NCBI GenBank assembly: GCA_020444545.1
Contig: JAHLKT010000004.1
Span: 186,001 to 250,000, forward strand
Direction of reading: 5' to 3'
DNA from: Desulfarculaceae bacterium
GTDB taxonomy: Bacteria > Desulfobacterota > Desulfarculia > Desulfarculales > Desulfarculaceae
Length of the DNA stretch: 64,000 nucleotides
The number at the start of each line of letters is the position of its first letter. Positions within the stretch are counted from its first letter, which is position 1. A model generated the notes under the pieces. That model made no database searches, had not been told where the DNA came from, and saw only the letters and a list, made by a program, of their open reading frames with translations. Positions 1-64,000 of the stretch are shown here, piece after piece. The position numbers and the translations under genes were made by a program.

Positions 1-25
1 CGGGGACAACGAAGAGCAATAAGCC

Positions 26-292
26 CTAGCGGCGCAGGGCCAGGGGCATGAACAGCACCTTGCCGGCGCCCTCGCCGGCGGCGCGCTGTGCCGGGCCGCG
101 CCACAGGGAGCAGGGCTGGCAGGTGAACGAGGGCCAACGCCGCTTGACCACCACCTCCAGGCACATCCCGTAGAGGCCGCAGGTCATGTTGCGGTGTTCG
201 CGCACCTGTTCGAAGGTCAGCGGCCGGTCCCAGAAGGCCGGCCCGTGGGGCCTGTGATTGCGAGGACGCATCTTCAACGCTGCCTTTTTCAC
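26..292 (-). CDS. Small Cys-rich protein of unknown function
   Basis: An 88-residue open frame. Four cysteines in the middle (C38, C44, C58, C61, the last pair as CQPC) suggest a small metal-binding knuckle. The N-terminus is basic. The coding strand is divergent from the methyltransferase at 387. I do not recognise the family. Similar short proteins with a CX5C...CXXC pattern could bind zinc or an Fe-S cluster, but that is inference. The ATG start at 292 is the only one upstream of the Cys motifs with a full-length frame. Confidence 0.5.
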   Translation of the reverse strand: MKKAALKMRPRNHRPHGPAFWDRPLTFEQVREHRNMTCGLYGMCLEVVVKRRWPSFTCQPCSLWRGPAQRAAGEGAGKVLFMPLALRR

Positions 293-386
293 CGGGTTGG
301 TGGAGCAAATTTAGCACACCGACGCGGCCCAAGCCAACCCCGCTCAGTGCTTGCCCCGGCCGCCAGGGAGCGATATTCTTATAGGA

Positions 387-1127
387 ATGGATCGAATCTT
401 TGAAGCGGCCGAGGCCAAAAAGTACGAACGCTGGCTGGAGAGCGGCCAGGGGCGGGACTACGTCCGCCTGAGCACCACCCTGCTGGACCGCGCCCTGGAC
501 TTCCGCCCCGGCTGGCGGGTCTTGGACGTGGGCTGCGGCCTGGGAGTGCACCTGGCCCATCTGGCCAAGCGCGGGGCCCTGACCTGGGGCCTGGAGGCAG
601 GGCCGGTTACCGCGCGCATGGCCGCCGGGCGCCTGGGGCCCAAGGCCGAGGTGGAGCTGGGCGACGCCCATGAGCTGCCCTACGAGGACAACAGCTTCGA
701 CGCGGTGATCCTGGTCAACACCCTGGAGTTCACCGAACGCCGGGCTCAGGTGGTGGCCGAGGCGGCTCGGGTGGCCTCCAGCCGTCTGTGCCTCATCTCG
801 CTCAACCCTCTTTCGCCCTGGCAGTGGCTGGCCCGGCGGCCCGGCTCGGCCCACCCCTTCGCGGACGCGGCCCTGTTGCCGCCCTGGTCCTTGTTCCGCC
901 TGGTGCGCGAGGTGCTGGGCCCGGTGCCCCGTTCCTGGGCGGGCAGCCGGCCCTGGCCGGGATCGAGCCTGCGTCACTGGCCCCTGGGGAGGCTCTTCGC
1001 GGTGTGCGCGGCGGTCACCCCCATCTACCGTACCCGCCCCCTGACCGTGAAGGCCCACCACGGCGGGCAGCAGGCCCAGCCGGTGGCCGGGCACGGGCGG
1101 GTTAGCGTTTTGCAGCGTGTCAAATAG
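387..1127 (+). CDS. Class I SAM-dependent methyltransferase
   Basis: A 246-residue protein with a Methyltransf_11-type Rossmann core. Motif I is VLDVGCGLG at residues 46-54, an acidic E/D follows beta-2 (GLEAG), and the post-I segment GDAHELPYEDNSFDAVIL matches the usual SAM fold. The substrate is not predictable. The ATG at 387 was chosen because the family normally begins close to this point; an in-frame extension back to 351 adds 12 unconserved residues. The next gene starts 13 bases after the stop, so the two are probably co-transcribed. Confidence 0.85.
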   Translation: MDRIFEAAEAKKYERWLESGQGRDYVRLSTTLLDRALDFRPGWRVLDVGCGLGVHLAHLAKRGALTWGLEAGPVTARMAAGRLGPKAEVELGDAHELPYEDNSFDAVILVNTLEFTERRAQVVAEAARVASSRLCLISLNPLSPWQWLARRPGSAHPFADAALLPPWSLFRLVREVLGPVPRSWAGSRPWPGSSLRHWPLGRLFAVCAAVTPIYRTRPLTVKAHHGGQQAQPVAGHGRVSVLQRVK

Positions 1128-1140
1128 GGATGGCATAAAC

Positions 1141-1791
1141 ATGGACCCAAGCGACGCCCGAGGACTGCACCCCATGCCCCCGGTTCCCCCCGCCGACCAG
1201 GTGGAGGCCCTGGTGGCCGCCTCTTCCCGCGCCCACGGGCACCTCTGCCCCGGCCAGGTGATCGGGGTGCGCATGTCCATCCTGGGGCTAGGCCTGTTGG
1301 GCTATCCCTGCCCCCTGCCCTACCCGGAGATAAAGAACATCATCGGGGTGGTGGAGATCGAGCGCTGCCTGGCCGACGCGGTGGCCAGCTCCACCGGCCT
1401 GCGTTTTGGACGCGGTTCGCTCAAGCTGATAAATTTGGGCCTTTTGGCCGCCACCTTCGGCGAGATCTCCAGCGGCCGGGCGGTGCGGGTGGTCTCCAAG
1501 GACTCGGCCCGCGATTTGGCCCGGCGCTACGCCCCAGGGGCGGCCAACGATCATCAGGCCCAGACCGAGGCCTATGCCGTAATGCCCGACTCCGAGCTGT
1601 TCGACGTAGCCCGGATCGAGCTGAAGATCCCGGCCGATCAGATGCCGGGAGTGCGCCCGGAAAAGGTGCCCTGCGCCCAGTGCGGCGTGTTGGTGCGCAG
1701 CGGACAGGCCAGGCTTCGCGAGGGGCGGAGCCTGTGCGCGGTCTGCGCCGGGGATGCTTATTTCGACTTGGGAGAGGTAGTGGAGCTGTGA
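1141..1791 (+). CDS. FmdE-family protein (formylmethanofuran dehydrogenase subunit E-like) with C-terminal zinc ribbon
   Basis: A 216-residue protein. The N-terminal FmdE signature is HGHLCPGQ (H32, H34, C36), followed by the IGVRM helix and an alpha/beta core. A treble-clef or zinc-ribbon tail has CAQC at 178-181 and CAVC at 199-202. FmdE proteins occur with molybdenum or tungsten formylmethanofuran/formate-type dehydrogenases in methanogens and in many sulfate reducers that lack methanogenesis; their exact role is unresolved. The stop overlaps the ATG of the molybdopterin-binding gene (TGATG), indicating translational coupling and a shared job in Mo/W cofactor handling. ATG 1141 is preferred over GTG 1117 because GGGATGG lies just upstream. 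Confidence 0.85.
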   Translation: MDPSDARGLHPMPPVPPADQVEALVAASSRAHGHLCPGQVIGVRMSILGLGLLGYPCPLPYPEIKNIIGVVEIERCLADAVASSTGLRFGRGSLKLINLGLLAATFGEISSGRAVRVVSKDSARDLARRYAPGAANDHQAQTEAYAVMPDSELFDVARIELKIPADQMPGVRPEKVPCAQCGVLVRSGQARLREGRSLCAVCAGDAYFDLGEVVEL

Positions 1792-2876
1792 TGGAATTCG
1801 ACTGCGGCGACCAGTGCGCCGCCGGGCCGGTGGGGAGGCTGGTCACCCTTGACGATGCGGTGGGCCTGGTCTTGGCCCACGACATGACCGAGATCGTGCC
1901 CGGCAAGAGCAAGGCGCCCGCCTTCAAGAAGGGCCACGTGGTGCGCCCCGAGGACCTGGAGCGCCTGGCCCGCATGGGCAAGCGCCACCTCTACGTCCTG
2001 GACATCGCCCCGGACCAGATGCACGAGAACGAGGCCGCCGAGATGCTGGCCGAGGCCCTGTCCGGCCCGGGCATCGAAAAGAAAGGCCCGCCCTCGGAGG
2101 GCAAGATCGTGCTCATCGCGGCCCATGACGGGCTGTTCGACCTGGATGTGGAACGCCTGACCCGCTTCAATCTGAGCAGCGAGGTGATGTGCGCCACTAT
2201 CCACCGCAACTCCGTGGTGCGCAAAGGCCAGGATCTGGCCGGCACCCGGGCCATCCCCCTGGTGGTGGCGCGCGCGGCGGTGGAGGAGGCGGCCGCCCTG
2301 GCCGCCCAGGACGGCGGCTTGCTCAAGGTGCTGCCCTTTAGCCCGCTAAAGGCCGGGGTGGTGGTCACGGGCAACGAGGTGGCCCACGGGCTCATCGAGG
2401 ACCGCTTCGCGCCCATCGTCACCGCCAAGCTGGAGGCTCTGGGGGCCTCGGTGATGGGGGTGGAGGTGGCCCCGGACGACAAGGCCGCGGTCATGAACGC
2501 CATCAAGAGCCTGGCCCGGCGCGGGGCGGAGATGATCATCACCACCGCGGGCATGAGCGTGGACCCGGACGACGTGACCCGCATGGCCATCGCCGAGGCC
2601 GGGGGCAAAAACCTGCTCTACGGCACCCCGGTGCTGCCCGGCGCCATGTTCCTGGTGGGCGACCTGGCCGCCCCCCAAGGCGACATCCCCATTTTGGGGG
2701 TGCCGGCCTGCGCCCTGTTCCACCCCACCACCATCCTGGACCTGATCCTGCCCCGGGTGCTGGCCGGCGAGCGCTTCACCCGCGCCAGCATCGCGGCCCT
2801 GGCCCATGGCGGCTATTGCCAAAACTGCGCCGACGGCTGCCGCTTCCCGGTGTGCGGCTTCGGGCGGGGCAACTAG
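1791..2876 (+). CDS. Molybdopterin-binding protein (MoaB/MogA/MoeA-type domain) with Cys-rich tail
   Basis: A 361-residue protein. The N-terminal half resembles the MoeA-like fold (a VLAHDMTEIVPG segment near residue 22). The C-terminal half is a molybdopterin-binding domain: VVVTGNEV, then MIITTAGMSVDPDDVT, the GG[MS]SxxxxD-type loop of MoaB/MoeA proteins. The extreme C-terminus carries C343, C346, C350 and C355, a likely metal site. It probably acts in molybdenum or tungsten cofactor insertion or sensing together with the FmdE-like protein, whose TGA overlaps this ATG. It is shorter than MoeA (about 400 residues), so it is not called moeA. Confidence 0.8.
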   Translation: MEFDCGDQCAAGPVGRLVTLDDAVGLVLAHDMTEIVPGKSKAPAFKKGHVVRPEDLERLARMGKRHLYVLDIAPDQMHENEAAEMLAEALSGPGIEKKGPPSEGKIVLIAAHDGLFDLDVERLTRFNLSSEVMCATIHRNSVVRKGQDLAGTRAIPLVVARAAVEEAAALAAQDGGLLKVLPFSPLKAGVVVTGNEVAHGLIEDRFAPIVTAKLEALGASVMGVEVAPDDKAAVMNAIKSLARRGAEMIITTAGMSVDPDDVTRMAIAEAGGKNLLYGTPVLPGAMFLVGDLAAPQGDIPILGVPACALFHPTTILDLILPRVLAGERFTRASIAALAHGGYCQNCADGCRFPVCGFGRGN

Positions 2877-2886
2877 GAGCCTGCTC

Positions 2887-3720
2887 TTGGCCCAGCTCCC
2901 CACCAGCCAACGGGAGCGGCTGCCCTGGGTGATCCTGCGCCTGGGGCGGCACCATCTGGCCCTATCCACCCGGCAGGTGCGCGAAATGACCGCCATGCCC
3001 GCCGTGACTCCGGTGCCGGGCGACAGCCCCCTGCTGCGGGGCATGATCGACCTGCGCGGCGAGTTGCTGCCCCTGATGGACCTGCGCCGGGTGCTGGGCC
3101 TGCCCTCCCTGGAGCAGGAGATGGCCCGGATGGACGAGCTATTGGCCCGGGGCGAGCGCGAGCACCGCGCCTGGCTGGAAGAGCTGACCTCGGCCGCGGA
3201 CCAGGGCCGCCGCTTCGCCCAGCCCCTGGCCCCGGAGGAGTGCGCCTTTGGCCGCTGGTACGCGGCCGCCTCGCCGGATGATCCCTTCCTGATCTCCCAC
3301 ATGGCCGCCTTGGACGCGCCTCACTGTCAGGCCCATGAGGCCGCCGCCGAGGTTTCCGAGCTGTTGGCCCTGGGCCTATACGGCCAGGCGCGGGAGCTGC
3401 TGGCCCGGCACCAGGCCCTGGCCTTGTCGCGTTTGCCCCGGCGCATCCAGGCCGCCCGCCAGGCCCTGCGCGAGGCGGGCCGCGAGATCGCGGTGGTGGC
3501 CGACAATCCCGGCGGAGGGCCCCTGGCCCTGGCCGTGGACGAGGTGGTGGCCGTGGAGGAGGTGAGCGCCGGGACGGCGCGCCTGGAGCAGGCGGACCTG
3601 GGCCCCCTGAACCGGCGGCTCCTGGCCGGGGTGGGCCAGCGGCCCGACGGCGAGATGGTGTTCTTGCTGGAGGCCGATCAGCTATTGGCCCAGGGCCGCG
3701 CCCTGGCCGCCCAAGCTTAG
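2887..3720 (+). CDS. CheW-like adaptor with an internal CZB zinc-binding domain
   Basis: A 277-residue protein. Residues 12-72 form the first half of a CheW/SH3-like domain, ending in the hallmark RGMIDLRGELLPLMDLR. Residues about 80-200 form a CZB (chemoreceptor zinc-binding) domain with the full ligand set: H93 in HRAW, C119 in CAFGRW, H146 and H150 in HCQAH. The chain then returns to CheW-like strands (LALAVDEVVAVEEV, about 218-231). The TTG at 2887, seven bases after AGGAG, is the best start, because the frame upstream of it overlaps the previous gene. It probably couples zinc or oxidant sensing to a chemosensory array; no cheA or receptor is in the window. Confidence 0.82.
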   Translation: MAQLPTSQRERLPWVILRLGRHHLALSTRQVREMTAMPAVTPVPGDSPLLRGMIDLRGELLPLMDLRRVLGLPSLEQEMARMDELLARGEREHRAWLEELTSAADQGRRFAQPLAPEECAFGRWYAAASPDDPFLISHMAALDAPHCQAHEAAAEVSELLALGLYGQARELLARHQALALSRLPRRIQAARQALREAGREIAVVADNPGGGPLALAVDEVVAVEEVSAGTARLEQADLGPLNRRLLAGVGQRPDGEMVFLLEADQLLAQGRALAAQA

Positions 3721-3760
3721 CCCCCCTTTTCACCCCAACCAAGGTGGCCCATTAAACCGC

Positions 3761-3787
3761 TTGCAATTTTTAAAAAAGTGCTAATAT
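3761..3787 (+). promoter_or_regulatory. Weak sigma-70-like promoter before the PEP-CTERM gene
   Basis: TTGCAA at 3761-3766 and TAATAT at 3782-3787 are separated by 15 bases in an A/T-rich island. The spacing is short, so this is a tentative call. Confidence 0.3.
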
Positions 3788-3849
3788 TTCTTAATAGAGC
3801 TAGTGCAACGCGACCAAATAACCCTGCCCCGGGAGATGTGAGGGTCCGC

Positions 3850-4611
3850 ATGAGAATTATTAGGTTTGTCATAGTGTTGGCTGTGACCATGCTGCTGCTG
3901 GGCAGCGGATCGGCCATGGCCGACACCATGAACGTGGCCTATCGAGGCAACAGCAACGTGCAGGTATGGGTTGACGGTCAGTCGCGCAACGCCATCACTG
4001 CCGAGTTTTACACGCCCACCACCTATCAGGACGCAATCTGGTTCGGCTACTGCGTGGACCCGCTGCAGAACTTCAAGAACCCCATCACCCCGGGCGACCC
4101 CAACCTGTGGTCCGGGCCGGAGATCAGCCCGCCGGTGACCAACTACGACTGGCGCGAGGTGGCCTGGCTCATGGAGAACTACGCTCCGGGCGCGGACTGG
4201 GTGAGCGACCCCGGCTCGGTGAACTACGGCTCGCCCGCGGTGAAGCTGGCCATCCAGGCAGTGCAGTTGGCCATCTGGGAGGTGGTGCTGGATCACTCCA
4301 CCACCTACACCTCGGGCAGCGTCACTGACACCAACAGCCGCTTCTACACCCTTAGCGGCACGACCGCGGCCATGGCCGGCAGCTACCTGGTGGCCCTGAG
4401 CGAGTACAAGACCGCCAACAACGGCAACATCTCGCTCACCGGACAGTACCTGATCAATGACCAGAACGACCGCCAGGACCTGACCATGGGCACCGGCGGC
4501 GCGGCGGGCACCCCGGAGCCGGCCACCATGCTGCTCATGGGCAGCGCTTTGGCCGCGGGCGCGGGCTTCTTCCGCCGCCGCCGCAAGAGAAGCGCCAAGG
4601 CCCCCGCCTAG
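3850..4611 (+). CDS. PEP-CTERM surface protein with a thioester-domain-like region
   Basis: A 253-residue exported protein. The signal peptide is residues 1-24 (cleavage after SAMA). The C-terminus has a PEP motif (222-224), a hydrophobic helix and an Arg/Lys tail, the sorting signal processed by exosortase/archaeosortase-type systems. In between, GYCVD (C68), VAWLMEN (104-110) and VQLAIW (Q139) match the order and spacing style of class I thioester domains, where a Cys and the Gln of TQxAIW form an internal bond that reacts with host or matrix nucleophiles. ATG 3850 has GAGGG upstream. It is monocistronic, followed by a strong terminator. No exosortase gene is in the window. Confidence 0.8.
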   Translation: MRIIRFVIVLAVTMLLLGSGSAMADTMNVAYRGNSNVQVWVDGQSRNAITAEFYTPTTYQDAIWFGYCVDPLQNFKNPITPGDPNLWSGPEISPPVTNYDWREVAWLMENYAPGADWVSDPGSVNYGSPAVKLAIQAVQLAIWEVVLDHSTTYTSGSVTDTNSRFYTLSGTTAAMAGSYLVALSEYKTANNGNISLTGQYLINDQNDRQDLTMGTGGAAGTPEPATMLLMGSALAAGAGFFRRRRKRSAKAPA

Positions 4612-4629
4612 AACGTCCCACGAAATAAT

Positions 4630-4664
4630 AAGGCCCCGCCGCATCGCGCGGCGGGGCCTTTTGC
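4630..4664. terminator. Bidirectional Rho-independent terminator
   Basis: A perfect 13-bp stem (4630-4642 with 4648-4660) with a 5-base ATCGC loop. It is followed on plus by TTTTGCTTT and on minus by TTATTATTT. It lies between two convergent genes and probably ends both transcripts. Confidence 0.85.
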
Positions 4665-4686
4665 TTTGCTCTGGGGCCGGTTGGTT

Positions 4687-5529
4687 CTAGGCCATCTCGT
4701 CGAGCATCTTGCCCAGGGCCTGCAAATGGCCCAGCTCCTCGTCGCCCAGGGCCAGGAACACCTTTCGGCTACCGGGCTGCTCCATGCGCGAGGCCAGGCG
4801 CAGATACAGGTCCATGGCCTGGGTCTCCAGGCCCATGGCCAGCATCACCGTCGAGGCGGGGTCCGCCCCCTGGCCGCCGTGCTTGGCCAGGTAGTCGGAC
4901 ACTTCCCAGCCACCTTCCATGCGCAGGGACCCGCCGCCGCTTTTCAGCTCCACGCCTTGCTGCTGCTCCGGGGGCAGCTCGGCCAGGGCGGCGCGCAGGC
5001 GCTCCATGTGCTTGTCTTCCAGGCCGGCCAGGCGCTGGTACAGGGTGCGCAGCTGTTCGCCTGCGGCCTGTTGGGCCAGGCCCTGGTAGCAGGCTTGCAG
5101 GCCCCGCTCCAGGCCGTAGGCCGCGGCAATGGCCTGTCCCGGGCTCTCGCCCGGCTCGGCCAGCTCCAGGCCCCAGCTCTCCGGCCCGGCGGCCACTTCG
5201 CCGTCCCAGGCCTTGATGCCCCCGCTGAGGTTGTAGACCTCCTTGAAGCCCTGGCCTTGCAGGTATTGGGACGCGGCCCGGCTGCGGCCGCCCACCGCGC
5301 AGTAGGCGACCACCGGCTTGTCCCGGTCCACCTCGTCCAGGCGTTCTTTCAGCTCGGGCAAGGGGATCAGCTCCGCGCCGGGCAGATGCTTTTCCCGATA
5401 TTCCTTGGGCTGGCGCACGTCCAGCAGGGTCCAGCTTCCGGCCGGGTGCTCCCGGCGGAAGGTTTCCAACTCCTCCGGGCTCATGCCCGGAGCGGGCCGC
5501 AACAGCGACCCCAGGTCCATCTTGGCCAT
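4687..5529 (-). CDS. Rhodanese / ferritin-like (rubrerythrin-type) fusion protein
   Basis: A 280-residue protein. Residues about 15-120 are a rhodanese domain: LLDVRQPKEY, the HLPGAELIP strand, and the active loop Y-C77-AVGGRSR, so the persulfide-forming cysteine is present. Residues about 140-280 form a four-helix ferritin-like domain with carboxylate/His pairs (EDKH, ETQAMDLY, EELGH) typical of rubrerythrin-like di-iron proteins. The fusion suggests sulfane-sulfur transfer linked to peroxide or iron handling. ATG 5529 follows GGGAG. It is the last gene of a minus-strand set with envelope and stress genes. Confidence 0.85.
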   Translation of the reverse strand: MAKMDLGSLLRPAPGMSPEELETFRREHPAGSWTLLDVRQPKEYREKHLPGAELIPLPELKERLDEVDRDKPVVAYCAVGGRSRAASQYLQGQGFKEVYNLSGGIKAWDGEVAAGPESWGLELAEPGESPGQAIAAAYGLERGLQACYQGLAQQAAGEQLRTLYQRLAGLEDKHMERLRAALAELPPEQQQGVELKSGGGSLRMEGGWEVSDYLAKHGGQGADPASTVMLAMGLETQAMDLYLRLASRMEQPGSRKVFLALGDEELGHLQALGKMLDEMA

Positions 5530-5560
5530 ATTCTCCCTGTATCGCGGGCCGGGGCCGGAC

Positions 5561-6001
5561 TTAGCCGGCCAGCTCGGCCTTAGCCTTTTTGTAGGCCTCT
5601 TGCAGGTTCTTGAGCGCCTCTTCCAACTCCTGCTTGGCCTTGACATAGGCCTCGCCGGTGGAGGTCTTGAGCGCCTCCCACTTTTGCTTGACCACTTCCT
5701 GCTTGGCTTGCAGGTCGGCCAGCGCCTCCTGGGCCTTGGCCTGGCCCTGGGCCGCCTTCTGCTTGGCCTGCTCCATGAGCTGGGCGCTCTCCTGCTCCCA
5801 CTCCTGGTACTTGGCCTTGGCCTTGTTCATGTACTCTTCGTGCTTCTGCTTGCTGTAGGCCACGGCGGTGTCCACGGCCTCCTTGGCCTCTTTTTTCACC
5901 TGCTCGGCGGTGATCTTCTGATCGCCGTCGTCGCTGCAGCCGGCCATGGCCAGCATCATCAGTAACGCCAGCGCCAGGGCGGCCACTAGACTTCTTCTCA
6001 T
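5561..6001 (-). CDS. Coiled-coil lipoprotein
   Basis: A 146-residue protein with a basic N-terminus, a hydrophobic signal and a lipobox ending AMAGC, giving C22 as the lipidated residue. The mature part is almost entirely charged heptads rich in Lys, Glu, Ala and Gln, predicting one long coiled coil. Weak resemblance to Lpp-like or tail-fibre coiled coils does not define a function. ATG 6001 is preferred over the frame start at 6031 because it opens the signal peptide. It lies 31 bases before the rhodanese-ferritin gene and 32 after the sll1863-type gene. Confidence 0.8.
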   Translation of the reverse strand: MRRSLVAALALALLMMLAMAGCSDDGDQKITAEQVKKEAKEAVDTAVAYSKQKHEEYMNKAKAKYQEWEQESAQLMEQAKQKAAQGQAKAQEALADLQAKQEVVKQKWEALKTSTGEAYVKAKQELEEALKNLQEAYKKAKAELAG

Positions 6002-6033
6002 GCTTGCGCCTCCATCCAAGAGAGTGTTCATGC

Positions 6034-6321
6034 CTAGGACAATCGCGAGGCGGCGTCGTCCAGGGCGGCCTTGAGGTCGTCCGCCGCCTTGGAAAACCCG
6101 CCTTTGAGGTCGCTCCAGGCATCCTGGCCGGCCTTGTTCAGCTCGGCCAGCCGCTCCTGGGCCGCGTCGCGCTTGGCCTTGAGGTCTTTGATCTGCTGCT
6201 GGAGGTCTATCTCCCCCTGGGCCTCTGCCTTGGCGGCCTTGGCCTTTAGCTCGTCCAAACGGGCCTGCATCAGGTCCAAATCGGCTTGCGCTTTTTTCTC
6301 GTATGCTTTCTTCTCGTCCAT
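6034..6321 (-). CDS. sll1863-type stress response coiled-coil protein
   Basis: A 95-residue all-helical protein. The order YEKKAQADLDLMQARLDELKA, then AAQERLAELNKAGQDAW, then SDLKGGFSKAADDLK matches the small coiled-coil family named after Synechocystis sll1863, linked to stress and salt induction. It has no signal peptide and no Cys. An AAAAGGAGACAT ribosome site precedes the ATG; the upstream DUF1328 gene has nearly the same leader, AAAGGAGACAAC, so they are probably co-expressed. Confidence 0.8.
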   Translation of the reverse strand: MDEKKAYEKKAQADLDLMQARLDELKAKAAKAEAQGEIDLQQQIKDLKAKRDAAQERLAELNKAGQDAWSDLKGGFSKAADDLKAALDDAASRLS

Positions 6322-6374
6322 GATGTCTCCTTTTCTATTCAGCCAAGATCAATTGCCGGGGTCAAGCCCCTGCC

Positions 6375-6554
6375 TCAGGGACGCGGTGCGCGCCCCCGCG
6401 CGACAAGCCCGGCGATGAGGGCCACCAGGAAGAAGATGATAAAGGCGAAGAACAGGATCTTGGCGATTCCCGCCGCGGCCGCCGCGATGCCGCCGAAACC
6501 GAAAAGGGCGGCGATCAAGGCGATGACCAAAAAAATGACAGCCCACTTAAGCAT
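6375..6554 (-). CDS. DUF1328 (YtjA-like) small membrane protein
   Basis: A 59-residue reading frame, short enough to be missed by gene callers. It starts [19 protein letters not shown], continues with the Ala/Gly stretch [15 protein letters not shown] and a second hydrophobic helix [13 protein letters not shown], and ends VARGRAPRP, as DUF1328/YtjA proteins do. Two transmembrane helices are predicted. Family members are stress-associated membrane proteins of unknown function. The RBS AAAGGAG is 6 bases before the ATG. It is the first gene of the minus-strand stress cluster. Confidence 0.85.
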
Positions 6555-6608
6555 CGTTGTCTCCTTTAGAGGTCAGGTTGTCCATGAATGGGCAGGCGGA
6601 GGGGATAC

Positions 6609-6638
6609 TTAATATTGTGGGCGAGCGGAGGGGCTCAA
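6609..6638 (-). promoter_or_regulatory. Promoter of the DUF1328 / sll1863 / lipoprotein cluster
   Basis: Read on the minus strand, TTGAGC (6638-6633) and TATTAA (6614-6609) are separated by 18 bases. This is 55 bases upstream of the DUF1328 start. No gene lies between 6555 and 6689. Confidence 0.5.
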
Positions 6639-6689
6639 ACCATACTGAAAAGTTAGTAATAATCCCTGCGAACTCGGAGCAGGCGGGGC

Positions 6690-7136
6690 TCAGCGCCGCT
6701 GGTAGGGCGCTTGCCAGGGGGTCTGGCGCTTGGCGCAGGCGTCGCGCAGGGCCTCGCGCAACACCTCCACGGCCATCTCGGCGCAGTGCATGTGGGCCGC
6801 GTCCAGGCCGCCCAGCTCGCGGCTGATCTCCTCCGGGCCCAAGGCGGCGGCCTGCTTGAGGTCCTTGCCGCGAGCCAGGGTGGCCAGGGCGCTGGCGCAG
6901 GCCACGGTATGCAGACAGCCCTCGGCCAGGCAACGGGCGTCGCTCAGCACCCCGCCCCGGATGCGTAGGAAAAGCTCGATGGCGTCGCCGCAGTCCGTGG
7001 CCCGGCGGGCATAGCCCTCGGGCTGGGAGATGAGGCCCACGTAGCTGGGGGTGAGGCCGTGGTTCCAAAAGGCCTCGGGCAGGGCGGGGCCCTGGTCCTG
7101 GGCGGCGTTTTCGGGGTCTGTGGGCGGCGTGGCCAT
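6690..7136 (-). CDS. NifU/IscU-type iron-sulfur cluster scaffold
   Basis: A 148-residue protein with the IscU/NifU N-terminal fold. The three scaffold cysteines are C49 in DCGD, C74 in AEGC and C118 in HMHC. The Asp next to the first Cys, needed for cluster release in IscU, is present (D51). There is no C-terminal Nfu domain. It probably assembles [2Fe-2S] or [4Fe-4S] clusters, useful beside the many Fe-S proteins encoded at 24-35 kb, though no partner cysteine desulfurase is adjacent. ATG 7136 was chosen because upstream residues are unconserved. Confidence 0.8.
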   Translation of the reverse strand: MATPPTDPENAAQDQGPALPEAFWNHGLTPSYVGLISQPEGYARRATDCGDAIELFLRIRGGVLSDARCLAEGCLHTVACASALATLARGKDLKQAAALGPEEISRELGGLDAAHMHCAEMAVEVLREALRDACAKRQTPWQAPYQRR

Positions 7137-7350
7137 GCAATGCCTATTGATTCGGGTGTGGATAAATACTACCCAGGCGGCGCCAAGGCTGCGAATTTTT
7201 TTAGCGCGCCGGGCCGGGCCAAGCAAGTCTCTCCCCGGGGACACCACCATATCATGCCGTAATTACAACTCTATTTAACAACAGCTTCCCGCCGGCATGT
7301 ATGGCACGACCCGTGCTTATTAACGCCGCGATGCCGAGGTGTCGGCCGTG

Positions 7351-7388
7351 TTGACATACGAACGTTTGTTTGATACAAACGTTCGTAT
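7351..7388 (+). promoter_or_regulatory. Promoter with overlapping TetR operator (efflux operon)
   Basis: TTGACA (7351-7356) and TACAAA (7374-7379) are 17 bases apart. Overlapping them is a perfect inverted repeat with 14-bp arms (7356-7369 and 7375-7388) and a 5-base centre. Each arm is itself a near-palindrome of the CGAACGTTTG type bound by many TetR repressors. Its position 14 bases before the tetR start suggests autorepression. Confidence 0.85.
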
Positions 7389-7402
7389 TCAGAGAGGTGA
7401 GA

Positions 7403-8050
7403 ATGAAGCCGGAAACCACCCACAATCCCGACGACACCCGGGAGCGCATCCTAGACGAAGCGGAGCGCCTGTTCGCCGAGAAGGGCTACAGCGCGGTGAC
7501 GGTGCGCGAGATAACCTCTTCGGCCGGGACCCATCTGGCGGCGGTTAACTATCACTTCGGCAACAAGGAAAACCTCTATTTGGAGGTGTTCCGCGCCCGT
7601 TGGCTGGAGAGGGCCCGCAGGATAAGCCTGCCCCTAATGGAGCTGGAAAAGAGGGGGAGCTTCAGCCCCGAGGAAATGGTGAGCACCATGGCCCACGCCT
7701 TTTTGGGCGAGACCTTGACCGCCGATGAGCGCCAGCGACACCATCAGCTCGTCTCCCGGGAGATGGGGCAGCAGTCCCGGGTCTTTCAATTGCTGGCCCA
7801 GGAGGCCCTGGTGCCCTTCATGGACTTGGCCACCCGCATGTGGCAACGCTGCCTGCCCCACCCCGTGGACCCCGAGCGCCTGAAACTCATCGCGATCTCC
7901 ATCTTTGCCCAGGTCATGTACTTCAACTTCGCCCGGCCGGTGGTCAGCCTGGTCACCGGGCGGCAATACGACAACGAATTCGTGGAGCAACTGGTGGAGC
8001 ACATCACTACTTTCGCCCTGCACGGGCTGAATGGAGACAAGGTGCAATGA
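7403..8050 (+). CDS. TetR/AcrR-family repressor of the efflux operon
   Basis: A 215-residue regulator. The N-terminal helix-turn-helix is canonical (RERILDEAERLFAEKGY, then VREITSSAGTHLAAVNYHFGNKENLY). The C-terminal domain matches the DUF1956/CerR-type ligand domain only loosely. ATG 7403 follows AGAGAGGTGA. The gene sits directly behind a perfect operator and overlaps the outer-membrane factor gene by ATGA. It therefore very likely represses its own operon and responds to an exported compound. Confidence 0.9.
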   Translation: MKPETTHNPDDTRERILDEAERLFAEKGYSAVTVREITSSAGTHLAAVNYHFGNKENLYLEVFRARWLERARRISLPLMELEKRGSFSPEEMVSTMAHAFLGETLTADERQRHHQLVSREMGQQSRVFQLLAQEALVPFMDLATRMWQRCLPHPVDPERLKLIAISIFAQVMYFNFARPVVSLVTGRQYDNEFVEQLVEHITTFALHGLNGDKVQ

Positions 8051-9513
8051 GGCTCCGTCCCGCAAGGACCATCCTGGCCCTGCTTCTGGGCGGGTCGCTG
8101 GCCCTTGGCACGGCGGGTTGCATCAAGGTGGGCCCGGACTACCAACGTCCCGAGTTCGCCTTCAAGATGCCGCCCGGCTACGACCAGGTCAAAGCCAAGG
8201 CCAAGGCCAAGTCGCCCTATGCCAACTTGGACAAGTGGTGGGAGCAGTTCGGCGACCCGCAGCTCAACCAGGTGGTGAGCGAGGTGCTCAAGCAGAACCT
8301 GGACCTGGAAAAGGCCGCCGGCCGGGTGCTGGAGCTCAAGAGCGCCTTTGTGGTAAGCCGCTCGCAGCGCTACCCCACCGTGACCCTGGACGGCACCGGC
8401 CAGAAGCAGCGCTCGGTGACCTCGCTGAGCCTGCCAACCACCCAGGTCCTCTCCGACGAGCGCGACAGCTTCAACCTGTCCCTGGCCGCCACCTTCGAGG
8501 TGGACCTCTGGGGCAAGCTGGCCCGGTCCGAGGCTGCGGCCAAGGCCGACCTGTTGGCGGCCGAGGAAAACCGGCGCACCGTGGCCCAGACCGTGGTGGC
8601 CTCTGCGGTCACCGGCTACTTCAAAGTGCGGTCCATCCAGCGCCGCCTGGCGGTGAACCAGCAGAGCATCGAGGCCTACACCACCAGCGTCACCGTGGTT
8701 GAGGGCCGCTATGAGCGGGGCCTGATCAGCGTTTTGGACCTCCGGCAGGCCCGGCGCTCCCTGGCCCAGGCCAAGGCCCAACGGCCTGCCCTGGAGCAGG
8801 AGTTGGGCCTGGCCAAGCAGCAGTTGGCGGTGCTGTTGGGGCGCTACCCCACCATCAAGCCCGATCCGGACAAGGGAATCGACTATCTGGCCCGCATGAA
8901 GCAGGTGCCCCCGGGCCTGCCCTCGGACCTGCTGCTGCGCCGGCCGGACCTGCGCTCCGCCGAAGCCACCCTCACCTCGCTCAGCGAGAAGATCGGGGTG
9001 GCCCGCGCGGCCCGCTTCCCCACCATCAGCCTCACCGGCGGCTTCGGCTACACCAGCAGCGCACTGGACAAGCTGTTCACCCCGCAAAACCAGCTGTGGA
9101 ACCTGGCCCTGGGCATCAGCCAGCCGGTGTTCAACGCCGGGCGTTTGGCCGCCCAGGAAAAGGCGGCCCGGGCTCGCTATAGCCAGGGCGTGGCCGACTA
9201 CGCCAAGACGGTGCTCACCGCCTTCGGCGAGGTGGAGGGCGCCCTGTTGACCCGCAAGCAGCAGCAGGACCGCCGCCAGCGCCTCAAGGACGCGGTGCAG
9301 GAGGCCGAGGCCACCCAGAGCACCGCCCAGCGGCGCTATTTGCGGGGCTTGCAGGACTACCTAACCGTGTTGGAGGCCCAGCAGACCCGCTACAGCCTGG
9401 CTGATCAACTGGTGCTCAACGAGCAGGCAATTTTGACCAATCGCGTAACCTTGCATCGCGCCCTGGGCGGCGGCTGGGCCAATCCCCCGGCCCTGGCCCA
9501 GGCGGAAAAGTAG
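8047..9513 (+). CDS. Outer membrane efflux lipoprotein (NodT/TolC family)
   Basis: A 488-residue protein with a lipoprotein signal ending GTAGC (C25), followed by the family opening VGPDYQRPE. Two TolC-type repeats are visible, with the second-repeat markers LLLRRPDLRSAEATL and FPTISLTGGFGY. This is the outer-membrane channel of a tripartite RND pump. The ATG overlaps the tetR stop, and the adaptor gene starts 6 bases after its stop. Confidence 0.93.
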   Translation: MRLRPARTILALLLGGSLALGTAGCIKVGPDYQRPEFAFKMPPGYDQVKAKAKAKSPYANLDKWWEQFGDPQLNQVVSEVLKQNLDLEKAAGRVLELKSAFVVSRSQRYPTVTLDGTGQKQRSVTSLSLPTTQVLSDERDSFNLSLAATFEVDLWGKLARSEAAAKADLLAAEENRRTVAQTVVASAVTGYFKVRSIQRRLAVNQQSIEAYTTSVTVVEGRYERGLISVLDLRQARRSLAQAKAQRPALEQELGLAKQQLAVLLGRYPTIKPDPDKGIDYLARMKQVPPGLPSDLLLRRPDLRSAEATLTSLSEKIGVARAARFPTISLTGGFGYTSSALDKLFTPQNQLWNLALGISQPVFNAGRLAAQEKAARARYSQGVADYAKTVLTAFGEVEGALLTRKQQQDRRQRLKDAVQEAEATQSTAQRRYLRGLQDYLTVLEAQQTRYSLADQLVLNEQAILTNRVTLHRALGGGWANPPALAQAEK

Positions 9514-9519
9514 ATCGTC

Positions 9520-10695
9520 ATGCCTCGGAACAAGAAAGCCCTCTGGCAGATCCTGGTAGTGGTGCTCATCCTGGCCGCCGGCGCGGCGGCGCTCACCGCC
9601 TTCGCCCTGAGCAAGAAGCCGCCCTCGCGCAAAAAGGCGGTCAACCTGAGCCCCCTGGTCAAGGCCGTCGAGGTGGACAAGGGGCCCCGCCAGGTGCTGG
9701 TGCACGGCGAGGGCACGGTCACCCCCTTCAGCCAGGCCAAGCTGGCCGCCGAGGTGGCCGGGCAGGTGGAGTACGTCTCGCCCAAGCTGGTGGCCGGCGG
9801 CGCCTTCAACAAAGGCGACCTCTTGCTGCGCATCCAGCAGAGGGACTATCAGCTCGCCCTGACCCTGGCCGAGGCCAAGGTGAAGGCGGCCCAGACCAAC
9901 CTGCGAACCACCGAGGAAGAGTCGGCCGCCGCCCGCGACGAGTGGAGGCTCCTGGAAAAAGATGACGGCAAGAAGCGGGGCGAACCCCCGGCACTGATGG
10001 TCAAGGCGCCCCAGCTGGCCCAATTCAAGGCCAACATGGAAGCAGCCCTGGCCGAGGTGGAGCAGGCCCGGTTGAACCTTAGCCGCACCGAGATCCACGC
10101 GCCCTTTGCCGGCCGGGTGGTCAGCGAAAACGTGGACCTGGGCCAGTACCTGGCCAAGGGAGCCAACGTGGCCACGGTGTTCTCCATCAAGGCGGCGGAA
10201 ATCAACGTCTACCTGGAGGACCGGGACCTGGCCTGGATCAAGGTGCCCGGCCTCACCGTGCGGGGCCAGGAAGGCTCCCCGGCCGTGGTCAGGGCACAGT
10301 TCGCGGGCCGCGAGGGCTCCTGGCGCGGCCGGGTGGTGCGCGCCCTGGGCACGGTCAACCAGAGCACCCGCCTGGTGGGCGTGGTGGTCCAAGTCGAGGA
10401 ACCCTACGCCACCCTGCCGCCCCTGGCCATGGGGGCCTTCGTGCGGGTGGAGATCATGGGCCGCACCCTGCCCGAGGCCAGCCTGTTGCCCCGGGCCGCC
10501 CTGCGCGAGGGAGACGTGGTCTGGGCCGTGGGGCCCGGGGGCAAGCTGGTGTTCACCAAGGTCAAGGTGGCCCGCGTGCAAGGCACCGAGGCCCTGCTCA
10601 GCCCGGGCCTGCCCGACGGCACCAAGGTGGTGACCACCAACCTCCGCGAGGTCAGCGACGGCATGAAGGTGCGCCTGGCCGGGCAGGAAGGCTAG
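9520..10695 (+). CDS. RND efflux periplasmic adaptor (HlyD/AcrA family)
   Basis: A 391-residue membrane-fusion protein. One N-terminal anchor helix (about residues 8-28) is followed by a lipoyl half-motif (VTPFSQAKLAAEVAGQVEYV), a helical hairpin about residues 110-190 and the second half-motif TEIHAPFAGRVVSENVDLGQY. The rest is the beta-barrel and membrane-proximal domains. It links the inner-membrane pump encoded next to the upstream outer-membrane channel. The start ATG lies 7 bases after the channel stop. Confidence 0.92.
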   Translation: MPRNKKALWQILVVVLILAAGAAALTAFALSKKPPSRKKAVNLSPLVKAVEVDKGPRQVLVHGEGTVTPFSQAKLAAEVAGQVEYVSPKLVAGGAFNKGDLLLRIQQRDYQLALTLAEAKVKAAQTNLRTTEEESAAARDEWRLLEKDDGKKRGEPPALMVKAPQLAQFKANMEAALAEVEQARLNLSRTEIHAPFAGRVVSENVDLGQYLAKGANVATVFSIKAAEINVYLEDRDLAWIKVPGLTVRGQEGSPAVVRAQFAGREGSWRGRVVRALGTVNQSTRLVGVVVQVEEPYATLPPLAMGAFVRVEIMGRTLPEASLLPRAALREGDVVWAVGPGGKLVFTKVKVARVQGTEALLSPGLPDGTKVVTTNLREVSDGMKVRLAGQEG

Positions 10696-10699
10696 GACC

Positions 10700-13600
10700 A
10701 TGAAGAGCGTAATCTCCTGGTTCGCGCGCAACCACGTTGCCGCGAACCTGCTGATGATCTTCTTCGTGCTTGCCGGCGCGGTCACCGCCCTCACCATGAA
10801 GCTGGAGGTGTTTCCCGAGACCAGCCTGGACACCATCACCATCACCGTGGAGTATCGCGGCGCCAGCCCCTCGGAGGTGGAAGAAGGCGTAATCCAGAAG
10901 ATCGAGGAGAACATCGCCGGCCTGGCGGGCATCCGCCGCATCGATTCCAAGGCCACCGAGGGCATGGCCATGATCATCGTGGAGGTGGTCAAGGGCTGGG
11001 ATCTGCAAAATCTCCTGGACGAGATCAAGAGCGAGGTTGACCGCATCACCACCCTGCCCGACGAGGCCGAAAAGCCGGTGATCCGCGAGACCACCCGGCG
11101 CACCCAGGTGCTCTGGGTGGCCGTGTTCGGCCAGGTGTCCGAGGCCACCCTCAAGGCGGTCACTCAGCGCCTCAAGGACGACATCACCACCCTGCCCGGG
11201 GTGACCATGGCCGACCTGTTCGGGGTGCGCAACAGCGAGATTCACATTGAGGTGTCGGAGCAGACCCTCCGGCGCTACAACCTGACCCTGCAAAGCGTGG
11301 CCAACGCGGTGGCCAGGGCCAGCCTGGACCTGCCCGCGGGCAGCATCAAGACCGAGGGCGGCGAGGTGCTGGTCAGGGCCAAGGGCCGCAAGTACCGCGC
11401 CGTGGAATACTCCGAGGTGCCGGTGATCACCCGCACCGACGGCTCCAAGGTGACCCTGGGCCAGATCGCCAAGATCACCGAAGGCTTCCAGGATGACCAG
11501 GAGCTCTTCGCCCGTTTCAACGGCGAGCCGGCCAACCTGATCCAGGTCTACCGAGTGGCCGACCAGAACGCCCTGGACGTGGCCAGCGAGGTCAAGGAAT
11601 ACATCGCCAAGGTGGGCCCGGAGCTGCCGGCCGGCATCAAAGTGGACTTCTTCGCCGACCGCTCTAAGGTCCTCAAGAGCCGCATCGACCTGCTGCTCAG
11701 AAACATGATCCAGGGCCTTATCCTAGTGGTCATCATCCTGGGTTTGTTCCTTAGCCCCAAACTATCCTTCTGGGTCACCCTGGGCATACCCATATCCTTC
11801 CTGGCGGCCATCTGGTCCCTGCCCTATTTCGACGTGTCCATCAACATGATCAGCCTGTTCGCCTTCATCATGGTCTTGGGTATCGTGGTGGATGACGCCA
11901 TCGTGGTGGGCGAGCAGGTCTTCACCCTGCGCGAAGACGGCATGAAGCCGATGAAGGCCTCCATCGAGGGCGCCACTCTCATCGGCAAGCCGGTGATCTT
12001 CTCGGTGCTCACCACGGTGGCCGCCTTCATGCCCTTGATGATGGCCTCGGGCATGATGGGCAAGATCATGCGCAACATCCCGGTGGTGGTCATCGCGGTG
12101 TTGATCGCCTCGCTAATCGAGTCGCTGTTCATCCTGCCCTCGCACCTGGCGGGCTCCAAGGACAAGCCGCGCCCCAAGGGCAAAGAGAAGTTCACCGCCC
12201 GCTGGCTGCAAAAGGTCATCCGCGGCCCCTACGCCAAGGCTCTGGACCTGTGCCTGCGCTGGCGCTACGCCACCCTGGCCGCGGGCATCGCGGTGCTCTT
12301 GGTCGCGGTGGGCCTGTTCATGGGAGGATTCGTCAAGTTCACCCTGTTCCCGGTGGTGGAGGGCGACATGCTCACCGCCAACCTGGAGCTGCCCGCCGGG
12401 GCCCCGCCCGAGGAAACCACCAAGGTGGTGAGCCAACTGGAGGACGCGGCCAAGCAGTCCCTGGCCGAGGCGGACCAGAAGCGCCCCAAGGGCTCCGAGC
12501 CCCTGCACAAGTACACCGTCAGTCTGGTGGGGATCAGCACCGGCGGCCGCGGCAGCCACAGCGGCGGCTCGGCCAGCGCCGGCGGCCATATGGCCACGGT
12601 GTTCGTGGAGGTCCTGGAGGGCGAAAAGCGCAACATGAGCACCAAGGAGATGGTCAACGGCTGGCGCCAGAAGACCGGCCCGGTGGCCGGTGCCGAGTCG
12701 CTCACCTTCACCGGCGAGCTGTTCAGCGCAGGCAACCCCATTGAGGTGCATTTGTCCGCGCCCAACGAAGACGAGCTGGTCCGGGCTTCGGACGAGTTGA
12801 AGGAAAGGCTGGCCACCTACACCGGGGTGTTCGACATCGCCGACAGCTTCACCCCGGGCAAGTGGGAGATGCAGCTGGAGCTCAAGCCCGCCGCGCGCAG
12901 CCTGGGCCTGACTTTGCAAGACCTGGCCCAGCAGGTGCGCTACGCCTTCTACGGGGCCGAGGCCCTGAGGTTGCAGCGCGACCAGGACGAGGTGCGGGTG
13001 CTGGTGCGCTACCCCGAGAGCGAGCGCCGGGCCATCACCGACGTGCAGAACATGCGCATCCGCACCGCGGGCGGCGAGGAGGTGCCTTTCAGCCAGGTGG
13101 CTCTGGTCAAGATGACCCGGGGCTACACCAGCGTGGACCGGGCCCAGCGCCGCCGGGTGATCAAGGTGACCGCCGACGTGAACCCAGACCAGGCCAACGC
13201 CAGCGAGCTTCGGCGGTGGCTTGAAAAGAGCGTGCTGCCCGAGCTGATCGCCAAGTATCAGGGGCTGCGCTACACCATCGAGGGCGCGGGCCGCGAGGAG
13301 CGCGAGTCGCTCTCCGACGTGCTCAACGGCTTCGTCCTGGCCCTGTTCCTCATCTACGCCCTCTTGGCCATACCCTTCCGCTCCTTCAGCCAGCCCTTCA
13401 TCGTCATGGCCGCCATCCCCTTCGGGCTGGTGGGGGCCCTGGCCGGCCACTTCATCATGGGCCTGGGCACCAGCCTGCTGAGCCTGTTCGGCATGGTGGG
13501 CCTCACCGGCGTGGTGGTCAACGACTCGCTGGTCTTGATAGACGCGGCCAACCGGCTGCGGGCTGCGGGCATGAGCCCCGGAGAGGCGATACGCGAGGCC

Positions 13601-13861
13601 GGGCCCATGCGCTTTAGGGCCATCATCCTGACCTCGCTGACCACCTTCGGCGGCCTGGCGCCCATCATCTTCGAGCGCAGCCTACAGGCGCAGTTCCTCA
13701 TCCCCATGGCGGTGAGCCTGGGCTTCGGCGTGCTCTTCGCCACGGGCATCACCCTGCTCTTGATTCCCAGCGGCTACCTGATATTGGACGACATCCACAA
13801 CATCATAGACCGCATACGGGGCCGCAAGGGCAAGGAGGCGGAGCTGGCCGAGGAGCTCTAG
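10700..13861 (+). CDS. RND-family efflux permease
   Basis: A 1053-residue inner-membrane pump of full HAE-RND length. The N-terminus is ISWFARNHVAANLLMIFFVLAG. The TM4 proton-relay motif GIVVDDAIVVGE has both aspartates, and the C-terminal repeat mirrors it with GLTGVVVNDSLVLIDAAN. Two large periplasmic loops lie between TM1-2 and TM7-8. A Gly/Ser-rich stretch (GGRGSHSGGSASAGG) interrupts the second loop. The substrate is unknown. Its TAG stop and the stop of the convergent radical SAM gene share one CTAG. Confidence 0.93.
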   Translation: MKSVISWFARNHVAANLLMIFFVLAGAVTALTMKLEVFPETSLDTITITVEYRGASPSEVEEGVIQKIEENIAGLAGIRRIDSKATEGMAMIIVEVVKGWDLQNLLDEIKSEVDRITTLPDEAEKPVIRETTRRTQVLWVAVFGQVSEATLKAVTQRLKDDITTLPGVTMADLFGVRNSEIHIEVSEQTLRRYNLTLQSVANAVARASLDLPAGSIKTEGGEVLVRAKGRKYRAVEYSEVPVITRTDGSKVTLGQIAKITEGFQDDQELFARFNGEPANLIQVYRVADQNALDVASEVKEYIAKVGPELPAGIKVDFFADRSKVLKSRIDLLLRNMIQGLILVVIILGLFLSPKLSFWVTLGIPISFLAAIWSLPYFDVSINMISLFAFIMVLGIVVDDAIVVGEQVFTLREDGMKPMKASIEGATLIGKPVIFSVLTTVAAFMPLMMASGMMGKIMRNIPVVVIAVLIASLIESLFILPSHLAGSKDKPRPKGKEKFTARWLQKVIRGPYAKALDLCLRWRYATLAAGIAVLLVAVGLFMGGFVKFTLFPVVEGDMLTANLELPAGAPPEETTKVVSQLEDAAKQSLAEADQKRPKGSEPLHKYTVSLVGISTGGRGSHSGGSASAGGHMATVFVEVLEGEKRNMSTKEMVNGWRQKTGPVAGAESLTFTGELFSAGNPIEVHLSAPNEDELVRASDELKERLATYTGVFDIADSFTPGKWEMQLELKPAARSLGLTLQDLAQQVRYAFYGAEALRLQRDQDEVRVLVRYPESERRAITDVQNMRIRTAGGEEVPFSQVALVKMTRGYTSVDRAQRRRVIKVTADVNPDQANASELRRWLEKSVLPELIAKYQGLRYTIEGAGREERESLSDVLNGFVLALFLIYALLAIPFRSFSQPFIVMAAIPFGLVGALAGHFIMGLGTSLLSLFGMVGLTGVVVNDSLVLIDAANRLRAAGMSPGEAIREAGPMRFRAIILTSLTTFGGLAPIIFERSLQAQFLIPMAVSLGFGVLFATGITLLLIPSGYLILDDIHNIIDRIRGRKGKEAELAEEL

Positions 13862-15144
13862 ACGCTCCGCGAGGACTCCAACTTGGGATTGAAATAGCCG
13901 TGCTTGAGCGCCCGGAAACGGAGCTTGAGCGCGGCTATCATTTGGGGGATGCCCATGCGCTCGGTGGGCGGCTGGAGGCCCAGGGTCTCCAGATACACCT
14001 CGGGGTCGATGTTGAGGTTGCGCCACTGGATCAGGTCCAGGCCGGTGTCGGCCACCACCTGGGCCAGGGCCTCGAACTCCTCGGGCCGGTCGGTGACCCC
14101 GGGCATGGTCAGCAGGTTAAGCGAGGTGTGGCCTCCGGCTGCCTTGACCACCTTGATCGACTCGATGGCGTCCTGCAAGGACCAGCCCCGGGGCTGGTAG
14201 TAGGCCTGGTGGCGCTCGGGCACCAGGCTGTTCACCGAGACCCGGATGGAGCTGAGCCCCGCCTCCATGAGCCGCGAGACCACCCCGGGCAGCGACCCGT
14301 TGCTGTTGAGGTTCACCGTGCCCTTGGGCTCCTTGGCCCGGATCAGGCGGATGGACTCTTCCAGGAGGTCGCCCTGGGTGAGCGGCTCGCCCTCGCAGCC
14401 CTGGCCGAAGCTGACCAGGGGATCACGGCCCGTGGCGAAGTGGTGCAAGGCCACCTCGGCCACTTCCTCGGGATAGGGCGTGAAGGTGATGCGCTCCTGG
14501 GTGACCGGGAAGACGCCCTCGGGCTGGCTGGAGATGCAGCCCAGGCACCCGGCGTTGCAGGCCGAGGCCGTGGGCAGGGGGGCCTCCCAGCGGCCCAGCA
14601 TGAGGTTGCGCGCCGCCGGGCAGCCGTAGCCCATGGCGCAGTGCCCCAGATGCTGCATGAGGCGGTTGTCGCCGAAGCGCCGCAGGATGCGCTGGGCGGC
14701 GGATTGCAGGCGCTGGGGCGGGGGGAAGCGCTCCGGGTCCTGGCGGGGCAGCGGGTCCACCCGGATGGCCGTGGCCAACATGCGCCCTCGCGCGAAGCCT
14801 ACCGCCGCGTAGGCGAACAGGGGCAGGTTGGGCGCGTCGGGCAGGCGGTCATAGGCCGCCCACAGGGTGGCGGTGTGGGCCGGGGCCACGAAAGCGGCCA
14901 CCGCGCTCACCGGACCGTCGCCGCCCGAGGGATCCTCTGTCACCACCTCGAAGCCGCCGTCCGGGTTCACCCCCACCGGCCTGCGGCCCGGCAGCAAAAA
15001 CAGCTCGCTGCCCGGAGGCAGGGGGATGCACTGCTTCTCGTCCACCGTCTCCCAGCGGCCGCCGGCCGAGCCGGCCAGGGCCAGGCCCGGGTGGTCCAGG
15101 ATGTTGCCGTCCTGGTCGGCGTACAGCAGGTGGACGATGCTCAT
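13858..15144 (-). CDS. Radical SAM protein of unknown substrate
   Basis: A 428-residue enzyme. The [4Fe-4S] motif is C196-NAG-C200-LG-C203 (CX3CX2C), placed unusually late because about 160 residues of a separate N-terminal domain precede it. Other Cys-containing segments are GHCAMGYGC just before the motif. The downstream half has the TIM-barrel strands (VSFGQGCEGEPL, NLNSNG, SIRVSVNS). The glycyl GEP-like loop is GEGEP-type (EGEP). ATG 15144 follows CGGAG. The reaction cannot be predicted. Convergent with the RND pump gene. Confidence 0.75.
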   Translation of the reverse strand: MSIVHLLYADQDGNILDHPGLALAGSAGGRWETVDEKQCIPLPPGSELFLLPGRRPVGVNPDGGFEVVTEDPSGGDGPVSAVAAFVAPAHTATLWAAYDRLPDAPNLPLFAYAAVGFARGRMLATAIRVDPLPRQDPERFPPPQRLQSAAQRILRRFGDNRLMQHLGHCAMGYGCPAARNLMLGRWEAPLPTASACNAGCLGCISSQPEGVFPVTQERITFTPYPEEVAEVALHHFATGRDPLVSFGQGCEGEPLTQGDLLEESIRLIRAKEPKGTVNLNSNGSLPGVVSRLMEAGLSSIRVSVNSLVPERHQAYYQPRGWSLQDAIESIKVVKAAGGHTSLNLLTMPGVTDRPEEFEALAQVVADTGLDLIQWRNLNIDPEVYLETLGLQPPTERMGIPQMIAALKLRFRALKHGYFNPKLESSRSV

Positions 15145-15230
15145 GTTTCGGCTCCGGGTTGAGTATGGGGCATGTTTAACACGCCGGGTGCCCAGCGGCA
15201 AGGCAGGCGCTTGTTAGGAGGGCGGCTGCC

Positions 15231-16418
15231 GTGATAAAAAGCGGGCCTATGGACGCGCGCTACGATGTCATGGTGGTGGGTTTGGGCCCGGCCGGGGCGG
15301 CGGCGGCCCGCGAGCTGGCCGGGGCGGGCTTGCACGTGCTGGCCCTGGACGGGGCCGGGGAGCGGGCCAAGCCCTGCGGCGGCTGCCTGTCCTCGCGCGG
15401 CCTGGAGGCCCTGGCCTGGCTGGAGCCGCCGGAGTGGCTCAGCGCCCATCCGGTGCGCCGCCTGTGGGTGGGCTATCCCGGCAAGTCGGCGGTGGACTAC
15501 GTCTCGGCCCGGGTGGGGGCCTATCTGGTGGAGCGCGCCCGCCTGGACGCCTGGCTGGCCGCGAAAGCCCGCGAGGCCGGGGCCGAGGTGGTCGCGGCCC
15601 GCGCCCGGGCCCTGCGCCAAGAGAGCGGCCTCTGGGTGGCCCAGGGGCGGGAGGGCTCCTGGCGGGCCCCCTGGCTGGTGCTGGCCGCCGGGGCGGGCTC
15701 CCGCTTGGTTCCCGGCCTGGGCCTGGAGCCGGGGCATTGGCGCTTCGCGGCCTTGGTTCAGGAGCGGCCCCTGCCGCTGGGCCTGCAGCCCTGGCTGCGC
15801 GACGCCGCCCTGTTGGAGCTGGGCGGAGTGGCCGGCGGCTATGCCTGGGCCTTTGGCCGGGGCGAGGTGCTCAACCTGGGGGTGGCGGGCCTGGTGCAAA
15901 ACGACCAGGGCGGTCCCGGGGGGCTGCGCCGCCGCCTGGCCGCCTTCACCCGCCGCCTGGGCCTGGAGCCCGAAGGCACGCCTCGGGGGGCGGTTATCCC
16001 CTGCCCTCATTGCCGCCGTTTGAGCTTGGTGAAAAACCGGGCCGCCCTGGTGGGCGACGCGGCCGGTCTGGCCGACCCGGTGCTGGGCGAGGGCATCGCC
16101 CAGGCCGTGGCCAGTGGGCGCATGGCCGCCCAAGCCATCCTGGCCGGAGACCTGGGGCTCTACCAAAAGCGGGCCGAGGACACTTTGCTCCGGGACCATC
16201 ACCACGCCCGCCTGCTGGGCCGGCTCATCTACCGCGCGCCGGGGTTTTTCCACCACCTGGCCCGCACCCACCCCCACGGCCTGGAGCTGGGTTTCGCCTG
16301 GCTGCGGGGCGAGCTGGCCCCGGGAGACATGTGGGGCGCCCTGGCGCGGGGGCTCGCGGGCCTTTCGCCCCACCTTGCGCGCGGAGCGGGCGCATACTAT
16401 AGTTCACCCCTGGATTAG
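15231..16418 (+). CDS. Geranylgeranyl-reductase-family FAD oxidoreductase
   Basis: A 395-residue flavoprotein. The dinucleotide motif GLGPAGAAAARELAGAG lies near residue 17, the substrate/flavin loop is KPCGGCLSSRG, and the second FAD motif is VGDAAGLADPVLGEGIAQA. These are hallmarks of the GGR family that saturates isoprenoid chains (menaquinone side chains or archaeal-type lipids). In an anaerobe a role in menaquinone or polyprenol reduction is plausible but inferred. GTG 15231 was chosen because AGGAGG sits 9 bases upstream; ATG 15249 is the alternative. Confidence 0.82.
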   Translation: MIKSGPMDARYDVMVVGLGPAGAAAARELAGAGLHVLALDGAGERAKPCGGCLSSRGLEALAWLEPPEWLSAHPVRRLWVGYPGKSAVDYVSARVGAYLVERARLDAWLAAKAREAGAEVVAARARALRQESGLWVAQGREGSWRAPWLVLAAGAGSRLVPGLGLEPGHWRFAALVQERPLPLGLQPWLRDAALLELGGVAGGYAWAFGRGEVLNLGVAGLVQNDQGGPGGLRRRLAAFTRRLGLEPEGTPRGAVIPCPHCRRLSLVKNRAALVGDAAGLADPVLGEGIAQAVASGRMAAQAILAGDLGLYQKRAEDTLLRDHHHARLLGRLIYRAPGFFHHLARTHPHGLELGFAWLRGELAPGDMWGALARGLAGLSPHLARGAGAYYSSPLD

Positions 16419-16437
16419 TCCCTGGCCGGAGGTAGGC

Positions 16438-16749
16438 ATGGCCCCCAAGCAGCGCGCCCGCTACTGGTGGCCCCTGATACTGGCGGGGGTGGCGCTGCTG
16501 TGCGGCCTGGTCATCTGGCGGGGGGCGGCCAACCTCTCCCTGCTCCGGAGCGAGTTGGAGCAGGTGCGCCAAACCAACCAGCGCCTGGACAATGACAACC
16601 GGGCCCTGTATCGCCAGGTGCAGCGCCTGCGCCAAGACAAGGCCGCCCTGGAGCGCGCGGTGCGCCAGGAGATGGGCCTGGTGGGCGACGACGAGATTGT
16701 CTACACCTCCCCGGGCAAGAAACCGCCCGAGGGGGGTGCTAAAAAATAG
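16438..16749 (+). CDS. FtsB/DivIC-like septum formation initiator
   Basis: A 103-residue bitopic protein. A short basic N-terminus is followed by one transmembrane helix (about 12-28) and a leucine-zipper-like coiled coil (about 34-78, SELEQVRQTNQRLDNDNRAL). The segment RQEMGLVGDDEIVY matches the conserved end of FtsB. It would join FtsL/FtsQ in the divisome. GGAGGTAGGC precedes the ATG. The EF-P gene follows after 19 bases, suggesting an operon. Confidence 0.85.
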   Translation: MAPKQRARYWWPLILAGVALLCGLVIWRGAANLSLLRSELEQVRQTNQRLDNDNRALYRQVQRLRQDKAALERAVRQEMGLVGDDEIVYTSPGKKPPEGGAKK

Positions 16750-16768
16750 TGAGTTTCCGGAGGTATTC

Positions 16769-17326
16769 ATGTACAGCACGGCAGAGTTTCGCCGCGGTTT
16801 GAAGATCGAGATCGACGGCAAGCCCTACACCATCGTGGAGTTCCAGCACGTCAAGCCCGGCAAGGGCGGCGCCTTTGTGCGCACCAAGCTGAAAAACCTG
16901 GAGACCGGCCAGGTGCTGGAGCAGACCTTCCGCTCCGGGGCCAAGGTGGGCATCCCCGACCTGGAGGAGAACCACACCCAGTTCCTCTACCAGGACGGCG
17001 ACCAGTACGTGTTCATGGATAACGACACCTATGACCAGCTTTTCATCGTCGAGGAGTACCTGGGCGACGCAGTGAACTTCTTCAAGCCCAACATCGAGGT
17101 GAGCGTGCTGTTTTTCAACGGCAAGCCCATCGGCGTGGACCTGCCCATCACCGTGGAGCTGGAGGTGACCGAGACCGAGCCCGGCGTGAAGGGCGACACC
17201 GCCACCGGCGCCACCAAAATCGCCACCCTGGAGTCCGGGCTCACGGTGCAGGTCCCCCTGTTCATCGAAGAAGGCGACGTGCTCAAGATAGACACGCGCA
17301 CTGGAGAATACCTGGAACGTGCCTGA
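16769..17326 (+). CDS. efp: Elongation factor P
   Basis: A 185-residue EF-P with the three KOW/OB domains. The tip loop is VKPGKGGAF with Lys32 at the position that is beta-lysylated by EpmA/EpmB in E. coli, so a Lys-type rather than Arg-type (EarP) modification is expected. The C-terminal signature (EEGDVLKIDTRTGEYLER) is intact. It relieves ribosome stalling at polyproline. GGAGGTATTC precedes the ATG. The stop overlaps the GTG of the next gene by 8 bases. Confidence 0.96.
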   Translation: MYSTAEFRRGLKIEIDGKPYTIVEFQHVKPGKGGAFVRTKLKNLETGQVLEQTFRSGAKVGIPDLEENHTQFLYQDGDQYVFMDNDTYDQLFIVEEYLGDAVNFFKPNIEVSVLFFNGKPIGVDLPITVELEVTETEPGVKGDTATGATKIATLESGLTVQVPLFIEEGDVLKIDTRTGEYLERA

Positions 17327-18377
17327 GGATTTTGCGCCCCAATTCATGGCCACGGGCATAGGCACCCTGCCCCACCCCGGCCCGGCCGAGGCGGTGGCCG
17401 ACGTGCTGGCCCGGCTTACCGAAATGCCCTATTGGCCCCAGCTGCCCCAGCGGAACCCCTGCGAGGACATGGCTCCGCAGTACGTCACCGCCCTGGCCCC
17501 CCTGGTCAGCGGCCAGGCGGGCTCGCGCGAGGTGAAGGCCTTTGGCGGGCTGTCGCGCGAGGAGGCCCTGGCCGCCTTTTACGAGCGGCTCATGGGCGCG
17601 CCCCTAAGCGACTTCGCCCCGGACCCGGCCTGCGCGGCCGGATGGGGCGTGTTCCTGGAGAGCATCGGCGCGGCGCGGGGGGATCAGTTCCCCTGGCTCA
17701 AGGGTCACGTCACCGGCCCCATCACCATGCTCTTGAGCGTGCCCGGGGACGACGGCAAGTCCCTGCTCTATGACGACGAGGCGGCCGAGGCCGTGGCCCG
17801 GGGCCTGGGCGTGGCCGCCGGGGCCCAGGCGGCACAGCTGGCCGCCCTGGGGCGGCGCCCCCTGGTCTTCATAGACGAACCCGCCCTGAGCGGCTTTGGC
17901 AGCGCCTTCACCCCGGTGAGCCGGGAGACGGTGCTGAGTCTCTTGGGCGCGTGCATGGAAGAGGCGCGGGGCCGCTGCGAGGTGGTCCTGGGGGTGCATT
18001 GCTGCGGCAACACCGACTGGTCCTTGCTGGTGGACTCCGGGGCCGACGTGATCAACCTGGACTCGGCCGGGTTCGGCGACCACCTTTTGCTCTATCCCGA
18101 GTCCGTGGCCGAGCTGATGGGGCGCGGCGGGGCCGTGGCCTGGGGCGCGGTGCCCACCCTGGAGTACAAGGGCAAGGAGACCGCCGAGGGGCTCTGGGCC
18201 GGGCTCAAGGAGCTCTTGGCCGCCTTCGAGGCCAAGGGCATCTCCAAGGAGCTCCTGGCCAGCCAGTCCCTGGTCACTCCGGCCTGCGGCATGGGCTCGC
18301 TGAGCCTGGAGAGCTCCCTGGCCATCCTGGAGCTCACCGCCGGGGTGAGCAAGCTGGCCCGCGAGGAGTACCTCTAG
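17319..18377 (+). CDS. Core-type (MetE C-terminal-like) methionine synthase
   Basis: A 352-residue UroD/MetE-like TIM barrel. It has only the C-terminal catalytic half of cobalamin-independent methionine synthase. Likely zinc ligands are visible: HCCGN around residue 226 and TPACGMGSL around residue 324. The opening ATGIGTLPHP and FIDEPALSGFG are typical of core MetE. Bacterial core-MetE proteins studied in anaerobes lack the folate-binding half and take methyl groups from a corrinoid donor; that role is inferred here. The GTG start lies inside the efp end. Confidence 0.75.
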   Translation: MPEDFAPQFMATGIGTLPHPGPAEAVADVLARLTEMPYWPQLPQRNPCEDMAPQYVTALAPLVSGQAGSREVKAFGGLSREEALAAFYERLMGAPLSDFAPDPACAAGWGVFLESIGAARGDQFPWLKGHVTGPITMLLSVPGDDGKSLLYDDEAAEAVARGLGVAAGAQAAQLAALGRRPLVFIDEPALSGFGSAFTPVSRETVLSLLGACMEEARGRCEVVLGVHCCGNTDWSLLVDSGADVINLDSAGFGDHLLLYPESVAELMGRGGAVAWGAVPTLEYKGKETAEGLWAGLKELLAAFEAKGISKELLASQSLVTPACGMGSLSLESSLAILELTAGVSKLAREEYL

Positions 18378-18403
18378 GAAGCCTTTCGTCTGAACCAACT
18401 ACG

Positions 18404-18441
18404 GAGCCGCTCCAGCCACGAGGCCGGAGCGGCTCTTTTTT
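18404..18441 (+). terminator. Rho-independent terminator after the methionine synthase gene
   Basis: A 10-bp stem (18404-18413 with 18426-18435) and a 12-base loop are followed by six T residues. It lacks a T-run on minus, so it serves the FtsB-EFP-MetE transcript. Confidence 0.85.
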
Positions 18442-18513
18442 GCTTGGGAGGCTTGGGCCAGCGCCGCCGGATGGGCGCGTCGCGGCACACGATGCGGCGG
18501 CCCATGGCCGGGC

Positions 18514-20268
18514 CTAGCCCTGTTTTTTCTGCTGCTTCTTTTTCTTCTTGGCCGCCCGCGCCGCCGCGGCGGCCTCGCGTTTGGCCGCCTCCACGATCTT
18601 GGCCCAGGAGTCCTTGAGAGTCACGATGCGGTTGAACACCGGCTTGCCCGGCGCGCTCTCCTTGGGGTCCACGTAGAAGTAGCCCTTGCGCTCGAACTGG
18701 TAGCGGGCCTCCGGCGCGGCCTCGGCCAGGCTGGGCTCCAGCACCGCATTGGGCATCACCACCTTGGACTCGGGGTTCAAGAACTCCTTGTAGTCGCGGC
18801 TCTTGTCCGCGTCCGGGTTGGGCACGGTGAACAGGCGGTCGTAGAGGCGCACCTCGGCGGGCACGCCGTGCCGGGCCGAAACCCAGTGGATGGTGCCCTT
18901 CACCTTGCGGCCGTCCGGGGCGTCGCCGCCCTTGGTGGCCGGGTCGTAGGTGCAGCGCAGCTCGATGATGTTGCCTTCCGCGTCCTTGACCACCTCCTGG
19001 CAGGTGATGAAGTAGGCCCAGCGGAGGCGCACCTCCTGTCCCGGAGCCAGGCGCCAGAACTTCTTGGCCGGCACCTCCATGAAGTCGTCGCGGTCGATGA
19101 ACAGCTCGCGGCAGAAAGGCACCGCCCGGCTGCCCATGGCCGGCGGGTCGTCGGGGTAGTAGGGAGCCTCGAAGAACTCCTCTTCGCCCTCGGGGTAGTT
19201 GGTGAGTACCACCTTGACGGGGTCCAGCACGCCCATGACCCGGGGGGCCTTGGTGTTCAGATCGTCGCGCACCGCCTTTTCCAGCCAGTACATGTCGATC
19301 CAAGACTCTTTTTTGCCCACCCCGATGCGCTCGCAGAACAGGCGCACCGACTCCGGCGTAAAGCCCCGGCGGCGCATCCCCCGGATGGTGAGCATGCGGG
19401 GGTCGTCCCAGCCGTCCACGTGGTGGTCCTTGACCAGCTCCAGAAGCTTGCGCTTGGACATCACCGCGAATTCCAGGTTGAGCCGGGCGAACTCGATCTG
19501 CTGGGGGTGGTAGATGTCGAGCTGGTTCAAGACCCAGTCGTACAGGGCGCGGTTGTCCTCGAACTCCAGAGTGCAGATGGAGTGGGTGATCTTCTCGATG
19601 GAGTCGGAGATGCAGTGGGTGAAGTCGTACATGGGGTAGATGCACCACTTGTCGCCGGTGCGGTGGTGGATCACCCGGCGGATGCGGTACAGGGTGGGGT
19701 CGCGCATCACCAGGTTGGGGTGGGCCATGTCGATCTTGGCCCGGAGCACGCGGGAGCCGTCCGGGTACTTGCCCTCCTTCATGCCGGTGAACAGCTCCAG
19801 GTTCTCCTCCACCGTGCGGTCCCGGAAGGGGCTGTTCTTGCCCGGCTCGGTGAGGGTGCCCCGGTGGGCCCTGATCTCCTCGGCGCTCAGGTCGTCCACA
19901 TAGGCCTTGCCGTCCTTGATCAGCTTGAGGGCGAACTCGTAGAGCTGCTCAAAGTAGTTGGAGGCGTAAAAGAGGTTCTCGCCCCAGTCGAAGCCCAGCC
20001 AGCGCACATCGTCCATGATGGAGTCGATGTACTCCTGCTCCTCCTTGGCCGGGTTGGTGTCGTCAAAGCGCAGGTGACAGTGGCCCTGATAGTCGCGGGC
20101 CAGGCCGAAGTTCAGGCAGATGCTCTTGGCGTGGCCAATGTGCAAATAGCCGTTGGGCTCGGGCGGGAAGCGGGTAACCACCCGGCCCTCGAAGCGCCCA
20201 TTGCGGTTGTGCTCGTCGATGATGTTGCGGATGAAGTTGGTAGGAGCGGGGGTTTCGGCCGCGGCCAT
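18514..20268 (-). CDS. glnS: Glutamine--tRNA ligase
   Basis: A 584-residue class I synthetase. HIGH is at residues 43-46 within [12 protein letters not shown], and the KMSKS counterpart is VMSKR. The anticodon-binding beta-barrels follow (FVTNP-like, [11 protein letters not shown]). The last 27 residues are an Ala/Lys-rich tail ending in a run of lysines, absent from E. coli GlnRS, which might bind tRNA non-specifically. ATG 20268 follows GGGAG; the frame extends 15 codons further but without an RBS. It stands alone, convergent with the MetE-like gene. Confidence 0.97.
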
Positions 20269-20414
20269 TTTGGGGCTCCCTTTCTGGGTTGAATCTCGCG
20301 GAGCCACCTTCAATGTGGCTCAGCGCCATTTTTTAACACGTGGCCGGGCAAAAGGCCACCTGCCTTAAATAAAACGGTTTCGCCGAATTGGGGCTATGCG
20401 GGGGGATAGGCGGG

Positions 20415-20663
20415 CTAGGCCGCCTGTTGGTCGTAACGGCCTTGCAGGCGCAGCCAGAAGTTCACGGCCAGGCCGTAGTGCTGGGCCAGCTTGTGGGCCA
20501 GGGCCAGGGACATGGAGCTTTCACCGGAGATGACCCGCCGGAGCATACCCAAGGGCACACCCAACTCACCGGCCAGACCGTTGAGGGTCTCGCGGCGCGG
20601 GACCATGAACTGGTCTCGCAACACGTCCCCAGGGTGCAACGGCTGAAGGTCTTCCCGACTCAT
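20415..20663 (-). CDS. HigA-family antitoxin-like XRE regulator (orphan)
   Basis: An 82-residue protein. It opens with the HigA/VapI signature LQPLHPGDVLRDQFMVP, followed by a Cro-type HTH (LNGLAGELGVPLGMLRRVISGESSMSLALAHKLAQHYGL) and ends FWLRLQGRYD, which fits the family exactly. ATG 20663 was chosen because AGAGGAG precedes it and a promoter -10 (20689-20694) overlaps the alternative ATG at 20690. HigA is normally downstream of a higB toxin; the 148 bases upstream contain no such gene. Confidence 0.85.
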   Translation of the reverse strand: MSREDLQPLHPGDVLRDQFMVPRRETLNGLAGELGVPLGMLRRVISGESSMSLALAHKLAQHYGLAVNFWLRLQGRYDQQAA

Positions 20664-20688
20664 AATTCTTCTACTCCTCTTGATGCTC

Positions 20689-20718
20689 ATAGTACCAAAT
20701 ATTGTGCCTCCACGGCAA
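20689..20718 (-). promoter_or_regulatory. Promoter of the HigA-like gene
   Basis: On the minus strand, TTGCCG (20718-20713) and TACTAT (20694-20689) are separated by 18 bases, about 25 bases before the start codon. Confidence 0.5.
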
Positions 20719-20811
20719 CAAAATACCACATGTCGCGTTTTTTACGTTTTTTCAGGCGGTTGCCCGGCCAGACCACGGCAAGGCCGCGCGGGGCCCGGGC
20801 AGGAGGCGGGG

Positions 20812-21453
20812 CTACTGTTGGCCGTAGGTGGCGAACTTGGCCAGCACCTTTTCCATCTGCTTGCGAGAGAGGAGCTTGGGCTCGCCCACCGTCTTGGCCT
20901 GGTAAAAGACCCGCGCGGCGAACTCCACTTCCTCGGCCACGGCATAGGCGCGGGGCAGGCTGGGGCCCACGGCCACCAGGCCGTGGTTGGCCAAGAGAGC
21001 GGCGTTGAAGCCTTGCATGGTTTTGACCACCGCCTGGGCCAGCTCCGGGGTGCCATAGGTGTGGTAAGGGGCCAGGGGAACCTTGTGCCCCGCGAAGCCC
21101 ACCAGATAGTGGGCCGGAGGCAGCTCCCAGCCCAGGCAGGCCAGGGTGGTGGCATAAGGCGAATGGGTGTGCACCACTGCTCTGGCTTCGGGCCGTTCCC
21201 TGTACAGGGCCAGATGAAAGCTCAGCTCACTGGAAGGGCGGCCGGGTCCGTCAACCTGTTTGCCGTCCAGGTCCACCAGCACCACCTGGCCCGGGGTCAT
21301 CTCGAAGTAGTCCACCCCGCTGGGGGTGATGGCCGCCAGGGTGCGGGCCGGGTTGAGCAGGCTGATGTTGCCTCCCGCGCCGGTGGTGAGTCCGCTGCTC
21401 ACCATCTTGCGCCCAAACTCCACCACCAGCTTTCTTTCCTCGAGCATCCGCAT
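20812..21453 (-). CDS. Class II aldolase/adducin family protein (fuculose-phosphate aldolase-like)
   Basis: A 213-residue protein of typical class II aldolase length. Predicted catalytic and zinc residues are E76 (SSELSFH), H95 and H97 (VHTHSPYAT) and H157 (NHGLVA). The N-terminal phosphate-binding segment GAGGNISLLNP is intact. It would cleave a sugar-1-phosphate such as fuculose- or ribulose-phosphate, or a methylthioribulose derivative; the exact substrate is not set by the sequence. GGGAGGAAACAG precedes ATG 21453. It is encoded alone. Confidence 0.87.
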   Translation of the reverse strand: MRMLEERKLVVEFGRKMVSSGLTTGAGGNISLLNPARTLAAITPSGVDYFEMTPGQVVLVDLDGKQVDGPGRPSSELSFHLALYRERPEARAVVHTHSPYATTLACLGWELPPAHYLVGFAGHKVPLAPYHTYGTPELAQAVVKTMQGFNAALLANHGLVAVGPSLPRAYAVAEEVEFAARVFYQAKTVGEPKLLSRKQMEKVLAKFATYGQQ

Positions 21454-21572
21454 TCTGTTTCCTCCCTGGCAATGGAGCCCAATATAACACGCCCGGGGCG
21501 CCTGGGCATTTGCGGCCCGGGCCGTGGGCCTGTTATGTTTCGCCCATGGGAACCCGCCCCAGGAGGAAAGCC

Positions 21573-22328
21573 GTGCCGCGCCCAAGCTTGTCTCTGCTCT
21601 TGATAGCCACCCTGCTGTTCATCGCCGCCCCGGCCCTGGCCGCCGCGCCGCCCCAGGGCCTGGTGGACGCGGCCAGCGTGGTGCCCGGACTGGTGCTGGA
21701 CATGCGCTACGCGGGGCCGCACAACTTCGTGGGCCGTCCGGTGAATGGCTACCAGGCCCCCCGCTGCCTGCTGACCCCCCAGGCGGCCCAAGCCCTGGCC
21801 GCGGTGCAGGCCGAGCTCAAGCCCCTGGGCCTGGGGATCAAGGTGTATGACTGCTACCGTCCTCAGCGGGCGGTGGACCATTTCGTGGCCTGGGCCAAGG
21901 ACCTGGAGGACCGCCTGACCCAGGCCGAGTTCTATCCCACCGTGCCCAAGGACCAGCTGTTCAAGCAAGGCTACATCGCGCAAAAATCCTCGCACAGCCG
22001 GGGCAGCACCGTGGACCTCACCGTGGTGCCCCTGCCCACGCCCACGCAGGCGGCCTATCGCCCCGGCCAAAAGCTGTCCCCCTGCTTCGCCCCGGCTGCT
22101 CAGCGCTTCGGTGACAACGGCCTGGACATGGGCACCGGCTTCGACTGCTTCCACGCCCTGAGCCACACCGCCAACCCGGCCATCGACCCCCAACAGCGGG
22201 CCAACCGCCTGCTGCTCAAATCGCTCATGGAGCGCCACGGCTTTGTAAACTTCGACCTGGAATGGTGGCACTACACCCTCAAGGACGAGCCCTTTCCCCA
22301 GACCTATTTCGACTTCCCGGTGCGCTAG
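21573..22328 (+). CDS. D-alanyl-D-alanine dipeptidase (VanX/DdpX-like)
   Basis: A 251-residue secreted peptidase. A signal peptide covers about residues 1-24. The zinc site is SSHSRGSTVD (H141, D148) with the downstream EWWHY (Glu base and His ligand); R97 in DCYRPQ matches the VanX transition-state arginine. It would hydrolyse D-Ala-D-Ala in the periplasm for cell-wall recycling; no van genes lie nearby, so vancomycin resistance is not implied. The GTG at 21573 has AGGAGG 6 bases upstream and directly opens the signal peptide, so it beats ATG 21546. Confidence 0.87.
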   Translation: MPRPSLSLLLIATLLFIAAPALAAAPPQGLVDAASVVPGLVLDMRYAGPHNFVGRPVNGYQAPRCLLTPQAAQALAAVQAELKPLGLGIKVYDCYRPQRAVDHFVAWAKDLEDRLTQAEFYPTVPKDQLFKQGYIAQKSSHSRGSTVDLTVVPLPTPTQAAYRPGQKLSPCFAPAAQRFGDNGLDMGTGFDCFHALSHTANPAIDPQQRANRLLLKSLMERHGFVNFDLEWWHYTLKDEPFPQTYFDFPVR

Positions 22329-22443
22329 CCGCCCCCCGCGCGGCCACGCTTTTGCGCGGCGTTTCCCTGGCCCGGCCGCGCCCGCCCGCGCTATACCCGA
22401 GGGCATGTCTTCACCATTATCGTCATTACATACAAATTTGTCG

Positions 22444-22472
22444 TTGACCTTAACGGCAAGGCTTGCTATTTG
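22444..22472 (+). promoter_or_regulatory. Sigma-70-like promoter before the KamA-like gene
   Basis: TTGACC (22444-22449) and TATTTG (22467-22472) are separated by 17 bases. A transcript starting near 22480 would carry a leader of about 265 bases. Confidence 0.5.
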
Positions 22473-22479
22473 TGGGAGG

Positions 22480-22744
22480 TCTAAGTCTTCAGCGTCGATA
22501 CTGGACCAGCCGCGCGGAGCCTGCTCCCGGCCGGCCAGAACCACGCCATTAGCTTACAGGCTGACGCATCGCGGACCCCTTCGGGGGCGGGGGCAACCCC
22601 CGTCCCGGGGACGGGCCCCGTCTCGGATGGACGCGGAAGACCCCGGACACGGGCCGGGCTTTCCGGCCCGGGCGGCGCCCCTCGCCTTCTGATTCACGCG
22701 GCTGCTTCCACCGCCGGCGGCCCTTCGGAGATTGAGTTCTAAAC
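22480..22744 (+). other. Long GC-rich structured leader of the KamA-like gene
   Basis: No gene is visible from 22329 to 22744. The leader part contains three consecutive perfect hairpins: 22588-22602 (6-bp stem, CAA loop), 22606-22620 (5-bp stem) and 22650-22670 (8-bp stem, GCTTT loop). I cannot match it to a known riboswitch class. It may be an attenuator or a protein-binding leader. Confidence 0.4.
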
Positions 22745-24079
22745 ATGAAGCTTGACGATCGCTATACCGGCTTTGACTACCGCCCCGTGACCCTAAAAAA
22801 CTTGGCCGACACCCCCCAGTGGAGCCGCCTGAGCCCCGAGCAGCAGCAGGGCATCCTGACCGTGGCCCAGGTATATCCCTTCCGGGCCAACCGCTACGTA
22901 ATGGACGAGCTGATCGACTGGGACGCGGCGCCCGACGACCCCATCTTCCGCCTGGTCTTCCCCCAGCCGGAGATGCTCTCGCCGCGAGAGCTCTCGCGCC
23001 TGGCCGAGGCCATGGGGCGGGGCGACCGGGCCCGTCTCAAGCGCGAGGTGAACGACATCCGCAACGGCCTAAACCCTCACCCCGCCGGCCAGCTGACCCA
23101 CAACCAGCCCGAGCTGAACGGCAAGCCCCTGCCCGGCTTGCAGCACAAATACGACCAGACCGTGCTCTTCTTCCCCAGCCAGGCCCAGACCTGCCACGCC
23201 TTTTGCACCTTCTGCTTCCGCTGGGCCCAGTTCGTGGGAATGCCCGGCCTGAAGATCGCCTCCAAGGAAGTGGAGCACCTCACCGCCTATCTACGGGCCC
23301 ACCAGGAGGTGAGCGATGTGCTCATCACCGGGGGAGACCCCATGTTCATGGGCGCGGCCGCCCTGGCCCGCTACTTGGAGCCCCTCCTGGAACCGGAGCT
23401 GGAGCATCTGAGGAACATCCGCATCGGCACCAAGAGCCTGGCCTACTGGCCCATGCGCTACTTCTCCGACCCGGACGCCGACCAGGTCTTGGAACTGTTC
23501 GAGAAGGTGGTCAAGGCGGGCAAGCACCTGGCCCTCATGGCCCACTTTGACCATCCCCGCGAGCTGGAGGCCCCGGCCGCCCGCGAGGCCCTCAGGCGGG
23601 TGCGGGCCACCGGCGCGGTGGTTCGGGTGCAGGCCCCTCTACTCCGGCGCATCAACGACGACGCCCGCCTCTGGGCCCGGCTGTGGCGCGCGGCGGTGAG
23701 CCAGGGCGCGGTGCCCTATTACATGTTCGTGGCCCGCGACACCGGGGCCCAGGAGTACTTCAAGGTGACCCTGCACCGGGCTTGGCGCATCTACCGCTCG
23801 GCCATCGAGCAGGTCTCGGGCCTGGCCCGCACGGTGCGCGGCCCTTCCATGAGCGCCCACCCGGGCAAGGTGCGCCTGCTGGGGCTCAGCAAGCTGGGCG
23901 GCCGCCGGGTGTTCGTGCTGGACTACCTCCAGGCCCGCGAGGCCGAGCTGGTGGGACGGCCCTTCTTCGCCCGCTTCGATCCCGAAGCCATCTGGTTCGA
24001 CGAGCTGGAGCCCGCCTCGCCCGACGACGAGCCCTTTTTCCCGGACCTGGACGACGGGCTGCGCCTGGCCGCCGGCTAG
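22745..24079 (+). CDS. KamA-family radical SAM protein (lysine 2,3-aminomutase-like)
   Basis: A 444-residue enzyme. The radical SAM motif is C150-HAF-C154-TF-C157 (CX3CX2C), preceded by the family segment QTVLFFPSQ and followed by VLITGGDPMFM, the lysine-aminomutase Gly-rich strand. It is closer in length to KamA (about 416) than to EpmB (about 340), but PLP lysine and substrate residues are not certain. It could make beta-lysine as an osmolyte, ferment lysine or be a divergent paralogue. A modest RBS precedes ATG 22745. It is apparently monocistronic behind a long leader. Confidence 0.75.
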   Translation: MKLDDRYTGFDYRPVTLKNLADTPQWSRLSPEQQQGILTVAQVYPFRANRYVMDELIDWDAAPDDPIFRLVFPQPEMLSPRELSRLAEAMGRGDRARLKREVNDIRNGLNPHPAGQLTHNQPELNGKPLPGLQHKYDQTVLFFPSQAQTCHAFCTFCFRWAQFVGMPGLKIASKEVEHLTAYLRAHQEVSDVLITGGDPMFMGAAALARYLEPLLEPELEHLRNIRIGTKSLAYWPMRYFSDPDADQVLELFEKVVKAGKHLALMAHFDHPRELEAPAAREALRRVRATGAVVRVQAPLLRRINDDARLWARLWRAAVSQGAVPYYMFVARDTGAQEYFKVTLHRAWRIYRSAIEQVSGLARTVRGPSMSAHPGKVRLLGLSKLGGRRVFVLDYLQAREAELVGRPFFARFDPEAIWFDELEPASPDDEPFFPDLDDGLRLAAG

Positions 24080-24132
24080 GCAATTGGCCCTAAGTTGTCT
24101 AATGATATGAACAATCGAGATGGCCCTGAAAA

Positions 24133-24161
24133 TTGACTTGCCCCGCGAAGCCCGGTAATAT
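24133..24161 (+). promoter_or_regulatory. Promoter of the kor-hdr operon
   Basis: TTGACT (24133-24138) and TAATAT (24156-24161) are 17 bases apart, a good sigma-70 match. The resulting leader is about 175 bases and holds a hairpin at 24249-24263 (GCGATC/GATCGC, ATC loop). Confidence 0.7.
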
Positions 24162-24343
24162 GGATAAATTTGGATCAAGGAATCTCTTGGCCGCAACCTC
24201 GGGCGCGGGGGAGAAGCGCCGGGGCCATGCCCGCCGCGCCCCGGCCATGCGATCATCGATCGCTGCGCCGGGGTAAGAGCCACACCTGAAATAGAGCTTG
24301 CTAGTTTTTCATGCGGCCCCTTCGGGGGGCCAGGAGCCGGCTG

Positions 24344-24610
24344 ATGAAGTTTTGGCGTGAACCGCTGGACGTGGGTGACATCAAGGTGACCCGTGGCAAG
24401 GTGACCGTGGTGGAGGATCGTTGCAAGGGCTGCGAGTTCTGCATCTCCTATTGCTCCCGCGGCGTCTTGGCCATGAGCCAGACCTTCAACCGCAAGGGCT
24501 ACCACTTCCCCGAGGTGATCGCGCCCAAGCTTTGCGTGAACTGTCATTTCTGCGAGGTGATCTGCCCTGAGTTCGCCATCTTTTCGCAAGAGGACGAAGG
24601 GAGGGCGTAA
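24344..24610 (+). CDS. korD: 2-oxoacid:ferredoxin oxidoreductase, ferredoxin-like delta subunit
   Basis: An 88-residue protein with two [4Fe-4S] motifs: CKGCEFCISYC and CVNCHFCEVIC, each followed by a conserved Cys-Pro or equivalent. It is the electron-transfer subunit of a four-subunit KorDABC-type enzyme that oxidises 2-oxoacids (2-oxoglutarate is typical for this gene order) to acyl-CoA and reduces ferredoxin. AGGAG is 7 bases before ATG 24344. The TAA overlaps the korA ATG by one base. Confidence 0.9.
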   Translation: MKFWREPLDVGDIKVTRGKVTVVEDRCKGCEFCISYCSRGVLAMSQTFNRKGYHFPEVIAPKLCVNCHFCEVICPEFAIFSQEDEGRA

Positions 24611-25764
24611 TGGCCAACAAGGCGGTGCTCACCGGAACCCACTTCATGAACGGCGACGAGGCCTGCTGCGAAGGCGCCCTGGCCGCGGGCTGCCGTTTCT
24701 TCGCGGGCTACCCCATCACCCCGGCCACCGAGGTGGCCGAGCGCATGAGCCGCCGTCTGCCCCAGGTGGGCGGGGTGTTCATCCAGATGGAGGACGAGAT
24801 CGCCTCCATGGCCGCCATCCTGGGCGGCTCCTGGGGCGGCGCCAAGTCCATGACCAGCACCTCGGGCCCGGGCTACTCCCTGATGCTGGAAAACATCGGC
24901 CTGGGCCTGTGCACCGAGACCCCCTGCGTGGTGTGCAACGTGCAGCGGGCCGGGCCCAGCACCGGCCTGCCCACCCTGGTGGGCCAAGGCGACATGATGC
25001 AGGCCCGCTGGGGCTCCCACGGGGTTTACGAAGTGATCGCCGTGGCCCCGGCCTCGCCCCAGGAGATGTTCGACTTCACCATCAAGGCCTTCAACCTCTC
25101 CGAGGAGTTCCGCCTGCCGGTGACCATCCTGGCCGACGAGGTGGTGGGCCATATGAACGAACGGGTGGTGGTTCCCTCGCCCGAGGAGATCGTGGTCTTT
25201 GACCGCATCAAGCCCACGGTGCCCAAGGAAAGCTATCTGCCCTTCCAGGCCGGTCCCTCCGGCGTGGCCCCCATGGCCACCGCCGGCGACGGCTATTACA
25301 TGCACGTGACCGGCCTGACCCACGACGAGCGGGGTTATCCGGGCATGGACGCGGCCACCCAGGTGCAGATGACCACCCGGCTCATCGACAAGATCCACAA
25401 CAACCTGGACCGCATCCTTGACTACGACACCGTGATGCTCGACGACGCCGAGGTGGCGGTGGTGGCCTACGGCATCAGCGCCCGCTCGGCCCGGGGCGCG
25501 GTGTTGGCCGCCCGCGAGCGGGGCCTCAAGGTGGGCCTGGTCAAGCTCAACGTGGTGTGGCCCTTCCCCGAAGAGTTCATCCGCGAGCTGGCCGGACGCA
25601 TGAAGGCCCTGATCATGCCCGAGATCAACCTGGGGCAGATGGTGCTGGAGATGGAGCGGGTGGCCGGCGGCCGCTGCCCGGTGGAGCTGGTGTCCCACCC
25701 CGGCGGAGCCATCATCACCCCGGACCGGATCATCAAGGCGGTTGAAGCCGCCCTGGAGGACTAA
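24610..25764 (+). CDS. korA: 2-oxoacid:ferredoxin oxidoreductase alpha subunit
   Basis: A 384-residue subunit of the pyruvate/2-oxoglutarate:ferredoxin oxidoreductase superfamily. The opening NGDEACCEGALAAGCRFFAGYPITPATEVAERM and the segment QMEDEIASMAAILGGSWGGAKSMTSTSGPG form the pyrimidine-binding domain I, and the C-terminal region with VVAYGISARSARGAV is the transketolase C-terminal domain. Together with KorB it forms the active site. Substrate preference among 2-oxoacids cannot be read directly. Confidence 0.93.
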   Translation: MANKAVLTGTHFMNGDEACCEGALAAGCRFFAGYPITPATEVAERMSRRLPQVGGVFIQMEDEIASMAAILGGSWGGAKSMTSTSGPGYSLMLENIGLGLCTETPCVVCNVQRAGPSTGLPTLVGQGDMMQARWGSHGVYEVIAVAPASPQEMFDFTIKAFNLSEEFRLPVTILADEVVGHMNERVVVPSPEEIVVFDRIKPTVPKESYLPFQAGPSGVAPMATAGDGYYMHVTGLTHDERGYPGMDAATQVQMTTRLIDKIHNNLDRILDYDTVMLDDAEVAVVAYGISARSARGAVLAARERGLKVGLVKLNVVWPFPEEFIRELAGRMKALIMPEINLGQMVLEMERVAGGRCPVELVSHPGGAIITPDRIIKAVEAALED

Positions 25765-25767
25765 GCC

Positions 25768-26667
25768 GTGAGCGCCCAAGTTCAAGCCATACCCCAGGCG
25801 GCCCACCCCCAGGACGAGCTGCTGCGCACCGACCGCATCCCGCACATCTGGTGCTCGGGCTGCGGCATCGGCATCGCCTTCGGCTCGCTCATGGCGGCCA
25901 TCGCCAAGTGCGACACCCCCCGCAACGACATTTCGGTGGTCTCGGGCATCGGCTGCACCGGCCGCCTGGCGGGCTACATCCATCTGGACAGCTTCCACAC
26001 CACCCACGGCCGGGCCATCCCCTTTGCCACCGGCCTGCATCTGGTACGGCCCCAGAACAAGGTGATCGTGGCATCGGGCGACGGCGACCTTTTGGCCATC
26101 GGAGGCAACCACTTCATCCACGCCGCCCGGCGCAACGTGGACCTTACCGTCATCTGCGTGAACAACTTCAACTACGGCATGACCGGCGGGCAGCTGGCGC
26201 CCTCCACGCCTTTCGGGGCCAAGACCACCACCACCCCCATGGGCAGCCCGGACGAGCCCTTCAACTTCTGCGCCCTGGCCGCGGCCTGCGGGGCCACCTA
26301 CGTGGCCCGCTGGACCGCCCTGCACATCCGGCGGCTGACCGTGGCTATCAGCGAGGCCATGAACAAGAAGGGCTTCAGCTTCGTGGAGGTGATTGCCCCC
26401 TGCCCCACCGCCTTCGGGCGGCGCAACAAGATACGGCGCTCGCTGGACCTCTTGAAGTTCTACTACGAACGCTCGGTGGTGAAGAACCACCTGGCTCCGG
26501 GCGAGGCCACCATCGACTTTGACAACAAGCTGGTGGTGGGCAAGTTCGTGGACATCGAGCGGCCCACCTATCTGGATCAGTACGACATGGTCAACCGGGG
26601 CGAGCTGGAGGCCTGGCCGGCCACCAAGGTGGACTCCTCGGGAGCCGGAAAGCGCAAGGCGGGGTAA
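25768..26667 (+). CDS. korB: 2-oxoacid:ferredoxin oxidoreductase beta (TPP) subunit
   Basis: A 299-residue thiamine-diphosphate-binding subunit. It has IWCSGCGIGI and the TPP motif GDGDLLAIGGNHFIHAARRN (GDG with the trailing Asn). No extra C-terminal Fe-S domain is present. GTG 25768 follows GGAGGACTAAGCC. It works with KorA, with the ferredoxin subunit KorD receiving electrons. Confidence 0.93.
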   Translation: MSAQVQAIPQAAHPQDELLRTDRIPHIWCSGCGIGIAFGSLMAAIAKCDTPRNDISVVSGIGCTGRLAGYIHLDSFHTTHGRAIPFATGLHLVRPQNKVIVASGDGDLLAIGGNHFIHAARRNVDLTVICVNNFNYGMTGGQLAPSTPFGAKTTTTPMGSPDEPFNFCALAAACGATYVARWTALHIRRLTVAISEAMNKKGFSFVEVIAPCPTAFGRRNKIRRSLDLLKFYYERSVVKNHLAPGEATIDFDNKLVVGKFVDIERPTYLDQYDMVNRGELEAWPATKVDSSGAGKRKAG

Positions 26668-26672
26668 GCGGC

Positions 26673-27257
26673 ATGAGCGATAACAAGCAGCGCGAGGTGG
26701 TGATCACCGGCTTCGGCGGCCAGGGCATCATCCTCACCGGCAACATCCTGGGCAAGGCGGCCACCATCGGCGACGGACGCCACGCCACCATGACCCAGTC
26801 CTACGGCCCCGAGGCCCGGGGCGGCTCCTGCTCCACCCAGGTCATCGTCAGCGACGGGGAGATCGCCTTCCCTTACGCCGAGCACCCCCAGCTTCTGGTG
26901 TGCATGAGCCAGGAGGGCTACGAGAAGAACCAGGCCGCCCTGGTGGATGGCGGGATAATCGTCTGGGACACCGACCTGGTGGAGACCGGCGAGCTCGACC
27001 CCGCCTGGACCGCCTATCATGTGCCCGCCACCCGCCTGGCCGAGGAGCTGGGCAACAAGATGATGGCCAACATCGTGATGCTGGGCTTCGTCTCGGCGGT
27101 GAGCGACGTGGTGGGCGTGGCCTCGCTCAAGGAGGCCATGCTGGGCTCGGTGCCCCCGGCCACCAAGAAAAAGAACGACGCGGCCTTCGAGCGCGGCCGC
27201 GAGTACGGCCTGGCCATACTCAAGAGCCGGGCCAAGCAGGAGTCGTCGCCCTCGTGA
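26673..27257 (+). CDS. korC: 2-oxoacid:ferredoxin oxidoreductase gamma subunit
   Basis: A 194-residue domain III protein with the start signature VVITGFGGQGIILTGNILGKAA and the later YGPEARGGSCSTQVIVSD, diagnostic of the gamma subunit that binds CoA. Its TGA overlaps the GTG of the HdrA/GltD-hybrid gene (GTGA), so translation is probably coupled directly to the Hdr part of the operon. Confidence 0.93.
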   Translation: MSDNKQREVVITGFGGQGIILTGNILGKAATIGDGRHATMTQSYGPEARGGSCSTQVIVSDGEIAFPYAEHPQLLVCMSQEGYEKNQAALVDGGIIVWDTDLVETGELDPAWTAYHVPATRLAEELGNKMMANIVMLGFVSAVSDVVGVASLKEAMLGSVPPATKKKNDAAFERGREYGLAILKSRAKQESSPS

Positions 27258-30200
27258 GCCCCAAGGCCAAGCAAGACCCGGCCTCCGGCGTGCTGGTGGT
27301 GGGCTCGGGCTACGGCGCGCTCAAGGCGGCCGAGGACCTGTCCCACGCGGGCATCCCGGTGATCTGGGCCACCCGCTCCTCGCAGTTTTTGGCCCTGCCC
27401 GAGGGTGTGGAGCCTTTCGAGCAATGGCCCGAGGACCTGAACTTCCAGTTCCGGCCTCTTTATCTGCGTGTGACGCGGCACCCCCTGGTGACCCCGCTAA
27501 CCCAGACCCGGCTGGAGGAGCTGAGCGCCAACGGCCAGGGCTGCGCGGCCCGCTTGCGGCAAGACCCGGTCTACGTGGACTACGACCTGTGCACCGGCTG
27601 CTCGCGCTGCATGGAGCTGTGCCCCCTGAACGAGGGCGACCACCCGCCCCTGCAACGCAGCCCGGCCTTCTGCCCCTCGCGGGCGCTCTTGTTGGACAAG
27701 CGGCCGGTGAGCCCCTGCCGTCAGGCCTGCCCCCTGGGAGTCAACGCCCAGGCCTATTTGGCCCTCACCGCGGCCGAGCGCTACGACAAGGCCCTGGCCG
27801 TGGTGCGGCGCGACAACCCGCTGCCCGGCGTGTGCGGCTACATCTGCTCCCACCCCTGCGAGGGGGCCTGCCGCCGGGGCGAGCTGGACGAGCCCCTGGC
27901 CATCCGCGACATCAAGCGCTTCCTCTTTGACCACGAGGCCGAGCTGGGCGCGGCCGAGCTGCCCCAACCCCAGGCCGAGCCGCGCGGCAAGAAGGTGGCC
28001 GTGGTGGGGTCGGGCCCGGCGGGCCTGAGCGCGGCGCATTTCCTTAATCAAGAGGGCTTCGCGGTCACGGTACTGGAATCCGCCGAGCAAGCCGGGGGAA
28101 TGTTGCGTCGGGGCATCAACGCCTTCCGTTTGCCCCGCCCGGTGCTGGACGCGGAGATCGCGGCCCTGGAGCGTAGCGGGGTGAAAATCATCACCGGCAC
28201 CAAGGTGGAGTCGGTGGAGCATCTGTTGGCCCAGGGCTTCGACGCGGCGCTTCTGGCCGTGGGCACCCAGCGCGATTTGCGCCTCAACCTGCCCGGCGAG
28301 GAGCTGGACGGGGTGGTGCACTGTTTGGACTTCCTGGGCGCGGTGAACCTGGAGCAAGGCGGCTCGGTGGGACAGCGCACCGTGGTCATCGGCGGGGGCA
28401 ACTCAGCCATGGACGCGGCCCGCACGGCGGTGCGCCTGGGCGCGCGCCAGGTGACCGTGGTGGCCATCGAGACCCAGGAGGAGCTGCCCGCCTCGCCCCG
28501 CGAGGTGGCCGAGGCCGCCGAGGAGGGCATCCAGTTCCGCCTGGGTTACGCGCCGGTGGAGCTACGCGGCGAAGGCGCCATCGCCGAGGTGGCCCTGCGC
28601 AAGGCCCACTGGGAGCGTCCCGAGGGCCAGCCGCCGCGCATCGAGTTCGACAGCGAGGAGCTGGAGGTCGTCGAGGCGGACACGGTGATCGTGGCCATCA
28701 GCCAGGGCACCGATTTGGGCGACAGCTCCCTGGGCCGCGAAGTAGAGCTGGCCCGGGGAGGCCGCCTGGCCGTGGACGAAGAACTGGCCACCTCGCGGCC
28801 CGGCGTGTTCGCCGCCGGCGACGCGGTTAGCGGGCCTTCCACCGTGGTGCAGGCCATGGCCGCGGGCCGCCGGGCAGCAGCGCGCATCCAGAGCCACCTC
28901 ACCGGCGAGCCCTCGCCCTGGGTCGAGCTGGACCAGACCAGCCACGGGGTGGGCGAGCATCTGGACATCTCCGAAGACCGTTTGCGCGAGCCCCGCCAGC
29001 GCATGGCCCAGCGCCAGCCCAAGGTGCGCCGCCGCGACTTCGAGGCCGTGGACCTGGGGCTCACCGTTAGCCAGGCCAAAGCCGAGGCGGAGCGCTGCTT
29101 GCAGTGCGCCTCTTGCTGCGAGTGCCTGGAGTGCGAGGCCGCCTGCGAGATGGTGGGAGCCATCGACCACAACCGCGAGGGCAAGGCCATCTCGGTGCAA
29201 ACCCCGGCGGTGGTGTGGGCCGAGGGCGGCGAGCCGCCCTGGAACGGCGCGGCCGCTCCGGAGCGGGTGTTCGCCGTCGACCCGGAGAGCTACAGCGCGG
29301 ACCTCATGGACGTACTCATGATGGGCAGCGCGGCCGCAGGCCTGGCCATGGCCCCGGCCGCCAAGCTGCGGGTGCCGGTGGTGCCCGTGGAGGCCCCACC
29401 CCGCCCCCGCGCGGCCAGCGGGCGCATCGGCTTCTTCCTGTGCGCCTGTAACGAGTCCATGGCCCCGGCCCCGGCCTTGGAGCGTATCCTGGAGCTGGCC
29501 CGCGCGGTGCCCGACGTGGCTCACAGCGCCACGGTGTTCTCGGCCTGCCACCCCAAGGGCGCGGACCAGATCGCCGAGGCGGTGGAACGCCACGGCCTGT
29601 CCCAGATCATCCTGGCCTCTTGCGTGTGCTGTCCGCTCAACTTCCAGTGCATAAGCTGCAACGACCAGCGTACCCGCGCCCGCCTGCATCTGTTCGAGCG
29701 TTTGGGCTTGGACCGGGGCATGGTGGAGACGGTGAACCTGCGCGACCATCTGCACGCCGGGCAGTTCGGCGAGGACGAAATCGTGCAGCGGGCCCGGGCC
29801 ATGCTGCGCCCGGCCTTCATCCGGGTGCGCCACCAGGGCCCCCTGCGCATGGGCGACACCGAGATCAAGAAACGGGTGCTGGTCCTGGGCGGCTCCCAGG
29901 TGGGAATCAGCGCGGCGCGCAACCTGGCCCTGCAAGGCCTCAGCGTGCGCCTGGTGCACCGGGCCTGGCCCAGCGGCCAGGAGCTGCCCGAGGACATTGC
30001 CTCGCGGCCCCTGGATGAGAGCCTGGAGCCGGGCATTACGGCCGTGGAGGCGGCGGAGATCGAGGGCATTCACGGCGTGCTGGGCGACTTCAGCGTAAAG
30101 GCCAAGGTGGACGGCCGCTGGCGCACCTGGAGCGCGGACGTGGTGTGCCTCACCGACGAGAACCTCATCGGCCTCTCGCTCTATGCCGGCCAGACCGGGC

Positions 30201-30613
30201 TCAAGAAGTTCTACCGCTACGACTTCAGCTTCTTCAACACGCCGCACACCGGGGTGTACCGCATGATGCCGGTAACCCTGGAGCGGGTGGACCCCTGGCA
30301 GGCCGGGGCGGCCCTGGCCGGCGAGGTGGCCACCACCGCGGCCAAGGCATATCTGCTGGACCACCAGCTCAGCCCGGTGGTGGACCCCACCCGATGCCGG
30401 GGCTGCGGCCGCTGCGCCGAGATCTGCCCCTTCGAGGCCATGGCCCTCAAGGAGAACCCGGACGGCAGCTTCACCTCCCAGGTGTTCCGCCACAACTGCG
30501 TGGGCTGCGGCGGCTGCGTGGGCCGCTGCCCGGTCTCGGCCCTGGACATCCCCTACTTCTCCAACCAGCTCCTGGAGCAGATGGTGGCCGGCACCATGGG
30601 AAGGGAGGCGTAG
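27254..30613 (+). CDS. Giant HdrA/GltD-like iron-sulfur flavoprotein
   Basis: An 1119-residue hybrid. In order: a degenerate Rossmann segment (VLVVGSGYGALKAAEDL, about residue 13), a ferredoxin motif CTGCSRCMELCP (about 113), a GltD/NfnB-type module with its Cys-rich N-part, FAD site VVGSGPAGLSAAHF (about 247), NAD(P)H site VVIGGGNSAMDAARTA (about 376) and GVFAAGDAV (about 516), another Cys cluster (about 615), an HdrA-like N-domain (FFLCACNES, CVCCPLNFQCISC), a second Rossmann segment (LVLGGSQVGISAARNL, about 875) and two [4Fe-4S] motifs near 1048 and 1082. It probably links NAD(P)H to the Hdr/ferredoxin pool. GTG overlaps the korC stop. Confidence 0.8.
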   Translation: MSPKAKQDPASGVLVVGSGYGALKAAEDLSHAGIPVIWATRSSQFLALPEGVEPFEQWPEDLNFQFRPLYLRVTRHPLVTPLTQTRLEELSANGQGCAARLRQDPVYVDYDLCTGCSRCMELCPLNEGDHPPLQRSPAFCPSRALLLDKRPVSPCRQACPLGVNAQAYLALTAAERYDKALAVVRRDNPLPGVCGYICSHPCEGACRRGELDEPLAIRDIKRFLFDHEAELGAAELPQPQAEPRGKKVAVVGSGPAGLSAAHFLNQEGFAVTVLESAEQAGGMLRRGINAFRLPRPVLDAEIAALERSGVKIITGTKVESVEHLLAQGFDAALLAVGTQRDLRLNLPGEELDGVVHCLDFLGAVNLEQGGSVGQRTVVIGGGNSAMDAARTAVRLGARQVTVVAIETQEELPASPREVAEAAEEGIQFRLGYAPVELRGEGAIAEVALRKAHWERPEGQPPRIEFDSEELEVVEADTVIVAISQGTDLGDSSLGREVELARGGRLAVDEELATSRPGVFAAGDAVSGPSTVVQAMAAGRRAAARIQSHLTGEPSPWVELDQTSHGVGEHLDISEDRLREPRQRMAQRQPKVRRRDFEAVDLGLTVSQAKAEAERCLQCASCCECLECEAACEMVGAIDHNREGKAISVQTPAVVWAEGGEPPWNGAAAPERVFAVDPESYSADLMDVLMMGSAAAGLAMAPAAKLRVPVVPVEAPPRPRAASGRIGFFLCACNESMAPAPALERILELARAVPDVAHSATVFSACHPKGADQIAEAVERHGLSQIILASCVCCPLNFQCISCNDQRTRARLHLFERLGLDRGMVETVNLRDHLHAGQFGEDEIVQRARAMLRPAFIRVRHQGPLRMGDTEIKKRVLVLGGSQVGISAARNLALQGLSVRLVHRAWPSGQELPEDIASRPLDESLEPGITAVEAAEIEGIHGVLGDFSVKAKVDGRWRTWSADVVCLTDENLIGLSLYAGQTGLKKFYRYDFSFFNTPHTGVYRMMPVTLERVDPWQAGAALAGEVATTAAKAYLLDHQLSPVVDPTRCRGCGRCAEICPFEAMALKENPDGSFTSQVFRHNCVGCGGCVGRCPVSALDIPYFSNQLLEQMVAGTMGREA

Positions 30614-30615
30614 CC

Positions 30616-31041
30616 GTGGCCAAGGTGAACATCCTGGGCATCGCCTGCAACTGGAGCCCCTGGGCCTGCTACAACGCGGCGGGCCAGGCGGGCCTGGAGC
30701 TGCCCTCCAACTTCAAGATCATGCGGGTCATGTGCATCGGGCGCATCAACCAGGCGCTGATCCTCAAGGCCTTCGAATACGGGGCCGACGGGGTGATCGT
30801 CCTGGAGTGCGAGGATGCCGACTGCCGCTACGGTCCCGGCCCGGAGCTGGGCCACTCCAACGTGGCCCGGGTGCGCCGCCTCTTGCATTACCTGGGCATC
30901 GGCCAGAAGCGCCTCAAGGAGATGACCTTCCAGGCCGACCAAAAGCAGGAGCTGGTGGACGCCCTGTGGGACTTTGCGGCCCACATCGAAAAGATGGGCC
31001 CCAACCCCGGCAAGCCCGAACTGGAGCGCGAGGCATCGTGA
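30616..31041 (+). CDS. MvhD-like hydrogenase/Hdr iron-sulfur subunit
   Basis: A 141-residue MvhD/FlpD-type protein. Signature segments are IACNWSPWACYNAAG, MRVMCIGRI and VLECEDADCRYGPG, supplying the cysteines for a [2Fe-2S] cluster, and the tail resembles the C-terminal fusion in HdrA at 34.3 kb. In methanogens and Desulfobacterota MvhD carries electrons between a hydrogenase or dehydrogenase and HdrA. GTG 30616 follows GGGAGG. The stop overlaps the next GTG (GTGA). Confidence 0.88.
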   Translation: MAKVNILGIACNWSPWACYNAAGQAGLELPSNFKIMRVMCIGRINQALILKAFEYGADGVIVLECEDADCRYGPGPELGHSNVARVRRLLHYLGIGQKRLKEMTFQADQKQELVDALWDFAAHIEKMGPNPGKPELEREAS

Positions 31042-32243
31042 AGCTGGACAGCCCGGAAATAAAGCGGATCATCAAGGAGCGCTCCCTGTACATGTGCCTG
31101 GAGTGCGGCAAGTGCTCCGCTTCCTGCCCCCGCCTGCTGGCGGGCAAGGAGTACTCGCCCCGCCTGCTGGCTCACAAGCTCATCGCCGAGCCGGAGGACG
31201 CGGCCTACATCCAGAACGCGGTGTGGGAGTGCCTCACCTGCGGCCTGTGCGAGGAGCGCTGCCCCTCGGGGGTGCAGTTCAGCCAGGCCATCCTGGACCT
31301 GCGCGCCGAGCTGGGCAAGGCTCTGGGGCTCACCGGTTTCCGGGCCCACGACGGGGCGGTGCACTCCTGGATGCGCATCATGACCTCGCCGCGCCTGGAG
31401 CAGAACCGCCTGGACTGGATCACCCCGGAGCTCAAGGTGGCCACGGACGGGCCGGTGGCCTTTTTCACCGGCTGCGTGCCCTATTTCGACGTGTTCTTCT
31501 CCAACCTGGAAGTGGACACCCTGAGCCTCTCGGCCGACGCCATCCGCCTGCTGAACTTCCTGGACATCGAGCCGGTGGTGCTGGGCAACGAGCGCTGCTG
31601 CGGGCATGATCTCCTCTGGACCGGCGACCGCGAGAACTTCGCGGCCCTGTGCCGCCTGAACTACCAGGAGTTCAAGGACCACGGCGTCAAGGAGATCATC
31701 ACCAACTGCCCAGAGTGCTACCAGGCCCTGGCGGTGCACATGCCCTCGGTGATCGAGGGCTTCGACCTCAAGGTCACGCTGTTGATCGACCTTTTGGAGC
31801 GCGAGGTGAACAAGGGCGGCCTGAGCTTCAGGCCCCTCAACCAGCGCGTCACCTATCAGGACCCCTGCCGCCTGGGGCGCGGGGCCGGGCGCTACGAGGA
31901 GCCGCGCAACCTCCTAAAGCGAGTGCCCGGCCTGGAGCTGGCCGAAATGGCCAACAACCGGCACAGCGCCCTGTGCTGCGGCAACAGCTCCTTCATCAAC
32001 TGCGACGCCTTTTCCAAGCGGGTGCAGATGACCCGCCTGGCCCAGGCCCGGGCCACCGGCGCCGAAACCCTGGTCACCGCTTGCCCCAAATGCATGATCC
32101 ACACCTCCTGCGCCCTGCGCGACCCGGTGGCCGGCCTGGAGGCCCCGCTCAAGGTGCGCGGGCTGGTGAGCATCCTGGCCGAGCAGATCGAGTGGGCCCA
32201 GGACGAGACCCCGCGCCGCAAGTCCGGCGCCGAGGGCAACTGA
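31038..32243 (+). CDS. HdrC-HdrB fusion (HdrD-like heterodisulfide reductase subunit)
   Basis: A 401-residue protein. Residues 1-110 form HdrC with two [4Fe-4S] motifs: CLECGKCSASCP (about 20) and CLTCGLCEERCP (about 65). The rest is HdrB with two CCG domains: the first has ERCCGHD and NCPECYQ (about 186 and 223), the second ALCCGNSS and ACPKCM (about 313 and 348). CCG domains hold the noncubane clusters that cleave CoM-S-S-CoB in methanogens; in a bacterium the real disulfide is unknown. GTG 31038 overlaps the MvhD stop. Confidence 0.9.
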   Translation: MKLDSPEIKRIIKERSLYMCLECGKCSASCPRLLAGKEYSPRLLAHKLIAEPEDAAYIQNAVWECLTCGLCEERCPSGVQFSQAILDLRAELGKALGLTGFRAHDGAVHSWMRIMTSPRLEQNRLDWITPELKVATDGPVAFFTGCVPYFDVFFSNLEVDTLSLSADAIRLLNFLDIEPVVLGNERCCGHDLLWTGDRENFAALCRLNYQEFKDHGVKEIITNCPECYQALAVHMPSVIEGFDLKVTLLIDLLEREVNKGGLSFRPLNQRVTYQDPCRLGRGAGRYEEPRNLLKRVPGLELAEMANNRHSALCCGNSSFINCDAFSKRVQMTRLAQARATGAETLVTACPKCMIHTSCALRDPVAGLEAPLKVRGLVSILAEQIEWAQDETPRRKSGAEGN

Positions 32244-32300
32244 GCGAATCCGGTTTAACGCCCCCGCCGCAAGGCCGGGGCCAGCCGCAAGGGAATATAG

Positions 32301-34727
32301 ATGAGCGAGCAAAACCAAAACGTCGAGCCCCGGGTGGGGGTGTATGTCTGCCACTGCGGACTGAACATCGCCGGGGTGGTGGACTGCGAGGCGGTGGCCG
32401 ATTACGCCGCCGGCCTGGACGGGGTGGTGGTGGCCCGGCACGACGGCTACTGCTGTTCCGAGCCGGGCCAGAACCGCATCCAGCAGGACATCGCCGAGCA
32501 GGGGCTCAACCGGGTGGTGGTGGCCTCCTGCTCACCGCGCCTGCACGAGACCACCTTCCGCCAGTGCCTTTCCGGGGCGGGGCTCAACCCCTACCTCCTG
32601 GAGATGGCCAACTTGAGGGAGCAGTGCTCCTGGGTGCACGGCGCCGAGCCGGACGCGGCCACGGACAAGGCCCGCGACCTGGTGCGCTCGGCCGTGGCCC
32701 GCACCCGGGGCCTCACCGTGCGCCACGAGATCGAGGTGCCCATGGCCAAGTCCACCTTGGTCATCGGCGGCGGCGTGGCAGGAGTGCAGTCCGCCTTGGA
32801 CCTGGCCGACGCGGGCTATCAGGTAACCCTGGTGGAGAAGGAGCCCAGCATCGGGGGCATGATGGCCCGGCTGGACAAGACCTATCCCACCATGGACTGC
32901 TCCATATGAATACTCGGGCCTAAGATGGCGGATGCCGGTCGGCATCCAAACATAACGCTGCTCACGGGCAGCCAGGTCGAGTCGGTTAGCGGTTATGTGG
33001 GCAACTTCACCGCCCGCATCCTCAAGAAGGCCCGCTTCGTGCGCGAGGACCAGTGCACCGCCTGCGGCGACTGCGTTGAGGTTTGCCCGGTGGTGGTGCC
33101 CGACGAGTTCAACGTGGGCCTTTCCTCGCGGCGCGCTATCTATCAGCCTTTTCCCCAGGCCGTGCCCTCGGCCTATGTGTTGGACCAGGCCAACTGCCTG
33201 GGCCACGACCCCATCAAGTGCGGCAAGTGCGCCGAGGCCTGCCAGAAGAACTGCATCGACTTCGACATGAACGACGAGGAGATCGAAGTCGAGGTGGGCA
33301 CCATCATCGTGGCCACGGGCATGGAGGTCTACGACCCCACCGTCTTGGACGAATACGGCTACACCCGCCACCAGAACGTGCTCACCTCTTTGGAGCTGGA
33401 GCGCCTGATCTCCTCGGGCGGCCCCACCCAGGGCGAGGTGGTGCGCCTCACCGACCGCGAGCGCCCCAAGTCGGTGGCCTTCATCCAGTGCGTGGGCTCG
33501 CGCTCCCAGCGGCGGGGCAACCCCTATTGCTCCAACATCTGCTGCATGAACACCATCAAGAGCACCTTGCAACTCAAGGAGCACTACCCGGACATCGAGC
33601 TCAAGGTCTTTTACATCGACATCCGCGCCTTTGGCAAAGGCTTCGAGGACATGTTCCGCCGCTCCCGCGGCGAGGGGGTGCACTTCATCCGGGGCCTGCC
33701 CGGCGAGATCCAAGAAGACCCGGACACCGGCGACCTGATCCTCACCGTGGAGAACACGGCCACCAACCAGCTGGAGGAGCACCGGGCCGAAATGGTGGTG
33801 CTGGCCACAGGCGTGCATCCGCCCGAGGAGATGCACATCGTCCAAGAAATGCTGGCCCTGCAAAAATGTTCGGACGGCTTCTACCTTGAGGCGCATCCCA
33901 AGCTGCAACCAGTGGACTCGGCCACGCGGGGCATCTTCTTCGCAGGCTGCGCCGAGGGGCCCAAGGACATCAAGGAATCGGTGACTCAGGCTTCGGCCGC
34001 GGCCGCCCGGGCCATGCGCCTGATGACCCCGGGCCGCCTGCTGGTGGAGGCCATCACCGCCGAGGTGAGCCCCGAGGGCTGCACCAAGTGCGGCATCTGC
34101 GCCAAGGTCTGCCCCTACAACGCCATCGTCTTCGACAAGAAGTCCGGCAAGCCGGCAATGGTCACCGAGGCGGCCTGCGCCGGCTGCGGCACCTGCGCGG
34201 CCGAGTGCCCCTCGGACGCCATCCACATGCACCACTTCACCGACGACCAGATCAACGCCCAGATCGACGCCATCCTGGAGAACGACCCCTCCGGCGTCAT
34301 CCCGGTGTTCGCCTGCAACTGGTGCTCCTATGCCGGGGCCGACTTCGCGGGCGTTTCGCGTTTGCAATACCCGGCCAACACCCGCCTGATCCGCACCATG
34401 TGCTCGGGCCGGGTGGACGAGGACTTCATCTGGCGGGCCTTCTCCCAGGGCGCGGCGGTGGTGCTGGTGAGCGGCTGCCACTTCGGCGACTGCCACTACA
34501 TCGACGCCAACCACTGGACCGACAAGCGCATCAAGCGGATGCACCGCAAGATGGAAAAGCTGGGCATCCGGCCCGAGCGGCTGCAACTGGAGTGGATCAG
34601 CGCGGCCGAAGGCGTGCGCTTCCGCGATGTGATGCAGGGCATGGAAACCCTGCGCGCCGGGGTCAGCGCCGAGGAGATCGAGCAGACCCAGCGCATCCTG
34701 GCCGAGCAGGAGAAAAAGAAAAAGTAG
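32301..34727 (+). CDS. hdrA: Selenocysteine-containing HdrA with C-terminal MvhD fusion
   Basis: An 808-residue selenoprotein if TGA 32907-32909 is read as Sec203. In order: an N-terminal domain (VCHCG at 16-20), FAD site [19 protein letters not shown] (about 154), the HdrA motif DCSI-Sec-ILGPKM, an inserted ferredoxin domain ([12 protein letters not shown] about 251; [12 protein letters not shown] about 307), thioredoxin-reductase-like halves, two more [4Fe-4S] motifs (about 595 and 627) and an MvhD-like domain from about 665 ([12 protein letters not shown]). HdrA is the FAD-bearing bifurcating core of Hdr complexes. Before the TGA the frame ends at 202 codons and after it the same frame runs to 34727, with no gap in the HdrA homology. 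A SECIS-like hairpin follows the TGA. Confidence 0.9.
32907..32947 (+). promoter_or_regulatory. In-frame UGA and SECIS-like hairpin
   Basis: The TGA (32907-32909) is followed by a hairpin of 7 bp (32930-32936 with 32941-32947) capped by GGTC, with the loop starting 28 bases after the TGA. This meets the bacterial SECIS pattern: a stem 3-prime of UGA with GGU in the apical loop, about 16-37 bases away. Confidence 0.85.
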
Positions 34728-34744
34728 ACCGCCCCGAGCGGAGC

Positions 34745-34782
34745 GCCCCTCCCGGCCGCGCGGCTGGGAGGGGCTTTTGTTT
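34745..34782 (+). terminator. Rho-independent terminator of the kor-hdr operon
   Basis: A 9-bp perfect outer stem (34745-34753 with 34766-34774) plus inner pairs is followed by TTTTGTTT. It starts 17 bases after the hdrA stop. Confidence 0.88.
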
Positions 34783-34911
34783 GGCCCAATGTGTCACCCA
34801 GCGCGACGCCGCGATTTTAGGCCCGCCGGGACTTGCCCAATCGAGCCGCTTGGGTCATGCTTCTATGTGGGTGGGCATGAAGTATGTCCCACGCCCGGCC
34901 GACCGCACGGC

Positions 34912-35790
34912 GTGCTTAGTCAACCAGAGAACGCAACTACCTTGTCCAAGCTTCCCGAATACAAAGCAGTGGTTTTTGCCGGCGGCGGGGCGCGCTGCTT
35001 TTGGCAGGCCGGCTTCTGGGAGGCGGTGGGCCCCGCCCTGCCCAAGCCGCCCGAGGTGGCCACCGCGGTGAGCGCCGGAGCCAGCACCGCTTGCCACGCC
35101 CTGGGCGGCACCTCGGCCGAGGCCCTGGCCTACAGCCTGGAAGGCCACGCCGCCCGCCGCGCCAGCGGCTACCAGCGCAGCCCATATAGCCTCAAACCGG
35201 ACCGCGCCAGGGTGGCTTTTTACCGCGCATCCTTTGAAGAACTGCTCAGGGGTGAACCCATGGAGCGCCTGCGCTCCGGGCCCGAGTTGCGGGTGCTCAT
35301 GGCCGCGCCTCCGCCCTGGGCTCCGGGCAGCCTGGGCATCCTGGCGGGCTTTTTGGCCTACACCCTGGAGAAGGCCATCAAGAAGCCGCTGCACCCCACC
35401 TGGGCCCAGGCCCTGGGCTTCTCGCCGGTGGTGGGCCTGGCCAACCGCTGCGCCAGCAGCGAGGAGGTGGCCGACCTGGTGCTGGCCTCCTCCTGCGTGC
35501 CGCCCATCATGGAGCAGGCTTTCTGGCAGGGCCGCGCGGTGCTGGACGGTGGGCTCATCGACAACGCGCCGGTGGCCCTGCTCTCCCCGGCCGAGCGCCC
35601 CGCCCTGGTCCTGCTCACCCGGCGCTACCCGCCCGAGCAGCTCAAGGGCCACCACGGCCTCACCTACGTGCAGCCCTCGGCGCCGCTGCCCATCTCCAAG
35701 TGGGAGAGCGCCGACCCCGAGGCGGTGCAGCGGGCCGTGGACCTAGGCCAGGCCGACGGCTACCGCTTCCTGCGCGCCTGCCGGGCCTAG
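34912..35790 (+). CDS. Patatin-like phospholipase family protein
   Basis: A protein of about 280-290 residues. The oxyanion strand AVVFAGGGARCFWQAGF and the DGGLIDNAP catalytic aspartate segment are clear patatin features. The nucleophile elbow reads GASTA, where patatins usually have GxSxG; the Ser is present but the last Gly is Ala. A lipase or acyl hydrolase role is expected, perhaps with altered activity. The start is uncertain: GTG 34912 and TTG 34942 both lack a strong RBS, but both leave only a short N-terminus before the domain. Confidence 0.65.
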   Translation: MLSQPENATTLSKLPEYKAVVFAGGGARCFWQAGFWEAVGPALPKPPEVATAVSAGASTACHALGGTSAEALAYSLEGHAARRASGYQRSPYSLKPDRARVAFYRASFEELLRGEPMERLRSGPELRVLMAAPPPWAPGSLGILAGFLAYTLEKAIKKPLHPTWAQALGFSPVVGLANRCASSEEVADLVLASSCVPPIMEQAFWQGRAVLDGGLIDNAPVALLSPAERPALVLLTRRYPPEQLKGHHGLTYVQPSAPLPISKWESADPEAVQRAVDLGQADGYRFLRACRA

Positions 35791-35802
35791 GCCCCCCGCG
35801 CC

Positions 35803-37623
35803 CTAGAACGCCTCCTCGGGCAGCTCCACCGCGCTCAGGTCCTCTTGCTGCAAGGCCACGTAGCGGCCGAACACCTCGGTGAGCATGTTGCGGCAGAAGA
35901 ACTGGGCCGAGGCCACCTTTCCCTGATAGAAATAGCACTCCGAATCGCTCAGGCCTCCGGCGGCCAGCTTGTCGCGGGCGATGAGCCCCTGCTCCAAGAG
36001 CAGGTTGGCCAGGACCGTTTCGGCAAAGCTGTCCAGGAAGCGGGTGGCGTAGAGCGGCACCAGGGACACCCGCCCCTCTTTGAAGAACTCCCCGAAGCGG
36101 CGGCCGGTGTCGCCCACCATGCCCGCCGCCTTTTCCAACAGCTTGCAGTCCTGGCCGAACTCCGGGTCATCGGCGTGGGCCTGGGCAAAGCCTACCACCT
36201 CCAGGATCCACTCCTTGAAGGCCGCGCCCTTGGCAATGCCCAGCTTGCGGCCCACCAGGTCCAGAGCCTGGATGTAGTTGGTGCCCTCCCAAATGGAGAG
36301 GATCTTCACGTCACGGGCGTACTGCTCCACCGGGAAGTCGCTGCAATAGCCCGCCCCGCCCAACACCTGGATGGCGTCGCGGGTCAGGTTGTAGCCCAGG
36401 TCGGTGTTGTAGGCCTTCACCAAGGGAGTGAGCATCTCCATGCGGTGGGAGGAGCGCTCCCGCGCCTCGGGGTCCGGGTCGTGCTTGGCCACGTCGGCGT
36501 GGAAAAGCAGATAGGCCACGAAAGCGCGCATGGCCTCGGAGCCGGACTTGAGCTTCAGCAGCATGCGGCGCACGTCCTCGTGGTGCACGATGGTCACCGC
36601 CGCGCCGTGGCGGTCGGCCAGGGGCGCGCCCTGCACCCGCTCCTTGGCGTAGACCAGGGCCATGTCGTAGGCGCTGGCGGTCACCCCGCAGGCCTGGGTG
36701 CCGCAGCCGATGCGGGCCTCGTTCATCATCTGGAACATCTTGGCCATGCCGCTGTTTGCCTCGCCCAGGAGGATGCCCCGGCAGCCGCCGTTCTCCCCGA
36801 AGCTCAGGGAGCAGGTGGGCGAGCCGTGGATGCCCATCTTGTGCTCGATGCCCGAGCAGAACACGTCGTTGGGCTCGCCCAAGGAGCCGTCGGGCTCCAC
36901 CCATATCTTGGGCACGATAAACAGGCTCAAGCCCCTGGTGCCCTCGGGCGCGCCCTCGATGCGGGCCAGCACCAGGTGGATGATGTTCTCGGTCAGGTCG
37001 TGCTCGCCGCAGGTGATGAAGCGCTTGGTGCCCTCGATCTTGAACAAGCGGCCGCTGGGGTCGTCGGCCAGGGGCACGGCCTTGGTGCGCGAGGCGCCCA
37101 CGTCCGAGCCCGCGTCGTTCTCGGTCAGGCACATGGTGCCCCCCCACACCCCGCCGTACATCTTTTCCACGAACAGCTCGCGGTCCTGGTCGCTGCCGAA
37201 GTTTTCGATGAGGTGCCCCGCGCCCACCGCCAGCCCGGCGAAGGTCATGAAGGCCATGTTGGCCGAGTTGTGCAGCTCGCGGATGATCCCGCCCACCATT
37301 TGGGGCAGGCCCTGGCCGCCGAACTCGGGGTTGGAGGTGGCCCCGATCCAACCGTTCTCTCCCAGCACCCGCCAGGTCTGCTTCCAGGAATCCGGCGTGG
37401 TAACCACCCCGTCGTCCCAGACGCAGCCGATGCGGTCGCCGTCTTGCAGGCCCGGGGCCAGCACCTCGCGGCCCACCTTGAGCCCCTCCTCCACCATCAT
37501 CTCCACGTCCTCGGCGGTGAAGTCGGCATAGGCCGGGTAGCTCAGCAGTTTGTTCAGGTCCAGGTGCTCGGTGAGCACGAATTTGCTGTCGCGGCTGTCG
37601 CGGTGGAAGTAATTGACGCCCAT
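35803..37623 (-). CDS. Acyl-CoA dehydrogenase (about 600 residues, FadE/DmdC type)
   Basis: A 606-residue long-form acyl-CoA dehydrogenase. FAD-binding segments are CLTENDAGSDVGA and KRFITCGEHDLTENI; the C-terminal WEGTNYIQALDLVGRK carries the catalytic-base Glu. Helical extensions at both ends distinguish this form from the 380-residue medium-chain enzymes. It would desaturate acyl-CoA and pass electrons to Etf. It is the last gene downstream of an acyl-CoA ligase and the Liv transporter, whose substrate it may process. AGGAG is 6 bases before the ATG. Confidence 0.9.
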   Translation of the reverse strand: MGVNYFHRDSRDSKFVLTEHLDLNKLLSYPAYADFTAEDVEMMVEEGLKVGREVLAPGLQDGDRIGCVWDDGVVTTPDSWKQTWRVLGENGWIGATSNPEFGGQGLPQMVGGIIRELHNSANMAFMTFAGLAVGAGHLIENFGSDQDRELFVEKMYGGVWGGTMCLTENDAGSDVGASRTKAVPLADDPSGRLFKIEGTKRFITCGEHDLTENIIHLVLARIEGAPEGTRGLSLFIVPKIWVEPDGSLGEPNDVFCSGIEHKMGIHGSPTCSLSFGENGGCRGILLGEANSGMAKMFQMMNEARIGCGTQACGVTASAYDMALVYAKERVQGAPLADRHGAAVTIVHHEDVRRMLLKLKSGSEAMRAFVAYLLFHADVAKHDPDPEARERSSHRMEMLTPLVKAYNTDLGYNLTRDAIQVLGGAGYCSDFPVEQYARDVKILSIWEGTNYIQALDLVGRKLGIAKGAAFKEWILEVVGFAQAHADDPEFGQDCKLLEKAAGMVGDTGRRFGEFFKEGRVSLVPLYATRFLDSFAETVLANLLLEQGLIARDKLAAGGLSDSECYFYQGKVASAQFFCRNMLTEVFGRYVALQQEDLSAVELPEEAF

Positions 37624-37735
37624 GTTTTTCTCCTAGGTGTGTGCGCCGGGCCCAAGCCCGGCTCGGTTGATGTGTGCTGTTGTCTGAAAGGGACCCGCGC
37701 CCGGGCCGGAGCTTCTCCCCGGCCGCCCCCCGCGC

Positions 37736-38485
37736 CTAGAGCCCCAGGTAGGTCTTGCGGATTACCTCGTCCTCCAAGAGCTCCTCGCCCTTGCCCTGGG
37801 CGATGATCCTGCCCGAGGAGAGCACGTAGTTGCGGTCGGCCATCTTGAATACCGTGGCCACCTCCTGCTCCACCAAGAGGATGGTGATGCCCATCTCGCG
37901 GATGGCCATGATCTTGTTGAACACTTCGGCCCGCATCATGGGGGCCAGGCCGGTGGAGGGCTCGTCGATGCACAGGAGCTTGGGCCGCGACATCAACGCG
38001 CGCCCCACGGCCAGCATCTGCTGCTCTCCGCCGGAGAGAGTGCCCGAGACCTGCTTGGAGCGCTTGCCCAAGACCGGGAACAGCTCGTAGACCAGCTCCA
38101 GGTCCTGGTGCACCTGCTCCTTGTCCGGGTGCAAATAGGCCCCGGCCAACAGGTTCTCCAAAACGCTCATCTCCCGGAAGGGCCGCCGCCGCTCCGGGCA
38201 GTGCACCAGGCCCATCTTCACGATCTGGTGGGCTGGGGTTTTTAGGATGGACTGGTTGTCGAAGTTGATGGCGCCGGTGAAGGTGATGTCGCCGTGGGCC
38301 GTGCCCCGCTGGGTCATCTTCTCCCAGGCCACCAGACCGGTCACCGCCCGCAGCAAGGTGGTCTTGCCCGCGCCGTTGGGCCCCACCAGGCTCACCAGCT
38401 CGCCGGCCTCCACGTGCATGCTCAGATCGTTGATCAACACGGCCCTGTCGTAGCAGACCGTCAGGTTGGATACCTCCAGCAGCAC
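37736..38485 (-). CDS. livF: Branched-chain amino acid-type ABC transporter ATPase
   Basis: A 249-residue ATPase. Walker A is GPNGAGKTTLL, the ABC signature is LSGGEQQML, and Walker B is LLCIDEPS. GTG 38485 follows directly on the livG stop. RBS GGGAGG lies 8 bases before. With livG, livM, livH and the binding protein it forms a complete Liv-type importer of a carboxylate or amino-acid-like substrate. Confidence 0.9.
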   Translation of the reverse strand: MLLEVSNLTVCYDRAVLINDLSMHVEAGELVSLVGPNGAGKTTLLRAVTGLVAWEKMTQRGTAHGDITFTGAINFDNQSILKTPAHQIVKMGLVHCPERRRPFREMSVLENLLAGAYLHPDKEQVHQDLELVYELFPVLGKRSKQVSGTLSGGEQQMLAVGRALMSRPKLLCIDEPSTGLAPMMRAEVFNKIMAIREMGITILLVEQEVATVFKMADRNYVLSSGRIIAQGKGEELLEDEVIRKTYLGL

Positions 38486-39253
38486 TTAGACGCCTCCCTC
38501 TCCCAGATAGGCTTCGACCACCTCGGGTATCTTCACGATCTGTTCCGGCGTGCCGTCGGCGATGATGGTGCCGAAGTTCAACACGATGATGCGGTCCACG
38601 ATCTTCATGAGCTGTTGCAGCTTGTGCTCGATGATGATCATGGCCGGGCCCTCGCTGTGCAGTCGCCCGAAGCGCCCGCCCTTGTGCAGGCGCGCCACCG
38701 ACTTGGCCATCAGCTCGGTCTCGGCCGGGCTAAGACCGCCGAAGGGCTCGTCCAGGATGAGCAGCTCCGGGTCCGTGGCCACGGCCCGGGCCACCTCCAG
38801 GCGCTTCAAGTCGCCCTGGCTCAGGGTGGAGGCCTTTTCCAGGGCCATGTCCGAGATGCCCGCGAACTCCAGGGCGTCCATGGCCTTGGCCTCCACCTTT
38901 TTCACCCACTCGCCGCGCTTCATGGCCCGGGGGCTCAGGCAAGAGACCATCACGTTGGCGATGATGGGCAGCCGCCGGAAGGGGCGCATGTTCTGGAAGG
39001 TGCTGGCGATGCCCAGGTTCACGATGTCGTAGGCCTTGGACCCGGTGATGTTCTTGCCCTTGAACCTGACCGTGCCCTGGTCCGGCTTGAGGATGCCGTT
39101 GATCAGGCGCACCAGGGTGGTCTTGCCCGCGCCGTTGGGGCCGATCAGCCCCACTATCTCCTCGCGGCCCAGGTCGAAGCTCACGTCGTTGGTGGCGGTG
39201 AGGCCGCCGAAGTCCTTGCGCAGCCCCTTCACTTCCAGGAAGGGAGGGATCAT
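38486..39253 (-). CDS. livG: Branched-chain amino acid-type ABC transporter ATPase
   Basis: A 255-residue ATPase with Walker A GPNGAGKTTLV, signature LSQGDLKRLEVAR and Walker B LLILDEPFGG. The signature begins LSQGD rather than LSGGQ, a known variant in this subfamily. It overlaps the ligase gene by ATGA. Confidence 0.9.
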   Translation of the reverse strand: MIPPFLEVKGLRKDFGGLTATNDVSFDLGREEIVGLIGPNGAGKTTLVRLINGILKPDQGTVRFKGKNITGSKAYDIVNLGIASTFQNMRPFRRLPIIANVMVSCLSPRAMKRGEWVKKVEAKAMDALEFAGISDMALEKASTLSQGDLKRLEVARAVATDPELLILDEPFGGLSPAETELMAKSVARLHKGGRFGRLHSEGPAMIIIEHKLQQLMKIVDRIIVLNFGTIIADGTPEQIVKIPEVVEAYLGEGGV

Positions 39254-40968
39254 GCCACTGCCTCCTCGCCCTCCTCGCGCAGTTCGCGGCGGCTCACCTT
39301 GCCCACGTCGGTCTTGGGCAGCTCGCCGCGGAACTCGATGATCTGGGGCACCTTGTAGTGGGCCAGCTCGTCCTTGCAGTAGGCGATGAGCTCCTCCTCG
39401 GACAGCTTGCCCCGAGCCTCGGCCTGCAAGACCACGTAGGCCTTGATCAGCTGCCCCACCTTGGGATCGGGAACCCCCACCACGCCGGCCGCCTTGACCT
39501 GCGGGTGGTTGTAGAGCACCTCCTCCACGTGCTTGGCGAATACCGAGTAGCCCTTGTGCTTGATAAGGTCGCGCTTGCGGTCGAAGAAATGGAAGTAGCC
39601 CTCCTCGTCCATGCTCACCAAATCGCCGGTGCGCATCCAGCGCATCCCCGCCATGTCCAGCATGGTCTCGGCGTTATCCTGGTCGCGCTGCCAATAGCCC
39701 TGCATGATGTTGGGCCCGCTGAGCACCATCTCGCCCACCTCGCCCAGAGGCACCGCCTGGTCGCCGTCCACCTCCACGATGGCCGCGGTCACGTTGGGAA
39801 CCGGCAGGCCGAAGGAGCCCTTCTTGGTCCGGTGCAGGGGGTTGGTGTGGCTCACGGCGGCGGTCTCGGTCATGCCGTAGCCCTCCACGATGCGGCTGCC
39901 GGTGCGCCGCTCCCAGTCGTCCACCGTGGTCTCGTGCAGAGTGTCGGCCCCGCACACGATGATCTTGAGCTTCTTCCAGTTCACCCGCGCGGTCTTGTCG
40001 TACTCCTTCAAGTACTCGTAGAGGGTGGGCACCCCGTAGAAGCCCGAGGCGTTGTAGCGCTCCACCGCAGCCAGGATCTCGTCCATGTCCGGGGTGGTGA
40101 ACAGCACCAGGGTGAAGCCGTGCACCAGGCCGGTGAGCATGATCACCACCTGCCCGTAGATGTGGAACAAGGGCAGGAAGGCGATGATGGTCTCGTCCCC
40201 GTCCACGAACTGGTGTTCCCAAAAGGCCAGGGCCTGGGCTTGGCAAGACACGATGTTCTGGTGGGTGAGCATGGCCGCCTTGGGGTGGCCCGTGGTGCCG
40301 CCGGTGTAGGGCAAGGCGGCCAGGTCCGTGGCCGGGTCGATGCTCACCGCCGGCGGGTTGGGCGAGCTCTGCTTCAACAGGTCCTGCATTTTCAGCAAGC
40401 CCGCCTGGGCGATCAAGGCCGCGTCGGGTATGTGCATGCCGCCGTAGGCCTTGGCCACCACGCCCTTGGCGAACATCTTCTTGAGCCTGGGCAGATACTC
40501 GTCGATGCCAGTGATGATCACGTTGTCCAAGTCCACACCGGTCGCGGCCACGTTGTCATAGAGGATGTCCTGGCACACCACCGTCTTGGCCCCGCTGTCG
40601 CTGAGCTGGTGGCGCACCTCCTGGCTGGTGTAGACCGGGCTCACCGGAGTGACCACAGCGCCCACCTTGAGCGCGCCCATGTAGGCAATGATGTACTGCG
40701 GACAGTTGAGCAGGTACAGGGCCACCCGGTCGCCCTTTTGCACCCCCAGCCCGGCCAGGGCGTTGGCAAAGCGGTCGGCCAGCTCCCGAAGCTCCTTGTA
40801 GGAGATCTTCTTGCCGTAGAAAATCACCGAGGTCTTGTTGCCGTACTTCTGGGAGACCTCGTCGAACAGCTCGGGGATGGAGACCGAGGGTAGGTCCAGT
40901 TCCGGGGCGACGGTGTCCGGATAATGCTTAAGCCATGGCTTGGAAAGGTAAGCCTGCATCGGGTCCAT
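39250..40968 (-). CDS. Long-chain fatty acid--CoA ligase (AMP-forming)
   Basis: A 572-residue acyl-CoA synthetase. The AMP-binding P-loop is LPYTGGTTGHPKAAMLTH, the adenine site VEGYGMTETAA, and the C-terminal hinge RKRDLIKHKGYSVF with the catalytic lysine region (PKTDVGKVSRREL). It would activate an imported acid to acyl-CoA. Its position inside a Liv-transporter operon (between livM and livG) indicates capture of the transported substrate. AGGTGA precedes ATG 40968. Confidence 0.9.
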   Translation of the reverse strand: MDPMQAYLSKPWLKHYPDTVAPELDLPSVSIPELFDEVSQKYGNKTSVIFYGKKISYKELRELADRFANALAGLGVQKGDRVALYLLNCPQYIIAYMGALKVGAVVTPVSPVYTSQEVRHQLSDSGAKTVVCQDILYDNVAATGVDLDNVIITGIDEYLPRLKKMFAKGVVAKAYGGMHIPDAALIAQAGLLKMQDLLKQSSPNPPAVSIDPATDLAALPYTGGTTGHPKAAMLTHQNIVSCQAQALAFWEHQFVDGDETIIAFLPLFHIYGQVVIMLTGLVHGFTLVLFTTPDMDEILAAVERYNASGFYGVPTLYEYLKEYDKTARVNWKKLKIIVCGADTLHETTVDDWERRTGSRIVEGYGMTETAAVSHTNPLHRTKKGSFGLPVPNVTAAIVEVDGDQAVPLGEVGEMVLSGPNIMQGYWQRDQDNAETMLDMAGMRWMRTGDLVSMDEEGYFHFFDRKRDLIKHKGYSVFAKHVEEVLYNHPQVKAAGVVGVPDPKVGQLIKAYVVLQAEARGKLSEEELIAYCKDELAHYKVPQIIEFRGELPKTDVGKVSRRELREEGEEAVA

Positions 40969-41014
40969 TGTTTTTCACCTCACGGGTTGCAGGATTCTTT
41001 GTTAAGACCGGTCA

Positions 41015-42076
41015 TCACGCCAAGGAGGTGTCGCACACGCGGCACCTCCGCCGGAAAAAGATGTTGCGCAGCTTGCAGCGCGGGCACTCGGACTCCAGCT
41101 TGTCGCGCACCCAGGGGATGAGCCCCTCGGGCATGAACAAGAGGGTTACCAGCACCAGGGCCGCGAAAATGAACATGCGTATCTCGGGCAGGCTGGGGAA
41201 GTTGTTCAGCACCAGGCGCAGCACTTCCATCAAGGGGTTCAGGATGAACACCCCGGCGATGGGGCCGTAGATGGTGACCATGCCCCCGAACACCGACCAG
41301 ATGATCACCTGGAAGGACAGGGACACCTCCAGGGTGGAGGGCCCGGCCAGGCGCATGAAATGGGCGTAGAGCCCGCCGGCGATGCCCGCGAAGAAGCCGC
41401 TCAGGCAAAAGGCCAACAGCTTGTAGCGGGTGGTGTTGATGCCCGAGGAGCGCACCGCCACCTCGTCCTCGCGGATGGCGTGCAGGATGATGCCGGTCTT
41501 GGAGTCGGTGATCTTCCACATCACGAAGCCCAGCACCACCACCAGCCCGGCGGTCAGGTAGTAGTCGCCCACCCGCGAGCCGGTCAGGCGCGAGAGCCCG
41601 GACAGGCCCAGCTCGCCGCCGGTTATGTCGGGCATGGCGAAGACCAGGCCGGTGAGGATGATGGGAAAGGCCAGGGTGGTCAGGGCCAAATACGAGCCGC
41701 GCAGGCGCAGGCAGGGAATGCCCACCACCAGCCCGGCCAAGACCCCGCCCACCGCTCCCAGGGGGATGGACAGATACGGCGGGAAGCCCAGGTCCAGGTT
41801 CAACAGGGCGGTGACATAGGACGCCACCCCGAAGAACAAGGCGTGGCCGAAGTTCATCTGGCCGGTGAAGCCGGACAAGAGATCCCAGCTCGCGGCGAAG
41901 ATGGCGAAGATGGAGGTTAGGATGAGGACGCGCAGGATGTAGTAGTCCTGCGTGAACAGGGGCACGGCCGCCAGGGCCAGGATGAACAGCAGCACGGCCA
42001 GGCGGCTGGGCAGAACCAGCACTTCCGAGCGCAGTATGGTCCAGCCTCGGCGGAGGTAGGCGCTTACCAGTCCCAT
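41015..42076 (-). CDS. livM: LivM-type ABC permease with C-terminal zinc-ribbon tail
   Basis: A 353-residue permease with the LivM core: GYPGQMNFGHALF-like SGFTGQMNFGHALFFG near residue 70, then multiple helices ending FMPEGL. The last 25 residues differ from LivM: C331-PR-C334 and C345-RV-C348 form a CXXC...CXXC zinc ribbon facing the cytoplasm. This could tie the transporter to a partner. It is separated from livH by one base. Confidence 0.88.
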   Translation of the reverse strand: MGLVSAYLRRGWTILRSEVLVLPSRLAVLLFILALAAVPLFTQDYYILRVLILTSIFAIFAASWDLLSGFTGQMNFGHALFFGVASYVTALLNLDLGFPPYLSIPLGAVGGVLAGLVVGIPCLRLRGSYLALTTLAFPIILTGLVFAMPDITGGELGLSGLSRLTGSRVGDYYLTAGLVVVLGFVMWKITDSKTGIILHAIREDEVAVRSSGINTTRYKLLAFCLSGFFAGIAGGLYAHFMRLAGPSTLEVSLSFQVIIWSVFGGMVTIYGPIAGVFILNPLMEVLRLVLNNFPSLPEIRMFIFAALVLVTLLFMPEGLIPWVRDKLESECPRCKLRNIFFRRRCRVCDTSLA

Positions 42077-42077
42077 G

Positions 42078-42947
42078 TCAGCGCTCCTCCTCGAAAGAGA
42101 CCCCGAAGAGCCCGTCCGGGCGGATCAGGAGCACCAGGATCATGATGGACAGGGCCACCGAGTCCTTGAGGAACGAGCCCATGGGCAAGAGAAACACCAC
42201 CAGGCTCTCGGCGAAGCCCAGGATATAGGCCCCCACGAAGCTGCCCTCGATGCTGCCCAGGCCGCCCAACACCACGATGGCCAGCATCATGATGAGAGGG
42301 TGCATCCACATGGTGGGCTCCACTGTGACCAGGGGAACCACGATGGCCCCGGTGATGGCCGCCAGGCCCACGGACACGCCCATGGTGCCCATGGCCACCC
42401 GGGTCACGTTCATGCCCATGAGGTTGGCCACCTCGCGGTCCTGGGCCGTGGAGCGGATGGCCAGGCCCAAACGGGTGCGCAGCAAAAACAGTCGCACGCT
42501 CACCAGGATGACCAGGGCCAGGCCCAAGGCCAGCAGGTGCTGGTAGGTCACCTTGACTCCCAGGATGGTGGCGTAGCCCTCCACCAGGGGGTTCACCCCC
42601 AGGTAGTGGCCGCCGAAGCTCATCAGGAAGACCTCCTGGATCATCATGGCCACGGCGATGGTGGCGATGAGCACCGCCGCCTCGTGCTCCTGGATGGGCT
42701 TGATGAAGAAGTTGTAGATAAGCAGGCCCAGGATCACGGTGAGCACGATGGCCGCCGGCATGGCGATGAGAGGCGGCAGGCCCAGCATCTTGGTGCCCAT
42801 GTAGATCAGGTAGGCCGCGGTCATGTACAGGGCGGTGTGGGCGATGTTTATGATGCGCGCCACGCCCAGCACCAGGGAGAAGCCAATGGCCAACAGGGCG
42901 TATACGCTGCCCTTGATCAGGCCGTCGATGATGATGTCCAGTAACAT
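42078..42947 (-). CDS. livH: LivH-type ABC permease
   Basis: A 289-residue permease with the family core GLIKGSVYALLAIGFSLVLG, ARSTAQDREVANLMGM-type loop (RSTAQDREVANLMGMN) and GGLGSIEGSFVGA near the C-terminus. Eight or so transmembrane helices are expected. ATG 42947 follows a purine-rich GGGGTGGA. Confidence 0.9.
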   Translation of the reverse strand: MLLDIIIDGLIKGSVYALLAIGFSLVLGVARIINIAHTALYMTAAYLIYMGTKMLGLPPLIAMPAAIVLTVILGLLIYNFFIKPIQEHEAAVLIATIAVAMMIQEVFLMSFGGHYLGVNPLVEGYATILGVKVTYQHLLALGLALVILVSVRLFLLRTRLGLAIRSTAQDREVANLMGMNVTRVAMGTMGVSVGLAAITGAIVVPLVTVEPTMWMHPLIMMLAIVVLGGLGSIEGSFVGAYILGFAESLVVFLLPMGSFLKDSVALSIMILVLLIRPDGLFGVSFEEER

Positions 42948-43088
42948 GCGTCCACCCCGCGGGTCCTGGGTGGCAAGCCCCGCTGGAAGCGGCGCGGCGG
43001 TCGGCGCCCGCGCCTGGGAAACTTCAGGGACCGGCCCGGCGGCCTCCCCGGGCGCCATTGGCCCGGGGAGAACGCGCGGGAGCGGGTT

Positions 43089-44372
43089 TTACTTCTTGTT
43101 CTTCCAGTAGTCGACGACCCAGGGGGCCAGCTTGTAGGGCACGGTGCCCTTGTAGAACACCTTCTGCCAGTGATAGGGCCACACGCACATGATCTTGCCG
43201 TCCTGCCACTGGGTGCCGATGGCGGTCACGTAGCCCGGGCCCCAGGTCACGTCGTGGGACTTGTCGAAGACCACGCGGCCGGCGGTGTCGACGTAGTCGG
43301 TCTTCTCCAGGGAAGCCACCACCTTGTCCGAATCGATGGTGCCGACCCGCTCCACCGCGTTCTTGATGATGTACAGGGCGTCATAGGTGCCCGCGGTGTA
43401 GTTGGGGGCTTCCTTGTAGAGCTTCACGTACTTGTCGTAGAAGGGGATGGTCTTGGGGGTGATCTCCACCCGGGCGTAGGTGTTGATGGTCTCGGTGTAC
43501 GCACCCTTGCCGCCGGTGGCCGGCCAGAAGCCGCTCTTCTGCGACTCCACGTTGATACCCACCGCCGCAGCGGGCACCTTCAGCTCGCCCATCTGCTTGG
43601 CGAAGGTGAGGCCCACCGAAGAAGAGAAGGTGGTGAACACGATGTGGGCCCCGGCCCGCTGAATGGCGGCCAGCTCGGCGGTGCAGTCCTTGGCCACCGG
43701 CGAGGGACGCCATACGCCCACCACCTCCATGCCCATCTTGGCGGGCAGAAGCTTCTTGGAGATGTTCACGATGGGGTCGGCCCAGGCGGCCTTTTCGGCC
43801 ACCACCGCCACCTTGATCTTCTTGATGCCCAGGGTCTTCTTCATGATGTGGGCCACGGTGCCCAGCAGAATGAAGTCGACCTTGCCCAGGTACTTGGAGT
43901 TGATGGGGGTGAGGCGGAACCAATACTTGTAGCGGTCGTAATCCTTGGTCACCTTGGTGCACAGCGCGGGGTGAGCCGCGCCGCAGCCGATGAAGACCTT
44001 CTTGGCGTCCATGGCGATGTCCTGCATCACCAGCACCGCCTCGGTGCGGAAGCCGCCCACCAAGAAGTCCGCCTTGTGGCGGCTCACGGCCAACTCCACC
44101 GCGTTGGTGGCGTCGGGGATGCTCAGGAACTCGTTGGTGTCCACCTTGATCAGCTCGATGGGCCGCATCTGATTGCCCACCTTGATCCCGCCGGCCTTGT
44201 TGATCTCCTCGGCCGCCATGGTGGCCCCGTTCCAGTGCCCCTCGCCCTGGGTGAAGGACATGGGCCCCAACACCGCGATCTTGATGGGGGCCGCTGCTCC
44301 GGCGGGCAGGCATAAAGCCAAGGCCAGCAGCATGGCGGTCAAGACCAAACCGAACCACTTCATAGTTTTCAC
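43089..44372 (-). CDS. Liv-type ABC substrate-binding protein
   Basis: A 427-residue periplasmic-binding protein of the LivJ/K fold. A signal peptide ends at about residue 26 (PAGAAA). The mature opening IKIAVLGPMSFTQGEGHWNGATMAAEEINKAGG is the type I receptor signature. GTG 44372 follows GGGAGGGAACGTC; ATG 44363 is the alternative. It is the first gene of the minus-strand Liv-ligase-dehydrogenase operon, and probably binds an organic acid rather than leucine. Confidence 0.88.
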   Translation of the reverse strand: MKTMKWFGLVLTAMLLALALCLPAGAAAPIKIAVLGPMSFTQGEGHWNGATMAAEEINKAGGIKVGNQMRPIELIKVDTNEFLSIPDATNAVELAVSRHKADFLVGGFRTEAVLVMQDIAMDAKKVFIGCGAAHPALCTKVTKDYDRYKYWFRLTPINSKYLGKVDFILLGTVAHIMKKTLGIKKIKVAVVAEKAAWADPIVNISKKLLPAKMGMEVVGVWRPSPVAKDCTAELAAIQRAGAHIVFTTFSSSVGLTFAKQMGELKVPAAAVGINVESQKSGFWPATGGKGAYTETINTYARVEITPKTIPFYDKYVKLYKEAPNYTAGTYDALYIIKNAVERVGTIDSDKVVASLEKTDYVDTAGRVVFDKSHDVTWGPGYVTAIGTQWQDGKIMCVWPYHWQKVFYKGTVPYKLAPWVVDYWKNKK

Positions 44373-45007
44373 GACGTTCCCTCCCCTTGTGTCTGGTGGG
44401 CCACCCCGCCGGGCGGGTGCTTTCCCTCCCCGGCGGCATACGTGGCCGGAAATCCTGTCTCAGGGGGCGGCCCGGCGTGGGCGGCCGCCGCCGAATAACG
44501 GGAGCTGCCGCCTCTAGCCGGCGGCCGGCCCCCATGGGATCGTCCACCAGGTTTGCCCGGGCACTTCCCCGCCAAGGCGCGGCCCGGGCGCCGAGGCGCG
44601 GGGGCGGCGATATGCGGATGTGGGGCCCGAGACAGGCCGCCGCCCTGGGGCGGGGCCTTGGGTGCGGATTCCAGATGCGAAGCGCGCGCCGGATTTTTCC
44701 ATGAAGTGGCTGGCCGAGGTGGCCGGGCGCGGGATTTCGGCGGGGAGTGGGGATGCAGGATGAGCGGGTTCCGCCGGAGAAATTATGCTCAGATGCCCCC
44801 CTGCCCTGTCAAGGAGGGCCGGGGCGCCAAGGAAACAGTCAATGGCCCGGGGCAGGACGGCCGCCGGCGCCAGCAGGGGGGGCTGGTAGGGGGCGGCCAG
44901 GCCATCGACCGTATACTGTATATCTACACTCAACGTTTAGCTCAGATATGCGTTATTGGTAATTTACACAATATAAATGTGGCCATATGTTGTCAATCAC
45001 AAACTTC
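44373..45007. other. Long non-coding stretch before the MerR gene
   Basis: No convincing gene is visible over about 640 bases. The first part is GC-rich; the end (about 44915-45040) is an A/T-rich island with several promoter-like hexamers, such as TATACTGTATAT. It probably holds the divergent regulatory region of the SBP gene and merR. Confidence 0.5.
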
Positions 45008-45036
45008 TTGGCAAGCATTATTAATGTTGCTATAAA
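45008..45036 (+). promoter_or_regulatory. Promoter of the MerR gene
   Basis: TTGGCA (45008-45013) and TATAAA (45031-45036) are exactly 17 bases apart. Confidence 0.75.
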
Positions 45037-45125
45037 GGGATAAGCGACTGGGAGGTTTGGCTTATTCTCCGGCCCCGCCAGCGTCGCAACGGTCGCCAAG
45101 CAGGGGCTTTTGTTGGGGTTTGAAT

Positions 45126-45224
45126 ATGTTTGGTGTATATGTGAGGCGCGTTCATCAACCCACTGCTCCGAGACGCCCCATTTGTCCTGGGGCCCGGGGG
45201 GAAGCAGGCAATTTAATCCCATGA
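45126..45224 (+). CDS. Possible 32-codon leader peptide before merR
   Basis: ATG 45126 opens 32 codons ending TGA at 45222-45224, overlapping the merR ATG (ATGA). GGGG lies 8 bases before the ATG, whereas merR has no strong RBS of its own. It may couple merR translation. It is highly tentative and the sequence has no recognisable domain. Confidence 0.25.
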   Translation: MFGVYVRRVHQPTAPRRPICPGARGEAGNLIP

Positions 45225-45913
45225 AGATAAGCGACCTTGCCAAGCGCACCGGGGTGCCCAAGCAGACCATCCATTACTACATTCGCGCGGGCCTGTTGCC
45301 CAAGCCGCGCAAGCTGGGCAGCAACTCGGCCGACTACGACGACAGCTACGTGGACCGCATCCACCTGATCAAAGAGCTGCAGAACGACTTTTTCTTCCCC
45401 CTGCCCACCATCAAGAAGATCCTTTGGGAAAACCGCAGCGCCAACAAGCAGGCCATGCTCAAGCTGCGCATGGACTACTTCCGTCCCATGGAGCACTACC
45501 TGGGCACCGGCGCGGTGGGCGACGAGGCCTTTCTGGAGGCCACCGGCCTGGCCGCCCGCTGGCTGCCCCAGCTCCAGGAGTGGGGACTGATCAGCCCCAA
45601 GGAAGAGGACGGGCAAAACGTCTATTCCCAGGACGACGTCATCATAGGTAAGGTGATGTTCAACATGGCCAAGATCGGCATCCACCGGGGCAACAACTTC
45701 AAGCCAGAGGTGACTCTGCCCATGCTGGCCACCTCGTTCAAGGACATCGCCAAGGACCTGATCGACGACTTCCAGCGGGCCACGGTGGACCTGAAACCGG
45801 CCGAACGCCGGGAGCTGGCCAAACGGGGCCACGAGATCATGGGCGTGCTCTTCTATCACCTCTACCGCAAGTACGCCCGGCAATATCTCCAGGATCTGGG
45901 GCGCGAAGCCTAA
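45221..45913 (+). CDS. MerR-family regulator
   Basis: A 230-residue regulator. The N-terminal winged HTH is MKISDLAKRTGVPKQTIHYY, then IRAGLLPKP and the wing, typical of MerR. The C-terminal 150 residues are helical without an obvious metal-binding cluster, so a small-molecule or acyl-CoA effector is possible. It lies directly before the fadB-acd-thiolase operon. ATG 45221 starts the HTH exactly. No strong RBS is seen. Confidence 0.85.
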   Translation: MKISDLAKRTGVPKQTIHYYIRAGLLPKPRKLGSNSADYDDSYVDRIHLIKELQNDFFFPLPTIKKILWENRSANKQAMLKLRMDYFRPMEHYLGTGAVGDEAFLEATGLAARWLPQLQEWGLISPKEEDGQNVYSQDDVIIGKVMFNMAKIGIHRGNNFKPEVTLPMLATSFKDIAKDLIDDFQRATVDLKPAERRELAKRGHEIMGVLFYHLYRKYARQYLQDLGREA

Positions 45914-46113
45914 TCCCATCCCGGGCCCTCCCGGCTCCGACAGCCTCCTAGAAAGCATCGCCCCGCTCCAGGCGCCGCCCGGCGGCGGAGGGCGGTTCTT
46001 TGTGCCGGCGCGCCCGGCCCCCGGGAATTCTCGCCCTTTCCAGGTATTTTTTATGTTGCAATCTAGGCTTTATTTTGCTTGTATATTCCCACCTTTGAAT
46101 AATTAACATCGAG

Positions 46114-46128
46114 TAACGCAAAACGTTA
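46114..46128. promoter_or_regulatory. Inverted repeat upstream of the beta-oxidation operon
   Basis: TAACG (46114-46118) and CGTTA (46124-46128) are separated by CAAAA in a 290-base non-coding stretch (45914-46206). It could be an operator for the neighbouring MerR regulator, but the arms are short. Confidence 0.3.
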
Positions 46129-46206
46129 TGCCGCAAGGGCCAAATTGCCAATAAATCCTTGGCGCTATGCCGGGCAGGCTTTTTTTCTCAGCCTAGGGAG
46201 AGGTAG

Positions 46207-48336
46207 ATGAACACGGACTACAAGACGGTGAAGATGGAGCTGGATGGCGGCGTGGCCGTCCTTTACATGGACAACCCGCCGGTCAACCAGATGTCGGAGC
46301 ACTTCATCCTGGAGCTGAAAGAGGCCTCCCTGGCCGCCCTGGCCGATCCAGAGGTAAAGGCCCTGATCATCACCGGCACGGGCAAGAACTTCATGGCCGG
46401 GGCCGATGTGACCCAGCTTCTCACCGTGACCGACCGCGACGCCTTCGTGGAAAAGCTCATGGAGGTGCACCGCTGGTTCAACGCCCTGGAGCAAGACCCC
46501 ACCCCGGTCATCGCGGCCATCAACGGCAACTGCCTGGGCGGGGGCATGGAGCTGGCCCTGGCCTGCAACTACCGCGTGGCGGTCAAGGGTGTGAGCGTGG
46601 GCCTGCCCGAGGTGAAGCTGGGCCTGCTGCCCGGCAGCGCGGGCACCCAGCGCATGCCCCGGCTCACCGGCCTGCCCGACGCCCTGGACCTGATCACCAC
46701 CGGCAAGTTCATCAAGGCCGACAAGGGCTGGTCCCTGGGATTCATCGACGAGGTGGTTCCCGCAGACCAGCTCCTGGACACGGCCAAGGCGGCGGCGCAT
46801 AAGTTCCTGTCGCGCGAGCTGGACATCCGCACCCGCATGGCCAGCCGCCGCTTCGACCGCCTGCCCAGCGCCAGCGAAAAAGAGCATTTGATCAATTACG
46901 TGAAGATGGAGACCGCCAAGAAGGCCAAGGGCTACATCGCGCCCTTCAAGATCATCGAGGCCATGGAAAAGGGCCTGTCCATGGACTTCGAGGCGGACAT
47001 CGCCCTGGAGGCCCAGCTCTTCGGCGACTGCCTGGTCTCGGACGTGGCCAAGAACCTCATCGGCATTTTCCTGAATGAGCGCGCCGCCGGCCGTTTGCCC
47101 CGCATCAAGGGCATCAAGCCGGCGCCCATCAAGAAGGTGGGCATGTTGGGCGGCGGGGTCATGGGCTCCAGCATCGTGCACCTGCTTCTCTCCTACGGCT
47201 TCGAGGCGGTGCTCTGGGAGATCAACCAGGAGGCCCTGGACAAGGCCGTGGCCGCGATCAAGAAGACCTTCGCCTACAAGATCAAGACCAAGAAGCTCAA
47301 GCCCGAGCAGCTCGACATCCTCATCAACAGCAAGCTGACCCAGGCCACCGGCCTGGAGGCCATGGCCGATTGCGACCTGATCATCGAAGCGGTGGTGGAG
47401 AACATGGATGTCAAGCAGGACATCTGGAAGAAGCTGGAGGGCATCTGCCGGCCGGACGTGGTCTTCGGCACCAACACCTCGGCCCTGCCCATCACCGATA
47501 TGGCCACCGTGCTGGCCGACCCCGGCCGCATGATCGGCCTGCACTTCTTCAACCCGGCCGAGCGCATGCCCCTGTTGGAGATCATCTGCGCGGAGCAGAC
47601 CTCGGACCAGACCCTGGCCACCAGCGTGGCCTTTGGCCGGGCCATCAAGAAAGTTCCCGTGGTGGTCAACGACGGACCGGGCTTCTACGTGTCGCGCCAG
47701 CTGGGCGGGCTCATGGGCGGCTCGGTGTTCCTCATTGCCGATGGCGTGGACTCCATGGCCATCGAGAAGGCCATGCGCTCCTTTGGAATGCCTATGGGCC
47801 CGGCCACCCTGGCCGACCTCACGGGCATCGACATCAACTATCACGTGAACCAGACCTTCGCCAAGCGCCTGGGCTCGCGCTACAACGTGCATCCGCTCAC
47901 CGAGGCGATCTACCAGCTCGGCGACTACGGCCGCAAGACCGGGCGGGGCTACTTCGATTACAGCGGCCCCGAGCCCAAGCCCAACCAGCGCCTGGCCGAG
48001 GTGGTGGCCGCCTACCTGGCCGAGCACAACGTAACGCCCAAGGAGATGAGCGCTCAGGAGATCATTGACGCCATGCTGGCCCTGGGGATCAACGAGGCCG
48101 CCCTGATGATCGAGGAAGGCATCTGCGATCGCCCGGCGGACATGGACCTGGCCATGATCTACGGCACCGGCTTCCCACCCTATCGCGGGGGCATCCTGCG
48201 CTACGCTGACAAGTGGGGCTTGGCCAACGTCTTGGCCAAGCTCACCGAGCTGGAAGCCGCCTATGGCGAGCGCTTCGCCCCGGCCCAGCTCATCAAGACC
48301 ATGGCCGCCGAGAACCAGACCTTCTACCAGATGTAA
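46207..48336 (+). CDS. Bifunctional enoyl-CoA hydratase / 3-hydroxyacyl-CoA dehydrogenase (FadB/FadJ-like)
   Basis: A 709-residue multifunctional beta-oxidation protein. The crotonase half has GGGMELALAC and PEVKLGLLPGSAGTQRMPR, with E115 and E135 as catalytic glutamates. The dehydrogenase half starts with VGMLGGGVMGSSIVHLLLS (about 310) and has HFFNPAERMPLLEII (His about 446). It oxidises enoyl-CoA to 3-ketoacyl-CoA for the thiolase two genes downstream. RBS GGGAGAGGTAG precedes ATG 46207. Confidence 0.93.
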   Translation: MNTDYKTVKMELDGGVAVLYMDNPPVNQMSEHFILELKEASLAALADPEVKALIITGTGKNFMAGADVTQLLTVTDRDAFVEKLMEVHRWFNALEQDPTPVIAAINGNCLGGGMELALACNYRVAVKGVSVGLPEVKLGLLPGSAGTQRMPRLTGLPDALDLITTGKFIKADKGWSLGFIDEVVPADQLLDTAKAAAHKFLSRELDIRTRMASRRFDRLPSASEKEHLINYVKMETAKKAKGYIAPFKIIEAMEKGLSMDFEADIALEAQLFGDCLVSDVAKNLIGIFLNERAAGRLPRIKGIKPAPIKKVGMLGGGVMGSSIVHLLLSYGFEAVLWEINQEALDKAVAAIKKTFAYKIKTKKLKPEQLDILINSKLTQATGLEAMADCDLIIEAVVENMDVKQDIWKKLEGICRPDVVFGTNTSALPITDMATVLADPGRMIGLHFFNPAERMPLLEIICAEQTSDQTLATSVAFGRAIKKVPVVVNDGPGFYVSRQLGGLMGGSVFLIADGVDSMAIEKAMRSFGMPMGPATLADLTGIDINYHVNQTFAKRLGSRYNVHPLTEAIYQLGDYGRKTGRGYFDYSGPEPKPNQRLAEVVAAYLAEHNVTPKEMSAQEIIDAMLALGINEAALMIEEGICDRPADMDLAMIYGTGFPPYRGGILRYADKWGLANVLAKLTELEAAYGERFAPAQLIKTMAAENQTFYQM

Positions 48337-48348
48337 GGGGAGCGCCCG

Positions 48349-50151
<1,803 letters not shown>

Positions 50152-50218
50152 GCGGCGAACCGATAATCGCTAAACCCTTGGGTGCCTGGGCACCCGTGTC
50201 ATGGCAAGGAGAGATCAA

Positions 50219-51424
50219 ATGCAAGAAGTAGTTATCGCCGGGTACCTGCGCACCGCCCAGTCGCGCTGCCGCCCCAACGACCCCGGCCGGGACTGGTTCC
50301 ACGCCCTGAGGGCTGACGAGCTCCTGGCCCTGGTGCTGCCCGAGCTGATCAAGCGCACCGGCATCGCCCCGGAAGAGGTGGAGGACTTCATCGTGGGCTG
50401 CGCCACCGGCGTGGGCGAGCAATGGACCTACGGCGGCCGCAATCCCATCTTCCTGGCCAACCTGCCCGAGACCATCGCGGCCAAGTTCGTGGACCAGCAG
50501 TGCGGCTCGGCCATGGCCGGCATCCACATCGGCTTCATGGAGATCGCCCAGGGCTTCGCCGACGTGGTCATGGTGGGCGGCATGGAGCACATGACCCGGG
50601 TGCCCATGGGCGGCACCACCAAGGACCGGGGCCTGGCCCAGCCCAACCTGAACCTGTTCCTGAATCCCGAGCTTCTGCACTGGGACATGATGACCGCCAT
50701 GAACATGGGGCTCACCGCGGAGAAGCTCTTCGCTCAGAGCGGCTGCACCAAGGAGGATATGGAGCAGTGGGCGGTGCGCTCCCACCAGCGCGCGGCCCAG
50801 GCTCAGGCGGACGGCTTCTTTGACGGCGAGATTCTGCCGGTGGAGGCCAAGCAGGCCGACGGCAGCGTGATGACCGTGACCAAAGACCAGGCGGTGCGCG
50901 GCGGCACCACCCTGGAGGACTTGGCCGGGCTCAGGCCCGCCTTCAAAAAAGACGGCGTCATCACCGCCGGGGTCAGCTCTCCCCTCAACGCGGCGGGCAC
51001 CGGCATGATCCTCATGTCCAAGGAAAAGGCCAAGGCCAAGGGCATCAAGCCCCTGGCCACCATCCGCTCCATCGGTTTCGCGGGAATCGACCCCACCATC
51101 ATGGGCCAAGGCCCGGTGCCGGCTAGCCAGAAGGCCCTGGGCAACATCGGCCTCAAGGCCTCGGACATCGACTTCTGGGAGATCAACGAAGCCTTTGCCA
51201 TCGTGGCGCTTAACTGTATAAAGGAGCTGGGTCTGGACCCGGAGAAGGTCAACGTGATGGGCGGCGGCCTGGCCATCGGCCATCCCCTGGGGGCCACGGG
51301 CAACCGCCTGGTGGGCACCCTGGCCCGCATCATGGAGGCCAAGGGCGGCCGCTGGGGCTGCGCCAACGCCTGCGTGGGCGGCGGCCAGGGCGTGGCCACC
51401 ATCATCGAGCGCGAAGACTACTAA
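50219..51424 (+). CDS. Acetyl-CoA acyltransferase (thiolase)
   Basis: A 401-residue thiolase. The nucleophilic cysteine is C95 in QQCGSAMAG; the second motif is NEAFA and the third GGGLAIGHPLGATG, with the C-terminal CVGGGQG supplying the catalytic Cys. ATG 50219 follows AAGGAGAGATCAA. It closes the beta-oxidation cycle by releasing acetyl-CoA. Confidence 0.93.
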   Translation: MQEVVIAGYLRTAQSRCRPNDPGRDWFHALRADELLALVLPELIKRTGIAPEEVEDFIVGCATGVGEQWTYGGRNPIFLANLPETIAAKFVDQQCGSAMAGIHIGFMEIAQGFADVVMVGGMEHMTRVPMGGTTKDRGLAQPNLNLFLNPELLHWDMMTAMNMGLTAEKLFAQSGCTKEDMEQWAVRSHQRAAQAQADGFFDGEILPVEAKQADGSVMTVTKDQAVRGGTTLEDLAGLRPAFKKDGVITAGVSSPLNAAGTGMILMSKEKAKAKGIKPLATIRSIGFAGIDPTIMGQGPVPASQKALGNIGLKASDIDFWEINEAFAIVALNCIKELGLDPEKVNVMGGGLAIGHPLGATGNRLVGTLARIMEAKGGRWGCANACVGGGQGVATIIEREDY

Positions 51425-51441
51425 GCGCCAAGGCACAAACC

Positions 51442-51477
51442 GCCCTTCCCGCGCCCGGGGCGTGGGAGGGGCTTTTT
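51442..51477 (+). terminator. Rho-independent terminator of the fadB-acd-thiolase operon
   Basis: A 14-bp stem with two G-T pairs (51442-51455 with 51459-51472) and a 3-base loop is followed by five T residues. Confidence 0.85.
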
Positions 51478-51493
51478 CATTAGGGAAACCGCC

Positions 51494-52237
51494 ATGCGCC
51501 TGAAAGACAAAAAAGCCATCATCACCGGCGCGGCCCAGGGCATCGGCCGGGCCACGGCCCTGCTCTTTGCCCGCGAAGGGGCCGACCTCACCGTCTGCGA
51601 CCTGCGCGAAGACGCCCTCAACTCCCTGGCCGAGGAAGTCCGCGCCCTGGGGCGGCGCTGCCACGTGGCCCTGGGCAGCGTGGTGGAGCGCGCTTTTGTG
51701 CAAACGATGGTGGCCGACACCATTCAGGAGCTGGGCGGCCTGGATATCCTGATCAACAACGCTGGTATCATCCGCGACCGCATCGGCCACAAGATGAGCG
51801 AAGACGAGTTCGACTCGGTGGTGGCGGTGAACCTGAAGGGCGCTTTCAACTGCCTACAGGCCTGCATGATCCCTCTGCGCGAGCAGGGCTCCGGGGCCAT
51901 CGTCAACGTATCGTCGGTGAGCCGCTACGGCGCGGCGGGCCAGTTGAACTACTCGGCCACCAAGGGCGGGGTGGCCAGCATGACCGGCGCGGCGGCCAAG
52001 GAGCTGGGCCCCAAGGGAGTGCGCGTGAACTGCGTGGCTCCGGGTTTCATCGAGACCGAAATGCTCTCCACGGTGCCCCAGGAGACCCTGGAGATGTACC
52101 GCCGCTTCCTGGTGCCTCTGGGGCGCATGGGCCAGGCCGGGGAGGTGGCCTCGGTGATGCTCTTCCTGGTCTCGGAGGACGCCTCCTTTGTCAACGGCCA
52201 GACCATCAACGTGGACGGCGGCACCTACACCTATTAG
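51494..52237 (+). CDS. Short-chain dehydrogenase/reductase (FabG-like)
   Basis: A 247-residue classical SDR. The cofactor motif is TGAAQGIGRA (11-20), NNAG is present, and the catalytic Ser-Tyr-Lys appears in VSSVSRYGAAGQLNYSATKGG. The Asp after strand 2 (VCDLRED) suggests NAD(H) preference. It may reduce or oxidise 3-oxoacyl or hydroxyacyl-CoA. It stands behind the terminator and is convergent with the next gene. Confidence 0.9.
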   Translation: MRLKDKKAIITGAAQGIGRATALLFAREGADLTVCDLREDALNSLAEEVRALGRRCHVALGSVVERAFVQTMVADTIQELGGLDILINNAGIIRDRIGHKMSEDEFDSVVAVNLKGAFNCLQACMIPLREQGSGAIVNVSSVSRYGAAGQLNYSATKGGVASMTGAAAKELGPKGVRVNCVAPGFIETEMLSTVPQETLEMYRRFLVPLGRMGQAGEVASVMLFLVSEDASFVNGQTINVDGGTYTY

Positions 52238-52244
52238 GCGCGGC

Positions 52245-53126
52245 TCAGTCCTCGTCGCCCCAGGGTTGGCGTTTGCCCTCGGGGGTGTAGCGGTAAAATC
52301 CCTTGCCCGCCTTGCGTCCCAGGCGGCCCTCTTCCACCATGCGCTTGACCAGGCCCGAGCGGCTGATCAGCTTTTCTTCGCCCATGGAGACCAGGAAATC
52401 GTCGATCAGGGCGATGGTGTCCAGGCCGGCGTTGTCCGCGATCTCGAAGGGCCCCGCCTTCCAGCCGTAGCCCAGGCGCATGCCCGCGTCCACGTCCTCG
52501 GGCGTGGCCACCCCGGCGGCCACCAGGTCCGCAGCCTCGCTGAGCGCCGCGGCGAAGACTCGGTTCATCACGAAACCGGGCAAGTCGCGCCGCACCTTGA
52601 CCGGCGTCTTGCCCAGGGAGCGGATGAAGGCCAGGCTCCGCTCGAACACCTCATCCGAGGTGGCCTCGGCCTGGATAACCTCCACCAAGCCCATGAGCGG
52701 CACCGGCCCGAAGAAGTGCAGGCCCAATACACGCTCCGGGTGGGCGGTGGCTCCGGCCAGGCGGCCGATGGGAATCGAGGAGGTGTTGGAGCCGATGGGC
52801 GTGGCTTCCGGCGCCAGGCGATCCAGCTCGGCGAAGAGCTCCAGCTTGAGCGCCTCTTTTTCCAAAGCCGCCTCGATGATCCAGTCGGCAGCGGACGCGG
52901 CGGCCAGGTCTTGCTCCAAGCTCAGCCGGTCCAGCACCTCTTCCGGCGTCTCGCCGATCACTCCCTTGGCGGCCAACTTGCCCAGGGAGACCTCCATGCC
53001 CGCCCGGGCCTTGTCCAAGGCTTTGGGCGACACGTCCATCAGATGCACCCGCCGCCCGCTCGTCGCGCAGACCTGGGCGATGCCCCCGCCCATGAACCCG
53101 GCTCCCACCACCAAAACCCGCTCCAT
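52245..53126 (-). CDS. 3-hydroxyacyl-CoA (3-hydroxybutyryl-CoA) dehydrogenase
   Basis: A 293-residue enzyme. The Rossmann motif VLVVGAGFMGGGIAQVCA is at the N-terminus, the catalytic His in HFFGPVPLMGLVEVI, and NTSSIPI contributes to the site. Last gene of the minus-strand operon 58210-52245. It oxidises 3-hydroxyacyl-CoA. Confidence 0.92.
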   Translation of the reverse strand: MERVLVVGAGFMGGGIAQVCATSGRRVHLMDVSPKALDKARAGMEVSLGKLAAKGVIGETPEEVLDRLSLEQDLAAASAADWIIEAALEKEALKLELFAELDRLAPEATPIGSNTSSIPIGRLAGATAHPERVLGLHFFGPVPLMGLVEVIQAEATSDEVFERSLAFIRSLGKTPVKVRRDLPGFVMNRVFAAALSEAADLVAAGVATPEDVDAGMRLGYGWKAGPFEIADNAGLDTIALIDDFLVSMGEEKLISRSGLVKRMVEEGRLGRKAGKGFYRYTPEGKRQPWGDED

Positions 53127-53151
53127 GCCCAGCCTCCTCGCGCCGCGCGCC

Positions 53152-54480
53152 TTACTCCACGGTGAACAGCTTCTCGTCGAACTCGGGCTTGTCCTTGTAG
53201 CGCCGCATGTAGGCGGCGGGCATGGCGTCCATGTTGGCGAACAGGGCCGGGTCCACCATGATGCCCGCCTGTTGCAGGGCCTCGATGATCTGCTCCGGCT
53301 GGGGCGGACAGCCCTTCACCGGGATCATCTGTTTGATGTCCGGGTTGTCCTTATGCGCCTGATACATGCACTTGCCCAAGAGAACCGTCTTGTTGGCTCC
53401 GGGCCGGGGTTGCATGGCCTTGCCGGTGAGAACCTCCACATTGTCGAAGGGCTCGCCCTTCCAAGCCCCGACTATGCCCGCCAGCACGGTGCCGTTTATG
53501 CCGGAACAATAGGTGCACAGGGTGGAATCGTACTTGTAATAGCCCAGGCCCTGGATGCCCTTCTTCTCCAGCACTATGGGCATGGTGTCGCCCTCGGTGT
53601 AGGGGAAGGCCCAGCCGTGGGGCTTAATGTTCTCCTCCACCGGCTCGCCCAACACTTCCACGTCCGACAGGTCCAGGGGACGTCCCTCCCGTTCCAGGGC
53701 GCGTGTCAGGTAGGGCACCGTGTCCGGCGGATGGCCCAGGAGGGTGGAACCCACCTTGTCGGCCGAAAGCAGGTCCCAGGAGGCCACCAGCAGATCGCGG
53801 CGGTGCATGATGCCGTCAAAGCCGGGGCCATACTCCGAGGTGTAGGTGCCGTCGATCACCGTGAGCACCGGCGGCAGGGGCAGGGCCAGGCGCGAGACCC
53901 AGTTGTGCAGGTCCTTTTCCGGGTCCGCGTTGTGGCAGCGCTTGCGCGACTTCACGTCGATCAGGCCCTTCAAGTTCTTGAGCCCCAGGCTGACCATGGT
54001 CTGGGCGTGGGTCTTCATCACCGGCAGGCTCACCACCAGGTCGCCCTCCAGCACGTCGGCGTTGAAGCTCAGCTTCATGTCGTCGCCCAGGTCAACTTCC
54101 TTATAAGGCCTCGTGAAGGCGTCCAGCACCTTGACCCCGTAGCGCTGTTTAAGCTTGTTGTAGCCCAGGTACTCGAAGGCGTGGGCCGGGGTGGTGGTGT
54201 CCTTGTAGCGCCCCAGCACCATGCCTTCGATGATGGTGATGTCGTCCACCCCGCGCTCCTTGAGCAGGCGCACCATGTCGTGCACCAGGCGGCTGGTGGT
54301 CACCACTCCCCACTTGGGAAAAGGCGCGCTGGCAGTCCAAAAGACGATGTTGGGCTTGAGAAACACCTTGGCCCCGGTGGAGAGGCGCTCCAGACCGCCG
54401 CACAGCTCCAAGGCCCGGCGCACCGGCTCGTAGGCCTGGTCGTAGCGAACCAGGGAAACCGCGTATTTGCTCATGACCAT
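53152..54480 (-). CDS. DUF362 domain protein
   Basis: A 442-residue protein. The DUF362 signature VFLKPNIV and SLPVMKTHAQTMVSLGLKNLKGL is clear. Cysteines are grouped: CTYC near residue 320, GKC near 372 and KGC near 389, which could bind an Fe-S cluster. DUF362 proteins are uncharacterised redox-related proteins, often with ferredoxin domains. Here it is between a kinase-like gene and the hydroxyacyl-CoA dehydrogenase, so an electron-transfer or substrate role is likely. AAGGAGG is 8 bases before ATG 54480. Confidence 0.8.
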   Translation of the reverse strand: MVMSKYAVSLVRYDQAYEPVRRALELCGGLERLSTGAKVFLKPNIVFWTASAPFPKWGVVTTSRLVHDMVRLLKERGVDDITIIEGMVLGRYKDTTTPAHAFEYLGYNKLKQRYGVKVLDAFTRPYKEVDLGDDMKLSFNADVLEGDLVVSLPVMKTHAQTMVSLGLKNLKGLIDVKSRKRCHNADPEKDLHNWVSRLALPLPPVLTVIDGTYTSEYGPGFDGIMHRRDLLVASWDLLSADKVGSTLLGHPPDTVPYLTRALEREGRPLDLSDVEVLGEPVEENIKPHGWAFPYTEGDTMPIVLEKKGIQGLGYYKYDSTLCTYCSGINGTVLAGIVGAWKGEPFDNVEVLTGKAMQPRPGANKTVLLGKCMYQAHKDNPDIKQMIPVKGCPPQPEQIIEALQQAGIMVDPALFANMDAMPAAYMRRYKDKPEFDEKLFTVE

Positions 54481-54505
54481 GCTCCCGCCCTCCTTCTGGG
54501 GGGCA

Positions 54506-55573
54506 TTACAAAGAGGCGTTGTCCATCACCCGCTCGGCCTTGGCCAGCAGGGCGCGCACCGCGTGGGGCAGCCGCGCGAAGCGCTGGTCCTTGGTCTGGC
54601 CGTGATAAAAGCGGTAGTAGATCTGCTGGGCGATCACGGCCAGGCGGAAAAGGCCGAAGGTGTAGTAGAAGCCGATGTGGTCCATCACCCGCCCGGTCTT
54701 TTGGCTGTAATACTCCACCGCCTGGGCGCGGGTCAGGCTGCCGGGCAGATAGGTGAGCATGGCCGCGTTGGCCAGGAGCTCCGGCTCGTCGTCGGCCTGG
54801 GCCCAATAGGCCAGGGTGCAGGCCAGGTCCATGAGCGGATCGCCGATGGTGGCCATCTCCCAGTCCAGCACCCCGATGATCTTCAGAGGGTCGGCCGGGT
54901 CCAGCACCACGTTGTCCAGCTTGAAGTCGTTGTGGATCACCGTGCCCACCGCGTTGTCCGGAGGCAGGCCGGCCGACAGCCAGGCCATCACCGCCTCGCC
55001 GTCGGGCACGTCCGGAGTGCGCGCGTTCACGTAGCGTTTGCTCCAGCCCTCCACCTGCCGCCGCGCGTAGCCGGCCGGCTTGCCGAAGTCGCCCAGCCCG
55101 GCGGCCACGTAGTCCACCGCGTGCAACTCGGCCATCAGCTCCACCAGGCGCTCGGTGAGCCGGCGCATCTGGGCGGGCCCGAAGTTCAGTTCTGGCGGCA
55201 TCTCCTTGCGCAGGATGATGCCCGAGATGCGCTCCATGACGTAGAAGGGGCAGCCCATCACCGCCTCGTCCGAGCAATAGGCCAAGGGCCGGGGGCAATA
55301 GGGGAACACCGGGTGCAGGGCCGAGAGGATGCGATACTCCCGTCCCATGTCATGGGCGCTCTTGGCCTTGGTGCCGTGGGGCGGGCGGCGCAGCACCATC
55401 TGCTTTTCGCCCGCGCTGATCAGATATGTCAGATTGGAGTAGCCCGAGGGGAACTGGGCAATCTTCACCGCCCCGCACAAGCCGGGGATGCTCTCGCGCA
55501 GATAGGCCTCCACCCGGGCCGCGTCCAACTCTTCGCCCTGCCTGGTGGGGGCTGCCAGGTCCATCACGCTCAT
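54506..55573 (-). CDS. APH-family phosphotransferase (ACAD10/11 and LvaA-like)
   Basis: A 355-residue protein kinase-fold phosphotransferase of the aminoglycoside/choline kinase type. The Brenner motif is HNDFKLDN (214-221) and the metal Asp is in LDWEM (D237). The N-terminal PSGYSNLTYLI is the nucleotide loop. Members fused to or next to ACAD10/11 phosphorylate the 4-hydroxyl of 4-hydroxyacyl-CoA. The start ATG overlaps the tetR stop (ATGA). Confidence 0.85.
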   Translation of the reverse strand: MSVMDLAAPTRQGEELDAARVEAYLRESIPGLCGAVKIAQFPSGYSNLTYLISAGEKQMVLRRPPHGTKAKSAHDMGREYRILSALHPVFPYCPRPLAYCSDEAVMGCPFYVMERISGIILRKEMPPELNFGPAQMRRLTERLVELMAELHAVDYVAAGLGDFGKPAGYARRQVEGWSKRYVNARTPDVPDGEAVMAWLSAGLPPDNAVGTVIHNDFKLDNVVLDPADPLKIIGVLDWEMATIGDPLMDLACTLAYWAQADDEPELLANAAMLTYLPGSLTRAQAVEYYSQKTGRVMDHIGFYYTFGLFRLAVIAQQIYYRFYHGQTKDQRFARLPHAVRALLAKAERVMDNASL

Positions 55574-56277
55574 GCCGCCGCAACCTCCTCCGCCTCGCCG
55601 GCCCGGCACAAGCGCAGGGCCGCGTCCACCACAAAGGCGGCGTAACGGTCCACGCTTACCCGGCGCTTGGCGTATTTCCAGCGCTTGAGGTACCAGTCCT
55701 GCACCATGGCCTTGATCATTGCCGCGGCCAGGCCGGGGTCCACCTCGCCGAAGGCCCCCTGCTTGCGGCCCTTGCGGATGATGCCCGCGAAGAGCCGCTC
55801 GGTGACCTGCTCGCTCTCCTTGGCCCGCTCCTTCTCCCGCTCGCCCAGATGGCGTGCCTCCATGTAGGAGAAGAAGAACCAGGGCTGCATGGCCTCGCTC
55901 AGGAAAAGGTGGGCGCGTATGGCCGCGCCCAGCTGCCCGGCCGGCTCGGCCAGGGAGGCGAAGCTTTCCCGCAGGATGCGCCCGGTGAGGCGGCGTCCCG
56001 TGGCCTGGATCATCTGAAGCAGCTCGTCCTTGTTGCCCACGTAATCATAAAGCGCGCCCAGGGACAGGCCGCTGGCCTTGCTCAGGTCGCGCATGGTCAT
56101 TGCCTGGAAACCCTTCTGGTTGCTCACCCGGAGGGTGGCGTCGAAGATGCGCTCCAGGTTCTTCACCGCCAGGGCCTCTTTCTTGACCTTGATGGCCTGG
56201 CGGTTGGCGGCCAGCATCTCCTGGCAGAAGTCGCGGCGCGAAACCGCCACCGCGCGGCTGAACTCGGCGAAGTTCAT
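55570..56277 (-). CDS. TetR-family regulator of the acyl-CoA operons
   Basis: A 235-residue regulator. It has an N-terminal extension of about 38 residues before the HTH (KNLERIFDATLRVSNQKGFQAMTMRDLSKASGLSLGALYDYVGNKDELL). The C-terminal domain is helical. It probably binds acyl-CoA or an acid and controls the divergent promoters at 58.3 kb, where a TetR-type palindrome is found. Confidence 0.85.
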   Translation of the reverse strand: MNFAEFSRAVAVSRRDFCQEMLAANRQAIKVKKEALAVKNLERIFDATLRVSNQKGFQAMTMRDLSKASGLSLGALYDYVGNKDELLQMIQATGRRLTGRILRESFASLAEPAGQLGAAIRAHLFLSEAMQPWFFFSYMEARHLGEREKERAKESEQVTERLFAGIIRKGRKQGAFGEVDPGLAAAMIKAMVQDWYLKRWKYAKRRVSVDRYAAFVVDAALRLCRAGEAEEVAAA

Positions 56278-57482
56278 CGCAGGCCGTGCTCCGCCGCGTA
56301 CTCCTTGAGGATGCGCTTGGCCACCGAGATCTTGTGCACCTCGTCAACTCCGTCGTAGATGCGCGCCGAGCGCTCGCCCCGGTAGAAGCTGGCCAGAACG
56401 GTGTCGTCGGTGACCCCCAGGCCGCCGTGCACCTGCACTGCCCGGTCCAGCACCCGCTGCATAACCCCTGCGGTGTAGAACTTGATCAAGGAGATGTCCT
56501 GGCGGGCCTCTTTCTGGCCCTGGGTCTCGATGCGCCAGGCGCAGTTTAGCACCATCAGGCGGGCGGCGCGTATCTCGGCCGCGCTCTCGGCGATCCAGGC
56601 GCGGATGATCTGCTGGTCGGCCAGGGTCTTGCCCGGAGCGATATCCCGGGTCAGGGCGCGCTCGCAGATCATGTCCAGGGCCCGGTTGCTGATGCCGATC
56701 CAACGCATGCAGTGGTGGATGCGCCCCGGCCCCAGGCGCTCCTGGGCGATGACGAAACCGTGGCCTTCGGGCCCCAGCAGGTTGGCCTTGGGCACCCGGC
56801 AGCTTTGGTAAAGAATCTCGCCGTGGCTGTGCCAGCCCGATCCGGCATGGCCCATCACCGGGATGTTGCGCACCAGGTTGAAGCCGGGCGTGTCGGTGGG
56901 CACGATGATCATGGAGGCCTGGAGATGAGGCGGGGCCTCGGGGTTGGTCACCGCCATGACGATGGCGAAGGACGCGCCGTCGGCCGAGGAGGTGAACCAC
57001 TTGTGCCCATTGATCACGTAGTCGTCGCCGTCGGCTACGGCGGTGGTGTCCAATAGCACCGGGTTGGAGCCGGGCTGGTCGGGCTCGGTCATGGAGAAGC
57101 AGGAGCGGGTCTGTCCGGCGACCAGCGGGGCCAGAAAACGCTCCTTCTGCTCCGGAGTGCCGTACTTGATGAGAATCTCGATGTTGCCCGCGTCCGGCGC
57201 CTGGCACCCGAACACGTAGACCCCGGTGGGGGTGCGGGCCAGGGCCTCGCAGACCAGGCCGTACTCCACCAGGTCCAGTCCCATGCCGCCGTACTCCTTG
57301 GGGTGCAGAGGGCTCCACAGCTCCATGCGCTTGACCATCTCTCGTTTCTCGGCCAGCACCGGCTCCAGCTCCTCCCAGGGGCGGTGGATGAAGTCCTGCT
57401 CCAGGGGCACCAGCTCCTTTTCCACGAACTCGTTGATGAGCTCCAGGATGGTCTGCATTTTGGGCGATACGGCGAAATCCAT
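56274..57482 (-). CDS. Acyl-CoA dehydrogenase (ACAD10/11-like)
   Basis: A 402-residue dehydrogenase. FAD segments are FSMTEPDQPGSNPV and HKWFTSSADGA. The C-terminal segment is IYDGVDEVHKISVAKRIL. D377 replaces the usual catalytic Glu of IYEG; ACAD10/11-type enzymes also have Asp there. It overlaps tetR by 4 bases. With the upstream kinase gene it may convert 4-phosphoacyl-CoA to enoyl-CoA. Confidence 0.88.
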   Translation of the reverse strand: MDFAVSPKMQTILELINEFVEKELVPLEQDFIHRPWEELEPVLAEKREMVKRMELWSPLHPKEYGGMGLDLVEYGLVCEALARTPTGVYVFGCQAPDAGNIEILIKYGTPEQKERFLAPLVAGQTRSCFSMTEPDQPGSNPVLLDTTAVADGDDYVINGHKWFTSSADGASFAIVMAVTNPEAPPHLQASMIIVPTDTPGFNLVRNIPVMGHAGSGWHSHGEILYQSCRVPKANLLGPEGHGFVIAQERLGPGRIHHCMRWIGISNRALDMICERALTRDIAPGKTLADQQIIRAWIAESAAEIRAARLMVLNCAWRIETQGQKEARQDISLIKFYTAGVMQRVLDRAVQVHGGLGVTDDTVLASFYRGERSARIYDGVDEVHKISVAKRILKEYAAEHGLR

Positions 57483-57511
57483 TGCTTGCTTACCTCCCCA
57501 TGGGGTGTTGG

Positions 57512-58210
57512 TCAGCGATAGGTGACCATCTCCGCCCGGCCCTGGGTCTCCAGATGCATGGTGGAGTTGAATTCAGCCAGGGAGAACTCCTCGCGGTTGT
57601 ACATGAAGCTTGAGAGCGAGGCGTTCTTGATCACGTAGGTCAGCTTAAGGGCTACCCCGTGCTCCAGGTTCAGGGCGCGCTGCATGATGGCCGAGATGGG
57701 CCCGCCCGAAGTGAACAGCACCACCTTCTTGCCCCGCCCGTTGGCCGCGCACACCCGCTCCACCGCCCGGCCCACCCGGCCCAGAAACAGTTCCCAGGTC
57801 TCGGGCAGTCCCTGGTCGTATTGGCCGGTGATCCAGCGGTGCATGGCTGCGTCGTAGATGGTCTGAAAGGCGCGGCGATCGCTGAACATCGTGGCCACTG
57901 CCCGGTCCACGGCCGGGTTCTCGCGGCGCAGCTCCGGCAGCAGGGCCTTGATGATGGGGCCGGAGGCGAACTCGTTGAACTCGGGCATTATCTCCAGGAC
58001 GGGCGGGGACTCCAGGCTCTCCAGCACCGCCTGGGCGGTGTCCCGCTGACGGGCCATGTCGCCCGAGTAGGCCGCGTCGAAGGAGAGCCCCAGCCCGGCC
58101 AGGTGCTCCCCGGTCAGGCGGGCCTGCGCCTGGCCCAGCTCGGACAGGCGGTCGTAGTTTTCCTGGCCAAAGGAGGCCTGGCCGTGGCGCATGACGTAAA
58201 AGAGGCTCAT
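57512..58210 (-). CDS. Histidine phosphatase superfamily protein lacking the second His
   Basis: A 232-residue protein. The phosphate-accepting motif MRHGQAS (H9) is intact. At the position of the second catalytic His, where family members have SHGG, this protein has FTSGG (S168). It may be a variant phosphatase or a binding protein. First gene of the minus-strand operon, so it is expressed with the kinase and dehydrogenase. Confidence 0.75.
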   Translation of the reverse strand: MSLFYVMRHGQASFGQENYDRLSELGQAQARLTGEHLAGLGLSFDAAYSGDMARQRDTAQAVLESLESPPVLEIMPEFNEFASGPIIKALLPELRRENPAVDRAVATMFSDRRAFQTIYDAAMHRWITGQYDQGLPETWELFLGRVGRAVERVCAANGRGKKVVLFTSGGPISAIMQRALNLEHGVALKLTYVIKNASLSSFMYNREEFSLAEFNSTMHLETQGRAEMVTYR

Positions 58211-58265
58211 GCCGAGCGCGCTCCCCGCCGCCCCATTCGGGCGGGCCGTGATGGATGATGGGCCC

Positions 58266-58294
58266 ATTGTGCACCCGGCCACGGGGCATGGCAA
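58266..58294 (-). promoter_or_regulatory. Minus-strand promoter of the phosphatase-ACAD-tetR-kinase operon
   Basis: On the minus strand, TTGCCA (58294-58289) and CACAAT (58271-58266) are 17 bases apart. Confidence 0.6.
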
Positions 58295-58302
58295 GTTATT
58301 TC

Positions 58303-58318
58303 CGAACGAATGTTCGTT
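58303..58318. promoter_or_regulatory. TetR-type operator between divergent promoters
   Basis: CGAAC (58303-58307) and GTTCG (58312-58316) flank GAAT; an overlapping repeat AACGAA/TTCGTT spans 58305-58318. It lies 8 bases from the minus -35 and 5 bases from the plus -35, so one bound dimer could block both promoters. Confidence 0.7.
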
Positions 58319-58323
58319 TTTTC

Positions 58324-58352
58324 TTGTGACCTTCCGCAAGCTGGTCTACACT
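58324..58352 (+). promoter_or_regulatory. Plus-strand promoter of the EtfBA operon
   Basis: TTGTGA (58324-58329) and TACACT (58347-58352) are 17 bases apart, 40 bases before etfB. Confidence 0.6.
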
Positions 58353-58391
58353 TTTCCCCAGACGGCCGGGTTTGGCCGCGAGGGGAGAGCC

Positions 58392-59156
58392 ATGCGCGTC
58401 CTGTGCCTGCTCAAGCAAGTCTGCGAACCGGAGAGCCTCTTTGACCTGCAAGAGGGCCGCCCGGTGTTGCGCCCGCCCGCGCGCTGGAAGATGAGTTCCT
58501 ACGACGAGTACGCCCTGGAGGCCGCCCTGGCCCTCAAGGACGCCCGGCCCGACACGGAAGTGACGGCCCTCTCCCTGGGCCCGGCCCGCTGCGAGGCCGT
58601 GCTGGAGCGGGCCCTGGGCATGGGCGCGGACCGGGCGGTGCGCCTGGACGACCTGGACGAAACCATTGCCCGCCCCCTGGCCGTGGCCTCGGCCGTGGCC
58701 GCCTGGGCCGAGGGCCAAGGCTTCGATCTGATCCTGGCCGGGGTCATGTCCGACGACGCCATGCAAGGCGCGGTGGGGCCCATGCTGGCCGAGCTGCTGG
58801 GCCTGCCGCTGGCCACCGGCGCGGTGGAGCTGGCCCTGGCCGAGGACGCCAAGTCGCTGACCGCGCAGCGGGAGATGGAGGGCGGCCGCCGCCAGGAGGT
58901 AACGCTCCCCCTGCCCGCCCTGGCAACCATCAACTCCGGCCCCGCCCGCCCGCGCTACCCTACCCTGTCCAAGCTACTCAAAGCCAAAGAGACCGCGCCG
59001 CTGGTAATCGACCCTACCGCCCCGGCCCCGCCCCTGGAAGCGGTGCGTGAATATCGTCTGCCGGTAAAGACCCGGGCAGGCCTGATGCTCTCCGGCGACA
59101 TTCAGGCCAAGGCGTCCCGACTGTTGGACCTGCTGCGCGAAAGGGCCCTGCTGTGA
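58392..59156 (+). CDS. etfB: Electron transfer flavoprotein beta subunit
   Basis: A 254-residue EtfB. It has the opening VLCLLKQV, the DEYALEAALALKD helix, ALSLGPARCEAVLERALGMGADRAVRL, and the C-terminal PTLSKLLKAKE that binds acyl-CoA dehydrogenases. GGGGAGAGCC precedes ATG 58392. It overlaps etfA by GTGA. Confidence 0.92.
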   Translation: MRVLCLLKQVCEPESLFDLQEGRPVLRPPARWKMSSYDEYALEAALALKDARPDTEVTALSLGPARCEAVLERALGMGADRAVRLDDLDETIARPLAVASAVAAWAEGQGFDLILAGVMSDDAMQGAVGPMLAELLGLPLATGAVELALAEDAKSLTAQREMEGGRRQEVTLPLPALATINSGPARPRYPTLSKLLKAKETAPLVIDPTAPAPPLEAVREYRLPVKTRAGLMLSGDIQAKASRLLDLLRERALL

Positions 59157-60151
59157 GCCTGGCGGGCAAGCCCCTGGTGGTGGCCGTGGCCGAGCACGGC
59201 CCCGAGGGCCTGGCCCCGGTCAGCCTGGAGCTGGCTGCCTGCGCCCGCGAGCTGGCCCAAGCCCTGGGCGGCGAGGCCCGCCTCCTGGTGCTGGGCGATG
59301 GCGTGGAGCCCTTAGCCAGCGAGGCCGCCCGCCTCAGCGGCCTGACCGTGACCGGCCTTGAGGTGCCGGGGCTAACCGAATTCTCCGGCGAGGCCTACCG
59401 CGCCTTGCTGGCCGAGCTGCTGCCCGCCTGGTCCCCGGCCATGGTGTTGGCCGCCCACACCACCAGCGGCCTGGACTGGGCCCCCGGCCTGGCAATGCGT
59501 TTAGGCGTGGCCTTGGTCAGCGGAGTCGAGGCCATCGAGCATGGCGAGAGCGGCCCCCTCTTCCGCCGCGCCGCCTGGCATGGCAAGCTCAGCGAGTTGG
59601 TGGAGGCGCAAGCCGAACCCCTGGTACTCACGGTGCAGCCCGGCTCCTTCCCTGCGCTGCCGCCGGCCGAAACGCCCGGCTCGGTAGAGGTGCTAACCCG
59701 CGAGTTGCCGCCCTGCCGCGCGCGGGTGCGGCCGGGGCAGGCCCCGCTGGAGCGCGACGCGGCCCTGGGCGCGGCCTCGGTGGTGGTGGCCGCCGGGCGC
59801 GGGGTGGGCAAGCCGGAAAACCTGGAGCCCCTGCGCCGCCTGAGCGCCCTGTTCTCCAACGCCGCCCTGGCCGGTTCGCGGCCGGTGTGCGACCTAGGCT
59901 GGCTGGGCTACGCCAGGCAGGTGGGCCTTACCGGAGCCACGGTAAGCCCCCGCCTATACCTGGCCTGCGGCATCTCCGGGGCGCGGCAGCATACCGTGGG
60001 CATGCAAGGTTCGGGCTACATCGTGGCCATCAACAACGACCCCAACGCGGCCATTTTCAACCTGGCCGACGTGGGGGTGGTGGAGGATTTGAACGCCTTT
60101 ATCCCCGCCCTGTTGGAGCTGGCCGGGGCCGGGCCGGGCCGGGAGGGCTGA
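59153..60151 (+). CDS. etfA: Electron transfer flavoprotein alpha subunit
   Basis: A 332-residue EtfA with the FAD-binding C-terminal half: AAGRGVGKPENLEPL, then LYLACGISGARQHTVGMQGSGYIVAINNDPNAAIF, ending DLNAFIPAL. It takes electrons from the acyl-CoA dehydrogenases and passes them to a quinone reductase or to the downstream OYE-type enzyme. GTG 59153 overlaps etfB. Confidence 0.93.
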   Translation: MSLAGKPLVVAVAEHGPEGLAPVSLELAACARELAQALGGEARLLVLGDGVEPLASEAARLSGLTVTGLEVPGLTEFSGEAYRALLAELLPAWSPAMVLAAHTTSGLDWAPGLAMRLGVALVSGVEAIEHGESGPLFRRAAWHGKLSELVEAQAEPLVLTVQPGSFPALPPAETPGSVEVLTRELPPCRARVRPGQAPLERDAALGAASVVVAAGRGVGKPENLEPLRRLSALFSNAALAGSRPVCDLGWLGYARQVGLTGATVSPRLYLACGISGARQHTVGMQGSGYIVAINNDPNAAIFNLADVGVVEDLNAFIPALLELAGAGPGREG

Positions 60152-60248
60152 ACCCACGCCCGCGCGCGGCGATTGCCTCTTGGGCCGCAATGCCGTATAT
60201 GAAGGCTGAGTGGGGGTAGTGCCCAAACCGCTGACAAGGATGCGCACC

Positions 60249-61019
60249 ATGGAACTGCTATACGAAAAGAAAGAGCACATCGCGCTCTTTACGCTTAATC
60301 GGCCCGAGGCCTTCAACGCCATGAGCCCGGACCTGTTCCGGCAGATGCACGACGCCTGCGAGGACTTCGCCCAGGACCCCCAGCTGTGGGTGGGCGTGTT
60401 CACCGGGGCCGGGGAAAAGGCCTTCTGCGCCGGGGCGGACGTTAAAACCTGGCTGCCCTTTGTAAAGGAATGCCGCGAGCGCCCCTGGCTCATGCCCACC
60501 ACTCCCCTTCGGGGCATGGAGCTGGACAAGCCGCTGATCGCGGCCATCAACGGCGTGGCCCTGGGCGGCGGCCTGGAGCTGGCCCTGGCCTGCGACCTGC
60601 GTATCGCCTCCGAGAAAGCCCGTTTCGCCTTCCCCGAGGCGCGCCTGGGCATCCTGCCCCGCCTGGGCGGCACGGTGCGCCTGCCCCGCCTGGTGGGCAG
60701 CGCCAAGGCCGCCGAGCTGATGTTCACCGGCCGGCGCATCGCAGCGGCCGAGGCCCTGGACATGGGCCTGGTCAACCGGGTGGTGCCCCAGGAAGACGTC
60801 CTGACCTCCGCCCTGGAGCTGGCCGGCGAGATCTGCCAGTGCGCCCCCCTGGCGGTGCAGGCCATCAAGAAGAGCCTGCGCCGGGGCGTGGGCATGTCCA
60901 TTGAGGAAGCCCTGTGGTGCGAGAACGCCCTGGGCATGCCCCTGTACGACACCGAGGACTACGAAGAGGGCCGCAAGGCCTTTGCCGAAAAGCGGCCCCC
61001 GGCGTTCCAGGCCAAGTAG
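60249..61019 (+). CDS. Enoyl-CoA hydratase/isomerase (crotonase)
   Basis: A 256-residue crotonase. GGGLELALACDLRIA gives E110 and PEARLGILPRLGGT gives E130, both catalytic glutamates. The oxyanion loop AFCAGADVKTW is present. AAGGA is 8 bases before ATG 60249. Confidence 0.92.
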   Translation: MELLYEKKEHIALFTLNRPEAFNAMSPDLFRQMHDACEDFAQDPQLWVGVFTGAGEKAFCAGADVKTWLPFVKECRERPWLMPTTPLRGMELDKPLIAAINGVALGGGLELALACDLRIASEKARFAFPEARLGILPRLGGTVRLPRLVGSAKAAELMFTGRRIAAAEALDMGLVNRVVPQEDVLTSALELAGEICQCAPLAVQAIKKSLRRGVGMSIEEALWCENALGMPLYDTEDYEEGRKAFAEKRPPAFQAK

Positions 61020-61062
61020 GCCGGTCCGCCCGGCCCTCACCCCGCTGCCAGGAAGCACGAAC

Positions 61063-63120
61063 ATGCAGAAATTCTTTACGCCCGCTTCGGTGGCCGTGGT
61101 GGGGGCCAGCCCCGACCGCACCGGCCAGCACCTGCTGGCCAACACGGCCCTGGCTCCCGGGGTCTCGGTCTATCCGGTCAACCCCAAGTACAACGAGCTG
61201 GCCGGGCTGCCCTGCTTTCCCTCGGTGAAGGACATCCCCGGCCCGGTGGACCTGGCCGTCTTGCTGGTGCCCGCCCGCTTCGTGCCCCAGGTGCTCCGGG
61301 ACTGCGCGGCCAAGGGGACCCGGGCAGTGATGATCCAGAGCGCCGGCTTCGCCGAGACCGGCGAGGAGGGCCACGCCTTGCAGGAGGAGTGCCTGGCCAT
61401 CGCCCGCCAGGCGGATATGCGCCTGTGGGGCCCCAACTGCATGGGCCTGGTGGACGTGCCGGGCCGCCGCTTCTTTACCTTCATGCACAGCCGCATCACC
61501 GACGCCCTCTTGCCCCATGGCGGCCTGTCCCTGGTGGTGCAGAGCGGCATGCTCTCGGCCGGGTTCCTGGCCGACCTGGCCACCCGGCGCGGGGTGGCGG
61601 TGAGCAAGGCCTGCTCTCTGGGCAACAAGTGCGACGTGGACGAGTGCGACGTGCTTCAGGTGCTCCTGGACGACCCCGAGACCAAGGCGGTGGGGCTCTA
61701 CCTGGAGTCCCTGCCCCGGGGCCGCCGCTTCATGGAGTTGGCCGAGGGCGCGGACAAGCCCCTGGTGGTGCTCAAGTCCGGGCGCAGCCGCTCCGGGGCC
61801 AAGGCCGCCCTGAGCCACACCGCCAGCCTGGCCGGAAACGCCCGCCTCACCGAGGGGCTCCTGGCCGCGGCCGGGGTGACCACGGCGCGGGACTTCCACC
61901 AGATGGTGGACCTGGGGCGCACCCTGGCCATGCTGCCCGATCTGCCCGCCAAGGCCAAGACGGCGGTGCTCACCTTCAGCGGCGGGGGCGGCATCCTCTC
62001 CTGCGATCTATTGGAGGAGCAGGGCCTGGAGGTGGCCGAGCTGGCCCCGCCCACCCTGGAAGCCCTGGCCGGACTCTTCCCGGCCTGGATGCCACCCTCC
62101 AACCCGGTGGACCTGTGGCCGGCCATGGAGCTGCACGGCGGCTCGGAAACCTTGCACCGGGCGGTGGAGATCGTGGCCCAAGACCCGGGGGTGGACCTTA
62201 TGTTTGTGCACTCCTTCCTGGGCGCGGCCAGCAAGGGCATGGACCTGGAAGCCATGCGGGCCGCGGCCCATGGGGGCGGCAAGGCCCTGGCCTTCTGGGG
62301 GCTGGGCCTCACCGAGCCCATGAAGGAGTTCGAGGGCCAGGCCCTGGCCGGCGGGGTGCCCCTGTTCGGCGAGATGGCCCGGGCGGTGGATTGCCTGGCC
62401 GCGGCCGCCCGCTGGCGCAAGAGCGAGCGCGCTCCCCGGCCCCCGGCCTCGGGCCGGGCCCTGCCCGGCGGCCTGCCCCCGCGCAAGGGCGTATGGGACG
62501 AGCACGACTCCAAGCACCTCCTGGCCGCCTGGGACATCCCGGTGGTGGCTGAGACGGCCACGGACGAGCTGGCCGCTGCCCAGGACGCGGCGGCCAAGCT
62601 GGGTTGGCCGGTGGTGCTCAAGGGCCTGCTGCCCGGCGAGGTGCACAAAACCGAGAAGGGCCTGGTGGTGCTGGGGGTGCGCGGCCCCGAGGAGTTGGCC
62701 GAGCAGTGGGAGCGCCTGCGCGAAGCCATGGACGGCCAGGGACGCATCCTGGTGCAGCGCCAGCAGCGGCCCGACTACGAGCTGATCGCGGGCTATCTGC
62801 GCGACCCTCAATTCGGCCCCTGCGTGATGCTGGGCTTGGGCGGGGTGCTGGCCGAGCTGGAGCCGGACGTGGCCTTTGAGCTGGCCCCCCTGGACCACCA
62901 ACGCGCCCTGGCCATGCTGGGCCGCCTTCGCGGAGCCAAGCTTCTGGAAGGCTACCGGGGCCAGGCCCCCCTGGACCGCGAGGCCCTGGCCGGGCTGCTC
63001 TGCCGTTTGGGCGACCTGGGCGCCTCCCAACCGGGCATCACCCAGATCGACATCAACCCCGTGGCCGTGGAAAAGGGCGCACCCTTGGCCCTGGACGCCA
63101 GCATCATCTGGGAGGCCTAG
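61063..63120 (+). CDS. ADP-forming acyl-CoA synthetase (acetate--CoA ligase, NDP-forming)
   Basis: A 685-residue fused alpha-beta enzyme. The CoA-binding domain opens FFTPASVAVVGASPDRTGQHLL. The phosphohistidine loop is ALSHTASLAGN (about residue 251). The C-terminal third is an ATP-grasp domain (KGLLPGEVHKTEKGLVVLGV). It interconverts acyl-CoA and acid with ADP to ATP, saving energy in an anaerobe. The start ATG follows AGGA. Confidence 0.9.
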   Translation: MQKFFTPASVAVVGASPDRTGQHLLANTALAPGVSVYPVNPKYNELAGLPCFPSVKDIPGPVDLAVLLVPARFVPQVLRDCAAKGTRAVMIQSAGFAETGEEGHALQEECLAIARQADMRLWGPNCMGLVDVPGRRFFTFMHSRITDALLPHGGLSLVVQSGMLSAGFLADLATRRGVAVSKACSLGNKCDVDECDVLQVLLDDPETKAVGLYLESLPRGRRFMELAEGADKPLVVLKSGRSRSGAKAALSHTASLAGNARLTEGLLAAAGVTTARDFHQMVDLGRTLAMLPDLPAKAKTAVLTFSGGGGILSCDLLEEQGLEVAELAPPTLEALAGLFPAWMPPSNPVDLWPAMELHGGSETLHRAVEIVAQDPGVDLMFVHSFLGAASKGMDLEAMRAAAHGGGKALAFWGLGLTEPMKEFEGQALAGGVPLFGEMARAVDCLAAAARWRKSERAPRPPASGRALPGGLPPRKGVWDEHDSKHLLAAWDIPVVAETATDELAAAQDAAAKLGWPVVLKGLLPGEVHKTEKGLVVLGVRGPEELAEQWERLREAMDGQGRILVQRQQRPDYELIAGYLRDPQFGPCVMLGLGGVLAELEPDVAFELAPLDHQRALAMLGRLRGAKLLEGYRGQAPLDREALAGLLCRLGDLGASQPGITQIDINPVAVEKGAPLALDASIIWEA

Positions 63121-63122
63121 AC

Positions 63123-64000
63123 ATGGACCGGCTTTTCGCGCCTTACGATCTCAAGGGCATTTCCCTGGCCAACCGCCTGGTGCGCTCGGCCACTTTCGAC
63201 AACTCCGGCCGGGGCAGCGGCAAGGTCTCCGACCGCCAGCTGGAGCTGTACGGCGACCTGGCCCGGGGCCAGGTGGGGCTCATCGTTTCGGGCATCATCC
63301 TGGCCCACGAGTCGGGCCGGGTGGCCCTGCGCCAAAACTCCCTGGCCAACGACGAGTGCGTGGCCGACCTGGCCCGCATGACCGAGGTGGTGCACGCCCA
63401 AGGGAGCAAGGTGGCGGCGCAGCTTTTCCACGCCGGGCGCGAGGCGTCCCGCTTCCGCGCCTTCACCCAGGGCGAGCCCGCCTGGGCTCCCTCGCTGCTG
63501 GAGCATGACCCCTACTTCGAGCACCCGCACCGGGCCATGCCCGCCGAGGAGATCGAGGCGGTGGTGGCCGGCTTCGGCGCGGCCGCGCGGCGGGCCCGGG
63601 AGGCGGGCTTTGACGCGGTGCAGGTGCACGGGGCCCACGCCTATCTCTTTGCCCAGTTCCTTTCGCCCCACACCAACCGCCGCGAGGACCAGTGGGGCGG
63701 CGGCCTGGAGGGGCGGCTGCGCCTGCACCTGGAGGTGCTGGCCGCCATCCGCGCCCAGGTGGGGCCGGACTACCCGGTGATGATCAAGCTGGGCCTGGCC
63801 GACGGGTTTACCGGGGGCCTTGAGTTCGACGAGGGCCTGGAGGCGGCCCAGCGGCTGGCCGAGGCGGGCTACGACTGCATCGAGGTGAGCCAGGGCCTGC
63901 GCGGGGCCGACTACAGCGAGACCGAGTTCCGGCCCGAGGACAAGAAGGCTCCGGTGCAGGGCTACTTCCGCGCCTGGGCCGCGGCGGTCAAGGAGCGGGT
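63123..64000 (+). CDS. Old-yellow-enzyme family NADH:flavin oxidoreductase (partial)
   Basis: At least 292 residues are visible before the window end; the 3-prime part is missing. Signature segments are LANRLVRSATFDN, QLFHAGREA, VQVHGAHAYLFAQFLSPHTNRREDQWGG (catalytic His pair) and IKLGLADG. It starts 2 bases after the ligase stop. Members include 2,4-dienoyl-CoA reductase and enoate reductases. Confidence 0.9.
   Translation, partial: MDRLFAPYDLKGISLANRLVRSATFDNSGRGSGKVSDRQLELYGDLARGQVGLIVSGIILAHESGRVALRQNSLANDECVADLARMTEVVHAQGSKVAAQLFHAGREASRFRAFTQGEPAWAPSLLEHDPYFEHPHRAMPAEEIEAVVAGFGAAARRAREAGFDAVQVHGAHAYLFAQFLSPHTNRREDQWGGGLEGRLRLHLEVLAAIRAQVGPDYPVMIKLGLADGFTGGLEFDEGLEAAQRLAEAGYDCIEVSQGLRGADYSETEFRPEDKKAPVQGYFRAWAAAVKER

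Follow-up and report, generated by a model that had tools for sequence, protein, structure and literature searches.

The gene at 3850-4611 of the window (the whole 64,000-nucleotide stretch that was analysed) encodes a 253-aa protein that, judged by sequence and predicted fold, is a thioester domain (TED) joined to a Gram-negative exosortase signal. We consider it likely that this is an exported, stalkless TED, in which a predicted Cys68-Gln209 thioester and an exosortase-processed tail would serve covalent fixing outside the inner membrane. The gene, the domain, its predicted fold, the conservation of its key residues, the sorting signal and the co-occurrence with exosortase are established here. 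The features of the locus are as follows:

3850-4611, + strand: coding sequence of the 253-aa TED/PEP-CTERM protein, stop codon at 4609-4611 (orthologues with the same neighbours; dN/dS)
3850-3921, + strand: N-terminal signal peptide, residues 1-24, with AxA before D25 (read by eye)
3922-4491, + strand: thioester domain, about residues 25-214 (PF08341 on 67-160; AlphaFold2 model; fold match to seven TED entries)
4051-4053, + strand: codon of Cys68 in YCVD ([YFL]C-Phi-zeta motif), the predicted thioester Cys (conservation in two sets)
4258-4284, + strand: motif AVQLAIWEV of the core helix (TQxx-Phi-W type), whose Gln is not predicted to form the bond (conservation; PMC4450167)
4264-4266, + strand: codon of Q139 within the core-helix motif
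4474-4476, + strand: codon of Gln209 in RQDLTM (Phi-Q-zeta-Phi-Phi type), the predicted thioester Gln (conservation; structural register with CpTIE and SfbI)
4510-4587, + strand: PEP-CTERM sorting signal, residues 221-246 (TIGR02595, PF07589)
4630-4660, + strand: terminator-like hairpin in the gap that separates the TED gene from its convergent downstream neighbour (13 pairs, T-rich tail)

The open reading frame is a real gene. It lies between a gene for a CheW/CZB protein and a convergent gene for a rhodanese/rubrerythrin protein. Its upstream neighbours are kept at the loci of four related genomes, and its downstream neighbour in three of the four, the contig of the fourth ending there. Five orthologues give pairwise dN/dS values of 0.17-0.38. 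EPS genes were looked for as a conserved neighbourhood of the TED gene and were not found, the syntenic neighbours being the CheW/CZB and rhodanese/rubrerythrin genes. A sigma-70 scan of the TED-gene region found no promoter, and the hairpin at 4630-4660 is a weakly supported terminator candidate, since the region holds two terminator-like sites against 0.9 in shuffles. An antisense frame, open over most of the gene, was discounted as a high-G+C shadow with no support as a gene of its own.

The original prediction had placed C68 in GYCVD, the motif VAWLMEN, Q139 in VQLAIW and a C-terminal PEP-CTERM signal in this frame, and all of them lie where it put them. Its reading of a TED signature goes beyond chance, as judged by the TED profile, by a PEP-CTERM signal over cut-off in both Pfam and NCBIfam, and by the kept neighbours and dN/dS just described. 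Searched alone, the protein matches PF08341 over residues 67-160 with 20.6 bits (E 6e-4; Pfam cut-off 22), and in the genome-wide search with the same profile it reaches 22.0 bits and is flagged over the cut-off. With 33.5 and 33.0 bits, two paralogues in this genome pass the cut-off, and both have a signal peptide (read by eye) and a PEP-CTERM end. The match is thus borderline for the window protein and clear for its family. The genome's second TED gene (L002, 317-1264, - strand) is adjoined, in divergent orientation, by the gene for a further PEP-CTERM protein. In Pfam at E<=0.1, TED is found in 48 of 55 relatives and PEP-CTERM in 45 of 55; several other relatives end in VPLPA- or VPDSG-type signals. 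At E<=1e-3 the window protein matches only TED and PEP-CTERM in Pfam. Against solved structures, phmmer with the single sequence returned only an unrelated tail fibre (E 0.083), and a profile search aligned the Cys and helix motifs with SaTIE-TED at E 0.58, which is too weak alone.

The comparison of a predicted structure with TEDs, which the original prediction had named as a check, bears out the domain assignment. The AlphaFold2 model covers residues 24-216, was built with 35 relatives and has a mean pLDDT of 88.8 and a pTM of 0.89. When it was compared with 734 chains, the seven best entries were all TEDs (Z 12.1-8.6) and the eighth was unrelated (Z 3.0). Foldseek alone gave nothing at E<=0.001, its best match being Cpa 4c0z at E 0.019. 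The model of a planctomycete relative (L067; pLDDT 83.5) matched 12 rows at Z 13.2-8.0, of which 11 are entries that contain a TED and one is the streptococcal adhesin FNE, with the next at 3.9; the two models are not independent, because the same 36 sequences underlie both. In the secondary structure of the window model, C68 stands at the end of a strand, Q139 within a helix and Q209 just before the last strand.

The original prediction paired C68 with Q139 and overlooked the downstream motif around Q209. The window protein carries, in order, YCVD, AVQLAIWEVV and RQDLTM, with 141 residues between C68 and Q209. In the account of Walden 2015 (PMC4450167), the bond-forming Gln of TEDs lies in a downstream beta motif, and the thioester can form without the Gln of the helix motif, which hydrogen-bonds the Cys backbone. 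The pairs published there are SfbI Cys109-Gln261, PnTIE Cys94-Gln247 and CpTIE Cys138-Gln267, with spacings of 129-153, and the Phi-Q-zeta-Phi-Phi motif of the Gln is described there as weak (PMC4450167). The first position of this motif in RQDLTM is R, which is not hydrophobic. In Cpa, we take Gln575 and Gln211 to be the bond formers. The motif order and the spacing, set against the published pairs, therefore mark Q139 as the helix-motif Gln and Q209 as the equivalent of the bond former. The models agree: the Q209 equivalent falls on CpTIE Gln267 in both and on SfbI Gln261 in the L067 model, a register that was obtained by counting back from the last aligned residue and holds only if the last 3 or 7 aligned residues are free of gaps. 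For SaTIE 6fx6 the register differs by one residue between the two models (218 vs 219). From sequence and models, Q209 is likelier than Q139 to be the thioester Gln.

The C68-Q139 pair could still draw on the invariance of Q139, which is seen in every relative of both sets described below, and on the contact that the equivalent Gln makes with the Cys backbone in solved TEDs as reported (PMC4450167). The distance between C68 and Q139 in the model does not discriminate, because the helix Gln adjoins the Cys in solved TEDs anyway. As the bond former of the TEDs studied is the beta-motif Gln and the helix Gln is dispensable according to the same source (PMC4450167), as Q209 takes the bond-former place in the models, and as the scan patterns themselves account for part of the invariance seen at C68 and Q139, we find the original pairing hardly credible.

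Conservation points to the same residues. Among 55 non-redundant relatives, the Cys column and the helix Gln (Q139) and Trp (W143) are kept in 55/55. For C68 and Q139, part of this invariance follows from the genome scan itself, whose patterns were taken from the Cys and helix motifs. None of these patterns covered Q209; Gln stands in its column in 52 of the 53 rows that reach it, the exception being Glu in L032. For this count L026 and L047 were left out, as the contig or locus ends before Q209. The non-redundant set was reached by removing 11 genome-scan loci as repeats or, for L045, as a fragment; a 5'-cut locus (L031), one of other architecture (L033) and one with a broken frame (L035) were never in it. 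Conservation of 90% or more, with 50 or more rows present, is reached by only ten of the 253 columns, C68, Q139, W143 and Q209 among them, and the median column is at 35%. In a second set of 16 proteins, which came from profile searches and leaves out four that had been counted before, 15/16 have the Cys, 16/16 the helix Gln and 16/16 Q209. The exception, L088 (G553:C50, planctomycete sample), has Asp at the Cys column and keeps both Gln. L032 (G017:C60), at the same locus as L044, keeps the Cys and helix motif and has no Gln strand ahead of its PEP motif, so that it could be inactive or serve as a natural control.

A domain of this fold might no longer form or use a thioester, with C68 and Q209 kept for packing or another role in a non-covalent matrix component. 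The losses of Cys in L088 and of Gln in L032, with the other motifs kept, speak for such a protein, as does the consideration that a matrix protein would not need reactivity. Against it, C68 and Q209 are among the few near-invariant columns of a very divergent family. The thioester is moreover reported to be negligible for stability and not a structural determinant (PMC6194298, PMC4450167), so conservation of both residues is not what packing alone would lead one to expect. We regard an inactive domain as unlikely. C68 is also the sole cysteine of the protein, which makes intermolecular use possible: it could form a disulphide or be otherwise modified, the domain being a dimer or part of a lattice in a coat. 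This reading, which appears highly improbable, leaves the conserved Q209 and the TED fold unexplained, and the motif around the Cys, [YFL]C-Phi-zeta, is that of TEDs. A reactive Cys68-Gln209 pair is the reading retained here.

The C-terminal signal scores 24.8 bits with TIGR02595 (NCBIfam cut-off 16) and 22.9 bits with PF07589 (Pfam cut-off 20.7). As in exosortase substrates, the protein has a PEP motif, a hydrophobic stretch and a basic tail, and its genome encodes an exosortase. This single exosortase (201.7 bits, cut-off 105.55) lies within an EPS operon about 95 kb from the TED gene. Its surroundings encode an EpsY-like export protein and a chain-length determinant, the XrtA-associated ATPase and kinase, an O-ligase-like protein, a TPR protein and an EpsB_2 glycosyltransferase, the last of which scores over its cut-off; most of these neighbours score below the equivalog cut-offs. 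The operon also encodes a 918-aa protein that is weakly HepB (heparin lyase)-like, with 61 bits against a cut-off of 600 (L100, 13727-16480, + strand). Within the order, an exosortase is present in 15/15 TED-bearing genomes, a TED in 0/4 exosortase-less genomes, and two genomes have an exosortase and no TED (Fisher p 0.0025, with relatedness ignored and one of the four exosortase-less genomes only 54% complete). One genome of the same genus (G004, a single contig, 98% complete) lacks both exosortase and TED, which the other genomes of the genus possess.

The original prediction held the combination of a TED with a Gram-negative exosortase signal to be notable. The combination is borne out, yet it is no one-off: TEDs with PEP-CTERM-type tags recur in six diderm phyla. 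A scan of genome contigs returned 39 loci. Where the record title names a group, it puts the locus in Desulfobacterota, Planctomycetota, Verrucomicrobiota, Armatimonadota, Acidobacteriota or Pseudomonadota; the assignment of titles to phyla is ours, and some titles read only 'bacterium'. Among viral contigs, 14 pattern matches included no relative. At E<=0.01, PF08341 is found in 14/21 genomes of the order and in 12/395 sampled genomes of the phylum; these counts are lower bounds, because many distant members were missed. The same profile found a match in only 4/9 genomes known to hold a member, and an alignment profile was used later. This family profile finds members in 15/21 genomes of the order, in 8/199 sampled Planctomycetota (the phylum of L067) and in 3/299 sampled Pseudomonadota (the phylum of L075), the centre genome included in each of the two samples. 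One relative (L046) comes from the cultured Dethiosulfatarculus sandiegensis, and Tautonia sociabilis and Albibacillus kandeliae also carry a TED gene. Paired TED/PEP-CTERM genes, with starts about 1-2.5 kb apart, occur in the order of the window (G012:C54, G013:C72, G017:C112) and in the planctomycete sample (G416:C7, G448:C2, G509:C1, G586:C1). In another member of the phylum, a TED of 39.3 bits is followed by long cysteine-rich DGN-type repeats in a stalk-like architecture (L033, G188:C7:40173-40448).

A mechanism can be proposed from these elements. Going by its signals, the protein would be exported by Sec, and its PEP-CTERM tail would be processed by the exosortase of the EPS operon. Cys68 and Gln209, predicted to lie side by side in the fold, would form an internal thioester spontaneously with loss of ammonia, as the domain suggests. 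By analogy with SfbI and Cpa, a nucleophile outside the inner membrane, probably an amine, would then attack the thioester. Were this nucleophile on an exopolysaccharide, another envelope protein or a surface, the protein would be fixed there covalently. The thioester bond, its target and a role in the EPS matrix are what we infer. Across the relatives, the Gln lies 5-19 residues (median 12) ahead of the PEP motif, which leaves no stalk, unlike in Gram-positive TIE proteins. The absence of a stalk suggests action near the acceptor to which exosortase would attach or release the protein, which is perhaps a cross-linker between two partners. In a tentative extension, which we hold possible and on balance doubtful, PEP-CTERM TEDs would be two-ended covalent staples: one partner would be attached to the C-terminus by exosortase and a second by the thioester just upstream, so that the EPS coat is cross-linked to proteins, cells or surfaces. 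If so, a covalent matrix-building system would be common to several Gram-negative phyla.

Walden 2015 surveyed TEDs and found them in Gram-positive bacteria alone (PMC4450167), and Monzon 2021 (PMC8286594) reports them in Firmicutes and many Actinobacteria. The roles of exosortase substrates and their binding to exopolysaccharide are presented as an open question in two reports (PMC9850573, PMC12188702). In searches of an open-licence library, no paper was found that describes a TED combined with PEP-CTERM. The TED family itself is known and most members are detectable with Pfam; as far as our searches reach, the diderm, stalkless, exosortase-linked architecture is new. A reactive thioester beside a PEP-CTERM signal, if true, would answer this question directly, in chemical terms, for one family of exosortase substrates, and would mean that covalent adhesion chemistry reaches environmental diderm bacteria as well.

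Three known systems can be compared with the window protein. The floc-forming protein PepA, as described (PMC9850573), likewise has a signal peptide and PEP-CTERM, with an EPS operon encoding the exosortase. It belongs to a different family, the window protein scoring 20.6 against a cut-off of 80 with floc_PepA (NCBIfam), and this from its C-terminal part. The class II TEDs reported (BaTIE, SaTIE, EfmTIE86; PMC6194298) give the best Z-scores, 10.4-12.1, and share their core with the window model. The model's secondary structure shows no sign of their large beta-sandwich insertion before the Gln, nor of an N-terminal helix, and the spacing of Cys71 and Gln266 given for BaTIE is 195 (PMC6194298) vs 141 here. 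The class I TEDs (SfbI, Cpa, CpTIE), with Z 8.6-10.1, share the Cys and core-helix motifs as defined in PMC4450167, have their beta-motif Gln at the same structural place as Q209, and in the three solved domains given there show a Cys-Gln spacing of 129-153 (PMC4450167), within which the 141 of the window protein falls. Neither the isopeptide/ester stalk nor the LPXTG anchor by which TIE proteins are recognised is present in the 253-aa protein. Unlike the Gram-positive class I TED adhesins, it is found in a diderm host and has no such stalk; PEP-CTERM replaces LPXTG, and the sorting signal follows directly on the Gln strand.

Follow-up and report, generated by a model that had tools for sequence, protein, structure and literature searches.

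An operon of a Desulfarculaceae bacterium raises the question of whether a sulfate reducer may process 4-hydroxyacyl-CoA by phosphorylation and elimination of phosphate, the chemistry of mammalian ACAD10/ACAD11 and of Pseudomonas LvaA/LvaC, and on which substrates. LvaA, LvaB and LvaC were reportedly described from the levulinate operon of Pseudomonas putida by Rand and colleagues in 2017, and the reaction catalysed by ACAD10/11 was not assigned until 2024–2025. The genome studied here carries dsrA and its host is thus very probably a sulfate reducer. Within the window, by which we mean the whole 64-kb stretch of DNA analysed, the operon occupies positions 52245-58210 of the minus strand, and its six genes are spaced by 25–29 bp or overlap by 4 bp. 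In reading order, these are:

57512..58210, minus strand: histidine-phosphatase-like protein, 232 aa (Pfam His_Phos_1, E 1e-23)
56274..57482, minus strand: ACAD10/11- or LvaC-type acyl-CoA dehydrogenase (ACAD), 402 aa, predicted 4-phosphoacyl-CoA lyase (Pfam ACAD; best PDB match ACAD11)
55570..56277, minus strand: TetR-family regulator, probable ligand-responsive repressor of the module (TetR_N and TetR_C_24)
54506..55573, minus strand: APH-fold small-molecule kinase, 355 aa, predicted 4-hydroxyacyl-CoA kinase (Pfam APH, E 1e-54)
53152..54480, minus strand: DUF362 protein, 442 aa (Pfam DUF362, E 3e-35)
52245..53126, minus strand: 3-hydroxyacyl-CoA dehydrogenase (3HCDH_N, E 2e-56; 3HCDH, E 3e-27)

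All six genes were found on the strand and at the coordinates given by the first-pass annotation, with Pfam identities in agreement. The motifs it had quoted are present in the kinase (HNDFKLDN, which contains the catalytic D216 and N221, and LDWEM) and in the ACAD (IYDG, containing D377), and tetR lies between these two genes as it had claimed. An SDR gene (51494-52237) and genes for acyl-CoA synthetases (39250-40968 and 61063-63120) are located in neighbouring operons.

The acyl-CoA dehydrogenase and its kinase

The best PDB match of the operon ACAD was ACAD11 (E 1e-82), and this protein was the only one of the genome's 14 ACADs above E 1e-55. All seven of the ACAD10/11-specific residues that we tested are retained: R249, R254, H257, C258, M259, R260 and D377 correspond to R626, R631, H634, C, M, R637 and D753 of ACAD11, in a numbering fixed by the PDB chains 8v3u (kinase-dead) and 8v3v (ACAD-dead mutant); ACAD11 R86 had no assignable position in the alignment. 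D377, an aspartate rather than a glutamate as the base, aligns with the catalytic aspartate of mouse ACAD11, and a stretch of 12 residues, RLGPGRIHHCMR, is identical between the two proteins. The phosphate-binding and catalytic roles of these residues have been tested in ACAD11 (PMC12440821). This signature is absent from eight other ACADs encoded in the same genome, which keep the usual pattern. In a tree that covered these eight, out of 13 other ACADs in the genome, and that carried a long-branch warning at the outgroup join, the operon ACAD grouped with ACAD11 and Pseudomonas LvaC-like proteins in a single clade (100/100) split from the other eight. Based on these residues and this placement, the operon ACAD is predicted to be a phosphoacyl-CoA lyase of the ACAD10/11 and LvaC type.

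The nearest solved relatives of the kinase are 9o56 (350 bits), 3dxp (196 bits) and the ACAD11 kinase (169 bits). It keeps the catalytic residues D216 and N221 and the CoA-contacting R172 (reference positions D220, N225 and R176), and no second kinase of its type is present in the genome. The first-pass annotation had named choline and aminoglycoside kinases as the families whose kinship would speak against its reading. Aminoglycoside kinases reached about 25 bits at best (viomycin kinase, 25 bits), the NCBIfam aminoglycoside and thiamine kinase models remained far under their cut-offs, and choline kinase was absent from both the PDB match list and the NCBIfam list for this protein. The adverse kinship was thus not seen in these searches, and we reject an identity as aminoglycoside kinase.

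The first-pass annotation had called for a phylogeny with LvaA/LvaC and ACAD10/11. The ACAD joins the ACAD11 and LvaC-like clade, and the kinase lies in its own clade, outside that of ACAD11 and 3dxp and distant from the one Pseudomonas LvaA-like sequence included. The kinase tree was rooted at its midpoint only, with the outgroup kinases of the same genome not in the tree, and its sole LvaA-like sequence, which is distinct from KT2440 LvaA, sits on a very long branch, so that the tree is a weak test for LvaA itself; KT2440 LvaA, LvaB and LvaC were represented by relatives only. Given the separate clade, the hydroxyl position and chain specificity of the kinase may differ from those of ACAD11 and 3dxp. 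The kinase could act on a 5-hydroxy, tertiary or ring-alcohol acyl-CoA, with the ACAD eliminating by the same phosphate-leaving mechanism, and Pseudomonas kinases of the same clade adjoin the phosphatase-like gene, an SCP2-like gene and an SDR gene, not lva genes, and have no such ACAD nearby. We regard a substrate of this kind as quite unlikely, since the ACAD pocket residues match those of ACAD11 and ACAD10 is inactive on 5- or 6-hydroxyhexanoate (PMC11342911). The narrower assignment of levulinate or a lactone as the specific substrate found no support: no LvaB-, LvaD- or LvaE-like gene was recognised within 52245-58210, and the kinase has the distant placement described above.

Conserved pairing, predicted shared operator and proposed pathway

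The pairing of this kinase with this ACAD exceeds chance. Among 297 genomes of the phylum, the kinase occurs in 32, the ACAD in 35 and both in 29 (Fisher p 5e-31, uncorrected for relatedness), and for 30 of the 33 kinase copies an ACAD from the operon ACAD's clade is found no more than 3 kb away. The gene order phosphatase-ACAD-TetR-kinase recurs, together with a palindromic operator, in Desulfobacterota and Spirochaetota. TetR is kept at the same place in most related operons, DUF362 is found in 8 of 29, and a divergent etfBA accompanies 27 of 35 related loci. At the present locus, the divergent region comprises:

58303..58318, no strand: predicted TetR operator, CGAACGAATGTTCGTT (divergent promoter; palindrome conservation)
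58392..59156, plus strand: EtfB, first gene of the divergent operon (weak to moderate EtfB model matches)
59153..60151, plus strand: EtfA
60210..61019, plus strand: enoyl-CoA hydratase (crotonase family)
61063..63120, plus strand: ADP-forming acyl-CoA synthetase, possible activating enzyme

The operator was found by comparing intergenic regions; a repeat finder had missed it because its arms measure only 6 bp. It has no other match in the window. The palindrome is conserved 5' of the phosphatase gene, both in Desulfarculaceae and in further Desulfobacterota as well as in Spirochaetota, and at least 10 of its 12 positions were matched in 31 of 96 loci against 8 of 288 shuffles. We describe here a predicted TetR operator that appears common to the operon and the divergent etfBA.

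The neighbouring EtfBA could be a sign of an ordinary dehydrogenase, although the ACAD residues argue otherwise. Under such a reading, which the frequent divergent etfBA and the shared operator would favour, the operon ACAD would pair with EtfBA and stand next to an unrelated APH-type kinase. The aspartate in place of glutamate as base, the HCMR/R249 cluster, the adjacency to the kinase and the usual pattern kept by the genome's other ACADs all oppose it, and we consider it very improbable. ACAD10/11 require no electron acceptor (PMC11342911).

Residues, trees and operon conservation lend good support to the first-pass proposal of phosphorylation and elimination in an anaerobe, which dsrA marks as a sulfate reducer. 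The operon probably encodes an ACAD10/11- or LvaA/LvaC-type route in which 4-hydroxyacyl-CoA would be phosphorylated and its phosphate eliminated to yield 2-enoyl-CoA with no net redox change. We infer the substrate, reactions and regulation of this route from the genes, residues, phylogeny and conservation of operon and operator presented here. The substrate would be a 4-hydroxy acid or gamma-lactone. The kinase (54506-55573) would use ATP to phosphorylate the 4-hydroxyl of 4-hydroxyacyl-CoA, and the ACAD (56274-57482) would eliminate the phosphate through its base D377 and the phosphate-binding R249/H257/R260 cluster, its flavin being transiently reduced and then re-oxidised so that no net electron transfer takes place. 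Hydration of the 2-enoyl-CoA followed by 3-hydroxyacyl-CoA dehydrogenase (52245-53126) would lead into beta-oxidation, in whose later rounds EtfBA would serve ordinary dehydrogenases. TetR (55570-56277), for which an acyl-CoA is the probable releasing ligand, would control both divergent operons via the single operator at 58303-58318.

Another possible route involves 4-hydroxybutyryl-CoA dehydratase (AbfD), by which anaerobes are known to convert 4-hydroxybutyryl-CoA to enoyl-CoA using radical flavin/Fe-S chemistry without ATP. AbfD shares with the proposed route the conversion of a 4-hydroxyacyl-CoA to an enoyl-CoA and is unrelated to the operon. The same genome encodes two proteins of the HpaB/AbfD fold with CFQRC and HRQxYGGC motifs, which we take to resemble the cluster ligands of AbfD, and neither matched an AbfD model in NCBIfam. 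These two proteins could dehydrate 4-hydroxybutyryl-CoA, and we counted them against the operon pathway.

The histidine-phosphatase-like and DUF362 proteins

The histidine-phosphatase-like protein (AF2 pLDDT 91; best fold matches, phosphoserine phosphatases) keeps the RHGQAS motif (R8, H9, G10), R54 and E80, and had no match in PADLOC. Its second catalytic histidine is replaced by S168 (FTSGG), which a profile alignment places on the catalytic histidine of CobC and of 9mmh, a histidine family phosphatase. Serine occupies this position in all 98 homologues, 17 of them found without using the phosphatase sequence, and every one of them retains R8, H9 (the phosphohistidine nucleophile), R54 and E80. 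This pattern, newly recognised here, suggests a non-catalytic or altered partner, which we liken to the degenerate HAD domain of ACAD10.

The protein might still be active without the second histidine, salvaging dead-end 4-phosphoacyl-CoA or the wrong enantiomer. The invariant nucleophile and its neighbours are compatible with this, and the authors who described the Pseudomonas citronellolis cluster proposed phosphate removal by its phosphatase (PMC6692424). We expected the serine variant in levulinate-cluster phosphatases as well and found a canonical phosphatase with both histidines in the kinase/ACAD-type clusters of two Pseudomonas (the P. citronellolis sequence not being included), which agrees with an active enzyme and indicates that two phosphatase subfamilies have been recruited. 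The universal serine speaks against activity, as does the lack of a detected phosphatase gene of this type in 8 of 35 ACAD-bearing genomes, and on balance we find activity somewhat doubtful. The phosphatase does not strictly follow the kinase either: in several Pseudomonas genomes the phosphatase locus is kept with no such kinase close by. Together with the eight gaps, this makes it a frequent accessory.

The DUF362 protein was modelled with an AF2 pLDDT of 81 and carries a C-terminal cysteine cluster (C322, C325, C371 and C391). A profile search of the PDB by sequence returned no relative, so its relatives are recognised by fold only: the 19 best Foldseek matches all belong to the LarA family, and VIA-align gave Z of 15.8–18.6 over 207–223 residues, with the next fold at 5.8. 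DUF362 and the LarA superfamily (DUF2088) share a Pfam clan (PMC11770544). In a non-significant hhalign alignment, K168, H183 and H158 fall on LarA K184 (NPN-binding), H200 (Ni ligand) and H174 as possible counterparts, and no DUF362 histidine falls on the catalytic H108. The modelled fold is thus that of the nickel-dependent LarA (nickel-pincer) racemases, a likeness newly noted here for an accessory protein of the operon; sequence similarity between the two is very low, and the cysteine cluster is an extra feature of DUF362.

In ACAD10 the kinase is held in check by the degenerate HAD domain, and LvaB binds LvaA. One joint reading of both accessory proteins, which we think unlikely as a whole, is that the degenerate phosphatase would bind the kinase and/or 4-phosphoacyl-CoA, regulating or coupling kinase and ACAD as an independent counterpart of the ACAD10 HAD domain and LvaB, and that DUF362 would be a hydride-transfer enzyme of the LarA fold, altering the configuration at the hydroxyl-bearing carbon and thereby giving the enantioselective kinase access to both forms.

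Relation to known systems

With mammalian ACAD10/ACAD11 the operon shares the catalytic aspartate, the HCMR motif with its upstream arginine, the CQAPD motif and an APH-type kinase. It differs in its separate polypeptides and in the clade of the kinase; the degenerate phosphatase domain of ACAD10 is of the HAD type, whereas the operon's phosphatase-like protein belongs to the histidine superfamily. The lva operons of P. putida and P. citronellolis LA18T likewise combine a kinase with an Asp-type ACAD. The levulinate-induced LA18T cluster holds kinase, histidine phosphatase, LvaC and LvaD together (PMC6692424), its phosphatase gene standing where lvaB would be, and a phosphatase-like gene is present here too. 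In contrast to Pseudomonas lva, the present operon has no recognised LvaB, LvaD or LvaE, its kinase and ACAD fall in other clades, and TetR takes the place of the sigma-54 regulator LvaR; the divergent etfBA, DUF362 and the sulfate-reducing host are further differences.

The lva genes have been reported from Alpha-, Beta- and Gammaproteobacteria (PMC6692424). The chemistry itself is known, and its anaerobic version and partners look like an undescribed variant. If this reading is true, the presence of the system in sulfate reducers, Syntrophus-like bacteria and Spirochaetota, conserved and under its own regulation, would show how strict anaerobes bring 4-hydroxy acids and gamma-lactones into beta-oxidation, through a step that is redox-neutral and paid for with ATP. 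The operon also provides a specific case for testing why kinases of this kind are found again and again with phosphatase folds lacking catalytic residues, and a genomic setting that may help to find the function of DUF362.

The six-gene module and its putative operator

The first-pass annotation had proposed an anaerobic module for 4-hydroxyacyl-CoA related to the Lva and ACAD10/11 systems, and we confirmed that the module is real and that its genes are as described. Judged from sequence, the chemistry named also appears to be correct.

52245-58210, minus strand: six-gene module (histidine-phosphatase-like protein, acyl-CoA dehydrogenase (ACAD), TetR, APH-type kinase, DUF362, 3-hydroxyacyl-CoA dehydrogenase)
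58303-58318: predicted TetR operator, palindrome CGAACGAATGTTCGTT, from comparison of divergent intergenic regions

The six genes are separated by gaps of 25-29 bp or overlap by 4 bp. The order phosphatase-ACAD-TetR-kinase recurs in relatives, mostly with divergent etfBA. Across 297 genomes of Desulfobacterota, the kinase was identified in 32, the ACAD of this clade in 35 and both in 29, with tiny Fisher p-values for co-occurrence that ignore the kinship of the genomes. In this set, 30 of 33 kinase copies lay within 3 kb of the ACAD, and the phosphatase lay within the same distance of 23 of 36 ACAD copies. Among the compared loci, divergent etfB was present in 27/35, TetR in 29/36 and DUF362 in 8/29; because some of these loci were fetched via the phosphatase, its count among them is biased.

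The palindrome has a single match within the window. At 31 of 96 loci the 350 bp preceding the phosphatase gene contained a match to at least 10 of its 12 positions, compared with 8 of 288 shuffles, and the loci carrying it include members of Desulfarculaceae, other Desulfobacterota and Spirochaetota. This fits a putative TetR operator common to both divergent operons.

The acyl-CoA dehydrogenase and kinase

The closest solved structures to the window ACAD are mouse and human ACAD11. By alignment, its residues R249, R254, H257, C258, M259, R260 and D377 correspond to ACAD11 R626, R631, H634, C635, M636, R637 and D753, a numbering anchored by two cryo-EM chains that are kinase-dead and ACAD-dead mutants. 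The ACAD11-specific residues are absent from eight other ACADs of the same genome. In a maximum-likelihood tree, the phylogeny called for in the first-pass annotation, the window ACAD grouped with ACAD11, Pseudomonas LvaC-like proteins and plasmid relatives against these eight paralogues (100/100). Within this group the ACADs of anaerobes formed a separate clade, whose members in the phylum are 62-91% identical to the window ACAD, compared with about 40-59% for other group members.

The kinase matched PDB entries 9o56 (350 bits), 3dxp (196) and ACAD11 (169), followed by viomycin kinase at 25 bits. Its D216 and N221 align with catalytic D220 and N225 of ACAD11, and R172 with the CoA-contacting R176. 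In the kinase tree, the window kinase fell outside the ACAD11 and 3dxp group, in a broad group with kinases from Desulfobacterota, Spirochaetota, Pseudomonas and Azospirillum. By sequence the kinase has the right partner and the right residues; given its position in the tree, orthology does not give the exact substrate. Elsewhere, locus L050 (G053:C465, 999-5920) carries three kinases of this family in tandem, which suggests substrate diversification.

The phosphatase-like and DUF362 proteins

The predicted structure of the phosphatase-like protein (pLDDT 91) is nearest to phosphoserine phosphatases. Profile alignment to CobC and to one histidine family phosphatase placed S168 at the second catalytic histidine. 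This position is serine, and R8, H9, R54 and E80 are invariant, in all 98 sequences, 17 of which were reached from the kinase, the ACAD or the gene neighbourhood rather than from a phosphatase motif. The levulinate-induced cluster of P. citronellolis has a histidine phosphatase in place of LvaB, the partner of LvaA (PMC6692424), two Pseudomonas clusters of the kinase/ACAD type encode a canonical phosphatase with both histidines, and in ACAD10 a degenerate HAD phosphatase domain holds back the kinase (PMC11342911). Taken with the serine variant, these cases indicate that phosphatase folds repeatedly accompany this chemistry. The serine variant may act by hydrolysis, by binding or as a regulator.

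The two canonical clusters, in Pseudomonas capeferrum WCS358 (L190:8079-11417) and P. schmalbachii (L191:8271-10265), contain ACADs of the LvaC-like group; the former also has an LvaA-like kinase, a 121-aa LvaB-sized ORF and quinone-oxidoreductase-, TauD- and BKACE-like genes. Possibly they represent a second 4-hydroxy acid cluster in Pseudomonas. Many other Pseudomonas loci (L096-L150, e.g., L101:7001-10173) share a conserved operon in which the serine-variant phosphatase lies upstream of a short SCP2-like protein, a same-clade kinase 51-55% identical to that of the window, and an SDR. No ACAD of the window type adjoins this operon, and an ACAD of the family is present elsewhere in 35/35 Pseudomonas genomes tested. 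Further Pseudomonas loci keep the phosphatase with no kinase nearby, and at L042:2899-4307 the serine variant is duplicated in tandem ahead of the ACAD.

For the DUF362 model (pLDDT 81), the only good fold matches were LarA-family racemases, which accounted for all 19 best Foldseek hits (VIA-align Z 15.8-18.6 compared with 5.8 for the next fold). The two families, DUF362 and LarA, belong to one Pfam clan (PMC11770544), so this fold is not new in itself. A profile alignment, itself not significant, placed H158, K168 and H183 on LarA H174, K184 and H200, with H108 unmatched. The genome also encodes LarC and two LarA homologues. Because the ACAD10 kinase is enantioselective (PMC11342911), our guess is that DUF362 might set the configuration of the hydroxyl carbon. 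One LarA homologue (G000:C4:266255-266839) lies ~16 kb past the window end, on the far side of genes for a TRAP transporter and glycolate-oxidase-like proteins. In genomes of the same genus, the contig that carries the kinase likewise encodes a LarA homologue, at a distance of roughly 23-26 kb from it.

Genomic context and host

The region around the operon is one of fatty- or hydroxy-acid catabolism. In the divergent operon there follow a hydratase, an ADP-forming acyl-CoA synthetase and an Oxidored_FMN enzyme, and past the window end it goes on with a sigma-54 regulator, ACAD, HBDH, thiolase, acyl-CoA ligase, TRAP transporter and glycolate-oxidase-like subunits. A MerR-led beta-oxidation operon lies upstream, as does a branched-chain-type ABC transporter accompanied by an acyl-CoA synthetase and an ACAD. 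A heterodisulfide-reductase-like protein with FlpD and 4Fe-4S domains (32925-34727) is possibly an electron sink of the region.

The genome has a single kinase of this type and 14 ACADs, of which only that of the operon scored above E 1e-55. Another ACAD reading frame (L062, G000:C4:358070-359209) contains one in-frame TAG, reflecting a pseudogene, a sequencing error or a pyrrolysine codon. Two proteins of the HpaB/AbfD fold that carry the motifs CFQRC and HRQxYGGC (L204:1489-2934 and L205:1486-3171), one encoded beside an aminotransferase-like gene, are probably 4-hydroxybutyryl-CoA dehydratases.

The genome encodes dsrA, well above the model cut-off, so the host, a member of the family Desulfarculaceae, is very probably a sulfate reducer. 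The chemistry of the module is already known; judged by the literature consulted, its anaerobic, TetR-controlled form with a serine-variant phosphatase and a LarA-fold DUF362 protein is a variant not yet described.
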